Source of the DNA: an uncultured Lentisphaeria bacterium
GTDB taxonomy: Bacteria > Verrucomicrobiota > Lentisphaeria > Victivallales > Victivallaceae
Length of the DNA stretch: 37,825 bases
Direction of reading: 5' to 3'
Assembly: GCA_903831825.1 (NCBI GenBank)
Contig: CAIKZE010000388.1
Span: 1 to 37,825 of the forward strand
The position numbers and the translations under genes are program-made. Below the pieces are notes generated by a model. That model did not search any database and was not told the origin of the DNA. It saw only the letters and a program-made list of their open reading frames with translations. Positions 1 to 37,825 of the stretch are shown here, one piece after another. How positions within the stretch are numbered: position 1 is the first letter of the stretch; each line of letters starts with the position of its first letter.

Positions 1-399
1 ACACAGTTCCATGTCCGCCTTGGCAAAGCCGAGCGGGAACTTGATATCGGCGGTTTTGCCGTTCACGACCCATTCGTCCATGCCCCAGAACTGGCAATGC
101 TTGAGGTTCAGTTCAAGCTCGTTGACCAGTTGTGCGACCAGCGGGAGCTGTTCGGTCGGGCCGATGGGGCCGCAAAGGCCGGCGGGATTGTCCTCGGTGG
201 ACTGCATCCAGGCGTTGATGTATTCCAGCGCTTCCGCCAGATAAAATTCCTGAACGGTGTCATAGAATTTCACGGAGAAACCGGGGCGGCTCAACTGTTC
301 AATATCTTTCGGCGTAAGTCTGGCGGCGTCATCCAGAATCTCGCGGTCAAGAGTCGTATAGTCCCACCACTCAGGGGAAATCTTGCTCAATGCTCTCAT
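1..399 (-). CDS. Glucosamine-6-phosphate deaminase/isomerase-like protein (NagB family), 3' end cut by window
   Basis: The open frame runs from ATG 399 to the left edge (133 codons seen) and lacks its C-terminus. It contains [12 protein letters not shown] and, near residue 125, FWGMDEWV. The latter resembles the NMDEYVG motif of NagB, whose Asp takes part in the isomerisation-deamination of glucosamine-6-phosphate to fructose-6-phosphate and ammonia. A GGAG box at about 408-411 is 8 nt from ATG 399 but directly abuts the in-frame ATG at 405, so 399 is the better start. It is the last visible gene of a minus-strand run with the ceramidase-like, Gfo/Idh/MocA and DegT genes, which fits amino-sugar metabolism. 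The family call is fairly firm; the exact substrate is not, because many Lentisphaerota-type relatives are uncharacterised. Confidence 0.72.
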
Positions 400-509
400 T
401 TTCATATCTCCTGTTTTATTCAGATCAATAAAGAAATCACGTTTTTATACTTAATGGAAAAATACCACAAATTCAGGAAATTTAAATCCTGAATGCGTTA
501 TTTTAGAGG

Positions 510-664
510 TAATTTCAAAAGTATTTTGGCATTTTAAGTTTTTTCCCGGTATTTTGGCGCCTTTTGCTCATTTTTACGTAGCGCTGCTACGCCTGAACTC
601 ACAAAAAACGCCAAAATCCTCGAGAAAATTCCTAAAAATCCTTTCAAAAGTACTTTTGCAATTA
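510..664. repeat. 155-bp fold-back (MITE-like) element
   Basis: The two ends are inverted copies: TAATTTCAAAAGTA on the left and, read on the other strand, TAATTGCAAAAGTA on the right. The arms continue to match in blocks (ATTTTGGCG among them) to a perfect central palindrome, CGTAGC-GCT-GCTACG. The right end also contains the 14-bp perfect palindrome CAAAAGTACTTTTG (645-658). The whole piece could fold into one long imperfect hairpin. It fills the gap between the ceramidase-like gene, whose stop codon TAA (664-662) is the terminal trinucleotide of the element, and the NagB-like gene. It is too long for a simple terminator. A non-autonomous mobile element is the likeliest reading; a structured RNA is the alternative. 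Confidence 0.6.
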
Positions 665-1990
665 TCTCTTTAGATTTTTCAGAGTTTCCTGCTCCAGCAG
701 TTGCGCCGTGGTTTCTTTCGGGCCGCCGCCGACTACCGGTAGAATTTCATAGCCGCCGCGCGTGAAACATTCAGCCATTGGAACGTAGCCGCATTCACCC
801 ATGCCCAGCGTTACCGGCCAGGTTTGTTTGAACGGCGAACGCTTTTTGATAGCCAGGCCGATTTCGGTAAAAACTTCGCCGGGCAGCGAGGTCAGCGCCA
901 GCTTGTCATCAAATTTGATGCTGACGAGAGAGAACTTGCGGGACTTGCCGGAGCATTTTTTCTTGAATTCGACGAGCTGTTCCGCGAAAAATCTGGCGAC
1001 GGGGCCGTCGCCGGTGGCGAGCCCCTCGCTGGTCATATTGCCGTCAGAGGACGTTGCGCTGACCCGGGCGAGAACTGCCTTAGCCTTTTTTACTTCGGCT
1101 TCGGAGATAACCCGGAAAGGAATGGTTACCTCGCGGGAGGTTATTTTCAGGTTTTTCACCGGCATTTTTTTCAGCGTTTTCAGCATCCCTGCAACGACTT
1201 TGGCGTAACCCGCGCCGATGCGGCAGGCTTCGGCATAACTGGACTGGTCTTTTTTCGTGGAAACATCGAAATGATTGATGTTGCCGGAACAGCCGATTAA
1301 CGTCAGCACCGGCACATCATAACCGAGTGAATTCTGGATGCATTTCTCCATGCGCCCCGGCCAGTCGGCGGAAACAAAATCGCCGCTGACAGTATCCGTG
1401 TGATTGACAATGTTAGTGACGATAGCGCTGATCCGGCCATCCTGTTTGACTGCAATCACGCCGATTTCGGTGTCCACGGGGCCTTCCGGCTTGACAATCT
1501 CCGGATTAAGTTTGCCGGGATTGGTCAAAACCTTGTCGTTTTTCATCCAGTAACGCCGGTTGAACGCCAGCGGATTATTTTTCACGCTGCCGGTCAGCAG
1601 TTCGGCCGGAGCCAGACTGGCATACGCCTGCCGTACCGCGGAAACGGCTTTGTCCTTCAGCATTTCCAGATATGCGGCATCAGCTTTTACGCCAAAAAAG
1701 TCATCGATATACGGCCCGGTATGGGTATGGGTGGCGCTGAGCATCAGATTGTCCCCGAATTTCATTCCGGCAGCCTTGATTCCGGCTTTGATTTTATTAA
1801 TTAAAGTGACGCTCAGAAAACATAAATCAAAAACGACAAGACCACTGGTTACGCCGTCATTTTCGAAGATCATAGCCCGAATACATAAATCATCCAGGAT
1901 CCCGGTATTGGGCCGCGGATTGAAATAACCGCACAGCGGAATTCCCCTGACCGGAGTGATGACTTCCCTGCTGAGACCGACTTTTAACAT
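662..1990 (-). CDS. Neutral/alkaline non-lysosomal ceramidase-like hydrolase
   Basis: A 442-residue protein that looks like the N-terminal catalytic domain of the neutral/alkaline ceramidase family (PF04734 type). THTHTGP at residues 87-93 matches the histidine cluster that binds the active-site zinc in that family. No signal peptide is evident, so it is probably cytoplasmic. It is shorter than classical ceramidases (650 or more residues), which carry an extra C-terminal domain. Short relatives of this kind are common in PVC bacteria and need not act on ceramide. Its ATG (1990) directly follows the TAA of the Gfo/Idh/MocA gene (1993-1991), with AGGTGA just upstream, so the two are surely co-transcribed. 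The neighbours suggest a role in sugar or amino-sugar metabolism, perhaps amide hydrolysis, but this is inference. Confidence 0.75.
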   Translation of the reverse strand: MLKVGLSREVITPVRGIPLCGYFNPRPNTGILDDLCIRAMIFENDGVTSGLVVFDLCFLSVTLINKIKAGIKAAGMKFGDNLMLSATHTHTGPYIDDFFGVKADAAYLEMLKDKAVSAVRQAYASLAPAELLTGSVKNNPLAFNRRYWMKNDKVLTNPGKLNPEIVKPEGPVDTEIGVIAVKQDGRISAIVTNIVNHTDTVSGDFVSADWPGRMEKCIQNSLGYDVPVLTLIGCSGNINHFDVSTKKDQSSYAEACRIGAGYAKVVAGMLKTLKKMPVKNLKITSREVTIPFRVISEAEVKKAKAVLARVSATSSDGNMTSEGLATGDGPVARFFAEQLVEFKKKCSGKSRKFSLVSIKFDDKLALTSLPGEVFTEIGLAIKKRSPFKQTWPVTLGMGECGYVPMAECFTRGGYEILPVVGGGPKETTAQLLEQETLKNLKR

Positions 1991-3058
1991 TTATTTCACC
2001 TCAATGATTTTGCCGCAGCAGTTGGCGGATTCGTGCGCGGCGGCGATCAGTTTCAGGTTATGGACCGCGTCGCATCCGCAAAGCGGAGCGTGGTTAAGGA
2101 CGGAAGCGGCATGTTTAATGACGACCGACTGGTAAATGTTCTGAATCTTTTCCGGCTGGATATTTTCCTGGGAACTGAACCTGTCGAGTTCCAGTCTGAT
2201 TTTGACCGGTTCGCCCGGGTGTCCGGAAAGCTGGAACATCGTGGCATAACCGCGCAGCACCGCATCGGAACCGTAGATTTCATAACCCAGATTGGTAAGC
2301 GTGCCGCCGAGTCCGCCGCGCGGCTCGTTGAAGCCGACTTTAACCGACCCGGTCAATCCGTTTTCCATGGTATATTTAATGTAAGCGCCATCCTCGACCT
2401 TAATGCTCATCGTCTTGGGATAGTACATGCAAGCCAGCGATTTGATTTTGCTGTCAAAAATAAATTCCGCCAGATACATGGCATGGCTGGCGACGTCGCC
2501 GATCGGGCCGCCCACTTCTTCCCAACTGGAACAGCGCCAGGTGGCGGCTTCCGCCGGATCCGCGCCATAACAGAATTCCATGTGGAAACAGGAGTCATTG
2601 ACCTTGCCGAGCGTTCCGCCGGCGACCAACTCTTTGGCCTTGATATTGAACGCGCTTTCCGTCATCATGTGGTCTACCGCCAAACTCAGTTGCTTAGACT
2701 TGGCAAGGCTGGAGAGTTCAGTCGCGTCCTTGACCGTCGTGGCAATGGGTTTTTCAATGATGCAATGCTTGCCGGCGTTCAGCGCCGCTTTGGCGATTCC
2801 GGCATGGGTCAGGTTATTGGTTGCAACAAACACCGCCTGGATTTCCGGGTCGGCAAAAATGGCGTCCGCTGAATCATACCATTTCAAACCCAGCGCTTCG
2901 GCCGCGCTTTTTCTGGCGGGGTTGACATCCGTGGCGCCGATCAGTTGTGCATTCGGCAACGGCTGAAACCGGGCATGATCACAGGCGAACCCTTCCTTGG
3001 CAATGCGGTTTTCAGCGATTCCGCCGAACCCGATTATGGCATATTTTACTTTTGGCAT
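1991..3058 (-). CDS. Gfo/Idh/MocA family NAD(P)-dependent oxidoreductase
   Basis: A 355-residue protein with an N-terminal Rossmann dinucleotide fold (GFGGIAENR at about residues 10-18) and the family EKP motif (CIIEKPIAT), whose Lys is catalytic, followed by the typical C-terminal alpha/beta domain. Members oxidise or reduce a hydroxyl on sugars or inositols using NAD(P)(H). Start ATG 3058 has GGAG 7 nt upstream. It lies downstream of the DegT aminotransferase gene across a strong hairpin (3110-3140) and directly abuts the ceramidase-like gene. A dehydrogenase plus a PLP aminotransferase is the classic pairing for making an amino sugar or amino cyclitol through a keto intermediate. The specific substrate cannot be read from sequence. 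Confidence 0.88.
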   Translation of the reverse strand: MPKVKYAIIGFGGIAENRIAKEGFACDHARFQPLPNAQLIGATDVNPARKSAAEALGLKWYDSADAIFADPEIQAVFVATNNLTHAGIAKAALNAGKHCIIEKPIATTVKDATELSSLAKSKQLSLAVDHMMTESAFNIKAKELVAGGTLGKVNDSCFHMEFCYGADPAEAATWRCSSWEEVGGPIGDVASHAMYLAEFIFDSKIKSLACMYYPKTMSIKVEDGAYIKYTMENGLTGSVKVGFNEPRGGLGGTLTNLGYEIYGSDAVLRGYATMFQLSGHPGEPVKIRLELDRFSSQENIQPEKIQNIYQSVVIKHAASVLNHAPLCGCDAVHNLKLIAAAHESANCCGKIIEVK

Positions 3059-3109
3059 TTTTCTCTCCGTTTAGTTTAAAAATTTTCAATTCCTCTTAAA
3101 ACTGCAAAA

Positions 3110-3140
3110 CGATATTCCCCGGACATCCGGGGAAATATCG
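3110..3140 (-). terminator. Strong intercistronic hairpin, terminator or attenuator
   Basis: On the minus strand CGATATTTCCCCGG and CCGGGGAATATCG pair around an ATGT loop, with a single bulged base, and are followed by TTTTG then more T-rich sequence. It stands between the end of the DegT gene (3171) and the start of the Gfo/Idh/MocA gene (3058). As downstream genes continue in the same direction, it may work as a partial terminator or RNA-processing stem that lowers expression of the distal genes. The U-run is short, so complete termination is doubtful. Confidence 0.65.
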
Positions 3141-3170
3141 TAATAATTAATAACCTACATCCGGAAACAA

Positions 3171-4430
3171 TTATTTCATATAGGCCGCGGCAACTTTTTT
3201 GAATGCTTCCACACATGCCTGCATATGCTCTTCGGTATAAACCGGATGCGGGAAGAACGACATCGTCCGGTCCGCCAGCCAGTTTGCCTTTTTGCAGTCA
3301 AACGCATTATAGTCAATCTTGCGGGCGCTCGGATCATTGAACGGATAACGCAAAGCGCCAAATCCGTTTTTCTCCACATAAGCGCGTTCTTTATACATTT
3401 CCGGCCACTGCACTCCGTAGCATGGCACGCCTTCCTTTCCAACCGCCTTCACGAAATCGTTGACGCTGCATTTCAATTTATCCGCATCCAGCACCATCGG
3501 CACCCACCAGAAAGCATTCTGGCGCTCTTTGGTGTCCACCGGCATCTTCAGCACCAGCGGATGATCCTTCAGCCCGTTGATGACAATCGCGGCATTCCGC
3601 TTTCTGTTGGTTAAGTTCCATGAATCAAGTCTGGCTAATTCGCACAACCCGATCTGCGACTGCATTTCGGTCATGCGGAAATTGAAGCCGACCCGCTTGT
3701 GGATATACATTAATTTGCCTTCCATCTCCAGCAGATTCAGGCGTTCTTTAACATCATAACCGTGATCGCGGAAAGAACGGCATTCCCAGGCCAGGTCATC
3801 ATCATTCGTCACTACCATGCCGCCTTCGCCGCCGGTGGTGAAATGCTTGCTCTGGCAGAAGCTGAAACAGCCGACATCACCAACTGTTCCTGCCTTTTTG
3901 CCGTTGTAAACTCCGCCGAAACACTGTGCGCAATCTTCGATTACTTTCAGATTATGCTTTTTCGCAATCGCAAGAATCGGTCCCATATCAGCTACCACGC
4001 CGTATAAATGAACAACGATAATAGCCTTGGTGCGTTCGTTGATTAACGGTTCAATCGCTTTCGGGTCAATCGTATGGTCGTCCGTAACATCTGCAAATAC
4101 CGGCAGCGCACCCGCCTGCATAATGCAGAACGATGACGCGATAAATGAATAACTCGGACAAATTATTTCATCGCCGGGGCCGATGCCGAGCGACGCCACT
4201 GCGATATGAAGCGCGGCGGTTCCGTTTGATGCGCTGATCGCATTCCGGGAGCCAATCCATTTGGCCCATTCGTTTTCAAACTGCTGTCCGATTTTGCCGG
4301 TCCAGTAGTTGACCAGGCCGCTGCGCAGCGGTTCCATTGCCTTTTGAATCGTGGACTCTTCGAATGAAGGCCACATCGGAAATTTGCCGCTGAATACTTT
4401 CTGCCCGCCGTTGATTGCCAGTTCCGTCAT
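3171..4430 (-). CDS. DegT/DnrJ/EryC1/StrS family PLP-dependent aminotransferase
   Basis: A 419-residue sugar aminotransferase of fold-type I. SNGTAALHIAV binds the cofactor phosphate, EDCAQCFGG stacks on the PLP ring, and Lys195 in QSKHFTTGGEGG is the Schiff-base lysine. It transfers an amino group, usually from glutamate, to a keto-sugar or keto-cyclitol. The frame is open to 4616, but the start at 4430 is preferred: AGGAGG lies 8 nt upstream and MTELAINGG matches where family members begin, whereas the upstream residues are unlike the family. It heads the minus-strand operon with the oxidoreductase at 1991-3058. The promoter region holds two near-palindromic boxes at 4476-4532, so it is probably controlled by a repressor or activator not encoded nearby. 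Confidence 0.88.
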   Translation of the reverse strand: MTELAINGGQKVFSGKFPMWPSFEESTIQKAMEPLRSGLVNYWTGKIGQQFENEWAKWIGSRNAISASNGTAALHIAVASLGIGPGDEIICPSYSFIASSFCIMQAGALPVFADVTDDHTIDPKAIEPLINERTKAIIVVHLYGVVADMGPILAIAKKHNLKVIEDCAQCFGGVYNGKKAGTVGDVGCFSFCQSKHFTTGGEGGMVVTNDDDLAWECRSFRDHGYDVKERLNLLEMEGKLMYIHKRVGFNFRMTEMQSQIGLCELARLDSWNLTNRKRNAAIVINGLKDHPLVLKMPVDTKERQNAFWWVPMVLDADKLKCSVNDFVKAVGKEGVPCYGVQWPEMYKERAYVEKNGFGALRYPFNDPSARKIDYNAFDCKKANWLADRTMSFFPHPVYTEEHMQACVEAFKKVAAAYMK

Positions 4431-4475
4431 TTTTCCATCCTCCTGGATTAGTTTTGTTGTATCTCTTAAGTTACT

Positions 4476-4532
4476 TAATAGAAATCTTCCATTATATTGC
4501 ATGTCTATAGTATAATAGAAGTTTTCCATTAT
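4476..4532. promoter_or_regulatory. Paired operator-like boxes upstream of the aminotransferase operon
   Basis: Two 20-bp copies matching at 18 of 20 positions lie at 4476-4495 and 4513-4532, 37 bp apart. Each is a near palindrome, TAATAGAA-N3-TTCCATTA, with one mismatch between arms. On the minus strand a -10-like TATACT (4514-4509) lies at the start of the second box, so binding would interfere with initiation of the operon that starts at 4430. The two-box form resembles LacI, GntR or ROK regulator sites; the regulator is not identifiable here. Confidence 0.5.
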
Positions 4533-4674
4533 TCCACTATTGTTTAAAAAAAAGGCGAAAAATTTATTTTGATATCGACCCCGGTTTAGCCAGAGATTTA
4601 AGCGGAGCTGATGCAACGGCGGATGTTCAGGTTAAATTGTTCAGGATAAAAGTAAACCTTTTTCCAAAATATTT

Positions 4675-4703
4675 TTGACATTGACTCTTTTATGAAATAA
4701 AGT
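4675..4703 (+). promoter_or_regulatory. Candidate sigma70-type promoter for the type I secretion locus
   Basis: TTGACA at 4675-4680 is followed after 17 bp by TAAAGT at 4698-4703; the overlapping TTGACT (4682-4687) with TAATAA after 16 bp is an alternative. Either would give a 5' leader of more than 200 nt before the repeat-protein gene at 4940. That leader contains a small ORF (4813-4929) with its own ribosome-binding site. I see nothing else clear in 4533-4674 or 4704-4800, apart from AT-rich sequence. Confidence 0.45.
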
Positions 4704-4812
4704 AATAATTGCGAAATGTGGTGTTCGGGTAGCGAAGCGTACCGATCACGGTCAAATATATTCTAAATAAAATATTCGCCGGCAATTGCAGTTTTGAACA
4801 GGAGTCCGGGTC

Positions 4813-4929
4813 ATGGTAAACAGTAGCTTTAAAAGCAACACCTTGATTTCCTCCGGCAGATTATCAACGCCATTAAACGCATTCCGATATTCCATCAGCC
4901 GGAATCAAAAATTAACATGCAGGAATTAA
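4813..4929 (+). CDS. Possible 38-residue leader peptide ORF
   Basis: ATG at 4813 has AGGAG at 4800-4804, 8 nt upstream, an ideal Shine-Dalgarno arrangement. It opens 38 codons ending in TAA at 4927-4929. The peptide is polar and Ser/Arg/Lys rich, beginning MVNSSFKSNTL, with no membrane segment or known domain. The stop codon sits inside the ribosome-binding region of the next gene (AAGGAG at about 4928-4933, ATG 4940), so ribosomes finishing here could couple to translation of the repeat protein. It may be a genuine small protein, a leader controlling translation, or chance. The strong ribosome-binding site is the only direct support. Confidence 0.4.
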   Translation: MVNSSFKSNTLISSGRLSTPLNAFRYSISRNQKLTCRN

Positions 4930-4939
4930 GGAGAAAAGA

Positions 4940-7294
4940 ATGGCCTTTACTCAAATCGTATCATTCGAGACCGTGAGCGATGAAGCAGTCAGCTACGGAA
5001 CCCAGGACATCAACAATGGCGGCATTGCCGACAACGGCAGCGTTAGCATTTGCGGATCCCAGGCTGTCAACAGCGGCGGCATGGCGGATTACACAATCGT
5101 TAATTATTTAGGAGAACAGGATGTTTACTCCGGCGGCGTGGCGAACAATACCATCATCAATGACGGTTATCAGGAAGTCCTTTCCGGCGGCATAGTGAAC
5201 GACACCCGGGTCAATCCCGGCGGAAACATGTATGTGTCTTCAGGCGGAATCGTGTCCGGCGCGCTGACGATTGCCGGCGGGCATGTGACGATAGCGAACA
5301 GTGATAATATGCATACTAAGGCGATGGGATTCCTGCTGGCCGATGCCAAAGTCAATGATGCGCTTTTGACAATCCAATCCGGAGTGGTCGGCGACATCAG
5401 CCAAGTCACATTTACCCTGGACGTAAACAACACCGCAACCGGCACTTATATTCTTGGTACCGGCGCCGACATGACCAGCATGAACAACGCGGTGTTTACG
5501 GTGAAGGACAGCGGACAGAGCGTCGATGTAAAAGTCGGCTCCAGTTATACTTTCGCCGACGGCGATAAACTGTCGCTTAGTCTGACCGATGCCGCGACCG
5601 ACCAGTTGACTGCGGCATTTACCGCTAAAGGAGGCGTTCTGGACACGGTGCCGCCGACGGTGCCGACCGGCTTGAAGCAAACGGTCACCGGAAATTCGGT
5701 AGCGTTAGATTGGGCGGACAGCGCCGACAAAAGCCACATCAAACAGTATGATCTCCGGGTGGATAACAACAGCGATTTCAGCAGTCCGGAACATACGGAA
5801 ACCGTTATCCCAAGCCAGGCTGCAGGGAACAATATTCCGGTCGGAACCTATTACTGGGATGTGCGCGCCCAGGACAATGCAGGTAACTGGAGCGATTGGA
5901 GCAAATCATCATCTTTCACTATTACGCCGACGGACACCGGTGCCAATACTTGGAAGATGGCAAAGAATATTGACGAGGGCGTAGATAACTGGGTTGGGTT
6001 CGGCGATCCCGCTGACGTCTACAGGGTGGTCATGGCCAATTCCGGAAGACTGACTCTCGAATTGACCCATTTAAGCGGCAACGCGGATCTGTCGCTGCTG
6101 AGTGCCGCCGGTGCGGTGTTGAAGATTTCCGCTAATCCGGGAACCGCCAACGATGTGATTAACGCCGCGCTGCTGAAAGGAACTTATTATGTCAAAATCG
6201 CGCCGGCCGCCGGTATGACTGATGTTACATATACTTTCGGTAAAGACTTTGACTATGTACCGTCGGACACCGGCGCCAATACCTGGCAGGCGGCAAAGGA
6301 TATCGGCGCGGGCGTGGACAACTGGGTCGGATTCGGCGATCCCGCCGACTACTACAGGCTGACGACGGCTAATGCGGGAACATTAACGCTGAGATTGCTC
6401 AATTTAACCGATGATGCGAACTTGTCGCTGCTGAGTGCCACCGGCGCGGTATTAAAGACTTCCGCAAATCCGGGAACCACCGATGAGGCGATTAGCGCCG
6501 CGCTGCTGGCCGGTACCTATTATGTCAAGGTTGCGCCGGGTACCAGCACAAGCTTCGCCGCTTACACGCTGACCAACTCTGAAATTTATTGCCCGACGGA
6601 CATCGCCGCCAATACCTGGCAGACGGCAAAAGATATTTCCGCCCTCGACAACTGGGTCGGGTTCGGCGACGCCGCGGATGTTTACAGGCTGGTCATGGAC
6701 AGAGCTGGAACTCTGACCCTGGGTATGACCGGATTAAACGCCAATGCGGACTTGTCGCTGCTGAGCGCCGCCGGCGCGGTGTTGAAAACTTCCGCTAACC
6801 CGGGAATGACCGATGAAGCGATCAATAACGTCGCGCTGCTGAAAGGAACTTATTATGTCAAAGTCGCGGCGGTAACCGGGGTGACCGATGCAAGGTACAT
6901 CCTGTCCAGCCAAGTCACTTATTTCCCCGGAGACACCAATGATCAGGCGGGAAATACTACTGCGGCGGCAAAAATTGTTGATGCATTGCTGCCTCCCCAG
7001 AACGGCTGGGTGGGCCTTGGCGACAGCGACGATTACTACCGGTTTAATTTGGCGGCGGCGACACCGGGGACGCTGCGTCTGAGTATGGACGGCGGCAATG
7101 CGGACTTGTCGCTGTATGACGCAAACGGCAGACTGTTGCAGAAATCGGCAAAGACGGGAACATTTGAAGATATGATTACTCGCAACCTTGCCGTCGGAAC
7201 CTATTACGCCAGAGTTAATGCCGTATCCGGCAATAGTATTGATTACACGCTAACGTTCGATAAAAAACCGCTTGCCGGCATGCTGGTAAGCTAA
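4940..7294 (+). CDS. Large repeat protein: strand-loop-strand repeats, FN3-like domain and four PPC-type repeats; likely type I secretion substrate
   Basis: A 784-residue protein without an N-terminal signal peptide. Residues about 20-125 are short repeats of the autotransporter strand-loop-strand kind, with NNGGIADNGSV, VNSGGMADYTIV, YSGGVANNTII and LSGGIVNDTRV spaced about 20 residues apart. Residues about 233-330 form a fibronectin-III-like domain. Four pre-peptidase C-terminal (PPC)-like beta domains start near residues 331, 441, 552 and 663; the first three carry NTW-x-A-K and DNWVGFGD, the fourth a degenerate version (GWVGLGDSDDYY). All four share ADLSLL or ANLSLL-type cores. The start has AAGGAG 6-7 nt upstream. 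The neighbouring ABC exporter and HlyD-type adaptor imply export in one step with a C-terminal signal, to serve as a cell-surface or extracellular adhesin. The gene at the right window edge encodes a relative. Its enzymatic role, if any, is unknown. Confidence 0.8.
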   Translation: MAFTQIVSFETVSDEAVSYGTQDINNGGIADNGSVSICGSQAVNSGGMADYTIVNYLGEQDVYSGGVANNTIINDGYQEVLSGGIVNDTRVNPGGNMYVSSGGIVSGALTIAGGHVTIANSDNMHTKAMGFLLADAKVNDALLTIQSGVVGDISQVTFTLDVNNTATGTYILGTGADMTSMNNAVFTVKDSGQSVDVKVGSSYTFADGDKLSLSLTDAATDQLTAAFTAKGGVLDTVPPTVPTGLKQTVTGNSVALDWADSADKSHIKQYDLRVDNNSDFSSPEHTETVIPSQAAGNNIPVGTYYWDVRAQDNAGNWSDWSKSSSFTITPTDTGANTWKMAKNIDEGVDNWVGFGDPADVYRVVMANSGRLTLELTHLSGNADLSLLSAAGAVLKISANPGTANDVINAALLKGTYYVKIAPAAGMTDVTYTFGKDFDYVPSDTGANTWQAAKDIGAGVDNWVGFGDPADYYRLTTANAGTLTLRLLNLTDDANLSLLSATGAVLKTSANPGTTDEAISAALLAGTYYVKVAPGTSTSFAAYTLTNSEIYCPTDIAANTWQTAKDISALDNWVGFGDAADVYRLVMDRAGTLTLGMTGLNANADLSLLSAAGAVLKTSANPGMTDEAINNVALLKGTYYVKVAAVTGVTDARYILSSQVTYFPGDTNDQAGNTTAAAKIVDALLPPQNGWVGLGDSDDYYRFNLAAATPGTLRLSMDGGNADLSLYDANGRLLQKSAKTGTFEDMITRNLAVGTYYARVNAVSGNSIDYTLTFDKKPLAGMLVS

Positions 7295-7454
7295 GGAGCT
7301 GTTCAAAAATAACCTTTACATCTTTGCGATTCTCCCGAATGCCTTTGTGTTTGCCGGTTCGTTACATACCTGAAGATATGCGTCTCTCCGGCAATTCACA
7401 AAATCACTTCGGGATGTTTCGCGAAACTTGTCAAGTTTATTTCTTTACAGCTCC
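7295..7454. repeat. 160-bp fold-back (MITE-like) element
   Basis: The ends are inverted copies: 26 bp match at 21 positions, starting GGAGCTGT on the left (7295-7302) and ending ACAGCTCC on the right (7447-7454). The arms keep matching inward in blocks (CCCGAA, TTTGTG, TTGCCGG), so nearly the whole element can fold into one hairpin. TAA lies on both sides (7292-7294 and 7455-7457) and could be a target duplication; the left TAA is the stop codon of the repeat-protein gene. It separates that gene from the 97-residue protein gene. It may be a non-autonomous mobile element, or a structure that lowers read-through between a highly expressed substrate and its exporter. Confidence 0.65.
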
Positions 7455-7527
7455 TAAGTGGAAACTTATGTTGCAATGCGGTATTATTAAAAAGAAGCGC
7501 AACTAACGAAGAAAATGGAGAATTGGA

Positions 7528-7821
7528 ATGAAGAAGCGGATTTACGCGGATGGAGTTGAAGCCATAAGCTTCAGTGAAGGAATGGTAAGGATTGACTTGT
7601 ACAACGCCTTGCATGGCAAAAATAATGAACCGGGCAAAGCGCCGGAACGCGAAGTGACTGACGAATTGATAATGACTTCGCAGGGCTTTCTCCGTTCCTA
7701 CTCCGCAATGGAGAAACTGGTGAAACAACTGATGGACGCCGGCGTGGTTCAACGGAACGAGGCGGCGGAAAATAAACAGGCGGCAGCGGCTCCGGAAAAT
7801 TCGTCTCCAAATTTTAAATAG
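7528..7821 (+). CDS. Small conserved-looking protein of the type I secretion locus (97 residues)
   Basis: A 97-residue protein with GGAG 8 nt before the ATG. Residues 1-30 look like two or three beta strands (YADGVEAISFSEGMVRIDLY), residues 45-75 like a strand and a long helix (VTDELIMTSQGFLRSYSAME), and the tail is Ala/Asn/Pro rich and probably disordered. The layout of strands followed by a helix after a hydrophobic strand is reminiscent of DUF3467-type small proteins, but I cannot confirm this. There is no signal peptide. It lies between the secreted repeat protein and the exporter, 24 nt before the latter, so it may be a cytoplasmic chaperone, a targeting factor, or a modulator of the exporter. 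Function is unknown. Confidence 0.75.
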   Translation: MKKRIYADGVEAISFSEGMVRIDLYNALHGKNNEPGKAPEREVTDELIMTSQGFLRSYSAMEKLVKQLMDAGVVQRNEAAENKQAAAAPENSSPNFK

Positions 7822-7845
7822 TAATACGATCCAGGCGGCTTTTTA

Positions 7846-10413
7846 ATGGAAAAATCTTTGGAGAAACAGCTCTTTACCGGCATCGAATGCTTGCGCGCGG
7901 TGGCGGTGAATTTCTGTCGGGACGTAAACTTTGCGGCGTTATTGACCCAGCAACTGTTCGAACTGTGCCGGACTTCGGAACAGGACGGGATTCTGGAGTT
8001 GGCGCGGACATTGGAGTTGGCGCCTGAACTTTGCGTGGAACCTGACTTCCCCGCCGCAGTCGGCGATTACCGCGGACCATTGTTGATTTTGCTCAAAAAC
8101 GACAACTGGGTATGCGTCATCAATACCGACGAACTTAAATCCAATGCGGAAGACGTGCTGATCTGCGACCCGCTGGCAACCGGGAAGAAATTCATTTCTG
8201 TTCAATATGACAAGCTCACCGGCAATTACGGCGGGAAAGTTGTAAAATTCAAGCATCTGCTCACTGGCCAGGAGTCGGGCAACACCGCGTTATTCTGTTT
8301 GACCGCGATCGGACGGCATCACGGACTGGATATTAATGTCCGCCGGTTACTGCACGAATATGCCGTTGACACCAAAGAAATCCCGGAACCGCTCATTTTC
8401 AAGATTGCGCGCGATTACGGCATGAAGACCAGGAAGCAGCATCTGGACTGGGAGCGGCTGGCCTTGCTGGGAGAAGCGTTTCCGGTCATTGCCGAAAAAC
8501 AGGACGGCAGTTACGTCATCATCTGCGGCTGGAGAAAAATCAATGACGACGAACAGATTGCAGTAATAGACCCGTCAATGCCGATGAAGCCGGGAGAAAG
8601 TTTTATTTTCTGGAATCATCAGAAATATACCGAAATGTGCAATGGCAAAATCCTGCTGATCAAGCGGATTTATTCATTGCTGGATGAAAAGCAGCCGTTT
8701 GGAATGATGTGGTTTGTTCCTGAGTTTATCAAGTTGAAAGGCATTTTCGGGCAGATTGCGCTGGCGGTAGTATTAATGAGCGGAGTGGCGCTGATTACGC
8801 CGCTGTTCTTCCAGATTGTGGTTGACAAAGTGCTGGTGCACGCTAGTTATACCACGCTTAATGTGCTTGGCATCGGCATCATCATCGCGCTCTGCTTCAA
8901 TGCATTCATTGAATTTCTCCGCGGTTATCTGCTGCTTCACGCGACCAATAAAATTGACATCAGGACGGCAACCAAAACGTTTGAGCATCTGATGCAGCTT
9001 CCGGTCAATTTTTACGAAACGATTTCAGCCGGGGTCCTGATCAAGCACATGCAGCAGACGGAAAAAATTCGCGGGTTCCTTTCCGGGAACTTGTTTTTTA
9101 CGATTCTCGAACTGGGCTCGCTGGTGGTATTTGTTCCCTTTCTGCTGATTTACAGTGTCAAGCTGACAATTATCGTGCTGGGATTTTCCATGCTGATGGC
9201 GGGAATCATCGCTTTGATGATCAAGCCGTTCCAGACCAGGTTGCAGGAATTGTATCAGGCGGAAGGCAAACGGCAGGGAATGCTGGTCGAGGCGATTCAC
9301 GGCATCAAAACCATAAAATCACTGGCCCTGGAGCCGGTGCAGAAGAAGAAATGGAATGATTCGACGGCATACGCAATCACCCGCTATTTCAGAGTCGGCA
9401 AAATTTCATTGACGGCCAGGAGCATCAGCCAGTTGCTTGAAGCGTTGATGTCCGTGACAATCATCTGGGTCGGCGCGCTCAGCGTATTCGAGAAAGAAAT
9501 CACGGTTGGCTCGCTGATTGCGTTTCAAATGCTTTCAGGCAGGGTTACCGGGCCGCTGGTCAAACTGATTTCGCTGATTCACGAATATCAGCAGACCGCG
9601 TTGTCGGTTAAAATGCTGGGCCAGGTGATGAATACCCCTGCTGAGCCGGGCGGCGGCGGAGTGCAAAACCCGTTGCGCGGCAATATCAGTTTTGACAATG
9701 TTTCGTTCCAGTACACGCCGGACGGCAGGCAGGTGATAAAAGAACTGAGCTGTGAATTCCCGTCCGGCAGCGTTATCGGGATTGTCGGCCGCAGCGGTTC
9801 CGGCAAAACCACGCTGACCAAACTGCTCCAGAGCCTGTATCAGATACAGTCAGGAATCATCCGTTTCGACGGCATTGATCTCAAGGAAATCAACAAGGCG
9901 CATCTGCGCAGCAGTATCGGCGTGGTGTTGCAGGATAATTTCTTCTTCCACGGCACGGTCAGGGAAAATATTTCCATCACCAAACGCAACGCGACGCTGG
10001 AGGAGATAATTTATGCGGCAAAGCTGGCCGGGGCGGAAGAGTTTATTCAGGAAATGCCCCGCGGTTATGATTCAATACTGGAAGAGAACGCATCCAACCT
10101 TTCCGGCGGGCAGCGGCAGCGGCTGGCAATTGCCAGGGCATTGCTGACCAATCCCACGATTCTGGTTTTCGATGAGGCAACCAGCGCATTAGACCCGGAA
10201 AGCGAAAATGTCATTCAGAACAATTTAGCGGCGATGGCGCGGGGCAGAACTTTGATTATTGTTTCCCACCGCCTTTCAATTATTCACGGCGCGGACAAAA
10301 TTCTGGTACTCGACAACGGGGTCAAAACCGCCTTCGCGCCTCATAGTGAACTGGTCAAGCAGCCGGGAATTTATCAGGAATTCTGGCAGCAGCAGATGGG
10401 GAGATTCTTATGA
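7846..10413 (+). CDS. Type I secretion ABC exporter with two degenerate C39-like N-terminal domains
   Basis: An 855-residue fused ABC exporter, HlyB/LapB-like but about 140 residues longer. Residues about 145-280 form a C39 peptidase-like domain in which Thr147 replaces the catalytic Cys and GSYVIICG lacks the His, so it should bind rather than cut its substrate, as in HlyB. Residues about 1-140 look like a second, more divergent copy, ending in the same beta pattern (LLILLKNDNWVCVI, then VLICDPLATGKKF). A six-helix membrane domain spans about 300-560. The nucleotide-binding domain follows from 615: Walker A GRSGSGKT at 648-655 (Lys654), signature LSGGQRQR near 751, Walker B ILVFDEATSALD near 772 and H-loop SHRLS near 806. 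ATP hydrolysis would drive export of the upstream repeat protein. No TolC-like outer-membrane gene is present in the window. Confidence 0.9.
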   Translation: MEKSLEKQLFTGIECLRAVAVNFCRDVNFAALLTQQLFELCRTSEQDGILELARTLELAPELCVEPDFPAAVGDYRGPLLILLKNDNWVCVINTDELKSNAEDVLICDPLATGKKFISVQYDKLTGNYGGKVVKFKHLLTGQESGNTALFCLTAIGRHHGLDINVRRLLHEYAVDTKEIPEPLIFKIARDYGMKTRKQHLDWERLALLGEAFPVIAEKQDGSYVIICGWRKINDDEQIAVIDPSMPMKPGESFIFWNHQKYTEMCNGKILLIKRIYSLLDEKQPFGMMWFVPEFIKLKGIFGQIALAVVLMSGVALITPLFFQIVVDKVLVHASYTTLNVLGIGIIIALCFNAFIEFLRGYLLLHATNKIDIRTATKTFEHLMQLPVNFYETISAGVLIKHMQQTEKIRGFLSGNLFFTILELGSLVVFVPFLLIYSVKLTIIVLGFSMLMAGIIALMIKPFQTRLQELYQAEGKRQGMLVEAIHGIKTIKSLALEPVQKKKWNDSTAYAITRYFRVGKISLTARSISQLLEALMSVTIIWVGALSVFEKEITVGSLIAFQMLSGRVTGPLVKLISLIHEYQQTALSVKMLGQVMNTPAEPGGGGVQNPLRGNISFDNVSFQYTPDGRQVIKELSCEFPSGSVIGIVGRSGSGKTTLTKLLQSLYQIQSGIIRFDGIDLKEINKAHLRSSIGVVLQDNFFFHGTVRENISITKRNATLEEIIYAAKLAGAEEFIQEMPRGYDSILEENASNLSGGQRQRLAIARALLTNPTILVFDEATSALDPESENVIQNNLAAMARGRTLIIVSHRLSIIHGADKILVLDNGVKTAFAPHSELVKQPGIYQEFWQQQMGRFL

Positions 10414-11756
10414 GCGGAAAAGTTACAAAACCGGAAAAACCGTTAATTCCGGAATCGCTGGATTATCAGCCTGACGCGATTGAGCTGGAACATTCCAGTC
10501 TGCCGTGGCTGGGGCGGTACGGTATTTTATCCGTGCTGGTGTTTTTCGTCCTTGCAATAATTTGGGCGTCGCTCTGCAAGGTGGACAAGATCGTGATCGC
10601 CAATGGAAAATTAATTGCGTCCACCAATAATATTGTGCTGAAACCGCTGGAACGCGCCGTTATCAAAAAAGTTAATGTTGAAGTAGGCCAGACTGTCCGC
10701 AAAGATCAGACCTTGATTACTTTTGACCAGACTTTTAATCAGGCGGACGTTGACCGGCTGAAAGAACAGTTGAGAAGCCTGACGGCGCAGTCCATCCGGA
10801 TGCGGGCGGAATTCAACGAAAAAGATTATTTGAAAATGATAGACCCCAATAATATGGATGAAGTCTGGCAGGCGTCAATCTTCGCCAAACGAAATAAATT
10901 CTACATCGAAAAGATGGCGTATTTCGCCGAGAATATCAAGCGTCTGAATGCAATGCAGGACTCCACCCGGCAGAGCGTGGCCAAACAGCAGGAACGGCTG
11001 GAAGCTTTGCTGCGCATTGAAAAAATGCTGGAAGGATTGCAGGAACGGAAGACCGTCTCCCTAAAACAACTGCTGGAAACCCAGATATCGCGACTGCAAA
11101 TGGAAAGCGAAACCGATGCCTTGAGAAATAAATTGAATGAGTCAGACCACGAAATCCTGTCCGAAAAGGCCGGCCTGAATTCGTTTGTCGCGGAATGGTA
11201 CAAGAGCATCACGGAGGAGTTGGTCAAAACCGAGCGTGAATTGAATACCGTCAAGAAAGATCTCGAAAAAGCCGAGCGGCTTAATTCTTTGATTTTCATG
11301 CGTTCTCCGGCGGATGCGATCGTCCTGGACATCGCACAGTTTTCAGAAGGTTCCGCCGTGCGCGAAGCGGAACCGCTGGTGACGCTGGTGCCGACGGATG
11401 CAAAAATCGAAGCGGAAGTCAATATCGAACCCAAGGATATCGGGCAGGTCAAAATAAATGATGACGTCAGAATTAAACTGGACTCATTTCAATTTCAAAT
11501 ACATGGCACGCTGGCCGGCAAAGTCCGCATGATTTCCGAAGATACCTTTCAGGAACAGGGGATGGCCGGAGCGAAACAAAATTTCTACCGCGCCAGAATC
11601 ATTATCTCCGGGAAACTGGACAATGTGCCAAAAAACTTCCGGCTGATTCCCGGAATGCAGGTTACCGCGGAAATAAAAGTCGGCAAACGGCGCATCATCA
11701 CTTACTTGCTGCACCCTCTGGTTAAAGCCCTCGACGAAAGCATTCGCGAACCGTAA
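10410..11756 (+). CDS. HlyD-family membrane fusion protein of the type I secretion system
   Basis: A 448-residue periplasmic adaptor. A short cytoplasmic N-terminus is followed by one membrane helix (GILSVLVFFVLAIIWASL, about residues 35-52), a biotinyl-lipoyl-like half (VIKKVNVEVGQTVRKDQTLI), a long coiled coil (about 105-300) and the second lipoyl half plus beta-barrel (IFMRSPADAIVLDI, then VTLVPTDAKIEAEVNIE). It links the ABC exporter to an outer-membrane channel. Its ATG overlaps the exporter stop codon in an ATGA junction, so translation is coupled. It is the last gene of the locus; the 400 bp downstream contains only a repeat-bounded pseudogene and no obvious strong terminator. Confidence 0.92.
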   Translation: MSGKVTKPEKPLIPESLDYQPDAIELEHSSLPWLGRYGILSVLVFFVLAIIWASLCKVDKIVIANGKLIASTNNIVLKPLERAVIKKVNVEVGQTVRKDQTLITFDQTFNQADVDRLKEQLRSLTAQSIRMRAEFNEKDYLKMIDPNNMDEVWQASIFAKRNKFYIEKMAYFAENIKRLNAMQDSTRQSVAKQQERLEALLRIEKMLEGLQERKTVSLKQLLETQISRLQMESETDALRNKLNESDHEILSEKAGLNSFVAEWYKSITEELVKTERELNTVKKDLEKAERLNSLIFMRSPADAIVLDIAQFSEGSAVREAEPLVTLVPTDAKIEAEVNIEPKDIGQVKINDDVRIKLDSFQFQIHGTLAGKVRMISEDTFQEQGMAGAKQNFYRARIIISGKLDNVPKNFRLIPGMQVTAEIKVGKRRIITYLLHPLVKALDESIREP

Positions 11757-11835
11757 AAACTAAGTCTCTTTTCCTGAATTCGCAGGTCGTTTTCTGTATA
11801 AATAACCGTATCCGTTTTTAGCGGTCAAATAATTT

Positions 11836-12096
11836 GAATATCCAATATCCAACAAGGAATATCCAACATTCAAGGTAAAAAATACCGTTATCGCTCCTGC
11901 TTTTTCCCGCCAGTATCTATGCTCCTGAATAAAATTGCAATTAGCTCGCCGGTTTCCTTAAGCAGCAGGGAAAGCCTGGTTGAAAGTTGAATCAATATTT
12001 ATGAAACGGTCTTGCAGATCGAAATCTCGATGATGGTCTTTTGTATTCAGCCTTTCCTTCATCAGTTGGATATTCCTTGTTGGATATTGGATATTC
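11836..12096. repeat. Perfect 32-bp inverted repeats bounding a gene remnant
   Basis: Left arm 11836-11867 and right arm 12065-12096 are exact reverse complements over 32 bp. Each arm is itself built from repeated GAATATCC, CAATATCC and AACAAGGAATATCC words. They enclose about 197 bp holding a decayed four-helix-bundle protein gene. I recall the same words, which translate as NIQYPTRNIQ, from many environmental and PVC genomes near such genes; that is memory, not a search. The structure suggests a cassette that moves or is copied as a unit. Confidence 0.75.
11888..12062 (-). pseudogene. Remnant of a four-helix-bundle (S23/IVP-like, TIGR02436-type) protein gene
   Basis: Read from ATG 12062, the first codons give MKERLNTKDHHRDFDLQDRF, resembling the start of four-helix-bundle proteins of the 23S rRNA intervening-sequence family. 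In another frame further on, LSLLLKETGELIAILFRSID resembles their C-terminal helix, ending at TAA 11890-11888. The intact family is about 115-125 residues, so roughly half the gene is missing and the two ends are joined out of frame. It is dead as a protein gene. The assignment rests on remembered family motifs (DLQDRLI near the start, ELIAIF near the end) and should be tested by profile search. Confidence 0.6.
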
Positions 12097-12162
12097 GTTT
12101 CTTTACCCATAAATTCTGGTGAAGACCCAAAACTAATGCTTAATGCGGTGGCTTCCTGCATT

Positions 12163-13053
12163 TCATTTCAGCTCCGAAAAATCCCCGGGACTGGAAAGAA
12201 TATGCGGAAAACGACCGGTCGCAAAACCATCTTTCCGAGTGTCTCTGCTTCGTGCCGTATTGCGATATTCTGATGGAGAGATTCCGGTATGTTTTTTGAA
12301 CAATTTGCTGAACATAAAAATATCCGGACAGCCGACGATCCCGGCAATCTGACTGATTGAATATGCCGTCGATGACAACAAATATCCGGCCTGATTTATC
12401 CGCGACCGGGTAATGCTTTCCCGGAAAGAACTTCCGGTGTGTTGTTTGAACAGTCTTGAAAAGTGTTCAGGCGAATACCCCGCTTGGGCGGCCAGTTTCC
12501 GCAGGGAATAGTCTTTCTCCGGATGCTCGTTAATTCTGGTATAAAGTTTGCGGATATATTCGGAAACCCGGCTGAACGCATTGAGCTGCGAGTCGTTCGT
12601 ATCAAGATGACTGACTTCCAGCAGCGCCGCCGTCAGCCAGTTTCCGGCGCCGTCCTTGTCACTGCGGTAAAAACAATCCAGCATGCGGTGCAGAATATTG
12701 ACGAAAAATACCGGGTCGGATATTTTACGGTACAGCGCTGGAAGCGGCATGTCTTCCGGTTTAACGACATTTTCCTGAACGTCAATCACGTCAAAATGGG
12801 TGTAAATGACAATCAGCGGTTCGTCGTGATCGTTGTCCGCATACAGCGTCATGCCGGGACGGAATAAAAAGCAGTCACCGCCGCGCAGTTCATATTCCCG
12901 GCCATCAAACGTTAACCGCCCTTTGCCGTCAATCAGAAACCACAAATCGAAATCATGGAATGGGTGGTTGCGCAAATCCCATACCCAGTCCGCTTTGCAG
13001 AAGAATTTGCCCAGCGAATTGATCCGCACCCTGTTTTTTTCATTAAATATCAT
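12163..13053 (-). CDS. AraC family transcriptional regulator with N-terminal cupin-type domain
   Basis: A 296-residue protein. The N-terminal half (about 15-140) looks like the AraC effector-binding cupin (FHDFDLWFLIDGKGRLTF, LRGGDCFLFRPGM). The C-terminal double helix-turn-helix spans about 195-290, with SLRKLAAQAGYSPEHFSRLF as helix pair one and ISQIAGIVGCPDIFMFSKLF as pair two, then the usual FKKHTGISPSEYR. It likely senses a sugar or its product and activates the divergent URO-D gene, whose start is about 100 bp away across a shared regulatory region. No clear Shine-Dalgarno precedes ATG 13053. A few hundred bases beyond its 3' end lies the repeat-bounded pseudogene. Confidence 0.9.
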   Translation of the reverse strand: MIFNEKNRVRINSLGKFFCKADWVWDLRNHPFHDFDLWFLIDGKGRLTFDGREYELRGGDCFLFRPGMTLYADNDHDEPLIVIYTHFDVIDVQENVVKPEDMPLPALYRKISDPVFFVNILHRMLDCFYRSDKDGAGNWLTAALLEVSHLDTNDSQLNAFSRVSEYIRKLYTRINEHPEKDYSLRKLAAQAGYSPEHFSRLFKQHTGSSFRESITRSRINQAGYLLSSTAYSISQIAGIVGCPDIFMFSKLFKKHTGISPSEYRNTARSRDTRKDGFATGRFPHILSSPGDFSELK

Positions 13054-13084
13054 AAAAGTACAAAGATATTGCTGTGTTTAGACA

Positions 13085-13113
13085 TTTACAGTTCAATTTA
13101 ATTCGGCTATAAT
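13085..13113 (+). promoter_or_regulatory. Sigma70-type promoter of the first URO-D gene
   Basis: TTTACA (13085-13090), a 17-bp spacer and a consensus TATAAT (13108-13113) stand 39 bp before ATG 13153, giving a leader of about 30 nt. The ribosome-binding site is weak (GGGA). It lies in the 99-bp gap shared with the divergent AraC gene, so AraC probably binds just upstream. Confidence 0.7.
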
Positions 13114-13152
13114 ATATCTATATATTTTAAAATAACAAACTGGGATAATAAT

Positions 13153-14376
13153 ATGAATGATTATGACAGAAATATTGTGCGGGAACTGGCGACCCGCTAT
13201 GCAGAAGTGGCTAATTGTCCGCTGGAAAAGAAAAAACGCGATTTATGGCGGGCCAAAAACAGTTTTAAACTGACAGACCCGCTGATTTATGTCCGGGCCT
13301 ATGCATGGAATGAAATGCCGATGCTCAAACTGCAAACCGCAGATCCGGTCTGCCGGCAAATAGAATTCTTTTTTCGTAACGAACTGTTTCACGCCACGTT
13401 TGCCGATGATTATATTTTTGAACCGTGGTATTCAGTTAACTGCATATATAAATACTCGGGATGGGGTGTTGACTACAAGCTGGAATATCCCGGAGAAATG
13501 GAAACACTGGAGGCCTATAAAGTCGATTATGCGATAAAAAAGCTGGATGATGTAAAAAAAATGCGGGCTCCGGTTCACGCTGTTGACGAAGCCGCCACTG
13601 CGGAAAAGCTGGAAAAAGTGCAAGACCTGATTGGCGATATTCTTACGGTGGACCTGATTCGCGGACCGTATTGCCGCAACTGGACCGCAGATATTTCCTA
13701 CGATCTGGGCAAACTGCGGGGAATGGAAAATTTCATGCTGGACATGTACGAGAATCCGGAATGGCTGCATGGGTTGCTGAAATTCATGAGCGAGGGCGTC
13801 CAGCGCAACCAGGAACAGGCCGAGTCCGCCGGAGATATCGGTTTGACTTTCACTTACAACCAGGCGATGGCTTATGCGGAAGAATTAAAGGATCCCGCCC
13901 CGAACGTCAACGGTGTAAACCGTGAACAGCTCTGGTGTTTCACGGCGGCGCAGGAATTTGCCCTGGTCTCTCCGGAAATGCACGAAGAATTTCTGTTGCG
14001 TTATCAACTGCCCATAATGAGTAAATTCGGACTGGTGGCCTACGGCTGCTGTGAAGATCTGACCAACAAAATCAGCATGCTGCGGCAAATTCCCAACCTG
14101 CGCCGCATCGCGGTCTCCCCGTTCGCCAATGTCAAAAAATGCGCGGAACAGATTGGCACGGATTACGTCATCAGTTACCGGCCCAGCCCTGCGGACATGG
14201 TCTCTTACGACTTCAATGAAGCACGAATCCGGCAAATCCTGAAACGCGATCTTGAATATCTTAAAGGCACATATTTTGATATTACCCTTAAAGATGTCGA
14301 AACCGTACAGTCTGACCCGGATCGCATTCGCAAATGGGTGAAACTAGTCCGGGAAATCATCGCGGAAACCTGTTAA
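13153..14376 (+). CDS. Uroporphyrinogen decarboxylase-fold (URO-D) family protein
   Basis: A 407-residue protein of the URO-D/cobalamin-dependent methyltransferase superfamily, a TIM barrel. It is longer than true HemE and lacks HemE's N-terminal substrate-binding signature, so it is not a haem enzyme. YGCCEDL at 297-303 occupies the place of the zinc-binding HSCG segment seen in the paralogue at 24586; Cys299 or Cys300 could be a ligand. Such proteins often move methyl groups between a corrinoid or folate and a substrate. Linkage to an AraC regulator and glycan enzymes suggests processing of methylated sugars or similar, but no corrinoid protein is encoded nearby. It is followed directly by the operator region of module copy 1. 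Confidence 0.8.
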   Translation: MNDYDRNIVRELATRYAEVANCPLEKKKRDLWRAKNSFKLTDPLIYVRAYAWNEMPMLKLQTADPVCRQIEFFFRNELFHATFADDYIFEPWYSVNCIYKYSGWGVDYKLEYPGEMETLEAYKVDYAIKKLDDVKKMRAPVHAVDEAATAEKLEKVQDLIGDILTVDLIRGPYCRNWTADISYDLGKLRGMENFMLDMYENPEWLHGLLKFMSEGVQRNQEQAESAGDIGLTFTYNQAMAYAEELKDPAPNVNGVNREQLWCFTAAQEFALVSPEMHEEFLLRYQLPIMSKFGLVAYGCCEDLTNKISMLRQIPNLRRIAVSPFANVKKCAEQIGTDYVISYRPSPADMVSYDFNEARIRQILKRDLEYLKGTYFDITLKDVETVQSDPDRIRKWVKLVREIIAETC

Positions 14377-14385
14377 AAATATCAT

Positions 14386-14506
14386 ACGGAATATTGATTT
14401 TCTGCGTCATTTCATAAAAAAGTGATTTTTTTTAAGGATGCCTATTGACTTCCGATGGTACAAGCATGTAACATATATTGCACGTGGATGGTACAAGCAT
14501 GTAACA
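14386..14506 (+). promoter_or_regulatory. Module copy 1 promoter with two identical operators
   Basis: This stretch is a near copy of 18097-18216. TTGACT (14445-14450) and TAACAT (14469-14474) form a promoter with an 18-bp spacer. Two identical 19-bp boxes, ATGGTACAAGCATGTAACA, lie at 14455-14473 and 14488-14506, 33 bp apart or about three helical turns. The first overlaps the -10 region. Each has TACA-N4-TGTA half-sites, typical of a dimeric GntR or LacI-type repressor. In copy 2 the same boxes precede the intact GntR/LacI gene, making that protein the probable ligand here too. Confidence 0.75.
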
Positions 14507-14631
14507 GAGGAACAGGCTGGATTGCAACGTGGCGGCGGCTGGAAAATGAATTAAGGCAGGGCTGGCAGATATTCAGCGCCCGGATTATCGAACGCGAGTC
14601 CACTATGCAACAATCGGCATTAGTAACAACC
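14507..14631 (+). pseudogene. 3' remnant of a GntR/LacI-type regulator gene (module copy 1)
   Basis: The sequence matches the last 125 or so bp of the regulator gene at 18252-19352. [20 protein letters not shown] corresponds to [20 protein letters not shown] at its C-terminus. The homology starts immediately after the second operator, so about 1 kb of the gene, including its start and DNA-binding domain, has been deleted while operators and tail remain. A one-base gap near the junction and loss of the stop codon leave the tail in frame with the pseudopilin that follows. Not functional as a regulator. Confidence 0.8.
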
Positions 14632-14652
14632 TTTAAAGAAAGGAAAGATATT

Positions 14653-15333
14653 ATGAAAAGACAGAAGGCAGTTTTCACACTCATTGAACTCCTGATAGTG
14701 ATTGCAATCATAGCAATTCTCGCTGCGCTGCTCCTGCCGGCGCTGAATCAGGCGCGCAACAAATCAAAAAGCATTAAATGTGTCAGCAATATCAAACAGC
14801 TTAGTTTTACCTTTAGCAATTATTCTATGGATTTTAACAACTTTCAGTGTCCAACCTATATCCAGCCAAGTTTAAAATATTGGACTGCCTTTCTCTGGGA
14901 TGCCGGTTACAAAGAATTCAACCCGGCCTTCTGCTGGAGCGCAAGAAAAATACAATATTACCACTGCCCGTCTGAACTTACTTATGCTTCAACAGATCCC
15001 CGCGCCGGCGGCGGAACTCATCCGGCGGATTATGCACTAAACTACTACACTCATCCTATGGTTACAGCAACAGGAGGATGGACGCGCGCAGGTTCCCTGG
15101 CGAATCCGTCCCGTCGTCTTGGCATCATGGATTCATGGTTCGGGCGTATGAGTGCATATTATCTTTATAATGACATAGCCAATTCGGGGGCAAATTTTAA
15201 TTTGCGCCATAACAATATGTTCAATGTTAGCTTTGAGGATGGGCATGCCGGGTCATTGAAATGTAGCGAGGTACCGATAAGCAATAATGCGGGGTACGCT
15301 TACACATGGGCAAATGCTCCGTATCCATGGTGA
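14653..15333 (+). CDS. H-X9-DG pseudopilin (prepilin-type N-terminal cleavage/methylation domain), module copy 1
   Basis: A 226-residue protein. [19 protein letters not shown] is a type IV pilin-like leader and hydrophobic helix; processing would fall before FTLIELL, but Val instead of Gly is at -1. [15 protein letters not shown] near the C-terminus fits the H-X9-DG signature of the pseudopilin-like family abundant in Planctomycetes and Lentisphaerota. AAGGA lies about 10 nt before ATG 14653. The frame is open upstream to 14455 only because the regulator remnant happens to be in frame, and the paralogue at 19414 begins with the same MKRQKAVF. It precedes a secreted glycan-active protein by 67 bp, so it may help form a pseudopilus or surface scaffold for that enzyme; this is inference. 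Confidence 0.85.
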
Positions 15334-15400
15334 GTAACGATAATCTTATATCGATAAATGCATATTAACCATTCTTAAAGCTACATAAAAAAGAAAAAAT

Positions 15401-17890
15401 ATGAAATTAATCATGTCTCTCGCATTGTTCCTTTACGTTCCATTCATGATAATGGCGGCAGCTACCTCCAATGTAGTAGACTATCGTCCGGCTTTTGACA
15501 AAACTCCGTACGTCGGGACTGTTTGGAGTTCGGCCATGCCGTGGTGGGCTCCCAACCGCCCGCGGACCCATGCCCAGGGCGGGCCTGATTATTTTTGGCA
15601 GGAGTACTCCAAGCATGATTTGGTTGATACGTGGCGGCAAGTCGCGCTTCAGTGCAAACCCTATGGGTTGGATGGGGTTCAAGTTTCAGTTAATTTACCC
15701 AGTCCGGGGGCGGTGCCCACAGTTTTAGAGGGGGCGAGGCTGGCGGGAAACGGTTTCAAAGCGGGAATCTTTGTCACCCTGGAAAAAGAGAAAAACGTTC
15801 AGGATAGCATTGCCGCTTTTAATCTATTTTTTGACAAATTAGGAGAGAATTTAAACCATCCTAATCTTGCCCGCTGCGGAAAATTCCCAGTGATTTGCAT
15901 TTACAATAAATTGTTTAATTTTACTCCGCAGCAATGGCTTGAAATATTGAACGGGGTTGAGAAGAAGCATGGACGGATGATCTGGCTTTTCAATGCATGC
16001 TGTGTGCCCGTTAAAGACCCAAAATCTTGTTTGTCATCCTATTTGTCGGTTTTTGACGGAGTAACTCAGTATGGAGCGGTAAGTGATTTCCGCACTGACA
16101 AGGGGAATCCGCTGGTTGAAACGATGCGGGAATTCCCTCAGAAAATATTTGAGGGCGGAGTCCACAACACCTATACGGTTCATTTTCATTTTGGCGGACA
16201 TTTCGATCCTCCGCTTAAGCGTTATTTCGAAGCATGGGAGGATTTTCAGCAGGCTAAACCGGATGCGTTGAATCTTACCAATTTTGACGACTGTTATGAA
16301 AACTCGCGTTTTCTACCCAGTTATGAGCTTGACGATTCACTGATGCGGGTAGCGCAATATAAAATTGAACTGTGGCGCGGCAAACCGGTGACACTTTCGG
16401 ACTATCCGGAAATATATGTGAGCAATGACATTTATGCGTTGATCGGGCAAAAGGCCAATTTCCATCTTATGGCGTTTCCGGTGAAAAAGCAGGATTCCAT
16501 GCTGGAAGTGGAGCTGGAAGTTTGCAGCCCGTCAGGCAAAGTTTTACATGTTTTTCCCAAACAGCAATGGAAGCTTGACCAATTGAGGACTGCGAGTTTT
16601 CAGTTGGACACTTTACCTTTTGCGGGAGAGCCGGCATTGCTGCCCCGCCTTAAATACACCTGGGTGAACGGCAAATCAAAAACCACTGAATTACTTCAGC
16701 CTACCATGCTGACGGTGGGCATGCGCCCTCATACGCTGTGGTGGAGCCGGTCTCTCAAACGGCTCATGGACGTCTCCCCCAACCCGGCGGAATGGACCCT
16801 TAACGGCAAGAAACCGGCGGAGACTGTAATATGGCAGCCTGAGCAGCCGTTCATATACAAAGGAGAAATTAAAGTCAAATACGGGGATCTTCTCTCACAA
16901 CGTTGCTCTGATCTTCGGCTGATGCGCAATTTTGTGGAAATCGATTCTTACCCTGCCGCCAACTTTAACTTTGCCAATATTGCCCAACTGCCCGACCCGG
17001 GTTATGCGCTGGACTGGTATCAGATTGAGCTTGAAAACAGTAAAGGAGCGCGCTTTGAGACTCCGCCGATTTTTGTTTCGGCAAACCGTCGTCCCGGTCA
17101 AATAAGCATGCCCGTTGTCACCACATCAGGGGAACCCGCCGTTATTGAGATTGCGGCAGAGCGAGTGCCGTTTTTCCATTATGCCTGTGATGCCGATTAC
17201 GGGCCGTATCTGTACGATTCATCCGGTTACCAGCATCATGGTTTTATCGGAGGGCAAGGTTACGGCGGCGGACATTTTGAGCGTCTCGGATACCGCTTTG
17301 AACATTTGGGCAAGGTTGCCGGCGATTTTTCTCAAAGACCCCACATGCCGAAATTTAGCGTTGAACCTGACGGCAAAGGATATTTTCATTTTGACGCCGG
17401 CAAGGAAAGTTTCATAATGTTGATGGGAGGAACCGCCTTTGCCCCGGCGTGCACTTACGAACTTCAAATAAAGCCTGATAAGTTCGGACAAAAACAAGGC
17501 TTGATTGCCAGCGTCAATGGACAGGTGCTCATTGAATTGTTAGCCGATGGCCGCGTTAGAACTGCAAGAGGGAACGCTGTAGAAATGGCCGGAGGAGTTA
17601 AAGCCAAAACCATCAAAACGATCGAAGTTTATTCAAAACAGCCGCTTCAAATCGGCAAATGGACACGTTTGGCAGTAGTTTACGATCTTCACGATCTTAT
17701 TTTGTATGTCGATGGTGTTGAGCAGGGACGCGCCGCCGTTGGCTATAACCCTTGTTGGGAAGTGCTCAACCATGTAATACTCGGTTCCAATTGTAAATGG
17801 ATATGGGACCCGGTTGATTATTTTACCGGAGGAATTCGTCAAGTGCGCATCTATGGTCGAAACCTGAGTCCGGATGAATTTTTGAAATAA
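15401..17890 (+). CDS. Secreted glycoside-hydrolase-like protein (TIM barrel, GH71/GH99-like) with C-terminal LamG-like domain
   Basis: An 829-residue protein with a signal peptide (MKLIMSLALFLYVPFMIM, cleavage near AAA at 19-21). Residues about 30-340 resemble a TIM-barrel hydrolase of the GH71/GH99-like group: YGLDGVQVSVN, FKAGIFVTLE, KFPVICIYNKL and the long IWLFNACC strand. I cannot name the catalytic acids with confidence. The middle (about 350-590) looks like beta-sandwich domains. About 600-829 is a concanavalin/LamG-like domain (YLYDSSGYQHHG, WTRLAVVYDLHDLILYVDG, IRQVRIYGRNLSPDEF), probably glycan binding. The ribosome-binding site is weak (A-rich). It is the last gene of module copy 1 under the operators at 14455-14506. 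Substrate unknown; a family other than GH71 is possible. Confidence 0.75.
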   Translation: MKLIMSLALFLYVPFMIMAAATSNVVDYRPAFDKTPYVGTVWSSAMPWWAPNRPRTHAQGGPDYFWQEYSKHDLVDTWRQVALQCKPYGLDGVQVSVNLPSPGAVPTVLEGARLAGNGFKAGIFVTLEKEKNVQDSIAAFNLFFDKLGENLNHPNLARCGKFPVICIYNKLFNFTPQQWLEILNGVEKKHGRMIWLFNACCVPVKDPKSCLSSYLSVFDGVTQYGAVSDFRTDKGNPLVETMREFPQKIFEGGVHNTYTVHFHFGGHFDPPLKRYFEAWEDFQQAKPDALNLTNFDDCYENSRFLPSYELDDSLMRVAQYKIELWRGKPVTLSDYPEIYVSNDIYALIGQKANFHLMAFPVKKQDSMLEVELEVCSPSGKVLHVFPKQQWKLDQLRTASFQLDTLPFAGEPALLPRLKYTWVNGKSKTTELLQPTMLTVGMRPHTLWWSRSLKRLMDVSPNPAEWTLNGKKPAETVIWQPEQPFIYKGEIKVKYGDLLSQRCSDLRLMRNFVEIDSYPAANFNFANIAQLPDPGYALDWYQIELENSKGARFETPPIFVSANRRPGQISMPVVTTSGEPAVIEIAAERVPFFHYACDADYGPYLYDSSGYQHHGFIGGQGYGGGHFERLGYRFEHLGKVAGDFSQRPHMPKFSVEPDGKGYFHFDAGKESFIMLMGGTAFAPACTYELQIKPDKFGQKQGLIASVNGQVLIELLADGRVRTARGNAVEMAGGVKAKTIKTIEVYSKQPLQIGKWTRLAVVYDLHDLILYVDGVEQGRAAVGYNPCWEVLNHVILGSNCKWIWDPVDYFTGGIRQVRIYGRNLSPDEFLK

Positions 17891-17959
17891 ATCAATTGTT
17901 TGAAAGTTGGATCGAACTTATTATCGGAAGTTGAACCACTTACAAATAAAAAAGCGTTA

Positions 17960-18096
17960 ATGAATTCAAAATAAATAATTTGCTGACTTGGAACACCGCA
18001 ATCCGTCGCGGCCCGGTCTTGCGTTCGACAATAACCGGATCAGCGACATGGACTGCTCCGGGATGGGGTCTGCCATCTGCGGAAGATGAAAGTTTA
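17960..18096 (+). pseudogene. Remnant of a URO-D gene (paralogue of 24586-25581)
   Basis: From ATG 17960 the DNA matches the first 120 or so bp of the URO-D gene at 24586, including CTTGCGTTCGACAATAACCG. It then jumps from GGTCTGCC to ATCTGCGGAAGATG, which lie about 270 bp apart in the intact gene, and ends at about 18096. A TAA occurs at codon 5 and there is a 2-bp loss near codon 8, so it cannot be translated. It borders the operator block of module copy 2 exactly where the intact URO-D gene borders that of copy 1. The rest of the gap 17891-17959 shows nothing recognisable. Confidence 0.85.
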
Positions 18097-18216
18097 ACGG
18101 AATATTGATTTTCTGCGTCATTTCATAAAAAATGGATTATTTTTCAGATGCCTGTTGACTTTTGATGGTACAAGCATGTAACATATATTATGCGCGGACG
18201 GTACAAGCATGTAACA
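18097..18216 (+). promoter_or_regulatory. Module copy 2 promoter with paired operators
   Basis: TTGACT (18155-18160) with TAACAT after 18 bp mirrors the copy 1 promoter. Operator one (18165-18183) is identical to the copy 1 boxes; operator two (18198-18216) differs at one base (ACGG for ATGG). Spacing is again 33 bp. The regulator gene starts 35 bp after the second box, so autoregulation by the GntR/LacI-type protein is the simplest reading. Confidence 0.75.
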
Positions 18217-18251
18217 TTGGTATAAAGTAAATGAAGCGATAGGGTAATGCC

Positions 18252-19352
18252 ATGGGACCGGTTAAAAGATTGAAACTGTGTGAAGCGATTAAGTCGGATA
18301 TTGCGTCCGGCCTTTATTTGCCCGGCGGGTTCCTGCCGAATGAGTTTGACTTGGCGGATAAATATGGTTATTCCCGGAATACAGTGCGTCCGGCGCTGGC
18401 GACGCTCGAAAATGAGAAGATTATCGAATTGCTGAAAGGCAGAGGACGCCGGGTATGTCCGGTTAATGTCAAAGCCCCGGTTCCGTTGACTTTCCTGTTG
18501 CCGTGCGCCGATTTTCTCAGCGACACTAGGGAATACCCATACGCGTTGCATCTGCGTCAGATGCTGAAAGGGGTATCGCAAATTGCTTTCGAACACAATT
18601 GCCGGGTGCAGACGGTGCCGGTTTCACCGACAAACTATCAGCATAACATTGATTTGAAGCAATTGGACTTCGTTGATTCAAACAGCAAATTGCTGGTGCA
18701 TAATTACTGGTATGCTGATTTATTTCCGCTGTTCAAGGAACGCGGCTGCAAGATAGCTTTTGTCGAAACTCAAGCCCGCTATTTCAAGCTTTATGCCGAT
18801 TACCTCAAAAATTGGTTTGTCTTAACCATAGATCGTGAAAACGCGGCGGAAGCGGCGGTAAAATTTCTGGCGGAACGCGGTTGCCGGCGGATTGCGTTGG
18901 CGAATGGCTTTATTGAAGAAAAAGACCATCCGATAATGTCCGGTTATAAATCAGGACTGGCCAAATGCGGGCTCCGGTATGCCGCCTGGATAGACACGCG
19001 GGCAATCACCGATGAAATTATCGGCAGGTTCATCGCCGACTTCTATAAGAAAAATAAATTTGACGCGTTGCTGCTGGACCCCCAACTGGTTTTCAGGCTG
19101 CGGACGCAGCATTCGTTGAATTATTATCTCGGCTTGCCGTCAAGCGTGAGAATCATGGCAGATAACGAAATGAGCTATAACCAACAGGCGTTCCCGTCGC
19201 TTTCAAGTCTGGTTTTTCCGTATGAGGAAATAGGCCGGATTGCGGCGCGGCTGCTGCTGGAAGATGAATTCAGGCCGGGTCGGCAGATATTCAGCGCTCA
19301 GATTATCGAACGCGAGTCCACTATGCAACAATCAGCTTTAGTAACAGCCTAA
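18252..19352 (+). CDS. GntR-type winged-helix regulator with LacI-like ligand-binding domain
   Basis: A 366-residue regulator. Residues about 5-75 form a GntR winged helix ([46 protein letters not shown] wing). Residues about 80-345 follow the periplasmic-binding-protein fold used by LacI proteins ([43 protein letters not shown]), so it probably binds a sugar released by the enzymes of its own operon. Few bases separate it from the pseudopilin gene downstream (stop 19352, first ATG 19369). The two operator pairs, its own at 18165-18216 and the orphan one at 14455-14506, suggest that it controls both modules. It has no obvious Shine-Dalgarno; GTAATGCC precedes the ATG. Confidence 0.9.
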
Positions 19353-19439
19353 AAAAAGGAAAGACATTATGAAAAGACAGAAGGCAGTTTTCGCAAAAGA
19401 AAGGAAAGACATTATGAAAAGACAGAAGGCAGTTTTCAC
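19350..19439 (+). repeat. 45-bp tandem duplication carrying ribosome-binding site and start codon
   Basis: Two adjacent 45-bp copies (about 19350-19394 and 19395-19439) each contain AAGGAAAGACATTATG followed by codons for KRQKAVF. The duplication is in frame, so the pseudopilin has two complete initiation signals at 19369 and 19414. Initiation at the first would add 15 residues before the leader. Copy 1 of the module has only one unit. Confidence 0.9.
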
Positions 19440-20148
19440 ACTCATTGAACTCCTGATCGTGATCGCCATCATCGCAATTTTGGCAGCCATGCTGCTGCCG
19501 GCGCTGCAAAAGGCCCGTTCAACCGCCAAAAAGAGTTTCTGCTCAAACAATATGAAGCAGATCTGCCTGGCCCACAGCATGTACATCACAGACTTTAACC
19601 ACGTTGTCACTTGGAGTCAGTCTACCAAAAGCGGCCAAAAAACACAAAACGGAGCATGGACGCAAGTTCTCGCGCCATATGTCAACAACAATGCGCTTCT
19701 CTGGGTCTGCCCGTCAATCCCGGTATTAGATCTGCAACTAGCACTACTTAAATCCTGCCATGACCCATATGCGGCTGCCTGGACAAGCGGCATGCACACG
19801 GACCAAACTATCGGGATCAATGGCTTCTTCTTTGACTATACGGATCAAACCCAACAGTTAACCAGCAATAATTTGACTATCATCAAGACCCCGTCTAAAC
19901 TGATCTATAGCGGAGACAATGCGGACTATCTGGGCTTCTGCGTTCCGGGAAATAGTAACGACGGCAGATATGTTACCTACAATGGATTGTGGCCGACTGC
20001 CGGCGCGTATTTCAATCCATGCCACGATAATAACTGCAATCTCGGCTACCTGGACGGTCATGTTGAATCAGTCCCCGCAATGGTTCTATATCCCCGTGTG
20101 ACGAAAGTGGATGTGTCAAACCTTTATTTGTATATGCTGCAGAAATAA
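19414..20148 (+). CDS. H-X9-DG pseudopilin, module copy 2
   Basis: A 244-residue protein from ATG 19414, with [19 protein letters not shown] as prepilin-like leader and helix, then [19 protein letters not shown], typical of the family. [13 protein letters not shown] near the C-terminus fits H-X9-DG. The start at 19369 is in frame and equally well supplied with a ribosome-binding site, but would give a leader of about 22 residues. The start at 19414 matches the paralogue at 14653. The body differs strongly from that paralogue after the first 40 residues, so each module keeps its own specialised head domain. Cotranscribed with the regulator upstream and the 1142-residue enzyme 30 bp downstream. 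Confidence 0.85.
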
Positions 20149-20178
20149 TCATCCTTAAGAAGAAAAGGTCAACCAATA

Positions 20179-23100
20179 ATGAAAGTGAAGAAACTGTTTT
20201 CCGGGTTGGTCCCACTATTCCTGAGCATTGCTCCGCTCATGGTTTCCGCCGAAGAAAGCTTTCAGCTTCCGACCGTAAGGATGCCTTTCATGAAAGAAGC
20301 GCCTTGCATTGACGGCGAAATCAAGGAATCTGAATGGGCTGGCGCAGCCAGGATGGAGGGTTTATGCATCCATGGCTCAGGTAACTTAACCGGCGGCAAG
20401 GTAAGCTTCTGGGTGGGCTGTGACAACCGTAAACTCTATATTGCGATGATAAGCGAAACCGCCCCCGGCGGCAAATTATTTGCCAAGGTCGCTCCCGTCA
20501 AGGACGGCAACGCCCGGGCCTACCTCGACGACAATGTCGAACTTTTTTTTGATCCGACTCCCAACGCCGCCAAGGAGGAAAGATTTATCTATCATGCCAT
20601 TATCAACTCCAAAGGCGCTATGTACAGGCAAAAATATGCCGCCGCCGGCGGAGAAAACTGGCGCGACGAGATAGAGGCAAAAAGCAGGATAATCGGGGAC
20701 AGATGGCATTTCGAATGCGCTATTCCCTTGCAATCTCTTGGAGTAAACAGCTCTCTCGAAGGCAAACCTTTCGGCTTGAGAATATGCCGGAACTGGCAGA
20801 GCGCCCAATATGGGAAAGTGTCGCAATGGCCTCCGTTCGGCGGCCCCCATGTGAATACTGACACCATGCCGGTCATTACCTGGGACAATACGGCGCCGGT
20901 TGTACAAACTCTTCAGCTCATTGATAAAGCTTCAAATAAGGCTAAACTAATACTGTCTGTATATAATCCTGGAACGCAACCGCTCAAAGTGGCGGTGGAC
21001 GTGCAAACGAGGCCTAGAAGTTCCGCCCATTCCAACCTGACCGAGACGGTCGAACTGAAGCCTGACGAAACCAGAATACTTGAGCTTGCGGCTCCTGCAA
21101 TGGCGGACGAAACCGTCTACGCATGGATGAAGATCGGCTCTCCTGACGGCGCAAAAATTTATTATCTCAGGGATTTGAACTTCTCGATCTCTCGCAAAGA
21201 ACCTTTTTTTGTGGCTCAGGACAGTGCCGCCGAAAGAATCAACTTCAATTTTGCTTATTACCCTTCGATCAATTCAATGAAGCTGAAAGTGGACTTTTCC
21301 GCACTTGAGGACAAGGGGAATGTAAAGGGAGCCATAATCGAGCTTCGCAAAAAGGGCGAGTCAAAAGTCATCGGGAAACTTGAACTGAAGGAAGTCAAAA
21401 ACTTTTCCGCAAAAGTCGAGAAATGGAAACTGCCGGAACTTGGCGAAGGGGAATACGAGCTGACGCTGACTCTCGACGGAGCGAAAGTCAATCCGTTGAA
21501 GGATACCTTCGTGCGTCATAAGTTTCCCTGGGAAGGCAATAAAATAGGCATGAGCGACATCCTGATCCCGCCCTACACGCCAATAAAGATTGACGGAGAA
21601 TCCGTCTCCACCATCCTGCGCAAACACAGTATTGACAAGACCGGGCTCTGGACTCAAGTGGAGGCGCTTGGCTCACGCATCCTGAACAAGCCGATGCGCC
21701 TGGAACTGACGAGCGGCGGTAAAACTTACATCGCCGAAGGAATTGATTTTAAATGGACTGAAAAACGGGATACCAAGGCGGCGGCTGAAGGGAACTGGAA
21801 AGCCGGGCCGTATTCCGGAAGCGTCAAGGCGGAATGGGATTATGACGGACTCATGAAGTGGACGCTGGAGCTTCCCCAATCCGATGTCAAAATAGATTCC
21901 TTGCGGCTGATTATACCGGTTGACAATTCAATCGCTCCTTTGATGCATGCCTGCACCGACGGAATAAGATTCAACTACGCCGGTTATGTTCCGTCAGGAA
22001 ACGGCGTCGTGTGGACATCAGGCAAGGCCGCCCACAACTTCCTGGTCGGCACCTTCGTCCCCTATCTGTGGGTTGGAGGTGAGGACCTTGGCATATGCTT
22101 TTCGGCGGAGAACGACAGAGGCTGGATAAATGCGGCAGGGAAGTCCTGCCAGGAAATCGTCAGGAATGGCGACACCCTGGAAATCGTCTATAACCTTATC
22201 GCGCAACCTTCAATCATCAAAGAAGCAAGAGAAATAACACTCGCCTTTCTGGCTACGCCGGTTAAACCCATGCCGGAAAACTGGCGAGTGAAGATATTCG
22301 GCGCATGGAAAGCCAAGCCGTTCGTGGGCAAGGATAATTACCTGGGATTTTTCGGAGCATGCTATTATTGGGGAGCGGAAACGGCATGTCAAGACTATTA
22401 CCCGCGCGGCGGCGATATGGAATACCTGAAAAAGCTTGTCGAAAAAAGGAATAGCGGAATTGATGACAAAGCTTATATTGAGAATTGGCTTAAGGGTTAT
22501 ACCAAGGCTCTGGACGCAATTGGCGACCCGGATGAAAGAAAGAAGCTGGCGCAAGTCTACAGGAATCATGTGAACTTCGCTTTCAAGGGAATGAGCGAAC
22601 GTATGTGCTTCTATACAAACGGCAGAGGCGTGAGGTTCGACACTCCGGAGGGGCAGACCTTCCTGAACGAATGGATTATCTCCGAATTCTCAACCAGAGC
22701 ATGGAAATACGCCGGCGGCGTCTCCTACGACCTCGACCCCGTTGCCAGCTTCCGGGACTATGCATTATGGTATTTCAAAGAGATGGCCGAGATTTGCCTC
22801 GATTCAATTTATTGGGATGACCTCTTCTTCTCCTCCAACTTTAATACTGCGCTTACGGATGCATATTATCTGCCGGATGGAAATATCCAGCCGTCCATGG
22901 GGCTTTACAACATGCGCGAATATGTGCGCCGCGGCGCCGTCATGTATCTGGAGATGAAGCGTCCCGCCATGAATATGGTCCACATGACAAACACCGCCAT
23001 AGTTCCGATATTAAGCATGGCCCAGATGAATTATACATGGGAGGACAAACGCGGGGACGCTGATTTCCAGGACAGGTTCAGCCGCGATTATATCCGCGCC

Positions 23101-23607
23101 GAAAGCATCGGGCTGCAGCAGGGTAACATCCCCTATTGCCTCTGGCTTGTTAATGGCAAGGATAAACAGAAAGTCGCATGGGCGGAAAGGACCGGAACCG
23201 GCGTGGCGTTAACCCATGAAATAAAGACTTACGGAACTCCGGATATCTTCTGGGACACCTACAAGACAATGCTGGATTTCGGCTACGGCAGGCCGGATGT
23301 CAAAGTTTCACAATACTGGAGGAAGGACCATCCGGTATCTTTTGCGGGGATAGACACTTCCTCGCTCTCCATGAGTAAGCCTTCCGCCTGCCTTGTTTTA
23401 GTCTGCGACTGGAAAAACGGCGGAGAGGCACAGATGAGCCTCGACAAAGGTCTCTTTAAGAATGACGCGAAACTTAAAGCGAAAGATATGGAGAGCGGAG
23501 AATCTCTTGCTATTACGCCGGAAGGCAAGGTAAAATTCAATATCAAGCGTCATGATTTCAAACTGATCCTCGTCGAAGAGGACAAAAATAAACCGGACAA
23601 GGCATGA
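20179..23607 (+). CDS. Large secreted glycan-active protein: CBM9-like domain plus glycoside-hydrolase-like (GH123/DUF6067-type) region
   Basis: A 1142-residue protein with a signal peptide (KKLFSGLVPLFLSIAPLMVSA, cleavage near residue 25). Residues about 35-240 look like a DOMON/CBM9-like carbohydrate-binding domain (PCIDGEIKESEWAGA, YLDDNVELFFDPTP, WHFECAIPLQSLG). A long middle of beta domains follows. Residues about 700-1050 look like a TIM-barrel hydrolase domain of the DUF6067/GH123-related type, with acidic motif CLDSIYWDDLFF near residue 872 and GVSYDLDPVASFRDYALW before it. The catalytic residues are a guess. AAAGG lies upstream of the ATG. It is the main enzyme of module copy 2, presumably acting outside the cytoplasm on a polysaccharide, with the LamG-like protein encoded 34 bp downstream. 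Confidence 0.75.
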   Translation: MKVKKLFSGLVPLFLSIAPLMVSAEESFQLPTVRMPFMKEAPCIDGEIKESEWAGAARMEGLCIHGSGNLTGGKVSFWVGCDNRKLYIAMISETAPGGKLFAKVAPVKDGNARAYLDDNVELFFDPTPNAAKEERFIYHAIINSKGAMYRQKYAAAGGENWRDEIEAKSRIIGDRWHFECAIPLQSLGVNSSLEGKPFGLRICRNWQSAQYGKVSQWPPFGGPHVNTDTMPVITWDNTAPVVQTLQLIDKASNKAKLILSVYNPGTQPLKVAVDVQTRPRSSAHSNLTETVELKPDETRILELAAPAMADETVYAWMKIGSPDGAKIYYLRDLNFSISRKEPFFVAQDSAAERINFNFAYYPSINSMKLKVDFSALEDKGNVKGAIIELRKKGESKVIGKLELKEVKNFSAKVEKWKLPELGEGEYELTLTLDGAKVNPLKDTFVRHKFPWEGNKIGMSDILIPPYTPIKIDGESVSTILRKHSIDKTGLWTQVEALGSRILNKPMRLELTSGGKTYIAEGIDFKWTEKRDTKAAAEGNWKAGPYSGSVKAEWDYDGLMKWTLELPQSDVKIDSLRLIIPVDNSIAPLMHACTDGIRFNYAGYVPSGNGVVWTSGKAAHNFLVGTFVPYLWVGGEDLGICFSAENDRGWINAAGKSCQEIVRNGDTLEIVYNLIAQPSIIKEAREITLAFLATPVKPMPENWRVKIFGAWKAKPFVGKDNYLGFFGACYYWGAETACQDYYPRGGDMEYLKKLVEKRNSGIDDKAYIENWLKGYTKALDAIGDPDERKKLAQVYRNHVNFAFKGMSERMCFYTNGRGVRFDTPEGQTFLNEWIISEFSTRAWKYAGGVSYDLDPVASFRDYALWYFKEMAEICLDSIYWDDLFFSSNFNTALTDAYYLPDGNIQPSMGLYNMREYVRRGAVMYLEMKRPAMNMVHMTNTAIVPILSMAQMNYTWEDKRGDADFQDRFSRDYIRAESIGLQQGNIPYCLWLVNGKDKQKVAWAERTGTGVALTHEIKTYGTPDIFWDTYKTMLDFGYGRPDVKVSQYWRKDHPVSFAGIDTSSLSMSKPSACLVLVCDWKNGGEAQMSLDKGLFKNDAKLKAKDMESGESLAITPEGKVKFNIKRHDFKLILVEEDKNKPDKA

Positions 23608-23641
23608 GGACGAATTCTTTGTACCGCCGGAGGAATGCAAT

Positions 23642-24448
23642 ATGAAACCCCGAAAAACTGTTTTCATCGCTTTATGCGTTCTTTGCCTGACTGCATTTGC
23701 AGATGAAAATCCATATTCAGTTCCTCCTTCAATTGGAAACCAGGCAATTGAAAATGTTATTTCAAAATTTAACAATACCTTGATCTTCCATGCCGCATTT
23801 GATGAAATGCCCAATGCTTCCATTTCAAATGGAAGCAATGAGCCTAAAACGCAAAAGGAGATTGAATACGGTCCCGGAAAATCAGGCAAAGCCTTGTCTA
23901 ATGGAATAATAGTTTTTTCCGGACATGAAAATCTGGACAGCTTATCCGGAACCGCAATCCTCTGGGTCGAAGTGTGCCGCTCCAAACCGACGGCAAAGAA
24001 TGAGCTCGCTTTCTTCCCGCTGGATATAAGAATTTATGACGACAAAAAAAAATCTGCGGCGATGTTCAGAATCGGTAAAATGGATTCGAAAAACAATGCC
24101 AAGATTTATTCCTATTTTCAGGGCGACGGCGCGGGAAGTATCGTTAAAACAGTTTACCCGCACTACGTTAGCTCTTTGAACTGGGAAAAAGGCAAATGGC
24201 ATCTTCTGGCCTTAGCCTGGAACCCCGGCTGTATTCAGATATCCTTTGACGGGCAGCCTTTCGTAAAAAACGACACAATACCTCCCATATCCGGTAAAGC
24301 AAACCAAATAATAATTGCCGCAGTTTCATCGCGGCATGCGGAAGCCGCGATGTCTGTCGATGAGGTAATGATTTTCAACCGCCCGCTTTCGGATGACGAG
24401 ATAAATTGGATATGGAACTCAATGGGTAAATATGAACCATTGCATTGA
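23642..24448 (+). CDS. Secreted LamG/concanavalin-like domain protein
   Basis: A 268-residue protein with a signal peptide (MKPRKTVFIALCVLCLTAFA, residues 1-20). The mature part is one LamG-like jelly roll: LIFHAAFDEMPNA at the start, GKSGKALSNGIIVFSG, KWHLLALAWNPGCIQISFDG and the closing DEVMIFNRPLSDDEINWIW. These domains bind glycans or mediate surface contacts; no catalytic site is visible. GGAGG lies 8 nt before the ATG. It lies between the 1142-residue enzyme and the URO-D gene in the same operon, so it is likely an accessory glycan-binding partner. The 137-bp gap after it contains only AT-rich sequence and a seven-codon ORF of no evident meaning. Confidence 0.85.
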   Translation: MKPRKTVFIALCVLCLTAFADENPYSVPPSIGNQAIENVISKFNNTLIFHAAFDEMPNASISNGSNEPKTQKEIEYGPGKSGKALSNGIIVFSGHENLDSLSGTAILWVEVCRSKPTAKNELAFFPLDIRIYDDKKKSAAMFRIGKMDSKNNAKIYSYFQGDGAGSIVKTVYPHYVSSLNWEKGKWHLLALAWNPGCIQISFDGQPFVKNDTIPPISGKANQIIIAAVSSRHAEAAMSVDEVMIFNRPLSDDEINWIWNSMGKYEPLH

Positions 24449-24585
24449 AAAACATGAAAGGAATTTACTTATGAGAAATATGCCGAAATAAATTGCTTTA
24501 ACCGTGTAAATATTCAGAAATACACATATTTCAAAAAACCTGGACAACTTGCACAAAAAATTAAATAACAAATGAGAAGACTTTA

Positions 24586-25581
24586 ATGAATTCAAGAGAA
24601 ATAATTTATGCCAACCTGGAACACCGCAACCCGCCGCGGCCCGGTCTTGCGTTCGACAATAACCGGATCAACGACATGGACAGCTTCGGGGTGGGTCTGC
24701 CCAAAGGCTATACTCCGAAACGCTGGATTGAAGGACAATATGAATACTATGACGACATGTGGGGCAATGTCTGGGCGCGCATGACCGACGGCTGCGACGC
24801 CGGAGAAATATTCAAACCTGCCATCGAAGACTGGTCGCAACTGAAAGACTATCTGCCGCCGCAATACGACTTGGATGAAACGGTGTCTGCCATCCGCCAA
24901 GGTTTCGTCAATGGTCCGGACAAATTCAAACTGTGCTGGATGCCGGGATGGGTGTTCGCCTCCTCCCGCTATCTGCGGAAGATGGAAGTTTACTTGATGG
25001 ACATGCTGCTCTATCCTGAAGAACTGAAGCAGCTTCATGCTAAAATTGCAGTAGGGTTTGAACTGCTGATCCGGGCGGCCGGAAAGGCCGGGTGTGACGG
25101 CATTATTTTCTGTGAAGACATGGGTACTCAGAACGGCCTGATGTTCTCGCCCGAACTGTGGCAGGAATACTTCGGGGAATTGTACTGCAAACTTTTTGGA
25201 ATGGCCCACGAATGCGGACTGAAAGTATTCATGCATTCCTGCGGCAAGAACCGTCAGATACTGGAACCGTTACTGCTGGCCGGAGTTGACTGTTTCCAGT
25301 TCGACCAGCCGACCGTCTACGATATGGCCGACTTGGCGCAATTGCTGAAAAAATATAAAGCGGGGCTGTGGTCGCCTGTGGATATCCAGAAAATACTCCC
25401 GACCGGCGACCGGCAGATCATAGAAAAAGGCGTTGAAGATATGTTCAAGCATTTCGAGGGCGGCCTTATCTTCAGAAACTACGGCGATCTCAAAGGCATC
25501 GGCGTCAAGGAAGAATGGAACAACTGGGCGTACGAGGCCATCCTGAGTCACATTAAACACAATACGCTTCGCAGCGATTAA
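24586..25581 (+). CDS. URO-D family protein with HSCG zinc motif
   Basis: A 331-residue TIM-barrel protein of the uroporphyrinogen decarboxylase/corrinoid methyltransferase superfamily. MHSCGKN at 216-222 is the zinc-binding His-X-Cys segment of the methyltransferase branch, and IIFCEDMGTQNGLMFSPELW matches the conserved aspartate strand. It is therefore likelier a methyl-transfer enzyme than a decarboxylase. The first 120 or so bp are mirrored in the remnant at 17960-18096. Its place between glycan-binding and alpha-galactosidase genes suggests that it treats a methylated or otherwise decorated sugar released by them; the substrate is unknown and no corrinoid carrier is nearby. Confidence 0.85.
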   Translation: MNSREIIYANLEHRNPPRPGLAFDNNRINDMDSFGVGLPKGYTPKRWIEGQYEYYDDMWGNVWARMTDGCDAGEIFKPAIEDWSQLKDYLPPQYDLDETVSAIRQGFVNGPDKFKLCWMPGWVFASSRYLRKMEVYLMDMLLYPEELKQLHAKIAVGFELLIRAAGKAGCDGIIFCEDMGTQNGLMFSPELWQEYFGELYCKLFGMAHECGLKVFMHSCGKNRQILEPLLLAGVDCFQFDQPTVYDMADLAQLLKKYKAGLWSPVDIQKILPTGDRQIIEKGVEDMFKHFEGGLIFRNYGDLKGIGVKEEWNNWAYEAILSHIKHNTLRSD

Positions 25582-25606
25582 TTTAAAACAACACGGGAAT
25601 ATTTAA

Positions 25607-27871
25607 ATGAATGAATTTAATGAATTGATGCAGGCGTGCCTGGGGAATTCCAGGGCGCTTACCTTTAAGCCGTATGCGGTCGTGTCCGGAAAAAGGATAA
25701 CGCCGGACCGGCATACCGAAAAAGTCAATTTGAAAAAACGTCTGATACATCTGACGTTCGAGTACGAAATGCGGTTTAAAGAAGATTTTTTCATTTCGCT
25801 GAAAGACGGAGAAATGACCGCGGAACGCCTGATCCGCAATATCAGCGGCAAGACGCTGGAATTGACTGAATTAGGCATTGAACTCAATGGAATAACGTTT
25901 GACGCGAATGCGGCGGAAGATTATTTTTACCATGTCGAGAATCCGCGGATTTACAACCGGATGGCGATCAAAGTTGATTTGAAACGGACTTCGGAGATGG
26001 CGCTGTCGTCAGAGTTCGATATACTTGCCGGCAATCGCTGGGCGGACCCTGGCGTAGTGTCAGACCGGATCGGTGCTTCGCCGTACCAGCCGTTCCCCGC
26101 AATTCTGCTCTCGAATTATCACAACCGGAGAGGTCTGGTTCATGGCACGCTCAGCCAGCGGGTCTTTTTTCACAATTATCTGGTCAGGCATGACGCAGGT
26201 CAGATTCAGCTCGATGTCCTGTCCTCGTTTAAAGCCGTGTCTCATTTGGATTTTAAGGCAGGGGCGGTACTGAAAGATACATGGTATCTGGGAACGGTTG
26301 ACCGGGCGGACGAATTGCAGACGATTTTTGAGCGATATGCCAATGTTTTGCGGCGGCGGCTGCCGCCGATGTACGGGGCGACCGGCATCAATCGTCATTC
26401 GCTGGTGTGGGGGTCGTGGAATGATGGCATTTCCCGCAATATAACACAGGAAAAATTACTCAATGCCGCTGAATTTCTGGCGGATAATTTTCCAACAGTC
26501 CAGTGGATGCAAATGGACGGCGGCTATGCGGCGTTTTGCACCAGAGAAAACGGACCTCACGGGCTGGGTATGCCTTACGAAGGGGAAGCCGGATTGGCGA
26601 AAGACAAGTTTCCCGCCGGATTAAAAGATTTTACCGACAAGGTCCGGCAGACCGGACTCAAACCGGCGGTGTGGATCGGCGGCACATTGCCGAAAATCGC
26701 TCCGCTGGCCCAGGACCATCCCGAATGGTTTATTGACTATTCTTACCGCACCCCCAATAGCCTCGTGCTGGATGTGAGCAAGCCGGAGGTCAGGGAGTAT
26801 ATGTGCCGGGCGCTGGACTATTTCCTGGATGAATCAGGATTCTGCGGCGTCAAACAGGATTTCTGGTCGTATGCGTTTGAAGACAGTCATCCGCTGCTGG
26901 CGTATCAGGATGGTTCCGGATATCAATGGCGCGACTGGTGGTTGAAGGAAATCCGGAACCGGCTGCCGGCGGACGGCTATCTCCAGACTGGCTGCGATAT
27001 CGTCATGGGCAATCCGTTCCTTGGGGAATTTTTCACCAATTACCGTTACGGAATCGATATCGGCGCCGGCATCTGGGAGAACGTGAAAACCAATTTTCTG
27101 TGGGGCGCCGCGTGTTTTGCCTTGCAGATCGGCGACCTGATTGTGCCAAACAGCGATTCGGTCGGACTGTTTCCAGGGTTGACGGATACGGAAGCGATGC
27201 TGTGCATTAATTATTGCCTGATTTCCAGGTCGATGGTGGAAATCTCCGGTTGGTTATACAATGAGCCGCAGGACAACCCGCGATTCAAAATCCTTAAAAA
27301 AGCGGTTTGCTGTCCTAATAATGGACAAAATGTCTATTTTGCCGGTCACCGCTACCGGGAGACAGACGATGCGCCCGCAGTGTGGTATCTGAAAAGCCCG
27401 CATTTCTCATTGCTGGAAGACAACCCGCATCTGCCGTTGCGAACTGTAGCGCTGTTCAACACACAGGACTGTCCGCGGAAAATCGGAACCAATTTTGCCG
27501 AACTTGGTCTGAAGGCGGGCCAATACATCTTGACCGATGTATGGAACAATAATGCCGTTTTTGTGGAACAAGACGGTTTCGCAGTGGAAATGCCGCCGCA
27601 TTCCAGCCGCTTGTTCGCCTTGAACCGGCATGATGCCGGATGTCCGCAACTGCTGGACAGTAATCTACAAGTTATCCAAACCAACGGCGACAAGGACGAT
27701 TTAACATTGCAACTGGCCCATCGCGGAGATTTTGAGTTCAGAATTAATCGCAAACCGGTGTCGGCGAAGTTTAACGGTCAGCCCATCGCAATGACTGCTG
27801 CCGCAACCGGGGGCGGGTATGTTGTTTCAGGCATACTTACGGAGCCGGGCATCATTGATTTTGAATTTTAG
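25607..27871 (+). CDS. Alpha-galactosidase-like glycoside hydrolase (GH36/GH-D clan)
   Basis: A 754-residue protein with no signal peptide, so probably cytoplasmic. An N-terminal beta domain precedes a TIM barrel from about residue 265 (LVWGSWNDGISRNI, VQWMQMDGGYAAFC, LKPAVWIGGTLPKIAPL). GVKQDFWSYAF near residue 419 carries the Asp expected to be the nucleophile of clan GH-D enzymes, and LQTGCDIVMGNP lies where the clan's second conserved segment is found. A C-terminal beta domain closes the protein. It should release alpha-linked galactose or a similar sugar from imported oligosaccharides. It begins 25 bp after the URO-D gene and ends the long plus-strand operon. Other clan members, such as alpha-N-acetylgalactosaminidases, are possible. 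Confidence 0.8.
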   Translation: MNEFNELMQACLGNSRALTFKPYAVVSGKRITPDRHTEKVNLKKRLIHLTFEYEMRFKEDFFISLKDGEMTAERLIRNISGKTLELTELGIELNGITFDANAAEDYFYHVENPRIYNRMAIKVDLKRTSEMALSSEFDILAGNRWADPGVVSDRIGASPYQPFPAILLSNYHNRRGLVHGTLSQRVFFHNYLVRHDAGQIQLDVLSSFKAVSHLDFKAGAVLKDTWYLGTVDRADELQTIFERYANVLRRRLPPMYGATGINRHSLVWGSWNDGISRNITQEKLLNAAEFLADNFPTVQWMQMDGGYAAFCTRENGPHGLGMPYEGEAGLAKDKFPAGLKDFTDKVRQTGLKPAVWIGGTLPKIAPLAQDHPEWFIDYSYRTPNSLVLDVSKPEVREYMCRALDYFLDESGFCGVKQDFWSYAFEDSHPLLAYQDGSGYQWRDWWLKEIRNRLPADGYLQTGCDIVMGNPFLGEFFTNYRYGIDIGAGIWENVKTNFLWGAACFALQIGDLIVPNSDSVGLFPGLTDTEAMLCINYCLISRSMVEISGWLYNEPQDNPRFKILKKAVCCPNNGQNVYFAGHRYRETDDAPAVWYLKSPHFSLLEDNPHLPLRTVALFNTQDCPRKIGTNFAELGLKAGQYILTDVWNNNAVFVEQDGFAVEMPPHSSRLFALNRHDAGCPQLLDSNLQVIQTNGDKDDLTLQLAHRGDFEFRINRKPVSAKFNGQPIAMTAAATGGGYVVSGILTEPGIIDFEF

Positions 27872-27890
27872 AGGAATATATTTTGTTCTT

Positions 27891-27930
27891 GAATCTTCTG
27901 CCCGCCCGCAGAACGGACGGAAGGAGATTC
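27891..27930. terminator. Bidirectional terminator-like hairpin between convergent genes
   Basis: GAATCTTC...CCGCCCG pairs with CGGACGG...GGAGATTC around a CAGAA loop, with small mismatches, and TTTATC follows. It lies in the 63-bp gap between the end of the alpha-galactosidase gene (27871) and the end of the minus-strand URO-D gene (27935). It probably ends both transcripts. Confidence 0.55.
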
Positions 27931-27934
27931 TTTA

Positions 27935-29056
27935 TCAGTATTTGCCGTATTTGAGTCCGGCCTCGACGAAAGCATGGATATTTTCTTCAGGCGTATCGCG
28001 CGGCGTCTGATCGCCCGCGGCGAGAATATAGCCGCCGCCGACTTTCGCGGCGTCCATACATGCCTTGACTGAATTCTCAACATCATCCGGCGTACCGTTG
28101 AGCATGACATGAATGGAATTTACGTTACCGCGCAATGAAATTTTATTGCCGAAAGTTTTCTTCACTTCCGCCAGATCAACATTGCCGGTCGGCGGAGATT
28201 CCAGCGCGTCAAACCCGTCCACGCCCATTTCCGCCGTAATCGGCAGCCCCTGGCGTGATTTGCCGCACATATGATATTGCACCGGAACGTTAAATTTGTG
28301 ACTGGCGGCGCAAATCGCTTTGCCGAAATCCAGCGAAAACCGGCGGTGCAGATCCGGAGAAATCACACTCATCGAGGTGCTGGAACCGCCAATCCCGACT
28401 GAATCCAGTTTAGTGTTTTTAAACACATGATTTACCAGCGCCACGGAATATTCGGTATACTGCTTAAAAATATCCGTCATTAATTCAGGCATCAGCATCA
28501 GGTCCATAATCATATTCTGGGTTCCGCGCAGCCAGTCCCACCAGTCGACAGGAGAGGATACCCACAATCCGGCATGCGCCCGGTCGCCAATAGCGTTGTA
28601 TGCCGCCGGGATTTCGCTTAAATCCTGAGTATCCGGATGCTTCAGCAATTCCAGCACCTTCGGCATGTCCGCTTCCGGATCATTTACAAAGGGCGTAACT
28701 CTGGAAGGCGGGCTGTTTCTGGAAATATGATATTCTCCCGACAATTTTCCTTTTGGGGTATTATAGGTCAGGGTATAGTAAATTTCATCGGCCGTTTCAC
28801 GCGTGACTTGCCGCGTCAGTTCCGGATCGTGCGGCGACGGTTGCGGACCCAGATGCAGAAACGCGTCTCCATGAAAACGGTCATATTCAGTTTCCACTCT
28901 GGCCTTCCACAACGGCACCGGATTTTTGACAAAAAATTCAATGTAGTCGCCGCCAAAATATTTTACCGGCACCATTTCGCTCATTCCAAGACAGATCGGC
29001 ACACGGTCCGGAATTCCGCACTTCATCGCTGTTGTTATCCGTTCTTTTGATGTCAT
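27935..29056 (-). CDS. URO-D family protein, divergent from an AraC regulator
   Basis: A 373-residue TIM-barrel protein starting MTSKERITTAMKCGIPDRVP, the usual N-terminus of the URO-D/methyltransferase branch. YHMCGKSRQG has His262 and Cys264 as likely zinc ligands; GVDGFDALESPPTGNVDLAE and KISLRGNVNS follow, as in relatives. AAGGAG is 9 nt before ATG 29056. It differs clearly from the URO-D proteins at 13153 and 24586. It diverges from an AraC gene, the same arrangement as 12163/13153, so that regulator probably controls it in response to its substrate. Confidence 0.85.
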   Translation of the reverse strand: MTSKERITTAMKCGIPDRVPICLGMSEMVPVKYFGGDYIEFFVKNPVPLWKARVETEYDRFHGDAFLHLGPQPSPHDPELTRQVTRETADEIYYTLTYNTPKGKLSGEYHISRNSPPSRVTPFVNDPEADMPKVLELLKHPDTQDLSEIPAAYNAIGDRAHAGLWVSSPVDWWDWLRGTQNMIMDLMLMPELMTDIFKQYTEYSVALVNHVFKNTKLDSVGIGGSSTSMSVISPDLHRRFSLDFGKAICAASHKFNVPVQYHMCGKSRQGLPITAEMGVDGFDALESPPTGNVDLAEVKKTFGNKISLRGNVNSIHVMLNGTPDDVENSVKACMDAAKVGGGYILAAGDQTPRDTPEENIHAFVEAGLKYGKY

Positions 29057-29095
29057 CAGTCACTTCTCCTTTTTTATAATAATATTACTTTTTGA

Positions 29096-29142
29096 TTGAC
29101 TTTTATATCAACAAAGTTAATATTTATATATAAAATATTAAC
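29096..29142 (+). promoter_or_regulatory. Promoter overlapped by a perfect 10-bp palindrome, AraC/URO-D intergenic region
   Basis: TTGACT (29096-29101) and TAATAT (29118-29123, 16-bp spacer) could drive the AraC gene. GTTAATATTT (29116-29125) and AAATATTAAC (29133-29142) form a perfect inverted repeat with a 7-bp spacer overlapping the -10. It may be an autoregulatory operator or, since it is wholly AT-rich apart from its ends, partly a chance effect. Confidence 0.5.
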
Positions 29143-29154
29143 TTTTTGGTAACT

Positions 29155-29943
29155 ATGACCGACAATCCGTTAAAAATCATCGCCACCGGACATTCGATCT
29201 GTTTGCCGCAATGGAGTACCCGCGTCGAACTCCGCGTACCGCATTTCAGGATTTATTACATTGAAGACGGCGGCGGCGCGGTAACCGTTTGCGGCAGACG
29301 TTATAAACTGGAAAAGGGATTTGTTTATTTCATTCCCGGCAACCAGCCGTTTATTAATCATTGTGACAAGCGGATGAGCGTAAGTTTTTTACACGGAGTT
29401 CCCGCAACTCCGCTGTTTGAAGCGATGCTTGCCAAAGTCAATGTTGTGTTGAAATGGAGCTTCACGGAATTCGCGATTTTCGATGCGACGTTCAAGCGGC
29501 TGGGAAAAATTGACCTTGAGAAACTGGACGGCAACTGGTTTGAACTGTATGCGCTGGGAAATTGTATTCTCGCCAAAGTCCTGCATTTCTTTGAAAAAAA
29601 GGAAAGCGCAGCGCCAATTCCGGCGGAACTGGAAAACGCGCTCGATTTCATCAACCGCCATTTTACGCAAAATCCGTCACTGGGAGAAATTGCCGGACAT
29701 GCCAATTATGCTCCGATCTATTTTCACCGGCTCTTTAAAAAATATTTCACGGTTTCCCCGCATCAATATATGGAGCGCAAACGCATGGAACTGGCACACG
29801 GGCTGTTGATGAATTCATCAGGAACAATGGGAGAAATTGCCGAACTGTCCGGCTATCAAAATGTCTTTTATTTTTCGAGGGTCTTCAAAAAACACTTTGC
29901 CATCAGTCCCGGCAGCATGCGCAAACGCAAAATGATGCCGTAG
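29155..29943 (+). CDS. AraC family transcriptional regulator
   Basis: A 262-residue protein from ATG 29155; a TTG at 29146 in frame would add three residues, and neither start has a good Shine-Dalgarno. Residues about 15-100 look like a cupin sensor (FRIYYIEDGGGAVTV, LEKGFVYFIPGNQPF). The double helix-turn-helix is at about 165-255: SLGEIAGHANYAPIYFHRLF, then MGEIAELSGYQNVFYFSRVF and KKHFAISPGSMRKR. It is divergent from the URO-D gene at 27935-29056 and probably activates it. Its 3' end is 10 bp from the convergent dehydrogenase gene, with no room for a separate terminator. Confidence 0.9.
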   Translation: MTDNPLKIIATGHSICLPQWSTRVELRVPHFRIYYIEDGGGAVTVCGRRYKLEKGFVYFIPGNQPFINHCDKRMSVSFLHGVPATPLFEAMLAKVNVVLKWSFTEFAIFDATFKRLGKIDLEKLDGNWFELYALGNCILAKVLHFFEKKESAAPIPAELENALDFINRHFTQNPSLGEIAGHANYAPIYFHRLFKKYFTVSPHQYMERKRMELAHGLLMNSSGTMGEIAELSGYQNVFYFSRVFKKHFAISPGSMRKRKMMP

Positions 29944-29953
29944 ACTCCGAAAT

Positions 29954-30988
29954 TCAAAATTCAATCATGGCTTTAACCACGCCATCACGATAAGACGCCA
30001 CCAGGTCAAAGGCCTCCTGAGCGCGTTCCAGCGGGAAATGATGCGTGGTCATGATATTCACATCACATTCTTGCGCGGCAATCATGTCCAGCGCCGCCTG
30101 TACGCAATGGTTCTGGCGGCGGACATTCTGAATGCAGATTTCCTTGCGGCGCATGTGGTCCATGTTAAACGAAATGCGGTCAACTTCCGGAATGCCGATA
30201 AACATTATTTTGCCGCCGGGTTTTACCAGTTCGATGGCCTGGTCGGCGGCTTCCTGCTGTCCGCAGCATTCAAACACCGCATCCAGCAGGAGCGGTTCGA
30301 CGCTGGTTATGCCGGCGACAACATCGCTTTTCAGCGGATTTCCGGTCCAGGAGGCTCCGGCTTTCTTCGCGACATCCAGCCGGGCGTCAATCTTGTCCGT
30401 GACATAGATTTTTTCCGCTCCCTGCGTCAGCGCCGGGAGCAGCACGCTCAAGCCAATCGGGCCGCAGCCGAGAATGCCGATGCGGGCATGGCGCATGGGG
30501 ATGGATAAATTCACGGCGTAAATCCCGATGGACAGCGGTTCGGAAAGCGCCGCTTCCTCCAGCGTCATCTGGTCCGGAATCGGATAGCAGGATTCCTCTT
30601 TCATCAGTATATAATCGGCCAGACAGCCTTCCACCTGTCCCGGACAGCCCAGAAAAGTCAGTTTGCGGCAAGTATGCGGACGCCCCGCGAGACACTGGTC
30701 GCATTGACGGCAGGGCGTTGCGGGTTCAACTGCAATCCGGTCGCCCGGTTTCACCCGCGTTACCGCGGCCCCGGTCTTTTCGACGATTCCGGAGCATTCA
30801 TGGCCGACCGTAAACGGATATTGCACGATCTGCGAGCCGATCCGGCCGGTCGTATAATAGTGAACATCGGAACCGCAGACCCCGACATGCGTCATTTTTA
30901 TCAACACGTCTTTATCGTCTTTTATCTGCGGAACCGGCACGTCAAACATCGTCATCTGCCGGATTCCGGTCAATTTCACAGCTCTCAT
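29954..30988 (-). CDS. Zinc-dependent medium-chain dehydrogenase, sorbitol/L-iditol dehydrogenase-like
   Basis: A 344-residue medium-chain dehydrogenase/reductase. Catalytic zinc ligands appear as Cys38 (VGVCGSD) and His63-Glu64 (VGHECSG). A structural zinc loop is formed by Cys93, Cys96, Cys99 and Cys107. The NAD-binding Rossmann motif is GILGCGPIGLS, near residue 170. Such enzymes oxidise polyols (sorbitol, iditol, galactitol-1-phosphate) to ketoses with NAD. It ends 10 bp from the convergent AraC gene and starts 23 bp after the nucleotidyltransferase gene on the same strand, so it may be cotranscribed with the toxin-antitoxin pair, although its function fits the sugar genes. The exact polyol cannot be told. 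Confidence 0.88.
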   Translation of the reverse strand: MRAVKLTGIRQMTMFDVPVPQIKDDKDVLIKMTHVGVCGSDVHYYTTGRIGSQIVQYPFTVGHECSGIVEKTGAAVTRVKPGDRIAVEPATPCRQCDQCLAGRPHTCRKLTFLGCPGQVEGCLADYILMKEESCYPIPDQMTLEEAALSEPLSIGIYAVNLSIPMRHARIGILGCGPIGLSVLLPALTQGAEKIYVTDKIDARLDVAKKAGASWTGNPLKSDVVAGITSVEPLLLDAVFECCGQQEAADQAIELVKPGGKIMFIGIPEVDRISFNMDHMRRKEICIQNVRRQNHCVQAALDMIAAQECDVNIMTTHHFPLERAQEAFDLVASYRDGVVKAMIEF

Positions 30989-31011
30989 AATTTATTTTCC
31001 TTGTTTAAGGT

Positions 31012-31737
31012 TTACCAGGTAAGACGGTAAAATTGCCGGACATTCTCTAAAAGTTCAATTTGATCGTCGGTGACATTTCTTTGTCGGATCGCGGCCAATG
31101 CGGCAGACAGGTCAGATGCGATTTTTGAAGGAAGTTGAAATTGCTCACCGGAAAGAGCGTCGGCAAGACGAAAAATATCGCTGACATGTTTTTCAATCTT
31201 GATTTTAGTTTCTTCAGAGATATTTTCTTTTTTTGAAAGCTCCTGACAGGCTAAGGCTTTCAGCGGAATCAGCCCTTCAAGCGTAATTGTCGTTATTCCG
31301 CGAATAACGGCGTTATTGGAACAAATGAAATTATAATACTCCGGCTCAAAAATAATCGCGGATAAACTGGGTTTTTCGTCTCCGACATCCAATAAAGCGA
31401 AATTGTACTCCCAGTTTTCAACAGGTTTATCGGAAGCAAGCTCTAATTGAGCAGGGAAGTCTCCGTTTTTCGGTTTTACAAAACGGAAAAAGGTGGGACG
31501 GTTATTGCTTTTACGGGTTTGAACACTATAGCCGCCGTCATGAATAAAGCTTTTGAGTTTCACACCGAACCCGCCCTTGAGTTTGTCGGAAACAATAACA
31601 ATATCAAAATCATTGGTCGGTCTGAATTCGAGATGCATGGAGTTCAATACGAGTTCACACGCAACGCCGCCAATCAAGATATAATCATTTTGATAATCTT
31701 GAAAATATTTTCTGAATATTTCGAGTCCGGTCACCAT
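31012..31737 (-). CDS. Nucleotidyltransferase-fold protein, AbiEii-like putative toxin
   Basis: A 241-residue protein. DYILIGGVACELVLN at about 18-32 and RPTNDFDIVIV at about 39-49 match the GG/GS-X9-DxD pattern of minimal nucleotidyltransferases such as AbiEii (DUF1814 type), in which the aspartates bind metal. AbiEii-type toxins transfer nucleotides to targets such as tRNA and arrest growth, protecting against phage or stabilising DNA. Its start overlaps the last codons of the upstream winged-helix gene (31731-31737), the usual antitoxin-toxin order of AbiE systems. The C-terminal third is helical and unremarkable. A nucleotidyltransferase with a non-toxic role is possible. Confidence 0.7.
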   Translation of the reverse strand: MVTGLEIFRKYFQDYQNDYILIGGVACELVLNSMHLEFRPTNDFDIVIVSDKLKGGFGVKLKSFIHDGGYSVQTRKSNNRPTFFRFVKPKNGDFPAQLELASDKPVENWEYNFALLDVGDEKPSLSAIIFEPEYYNFICSNNAVIRGITTITLEGLIPLKALACQELSKKENISEETKIKIEKHVSDIFRLADALSGEQFQLPSKIASDLSAALAAIRQRNVTDDQIELLENVRQFYRLTW

Positions 31738-32714
31738 TGTCTATTTTCCTTTATATCGAGCAATGCCGCCTTGATCCGCGGATCGTTGGTGTTTTGAAAT
31801 GAAAGCTCAAGCGACAGCAAATCCATGGTTTCGCTTTTATCCGGGGGAAGCAAATAACTCCAAATCTGAATATCCGCGACCCCGCCTCCAATAGAATCCG
31901 TCATAACAATATGATTCTCCTTAAGCAAACTGCTGAATGTTTTTTCATGCACGGCATAACACTTCCGGGAAACCGCAAGATTGCTGTAACGGGCCAATGC
32001 ATATTCACCGGCATAGCGCCAGGAGCCATCGGAAAATATCATGTCATCCTCAATGGATACTACTTTTTTAACAGGAGATCTCAAATACGGCTGTGCGCGT
32101 TCCCAGAGCATTCTCTTGTCTGAATCGAATACCAGTGCTTTACGGTAGCCATCCGAACGGAGCCTGCAAAGTTTCAGTTCATCAAGTTGATTCGCGGCAC
32201 GAACTACACCCATTGTAGTGTAGTTCATGAACTTTGCCACCTGCGTTAACGTACAGTTATTAAGGGTATCGCATGATAGGTATTCGATTAAAATTGCCTG
32301 TGCCGCCGGGCGGAGCCTGACTGACGGCGGCACACGTTTTTCTTTGATCCGTTCAAATAGCGTTATTCCCAAGTACGGCAGAAACATCTGCGTTCCTGGA
32401 ACAATAAATGAAAGTCCGCGCTTGATAAGCATTAAGCGTTCTTGACGGGATAGAAGATCAAAAACAAATACAGGAACCTGCGAAAGTTTGTCATTGAAAA
32501 CGGAAGCGGTGCTCTCAAGCTCCTGAATGGAATGCTTCTCAAAGAAGTTATCCTTGGCGCACAAAAAGTAAACCTTCTTTGAAAAGAGTTCTCCAGAATA
32601 AAAAAGAAACGCTCTCCGGACAAAAAACGGAAGCATGCTTAATTCTTCCGGATAAAATGAAACATCGCAGGCCAGAACCTGCGATAGATAATCTTGAATA
32701 ATCTTTGTTTCCAT
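31731..32714 (-). CDS. Winged-helix regulator, putative AbiEi-like antitoxin
   Basis: A 327-residue protein. The middle (about 150-200) is a winged helix-turn-helix (NCTLTQVAKFMNYTTMGVVR, then ELKLCRLRSDGYRKALVF). The N-terminal 130 residues and the C-terminal domain are not recognised, though the C-terminal half has the general character of AbiEi partners. ATG 32714 is the start, with AAGGA about 6 nt upstream; an open frame reaches 32783, but translation from there would begin inside the operator. It overlaps the nucleotidyltransferase gene. The 59-bp symmetric operator directly upstream suggests autorepression, as known for AbiEi. Family membership is inferred from gene order, not from strong sequence similarity that I can verify. 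Confidence 0.68.
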   Translation of the reverse strand: METKIIQDYLSQVLACDVSFYPEELSMLPFFVRRAFLFYSGELFSKKVYFLCAKDNFFEKHSIQELESTASVFNDKLSQVPVFVFDLLSRQERLMLIKRGLSFIVPGTQMFLPYLGITLFERIKEKRVPPSVRLRPAAQAILIEYLSCDTLNNCTLTQVAKFMNYTTMGVVRAANQLDELKLCRLRSDGYRKALVFDSDKRMLWERAQPYLRSPVKKVVSIEDDMIFSDGSWRYAGEYALARYSNLAVSRKCYAVHEKTFSSLLKENHIVMTDSIGGGVADIQIWSYLLPPDKSETMDLLSLELSFQNTNDPRIKAALLDIKENRQW

Positions 32715-32731
32715 AGTTATCCTTCTCATCT

Positions 32732-32790
32732 TGTAACCGAACATTTTAAATATAACCCATATATGGTTAAATGTAAAGAACACGGTTACA
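32732..32790 (-). promoter_or_regulatory. Promoter inside a nested symmetric operator, toxin-antitoxin pair
   Basis: TGTAACCG (32732-32739) and CGGTTACA (32783-32790), and within them TAACC (32753-32757) and GGTTA (32765-32769), are perfect inverted pairs sharing one centre at 32761. On the minus strand TTTACA (32777-32772) and TATATT (32754-32749) are separated by 17 bp and bracket that centre. Occupied half-sites would therefore cover -35 and -10, giving strong autorepression. The antitoxin ATG lies about 30 bp downstream of the expected start of transcription. Confidence 0.7.
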
Positions 32791-32860
32791 TCTTTTTTTG
32801 TTTTCTCTGCAAATCAAAAATATTCAACATAAAACAACAAATAAATAAACCTTCTTTGTT

Positions 32861-34300
32861 TCACTTCTTCTGCTCAGGATATAGATCAAAAATCTTGCCG
32901 GGGTTCAGAATGTTATTCGGGTCCAGTGCTTTTTTCACGGCGCGCAGCATGTTGAGATATTCTTCCGAAACCACATATTTCATGTATGGTTTGCGCTTGT
33001 GGCCGATGCCGTGTTCGCCGGAAATCCGGCCTCCGGCTTTGGCAATGTCAATATAAACGGTTTTCAGAATTTCCGGCATGGTGCTTTCCCAGCGTTCGTT
33101 GCTCCACTCCGGCGGACAGACGATTCTGGCGTGCAGATTGCCGTCTCCGGCGTGGCCGAAACATGGAATCAGCACTCCGTATTTTTCCGCGATTGACTGA
33201 AGATGGGCTAATACTGCCGGAATATCCGCCGGCGGCACCACCAGGTCTTCCCCGCTCTGCCGGGAAGAAAAAACGTTATACGCCTCGCCGACGTTGCGCC
33301 GGATTTTCCACACCCGTTCGGAAGTGGAAGGATTGTCCGCCACATAAACTTCGGTTGCGCCGTTGTCCTGGCAGAATTTTCCGATCAGTTCATATTCGCC
33401 TTCGACCTGCTCTTTGCCGGGGCCGTCGGCGGTAATCAGCAGCATCGCGCCGCAATGCTGATAAGGGATGGTTTCGTTCAGATAATCGCAGGCGGCTTTG
33501 AACGCCGTCCGGTCAATAAACTCGATGGAGGTCGGGATAATGCCGGTTTCAGCCATGATCCGGGGTACGACTTTGATCGCCTCTTCGGAAGAATTGAACA
33601 GACAGAGCAGGTCAACCTGATATTTCGGCAGCGGAATCAGTTTCAGGATGATTTTCGTGAAGAATCCCAGGGTGCCTTCCGAACCTACCATCAACTGGAC
33701 CATGTTATAACCGGTAACGTCCTTGAGCAGTTTGCCGCCGAGTTCGACGATTTCCCCGGTGGGGGTCACTACTTCCAGTCCCAGCACGTAACGCGAGGTG
33801 ACGCCGTATTTTACCGCCTTGCCGCCGCCGGCGTTTTCGGCCACGTTGCCGCCGATGAAACAGGTTTCCATGCTCATCGGATAGCCGGCGTAAAAGAGGC
33901 CGGCTTCCCGGATATATTCATTGATTTCATTGGCGATAACGCCTGGCTCAACCACGATCATCATGTTTTCCCGGTCAAGCTCCAGTATCCGGTTCATGCG
34001 GTCGGTGGCGATCACGATTCCGCCGAAGATCGGCACCGCGCCGCCGGACAGCCCGGAACCGGCGCCGCGCGGCGTGACCGGAATCATTTCCCGGTTGGCC
34101 AGTTTGATAATCGCGGCGACTTCCGCCGCGCCGGACGGCCTGACCACGGCCTCCGGCATCGTGCGGTATTTTTTACCGGGAATCTCATCACGGGAAAACG
34201 GTTCAAGCTGTTCGGCATCGTTGAAAATTACATATTTTTCACCAACAATCCGCTTTAATTCCTCGATGACTGCCGGGGTGATTTTATTGTACGTTACCAT
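32861..34300 (-). CDS. FAD-linked 2-hydroxyacid dehydrogenase (GlcD/LctD-like)
   Basis: A 479-residue flavoenzyme of the glycolate oxidase GlcD/D-lactate dehydrogenase family. The FAD-binding (PCMH) half spans about 45-230 with PRGAGSGLSGGAVP and GGNVAENAGGGKAVKYG. The C-terminal half has HAGDGNLHARI and SGEHGIGHKR, which line the active site. It oxidises a 2-hydroxyacid such as lactate or glycolate. Its ATG overlaps the EtfA stop codon (ATGGTAA), and the operon order EtfB-EtfA-GlcD is that of the lactate dehydrogenase/electron-transferring flavoprotein complexes, including the electron-confurcating Lct type of acetogens. Whether the complex confurcates cannot be decided here. In the 146 bp between it and the next gene there is only the operator of the toxin pair. 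Confidence 0.9.
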   Translation of the reverse strand: MVTYNKITPAVIEELKRIVGEKYVIFNDAEQLEPFSRDEIPGKKYRTMPEAVVRPSGAAEVAAIIKLANREMIPVTPRGAGSGLSGGAVPIFGGIVIATDRMNRILELDRENMMIVVEPGVIANEINEYIREAGLFYAGYPMSMETCFIGGNVAENAGGGKAVKYGVTSRYVLGLEVVTPTGEIVELGGKLLKDVTGYNMVQLMVGSEGTLGFFTKIILKLIPLPKYQVDLLCLFNSSEEAIKVVPRIMAETGIIPTSIEFIDRTAFKAACDYLNETIPYQHCGAMLLITADGPGKEQVEGEYELIGKFCQDNGATEVYVADNPSTSERVWKIRRNVGEAYNVFSSRQSGEDLVVPPADIPAVLAHLQSIAEKYGVLIPCFGHAGDGNLHARIVCPPEWSNERWESTMPEILKTVYIDIAKAGGRISGEHGIGHKRKPYMKYVVSEEYLNMLRAVKKALDPNNILNPGKIFDLYPEQKK

Positions 34301-35295
34301 AGGCGTTCTCCCTTGCGAATCCGTTCCGTCAGTTTGGGCAGGATGTCGAACAAATTGCCGGCAATGCCGAAATCGGCGATTTTGAAGATCTGCGCTTCGG
34401 GGTCTTTGTTGATTGCCACAATCCGTTCCGCGGTCTGCATGCCCGCCATGTGCTGAATCGAACCGGACAGCCCCACGGCGATATACAGTTTCGGGCTGAC
34501 GGTTTTGCCGCTGAGCCCGATCTGATGCGGATAACTCAGCCAGCCGCGGTCAACCACATCCCGCGTCGCGCCCAGCGCCGCGCCCAGCGCATCCGCCAGT
34601 TCGCGCACCAGATAAATATTCTCGGCTTTTTTGATCCCGCGTCCGACCGTAACGACGATTTCGGCATCCTGCAAATTAAATTTTTCTTCATCGGGAACAA
34701 ATCCGGTGCGGCTGATCCGCGATTTCAGCAGTTCCGGCGGTGCGGCCAGTCTGATGATTTCACCTTCCCGTCCCGCTTCCGGCTGCGCCGGCCTGGTGGA
34801 TTTCGGCCTGACGGTAGCCATCTGCGGACGGCAGTCCGGACACTTGATCGTGGCCATGATATTGCCGCCGATCGCGGGGCGGGTCTGCAACAGCAAGCCG
34901 GTGCCCGCTTCGATATCCAGCCCGGTACAGTCGGCCGTCAGCCCAGCATGTACGTTCATGGCGACATAGGGCATCAGGGTGCGCCCGGTGGAAGTGGCTC
35001 CGGCAATGATGATTTCCGGATGATACTGACGAATCAGCCGCGTCATGCAGGCGGCATAAGGTTCGACCAGGAAATACGCCAGTTCCGGGGCTTCCATCGC
35101 CACCACCCGGTCCGCGCCGCGCGCAATCAGTTCGCGCAAACCGGACTCTTCGATATTGTCGCCGAAAATCATGGCATTCAAACGGCTGCCGCGCTTTTCC
35201 GCCAGCGCTTTGCCGCGGGTCAGCAGTTCAAATGATATCGGCTGTATTTTGCCGTCATGCTGTTCCGCCAGGATCCATACTTCAGAGGCGCTCAT
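34294..35295 (-). CDS. etfA: Electron transfer flavoprotein alpha subunit (EtfA/FixB)
   Basis: A 333-residue flavoprotein. The N-terminal domain (about 1-190) ends in a variable linker. The C-terminal FAD domain has VTVGRGIKK, GATRDVVDRGW, then IGLSGKTVSPKLYIAVGLSG and IVAINKDPEAQIFKIADFGI, the classic EtfA signature. It lacks the N-terminal ferredoxin domain found in some Lct-type EtfA proteins. It passes electrons between the dehydrogenase encoded next (32861-34300) and a downstream acceptor. It overlaps the EtfB stop by four bases (ATGA). Confidence 0.93.
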   Translation of the reverse strand: MSASEVWILAEQHDGKIQPISFELLTRGKALAEKRGSRLNAMIFGDNIEESGLRELIARGADRVVAMEAPELAYFLVEPYAACMTRLIRQYHPEIIIAGATSTGRTLMPYVAMNVHAGLTADCTGLDIEAGTGLLLQTRPAIGGNIMATIKCPDCRPQMATVRPKSTRPAQPEAGREGEIIRLAAPPELLKSRISRTGFVPDEEKFNLQDAEIVVTVGRGIKKAENIYLVRELADALGAALGATRDVVDRGWLSYPHQIGLSGKTVSPKLYIAVGLSGSIQHMAGMQTAERIVAINKDPEAQIFKIADFGIAGNLFDILPKLTERIRKGERLW

Positions 35296-36092
35296 GCCGA
35301 TGCCTCCTGACGTAAAAATTTCATCAGTTCGTCCAGCGCGACGGCAAGCTGCTTATCGTCCGTTGCCGGAAACATCCGGCATTCGCGGCCTACTTTCGGT
35401 TTGAAAATTTTCACCACCCTGGTCGGAGAGCCTTTGAGTCCGATACTGGACGCATCCAACTGCAAAGTCTCCTGATTATAAACGGGGATTTCCTGTTTTT
35501 TCGCTTTAAGTTTGCCGCGCAGCGTGGGCAGTCGCGGATTGCTGACTTCCTTGACCACCGTAATCAGGCCGGGCAGCTTCATCGTGAGTTTTTCCGTGCC
35601 GTTTTCCACCAGCCGGCCCAGGCGGCATTCATTCCCGGCAACCGATTCGATGTGATTGATGTAAGTAGCGGCGGGCAGATTCAGACAGCAGGCGATTGCC
35701 GGACCAACCTGTCCGGTGTCGCCGTCCGTGGCGCGTTCGCCGCAGATAATCAGGTCATAATCGCCGGAACGTTTGATTGCCGCCGACAGAATACAGGCGG
35801 TCGCCCAGGTGTCGGAACCGGCGTAAGCTCTATCGCTGACCAGCATGCCGTTGTCCGCCCCCATCGCAATCGCCTCGCGGATGGCTTCTTCCGCCTGGGA
35901 CGGCCCCATCGAAAGCACGGTGATTTCGCCGCCGTATTGTTCCTTGAGGATGATCGCCGCTTCAATCGCGTACAAGTCCAGCGGATTGATGATCGATTCA
36001 ACCCCCTGCCGGATAACGGTGCCGGTCGCCTCGTCCATTTTGACCGACTTCGTTTCCGGAACCTGTTTTACCGGTACGATAATTCTTATCAT
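35292..36092 (-). CDS. etfB: Electron transfer flavoprotein beta subunit (EtfB/FixA)
   Basis: A 266-residue protein beginning MIRIIVPVKQVPETK, the usual EtfB N-terminus. INPLDLYAIEAAI, VLSMGPSQAEEAIREAIAMG and CGERATDGDTGQVGPAIA are the family motifs that build the nucleotide pocket. ATG 36092 has AAAGGAG about 10 nt upstream. The frame is open to 36125, but those residues come from a dispersed repeat (CACAGAG words) and are not part of the family. First gene of the EtfB-EtfA-GlcD operon. Confidence 0.93.
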   Translation of the reverse strand: MIRIIVPVKQVPETKSVKMDEATGTVIRQGVESIINPLDLYAIEAAIILKEQYGGEITVLSMGPSQAEEAIREAIAMGADNGMLVSDRAYAGSDTWATACILSAAIKRSGDYDLIICGERATDGDTGQVGPAIACCLNLPAATYINHIESVAGNECRLGRLVENGTEKLTMKLPGLITVVKEVSNPRLPTLRGKLKAKKQEIPVYNQETLQLDASSIGLKGSPTRVVKIFKPKVGRECRMFPATDDKQLAVALDELMKFLRQEASA

Positions 36093-36110
36093 TCTGTTGA
36101 AACTCCTTTT

Positions 36111-36209
36111 TAACCACAGAGGCACAGAGACACAGAGAAAACCTTTTTAAAGGTTAAAACTTTTTACTTTTGTCTTTTTACTTTTATCTTTTATCTTTTA
36201 TCTTTTATC
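36111..36209. repeat. Short dispersed-looking repeats: CACAGAG triplet, hairpin and TTTTATC tandem array
   Basis: CACAGAG occurs three times at 36115-36121, 36123-36129 and 36131-36137, separated by single bases. AACCTTT-TT-AAAGGTT (36140-36155) is a perfect inverted repeat. TTTTATC is repeated four times without error at 36182-36209. Together they fill most of the gap between the phosphatase gene and EtfB. I recall the CACAGAG phrase as common between genes in PVC and other environmental genomes, but cannot verify it. Its function is unknown; the hairpin could weakly end the phosphatase transcript. Confidence 0.7.
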
Positions 36210-36211
36210 TT

Positions 36212-36979
36212 CTACCCCTTGAAATAACTTAAAATTTTATCATGAATCAGGCCGTTGGATGCGACAATGCCCTGTTCCGGGAAATTCTTTCCGCCGGCCA
36301 TGTCGGAGACTCTGCCGCCCGCCTCCTCCACCAGCAATATCCCGGCGGCCACGTCATAGATATTCAGGCTCATTTCCCAGAAGCCGTCATATCTGCCGCA
36401 GGCGACATAAGCCAGATCCACCGCCGCCGAGCCGCAGCGGCGAATGTCGCGAATGTCCGGCATTATCCGGGAAAAATATTTCAGGTTGTTTTCTTTCAAT
36501 CCGGCGCGGATGCAGGCAAAACCGGTCGCCACCAGCGACTGTCCGAGTACATCCCGCGGCGACACTTGTATCCGTTCGCCGTTCAGGAACGCCCCCTTGC
36601 CCTTTTCCGCCCAGAACAATTCGCCGAGTTTCGGCGCATAAACCGCCCCGGCGATGTTTTCGCCGTTTTGCTGCAAGCCGATTGAGATAGAAAAATAAGG
36701 AGTCTGGTGAATATATGAAGTTGTCCCGTCAATCGGATCAATAATCCAGCAGAATTCGCTGCCGCTGCCGCTCCGTCCGGTTTCCTCCCCGTAAATGTCA
36801 TGTTCCGGAAACTTTTTATGGATTGCGGCGATCAGTTGATCTTCAATCATCCGGTCAACTTCCGTAACCATATCCTTATCGGTGCCTTTGGCGTGAACCC
36901 GGCTAGGATTCAGCTTTTTCATTTCGTCCAGCGCCGTGCATCCCGCCTGCCGTGCGATTTCTTTAATAAATTCAATCAT
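36212..36979 (-). CDS. Inositol monophosphatase family protein (SuhB/CysQ-like)
   Basis: A 255-residue metal-dependent phosphatase. GEETG at 64-68 and WIIDPIDGTTSYIH (DPIDG at 81-85) bind the Mg ions; IYDVAAGILLVEEAGG gives the second family signature, though Tyr replaces the common Trp before Asp. It hydrolyses a sugar, inositol or nucleotide phosphate; SuhB-type members also bind ribosomal RNA operon factors. AGGGA precedes ATG 36979. It reads in the same direction as the Etf operon, 119 bp upstream of EtfB, separated by repeats, so coexpression is uncertain. Confidence 0.9.
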   Translation of the reverse strand: MIEFIKEIARQAGCTALDEMKKLNPSRVHAKGTDKDMVTEVDRMIEDQLIAAIHKKFPEHDIYGEETGRSGSGSEFCWIIDPIDGTTSYIHQTPYFSISIGLQQNGENIAGAVYAPKLGELFWAEKGKGAFLNGERIQVSPRDVLGQSLVATGFACIRAGLKENNLKYFSRIMPDIRDIRRCGSAAVDLAYVACGRYDGFWEMSLNIYDVAAGILLVEEAGGRVSDMAGGKNFPEQGIVASNGLIHDKILSYFKG

Positions 36980-37051
36980 TATTCCCTGCCGTTATATATT
37001 GAAACCATCTTGGTCAGCTTTTTTGCAAAAATCAATATCAATATAGACTTT

Positions 37052-37070
37052 GGGTTGCCGAATGCAACCC
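37052..37070. other. Short perfect hairpin GGGTTGC-N5-GCAACCC
   Basis: Seven-base arms around CGAAT, without a T-run on either side. It lies between the phosphatase gene and the repeat-protein gene. It may be a weak transcription or RNA-stability signal; nothing else is clear in 36980-37130 besides AT-rich sequence. Confidence 0.35.
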
Positions 37071-37132
37071 TGACTGAAAAGTGAAAAGTATATTCTCCAT
37101 AAGTCATTGAGAGGGGAATGCTGTTATAAGAA

Positions 37133-37204
37133 AAGCCGTGAAGACTGGGAAGACTGTGAGTTAAGAAAAAAGGTTTTTCTGTTCATTCCCAGTCTTCCCG
37201 GCTT
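37133..37204. repeat. Long hairpin with 18-bp arms downstream of the second repeat-protein gene
   Basis: Arms 37133-37150 and 37187-37204 pair at 17 of 18 positions around a 36-base loop. Read on the minus strand, the stem follows the stop codon of the PPC repeat protein (37221) by 16 bases. It lacks a T-run right after the stem. It could be a terminator-like barrier or a degenerate mobile hairpin. Similar GACTGGGAAGACTG phrases seem familiar to me from other environmental genomes, unverified. Confidence 0.6.
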
Positions 37205-37220
37205 TCCCGGCTCCCTATCG

Positions 37221-37825
37221 TCAACCGGCCAGCAGGCCTTTCTTCAGCAGGTCGTTGCTGCCGGCGGTCAGTGTCGCATCGGAACTGCCGGAAAGCGGAC
37301 TGGAACTGCTGAACAATTGCAAACTGCCGGTCTTGAATGCTGATGCATTAAGGTTATTGCCGGAGAGAGCCGCCGTAAGATAATTCTCGGTACTGGTCAG
37401 CGTATAGCCAGCGGCAGTTACCTTTGCCCCCGGCGCGACTTTGACAAAATAGTTTCCGGCCTGCAAGGTTTGCGTGATGGACTCATCGGCAGTTCCGGTT
37501 GCGGTAGTCTTCAACACTTTACCGCTGGAGTTCAACAACGACAAGTTCGCGCCTCCGCTCAACCCGGTCAGCCCCAGCGCCAGGGTTCCGGCACCGGTCA
37601 TGGTCAGCGCGTAAACGTCGGCGGAATCGCCGAACCCGACCCAGTTGTCGAGGTGGGTAATATCGGTTGCCATCTGCCAGGTGTTTCCGGCAGTGTCCAC
37701 CGGGAAATAATTCGTGGTATTGGTCAGCGTGTAGCCGGCGGCAGTTACCTTTGCGCCTGGCGCGACTTTGACAAAATAGTTTCCGGCCAGCAAGTTTTGC
37801 GTGATGGATTCAGCAGCGGTTCCGG
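37221..37825 (-). CDS. PPC-repeat protein, C-terminal part (5' end beyond window); probable second type I secretion substrate
   Basis: About 200 residues are seen, running in from the right edge; the frame stays open through 37825, so the TTG at 37793 is an internal Leu, not a start. Two copies of a YFVKVAPGAKVTAAGYTLT unit and one full PPC-like domain (NTWQMATDITHLDNWVGFGD, ANLSLLNSSGKVLKT) are visible, very close in pattern to the repeats of the 784-residue protein at 4940. The C-terminus (SDATLTAGSNDLLKKGLLAG) differs from that protein's. It is likely exported by the same kind of system, but its own exporter is not seen. Ends at TGA 37223-37221. Confidence 0.8.
   Translation of the reverse strand, partial: GTAAESITQNLLAGNYFVKVAPGAKVTAAGYTLTNTTNYFPVDTAGNTWQMATDITHLDNWVGFGDSADVYALTMTGAGTLALGLTGLSGGANLSLLNSSGKVLKTTATGTADESITQTLQAGNYFVKVAPGAKVTAAGYTLTSTENYLTAALSGNNLNASAFKTGSLQLFSSSSPLSGSSDATLTAGSNDLLKKGLLAG

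Follow-up and report, generated by a model that had tools for sequence, protein, structure and literature searches.

How a large beta-repeat protein that lacks both a signal peptide and RTX repeats might leave the cell is the question raised by a locus of the window, i.e. the whole stretch of 37,825 nucleotides analysed here, which is contig C388 in full, one of the 506 contigs of the 5.9-Mb genome of a lake bacterium. Here, I argue that the locus probably encodes a type I secretion system (T1SS) of the little-studied BltDE type, which exports non-RTX surface adhesins by recognising their C-terminal tail, with a small protein serving as adaptor.

Gene content of the locus

Four genes follow one another on the plus strand, namely those of the substrate, the small protein, the ABC exporter and an HlyD-type membrane fusion protein (Table 1). 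The preliminary description had placed the locus at 4813-10413, and the locus itself is borne out; the HlyD gene, lying just outside that interval, belongs to it too. The succession of an ABC exporter gene and an HlyD-family gene, by which T1SS are generally recognised, is thus found here. No TolC-type channel gene occurs within the window locus; an OEP homologue (95 bits) adjoins a copy of the small protein on contig C130.

Table 1. Features of the secretion locus and of the right edge, in positions of the window
Feature	Positions	Strand	Description
Substrate	4940-7294	+	784 aa; strand-loop-strand/AIDA stalk, Ig-like stretch, four PPC domains, C-terminal tail
AIDA/strand-loop-strand repeats	5015-5191	+	Substrate residues 26-84; TIGR04415, O-heptosyltransferase target
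PPC domain array	5927-7219	+	Limits approximate
Substrate C-terminal tail	7262-7294	+	KKPLAGMLVS and stop; proposed secretion signal
Small protein	7528-7821	+	97 aa, type B (T1SS-linked), end SSPNFK; proposed adaptor/chaperone
SPNFK	7804-7818	+	C-terminal end of the small protein
ABC exporter	7846-10413	+	855 aa, BltD-like, tandem C39-like domains
CLD1	7846-8268	+	First C39-like domain, exporter residues 1-141
CLD2	8269-8676	+	Second C39-like domain, exporter residues 142-277
HlyD-type membrane fusion protein	10410-11756	+	448 aa; TIGR01843 306.8 bits (cut-off 208.65)
Second PPC substrate	37221-37823	-	C-terminal 200 aa only; tail LLKKGLLAG

The second substrate, already noticed at the right edge, is confirmed: its ORF is truncated where the contig stops, and its identity with the first substrate is 56% across 151 aa. 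A possible leader ORF had also been proposed (4813-4929, 38 codons), for which coding finds no support: it includes a block of about 50 bp that is repeated, with 84% identity, upstream of two further substrate genes, but the lengths of the aligned copies differ in a way that would disrupt a reading frame. An element of about 160 bp with inverted ends (7294-7455) lies in the gap between the substrate gene and that of the small protein; it is a MITE-like insertion, of which contig C226 (L048) has a 93% identical copy and other places have partial ones. Beside the locus, positions 12163-27871 probably form a cluster for polysaccharide use, with regulators of the AraC and GntR families, LamG proteins, a pilin-like N-methylation protein and proteins resembling GH123 and melibiase.

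Substrates without RTX repeats

The substrate scores above the cut-offs of both the AIDA stalk (PF16168, 28.9 bits; cut-off 27) and the strand-loop-strand profile (TIGR04415, 50 bits; cut-off 30), and a domain search finds four PPC stretches in it. Its pI is 4.3 and its maximal Kyte-Doolittle value over 11 residues at the N-terminus is 1.01. The claim that this beta-repeat protein carries neither a signal nor RTX repeats holds: the N-terminus is not hydrophobic in the manner of a signal peptide, and the GGxGxDxUx nonapeptide has no match in it, nor in any of the 11 substrates of the genome (0 matches in 11/11). No autotransporter barrel was matched on the substrate in Pfam up to E 1. Paralogues are encoded on more than ten further contigs.

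It is highly improbable that the substrate is secreted by a type IX system through a Por sorting tail, the neighbouring exporter being a coincidence. Por_Secre_tail (PF18962) and TIGR04183 do score above their cut-offs on the substrate, but both matches overlap the PPC repeats and, in a paralogue of 1052 residues, they fall midway (476-521), so that they are taken as cross-hits, and the substrate has no Sec-like N-terminus.

The absence of RTX is not universal within the exporter clade described below, since in a sister group the exporter is paired with a serralysin-like protein bearing RTX matches. At five loci (L433-L437), two differing copies of the small protein flank a protein of 620-683 aa with a G[MIT]LV-type tail; the exporter comes next, followed by HlyD where the contig extends, and the L434 protein, the one scanned, is serralysin-like.

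Placement of the exporter

The preliminary description had suggested a distinct T1SS branch in PVC bacteria and named an exporter phylogeny as its check, a position inside an HlyB or LapB clade speaking against it. HlyB (TIGR01846) is the best-scoring family of the exporter, at 626.5 bits and below the curated cut-off of 725.55; LssB (TIGR03375) gives 494.1 bits, again below its curated cut-off (693.1). On the HlyB profile, five alphaproteobacterial BltD-like exporters score 574-679 and six HlyB-type references 843-1055. In a tree of 53 rows, which includes 24 of 54 aligned exporters and in which several references are long-branched, Lentisphaeria, alphaproteobacterial and related exporters form one clade of 41 rows (100/99), separate from the HlyB-type, PCAT and NHLP rows, and the exporter of the window falls in it, apart from all HlyB-type references. 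As the row LSSB_L432 proved to be HlyB-type (843.5 bits), the tree holds no LapB/LssB reference; a position within HlyB is contradicted by the tree, whereas the LssB score is what speaks against one within LapB. The single-domain exporter L291 is placed inside the clade of tandem-domain exporters, so one domain may have been lost there.

These results bear on a reading in which the locus would be a usual system of the HlyB or LapB kind, serving RTX-type substrates. TIGR01846 being the best-scoring family speaks for it, but the exporter lies below both curated cut-offs, with 6/6 HlyB-type references well above its score, it belongs to a separate clade, and the genome's substrates lack RTX matches; the reading is therefore very improbable.

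In a plasmid search, Rhizobium exporters came closest, with 53-54% identity over 98% of the query (whose start was near CLD2), against 37% for EhxB. This gene set also occurs in Rhizobium, Methylovirgula and Azospirillum, where the exporter has one C39-like domain; the pair of small protein and exporter is present in the latter two. The Rhizobium order is DUF4082 substrate, G3E-type GTPase, 102-aa protein, 714-aa exporter and HlyD, and the 102-aa protein matches the small-protein alignment with 99% probability (E 2e-18), final SPNF included. At two of these loci (L378 7328-8560; L386 7695-8927), the G3E-type GTPase gene between the substrate and small-protein genes is annotated as GTP-binding protein. 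The rhizobial system is, going by the accessible text, BltDE of Krehenbrink and Downie 2008 (PMC2275737), where large non-RTX proteins are placed upstream and the system is termed bacteriocin-exporter-like; in the same text, mutating bltD in Rhizobium 3841 led to no change that was seen among the proteins of the supernatant. A literature search for pRL90163 gave no match. The window locus has both marks of a BltDE-like system, i.e. an exporter of this clade and an adjacent SPNF small protein. As judged from sequence, the system is not specific to PVC bacteria: the distinct branch stands, and in view of the alphaproteobacterial loci its confinement to PVC was too narrow.

Two C39-like domains

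The unusual architecture reported for the exporter is confirmed, about 140 of its 855 aa being additional N-terminal residues. When profiles of residues 1-141 and 142-276 from 54 exporters are compared with hhalign, they match with 97.7-98.1% probability (E 5e-13 to 2e-12). A predicted structure of residues 1-287 (pLDDT 73.8, pTM 0.51, seven sequences) has the same order of elements twice, and in a structure search with the second copy CLD2 matches the HlyB and ComA domains at Z 15.6. By profile and model, then, the additional N-terminus is a second, non-catalytic C39-like domain.

The 54 full-length exporters, obtained from 60 regions fetched among the matches in 66 genomes, plus those of the window and of contig C190, are 847-951 aa long, and Cys15 is invariant in them (54/54). 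At the positions that I take, in part, to be those of the catalytic Cys/His motif in the C39-like alignment, both domains of the 54 exporters have other residues in place of the Cys, and no conserved His is seen at its position. With neither catalytic cysteine nor histidine, the C39-like domains should tether and not cleave. The motif positions were compared with the accessible text of a review (PMC8277102), where C39-like domains are said to accompany RTX substrates, and RTX substrates C39-like domains. A conserved exporter family with C39-like domains, even doubled, beside RTX-less substrates contrasts with that rule as worded there. The second domain was found in 66/387 genomes of the phylum sample, from 25/197 genera, and in the present genome a single further tandem-domain exporter, accompanied by an HlyD gene, is encoded on contig C190 (59%).

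A small protein that tracks the exporter

The 97-residue protein, rightly described as being of unknown family, matches no Pfam or NCBIfam family, and among the papers listed in literature searches there was no mention of the small SPNF protein. Its own family has three members in this genome and occurs in 104/387 genomes of the phylum sample and in 37/398 genomes sampled from a second phylum (that of G427). Relatedness being ignored in both counts, 60/66 genomes with a tandem-domain exporter have the small protein, and the tandem-domain exporter is absent from 44/104 genomes that have it.

The C-terminal end of the small protein is closely tied to gene order. Of the distinct small proteins, 140 are followed by enough sequence for this comparison, and 28 of them end in [SP]-[SP]-N-F; a same-strand exporter lies within 1.4 kb downstream of 26/28 of these and of 2/112 of the others (p 1e-23). 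The gap is within 55 bp in 25 of the 26, and in the two of the 28 that are exceptions a single gene of 518-521 aa intervenes before the exporter. The survey of gene order proposed in the preliminary description thus shows, in more than one phylum, a small protein encoded ahead of the exporter. Type A members, i.e. those without SPNF, adjoin TolC homologues, giant ORFs or a strand-loop-strand heptosyltransferase-like gene at several Lentisphaeria loci (neighbours labelled from profile searches and reading); they are also found single or in tandem copies away from the exporter. One Lentisphaerae MAG has four consecutive small-protein genes (L235 9057-10237).

In the AlphaFold model of the small protein (pLDDT 80.5, pTM 0.59), three strands precede a helix (beta-beta-beta-alpha), and confidence is low at the end. 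A Foldseek search gave nothing better than E 0.3, a VIA search a weak likeness to PC4/PUR/COMM folds (Z 3-4.8), and the sequences of solved structures a best E of 0.03 (ribosomal S20 and an aldo-keto reductase); all structural matches are within the chance level. DUF3467 was considered and rejected, its weak match being limited to 2/20 members (best E 0.099), the window member not among them.

Sequence and gene order suggest that the small protein acts as an adaptor, and it offers itself as a candidate for the fourth component of a T1SS. The export machine could be the same and the small protein a regulator, e.g. a nucleic-acid-binding or anti-sigma-like operon switch, and not a secretion component. 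The three-stranded sheet with a helix, its faint PC4/PUR/COMM likeness, the DUF3467 trace and the Type A copies alone or in tandem away from exporters would fit this. Yet the structural likenesses do not rise above chance, the SPNF end goes with the exporter gene, and Type A members themselves adjoin TolC homologues, giant ORFs or a heptosyltransferase, so that a regulator is unlikely.

The C-terminal tail

Ten of the 11 substrate ORFs of this genome that include a stop end in K(K)-x-G-[MILV]-L-[AV]-[SG] (in short, K(K)..G[MILV]L[AV][SG]). The exception is a PPC ORF of contig C449 (L046 2073-5234), whose product may use another export route. Without the lysines, the core pattern is not enriched genome-wide (18 hits against 22 in the reversed control); with K(K), it has 12 hits against 1. 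In two congeners (G205 and G287), the lysine pattern gives 8 hits against 3 and 11 against 4 in the reversed control, and 6/7 and 9/11 of the hit strings, respectively, translate in frame to such tails. Beyond this genus, the lysine pattern has no clear excess over the reversed control.

A looser form recurs in other genera. GxL[AV] followed by 0-3 residues ends 9/28 distinct closed strand-loop-strand tails, from four genera, against 8/1484 other ORFs (p 1.4e-12), and four of these eight background ORFs are themselves exporter-adjacent candidate substrates; the remaining 19/28 tails are without GxL[AV]. The last four residues are small or hydrophobic in 21/28 strand-loop-strand proteins and in 61/1484 background ORFs, and the rhizobial substrates end in PQLAA. 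In the accessible text of one study (PMC8861453), RTX proteins favour [FLI][VAI] at the last two positions; a hydrophobic end is hence not new in itself.

From this conservation, the short tail may be taken as the secretion signal; if it is, it would provide a usable export tag and a means to predict the secretome of an uncultured lineage. The tail might instead be no signal but sequence that a family of recent expansion has inherited behind its final PPC domain, a longer region being recognised as in HlyA. All 10 tailed ORFs here are indeed paralogues and the lysine form is specific to the genus, but the tail is retained behind two differing linkers in this genome, GxL[AV] recurs in four other genera, and the strand-loop-strand class as a whole ends small or hydrophobic; mere inheritance is rather unlikely.

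Probable glycosylation of the stalk

Directly upstream of a tailed substrate, contig C248 encodes an O-heptosyltransferase of the TibC/Aah family (597 bits; cut-off 200). In a sample of the order, and with relatedness ignored, a heptosyltransferase above the cut-off is present in 59/75 genomes with strand-loop-strand proteins against 4/62 others. These data indicate that stalks of the autotransporter type occur here together with their glycosyltransferase, next to an ABC exporter and with no barrel. Judging from these genes, O-heptosylation of the stalk probably precedes export.

Proposed mechanism

In the BltDE-type mechanism favoured here, the ABC exporter and HlyD would form the inner-membrane part, for which homology argues strongly, and the outer-membrane channel would probably be the unlinked TolC homologue of contig C130, beside a small-protein copy. 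The substrate, without a Sec signal, would be recognised at its extreme C-terminus through the short tail, as suggested by its conservation, in the lysine form in this genus and as GxL[AV] or similar elsewhere. The SPNF protein, made just before the exporter, would bind the substrate or its tail and bring it to the C39-like domains, its flexible end possibly acting as a docking peptide; the two domains would tether the substrate without cleavage. Before export, the stalk would be O-heptosylated by the TibC-type enzyme of contig C248, as in autotransporters. Two exporter/HlyD pairs would serve the substrates of more than ten further contigs and, with so many substrates for two pairs, the tail would be a shared address label. 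A recognition mode of its own, which the preliminary description had suggested for this branch, is therefore plausible in the form of the C-terminal tail and the SPNF small protein.

A wider reading, which falls somewhat short of being probable, is that of a T1SS class of several phyla. A cytosolic adaptor docking through SPNF would bring GxL[AV]-ended substrates to a C39-like domain, which would have been duplicated in Lentisphaeria, and heptosylated AIDA-type stalks, elsewhere autotransported, would have been taken over by it.

Comparison with known systems

With HlyBD, the locus shares an exporter with C39-like and ABC parts, an HlyD, an operon without a channel gene and a substrate without signal peptide; it differs in that the exporter does not reach the HlyB cut-off and has two C39-like domains, in the lack of RTX and in an additional small protein. 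Large adhesins as substrates recall LapBCE and LssB, whereas the exporter reaches 494 bits on LssB against a cut-off of 693 and the operon has no TolC gene. As in PCAT and ComA, a C39 fold precedes the ABC core; unlike them, the exporter is without catalytic residues and the substrate is large and without leader.

The AIDA-I, TibA and Ag43 autotransporters with Aah/TibC have the same strand-loop-strand stalk, and a TibC-family enzyme stands beside one substrate here; in place of the autotransporter beta-barrel, for which there is no match, an ABC exporter gene adjoins the substrate. BltDE of Rhizobium leguminosarum 3841 (pRL90164/pRL90165) differs in the single C39-like domain of its 714-aa exporter, in a DUF4082/cadherin-type substrate ending in PQLAA and in the intervening G3E GTPase gene, yet it has a 54% identical exporter, a homologue of the small protein directly upstream, HlyD downstream and, as in the window, a large acidic non-RTX substrate upstream.

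Follow-up and report, generated by a model that had tools for sequence, protein, structure and literature searches.

Known systems with four-helix-bundle genes or heptad repeats

Among the closest described systems are the 23S intervening sequences of Leptospira and Coxiella, in which an S23/four-helix-bundle (FHB) ORF lies between complementary, stem-forming termini, with repeated heptamers directly before the start codon and a Shine-Dalgarno region within or close to the stem (PMC4990558). The Coxiella intervening sequence combines a terminal stem of 28 bp with an S23p ORF. Tandem GACAGAT heptamers, whose number varies between strains, precede the S23p start codon, and the Shine-Dalgarno region is removed by RNase III (PMC4990558). 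The authors of that study recorded the ideas of a transposon remnant and of a mobility gene as unproved, and they cite Ralph and McClelland as having proposed a mobility role for the intervening-sequence ORF (PMC4990558).

Heptamers have also been described as TAACTGA repeats in Beggiatoaceae, Cyanobacteria and Bacteroidetes, where they stand in intergenic arrays before ORFs, interspersed with other heptamers (PMC4679880). Unlike the arms described below, these are direct repeats with almost no inverted sets, and the terms 'four helix', 'S23' and 'intervening' are absent from that paper (PMC4679880). A link between the TAACTGA heptamers and the FHB arms is possible.

A decayed FHB gene inside a transposon-like element

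The window (the whole stretch of DNA analysed, 37,825 nucleotides) belongs to a genome of 5.9 Mb in 506 contigs, here called G000, with G001 and G002 as its congeners; the organism is probably a PVC bacterium akin to Lentisphaerota. It contains two inner arms of 32 nt at 11836-11867 (forward strand) and 12065-12096 (reverse strand), the right arm being a perfect reverse complement of the left (100% complementarity) with 197 nt between them. Both the coordinates and the sequence of these arms had been given correctly in an earlier note on this DNA. The left arm is built of 7-nt repeats (AATATCC AATATCC AACAAGG AATATCC). Measured on 56 homologous arms, base agreement is 64, 64 and 73% at lags of 7, 14 and 21 nt, and about 25% at other lags. 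When the interval 11836-12096 was folded as RNA and compared with shuffled versions, z was -7.8 on the forward and -7.6 on the reverse strand; a search of Rfam gave no match at E 0.1.

Between the arms, at 11868-12064 on the reverse strand, is the remnant of an FHB (S23/IVP) gene, its C-terminal part (11868-11996) joined to its N-terminal part (11997-12064) at the junction GTTGAATCAATATTTATG. Since this interior aligns to the intact FHB gene of a sibling copy on another contig (L012, contig C311) minus about 218 bp of the gene middle, it is a decayed FHB gene. This agrees with the earlier suggestion of a dead, internally deleted four-helix-bundle gene, the sibling being a member of PF05635/TIGR02436. 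No listed ORF of at least 80 aa covers the remnant, which offers no reading frame for PF05635 and encodes no such protein; stop codons interrupted it in the frame that was translated. The right arm contains a Shine-Dalgarno-like word, AAGGA, just upstream of the former ATG.

The sibling on C311 is full length and carries an intact FHB ORF on its minus strand. This ORF is a clear family member, matching PF05635 (E 1.2e-17, 64.5 bits, curated cut-off 33.8) and TIGR02436, 'four helix bundle protein' (E 2.6e-27, 95.2 bits, cut-off 24), with a solved homologue, 2RLD. The region of its right arm, Shine-Dalgarno-like word and ATG reads CAAGGAATATCCAACTGATGAAGG on the minus strand. The dN/dS ratio, which could be calculated for three pairs, was 0.05-0.11, and the FHB protein is under purifying selection. 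Domain profile searches detected no nuclease family in it. We know of no established function for S23/IVP four-helix-bundle genes, which are widespread among uncultured bacteria and present in 100 of the 145 genomes sampled in this phylum.

Homology between copies extends beyond the inner arms to fixed outer ends. The earlier note had taken 11836-12096 as the repeated unit; a comparison of sibling boundaries instead places the mobile unit at 11764-12128, with ISL3-like ends and an 8-bp target duplication, AAAACTAA. The left outer terminal repeat, GTCTCTTTTCCTGAATTCGCAGGTC, spans 11764-11788 on the forward strand, as defined by an alignment of 19 two-ended copies, and its family form is G(T/C)CTCTTCTCCTGAATTCGCGGGTC, also written G(T/C)CTCTTCTCCTGAATTCGCGGGTCG. 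The right outer repeat, at 12105-12128 on the reverse strand, reads GGGTCTTCACCAGAATTTATGGGT as its reverse complement and was recognised from sibling copies and an insertion-sequence end; right ends across the family, likewise reverse complemented, read GGGTCTTCACTAGAATTTATGGGT. The two target duplications, at 11756-11763 and 12129-12136, are identical, and the TAA stop codon of the HlyD-like gene upstream ends on the first A of the left one. The element sits between this gene and an AraC-type gene, not in a 23S rRNA gene.

Inspection of siblings by eye revealed further 8-bp AT-rich duplications (CAAAAATA, ATATTAAA, AAATAAAA, TTAATTTT, AAAAAGAG, TTTTACGG and TTTAGTTT), a 7-of-8 match at L069, and several copies, such as L092 and L095, with no duplication readable by eye. 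In our assessment, the segment 11764-12128 is very probably a deletion derivative of a non-autonomous transposon with ISL3-like ends, carrying an older armed FHB unit that looks like a relative of the 23S intervening sequences.

Copies in this genome and their movement

A DNA search found about 40 dispersed copies of the window element in G000. The 31-nt arm core occurs 85 times in this genome at no more than three mismatches, and a reversed control pattern has no occurrences. For five copies, the two flanks were joined and used to search G001 and G002. For the C311 copy, an exact empty site, CTTTAAAATAAAACAGGG, is present in both congeners: they read contiguous CCTTTAAAATAAAACAGGGCC where G000 carries the element between two copies of AAATAAAA. 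G002 lacks the C6 copy as well, but a small deletion blurs the junction there. Empty sites, which the earlier note had proposed to look for, therefore exist, as found for the C311 sibling in two congeners and not for the window locus. The window locus has no clean empty site in the congeners because its two flanks sit on different congener contigs, its flanking genes being conserved there but not adjacent.

Movement also continued after the FHB gene was lost. The copy on C429 (L010) shares its FHB deletion junction with the window copy. A third copy, on C503 (L011), aligns with a matching gap, but the exact junction word was not found there, so only the window and C429 are counted as sharing the deletion. 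The same deletion at two sites indicates that an FHB-less copy moved again, and hence that movement on the outer ends does not require FHB in cis. Judged from these junctions, dead copies still move, driven in trans.

The arms themselves are not uniformly preserved. Among 13 copies with two arms and two outer ends, four have perfectly matching arms and the mean arm-to-arm mismatch is 3.7%, figures that lean towards intact arms as copies were partly found through them. The identity of the arms around a dead gene, which had been taken to imply recent insertion or selection or conversion of the repeats, is real, but it does not require special upkeep: sibling arms are mostly imperfect, and the family is transposon-driven. 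As the arm words in G000 ride on the transposon-type element, most of their copies no longer enclose an intact FHB gene.

As a mark of all FHB genes in G000, the words of the window arms had to be rejected, being absent from L001-L008 save for a single short word in L002. Different inverted arrays flank five other FHB genes of G000 (L002, L003, L005, L007 and L008). The earlier impression that the repeat words are familiar near such genes thus holds as one version of a wider rule, while the 7-nt repeat sequence itself differs between loci.

In anatomy, the family resembles miniature inverted-repeat elements (MITEs) and mobile insertion cassettes (MICs) with ISL3-like or IS231/IS4-like ends, whose terminal repeats match an insertion sequence, which move in trans and which carry a cargo gene without a transposase. 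Duplications of 8 bp (in this genome and in Cloacimonadota) or 11 bp (L167 and L197) are shared as well. The C311 copy, with a cargo gene and no transposase between insertion-sequence ends, can be called a MIC. It differs from these elements in that its cargo, the armed FHB unit, also occurs without outer ends in other lineages.

Two variations on the arms were seen in passing. In many siblings (L090, L062, L069, L093, L094, L110, L112, L113, L115, L116 and L118), an arm heptad is swapped for a small palindrome, for example GTCCCGCAGCCGCGGGATCCCGCTGGAGCGGGA, or for a CACAAAG-type palindrome, so that palindromes are nested. Separate solo arm words of the TTCGTTATTGGATATTC type occur in G000 without outer ends (C55:14491, C77:590, C257:2524 and C399:196), some of them with a weakly matching inverted partner at a distance of about 60 nt.

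A probable partner insertion sequence

A pattern search for element ends found that about ten contig ends in G000 carry GCC followed by TCTTCACCAGAATTCGTGGG or GGG followed by TCTTCACCAGAATTTGTGGG (contigs C10, C87, C188, C221, C292, C357, C413, C419, C441 and C456), with the overall form GCC/GGG-TCTTCACCAGAATTYGTGGG. These ends are of the same type as the outer ends of the window element, the right end reading GGG followed by TCTTCACCAGAATTTGTGGG. They likely represent a multicopy insertion sequence broken by short-read assembly, and this is the likely partner of the window element.

Read inward from one such end, the sequence translates to GLNRKINLTIRKSFGFRTIKIAKICLYHQ, which gave a weak 20-residue match to the C-terminus of DDE_Tnp_ISL3 (PF01610; E 0.11). 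Together with the 8-bp AT-rich duplications and the GG-TCTT start of the outer ends, which we take to be an ISL3-family trait, this match is the basis for assignment to ISL3, and the transposase is likely of this family. No ISL3 transposase is assembled in G000, G001 or G002, the interior of the insertion sequence being unassembled in G000. An intact ISL3 gene in G032 (L272) has no end matching the one pattern searched in its 2.3-kb locus. As expected of an ISL3-type MITE, the element has ends that match an insertion sequence of the same genome (a match of the ends only), an 8-bp AT-rich duplication and, in the C311 sibling, an empty site.

Armed FHB cassettes in other genera and phyla

In relatives, homology covers essentially the stretch from arm to arm, and outer ends of the window type are absent. 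For example, an FHB cassette in G032 (contig C5) has perfect 35-nt arms, and one in G057 (contig C58) has 33-nt arms of 97% identity, with the FHB start at the arm edge. The genes flanking the G057 cassette are syntenic in G060 and G052, where the FHB cassette is missing. Because the gap is filled there by other, ORF-less palindromes, this is not a clean empty site for an arm-only cassette. At the intergenic site of L240 (G060:C91) and L241 (G052:C26), which are orthologous to the L122 cassette, the three related species carry different ORF-less palindromes, as if this were a place of repeated landing or replacement.

To gauge breadth, 80 named loci were taken from one scan of GTDB genomes in which the nearest relatives were chosen, covering Lentisphaerae, Verrucomicrobia, Kiritimatiellae, Planctomycetes, Chlamydiota, Cloacimonadota, Marinimicrobia, Desulfobacterota, Nitrospirota and others. 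Each locus was given an arm score, the best ungapped inverted match between its 300-nt flanks. A score of at least 15 was reached by 58 of 75 testable FHB loci (median 21) compared with 2 of 133 other ORFs on the same contigs (median 8); the 75 loci are not fully independent, since L157 and L159 have nearly 5 kb in common. When flanks were swapped between different loci, 22% reached this score. At a score of at least 20, the contrast was 51% within a locus against 8% in swaps.

As the first scan had taken nearest relatives, a second sample was drawn by family score across the phylum. In this less biased sample, 13 of 29 FHB genes reached a score of at least 15, compared with none of 24 controls. 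Inverted matches at this score outnumbered direct ones in both samples (58 versus 19 among the 75 loci, and 13 versus 2 phylum-wide). The earlier proposal of a class of cassettes carrying FHB genes between inverted repeats is borne out by both comparisons. DNA homology between cassettes of different genomes, including genomes of different phyla, often ends at or just outside the arms. The phylum-wide arms also have a 7-nt period, with units such as AGTGGCT, AGGAGTC, GGAGAAC and GAATCGT. Since the units differ by locus and the period persists, what stays constant is not the words but the period together with the inverted orientation.

Some lineages have paired this unit with other outer ends. 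By eye, the Cloacimonadota loci L140 and L144 have different ends with 8-bp duplications (AAATAAAG and ATACAGAA), and those in Brocadia and Desulfobacterales have ends CATAAGCGCTAACTTAA, presumably IS231/IS4-like, with 11-bp duplications (GGTATCGGCAG at L167 and GTGGGTACCCT at L197). As a separate observation, FHB cassettes in L139-L158 (CSMAG bins and others) have 76-94% DNA identity across bins named as different phyla, which may reflect recent transfer or mis-binning.

In the literature searched, FHB genes flanked by inverted heptad arms were not described at non-ribosomal sites, a weak negative given that most subscription papers lay outside the search. FHB genes between mirror-image 7-nt arrays, found across many phyla and laid out like the rRNA insertions, are thus an apparently undescribed pattern. 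The likeness to the 23S intervening sequences is one of anatomy: here too, stem-forming terminal inverted repeats surround an S23p ORF, which is intact in siblings and relatives. As the Coxiella intervening sequence shares this layout, the FHB cassettes look like its extra-ribosomal relatives, by anatomy and protein family, rather than intervening sequences proper. Unlike the latter, they lie between ordinary genes, several per genome, and in some lineages sit inside transposon ends flanked by target duplications.

Origin of the arms and competing explanations

In our preferred explanation, the window element is a MITE, or 'mobile insertion cassette', that landed on the stop codon of the gene upstream and created the 8-bp duplication. 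It would have been moved by a transposase acting in trans, the likeliest source being the multicopy insertion sequence with ends at contig breaks. Its cargo would be an older, multi-phylum unit in which inverted arms made of 7-nt repeats enclose the FHB (S23/IVP) gene. RNA transcribed through the cassette may fold on the arms and so mask the ribosome-binding site inside the arm, and RNase III may cut the folded RNA, as in the 23S intervening sequences, making insertions tolerable. A point against this explanation is that a Shine-Dalgarno word accompanies an ATG in 37 of 62 armed loci and lies inside the arm in only 19. The FHB protein may in turn act on the arms or their RNA, and slippage with template switching at the DNA level may create and homogenise the arms.

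Several other readings can be weighed against this. The arms could serve the FHB gene as a regulatory or insulating hairpin (a hidden ribosome-binding site or a terminator), selected as RNA and with no role in mobility. The predicted stem is strong, and the upstream arm contains a Shine-Dalgarno word in 19 loci. Selection for RNA pairing predicts a bias towards G-U pairs on the sense strand, and arm mismatches show no such excess (27 versus 25), leaving RNA folding unsupported by this test. Arms also surround deleted genes and occur at many gene-less places, and a hairpin has no need of 7-nt periodicity, all of which makes this reading unlikely. We infer that DNA-level slippage and template switching at near-palindromes fits the matching of the arms better than selection for RNA pairing.

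It is also quite improbable that the arms are plain terminal repeats of the cassette itself, with FHB as the mobility protein that moves it. Cassette homology does often end at the arms, FHB is under purifying selection, and such a role is what Ralph and McClelland proposed, as cited in PMC4990558. Nevertheless, arm-only cassettes viewed by eye have no target duplication, the arms vary between loci by more than one recogniser of terminal repeats usually accepts, FHB contains no detected nuclease family, and FHB-less copies still moved on their outer ends. A comparison with REP/REPIN elements, short extragenic palindromes in many copies, is suggested by the many solo arm words in G000 and by the ORF-less palindromes that occupy the G057-cassette site in G060 and G052; FHB genes would then lie among intergenic palindromes by chance or as a RAYT-like partner. 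Chance is excluded by the control genes, and the arms are periodic 7-nt arrays without fixed sequence that form inverted pairs around one protein family, so we regard this reading as quite improbable. Finally, the window element could be a young, ordinary MITE with a captured piece of FHB, and the wider pattern a by-product of low-complexity flanks. MITE anatomy is evident, and matches in direct orientation occur in 19 of 75 loci, but intact FHB genes with long, often near-perfect arms lie outside this MITE in many phyla, and arms match within a locus far more often than in swaps (51% versus 8% at a score of at least 20), making this reading very improbable.

Wider implications and GxxExxY genes

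Beyond the preferred reading of an armed FHB unit carried by an ISL3-like-ended transposon, a bolder proposal is that FHB genes, and perhaps the nuclease-like GxxExxY genes, mark widespread selfish cassettes that have no fixed terminus and are defined by inverted periodic arrays, the period being 7 nt in the case of FHB and about 9 nt in that of GxxExxY. The small protein would take part in repeat-writing, and the 23S intervening sequences would be members that landed in rRNA. We offer this tentatively, as a possibility somewhat short of even likelihood. As the repeat unit changes by locus yet matches across arms, a dedicated repeat-writing or template-switching process would be needed.

If FHB genes do belong to mobile cassettes recognisable by their architecture, the nature and spread of 23S intervening sequences can be tested at non-ribosomal sites, where copy numbers, empty sites and the matching of the arms would serve as read-outs. 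It would also point to where many unexplained heptamer repeats, and the repetitive peptides annotated beside such genes, may come from.

Among GxxExxY (PF13366) genes of the order, 29 were scored, with a median arm score of 16 and 52% at 15 or more. Their arms have a looser period of 8-10 nt, and inverted matches did not significantly exceed direct ones (15 versus 6 of 27, p 0.14). A weaker, similar arm pattern in these genes is a lead, not a result. Separately, the GxxExxY genes of L242-L271 (PF13366, PD-(D/E)XK) were often seen between inverted arms of a roughly 9-nt type, such as CCACAGAGA, ACAGGATAA and CACAAAGGC.

Other features of the window

The window also contains a type I secretion-like cluster at 4940-11756, comprising a 784-aa repeat protein, an ABC transporter and the HlyD-like gene, and a fragment of a similar repeat protein is found at the other end of the window (37221-37793). 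Two prepilin-like genes, at 14455-15333 and 19300-20148, have a common upstream stretch, and a regulator gene ends in its second copy.
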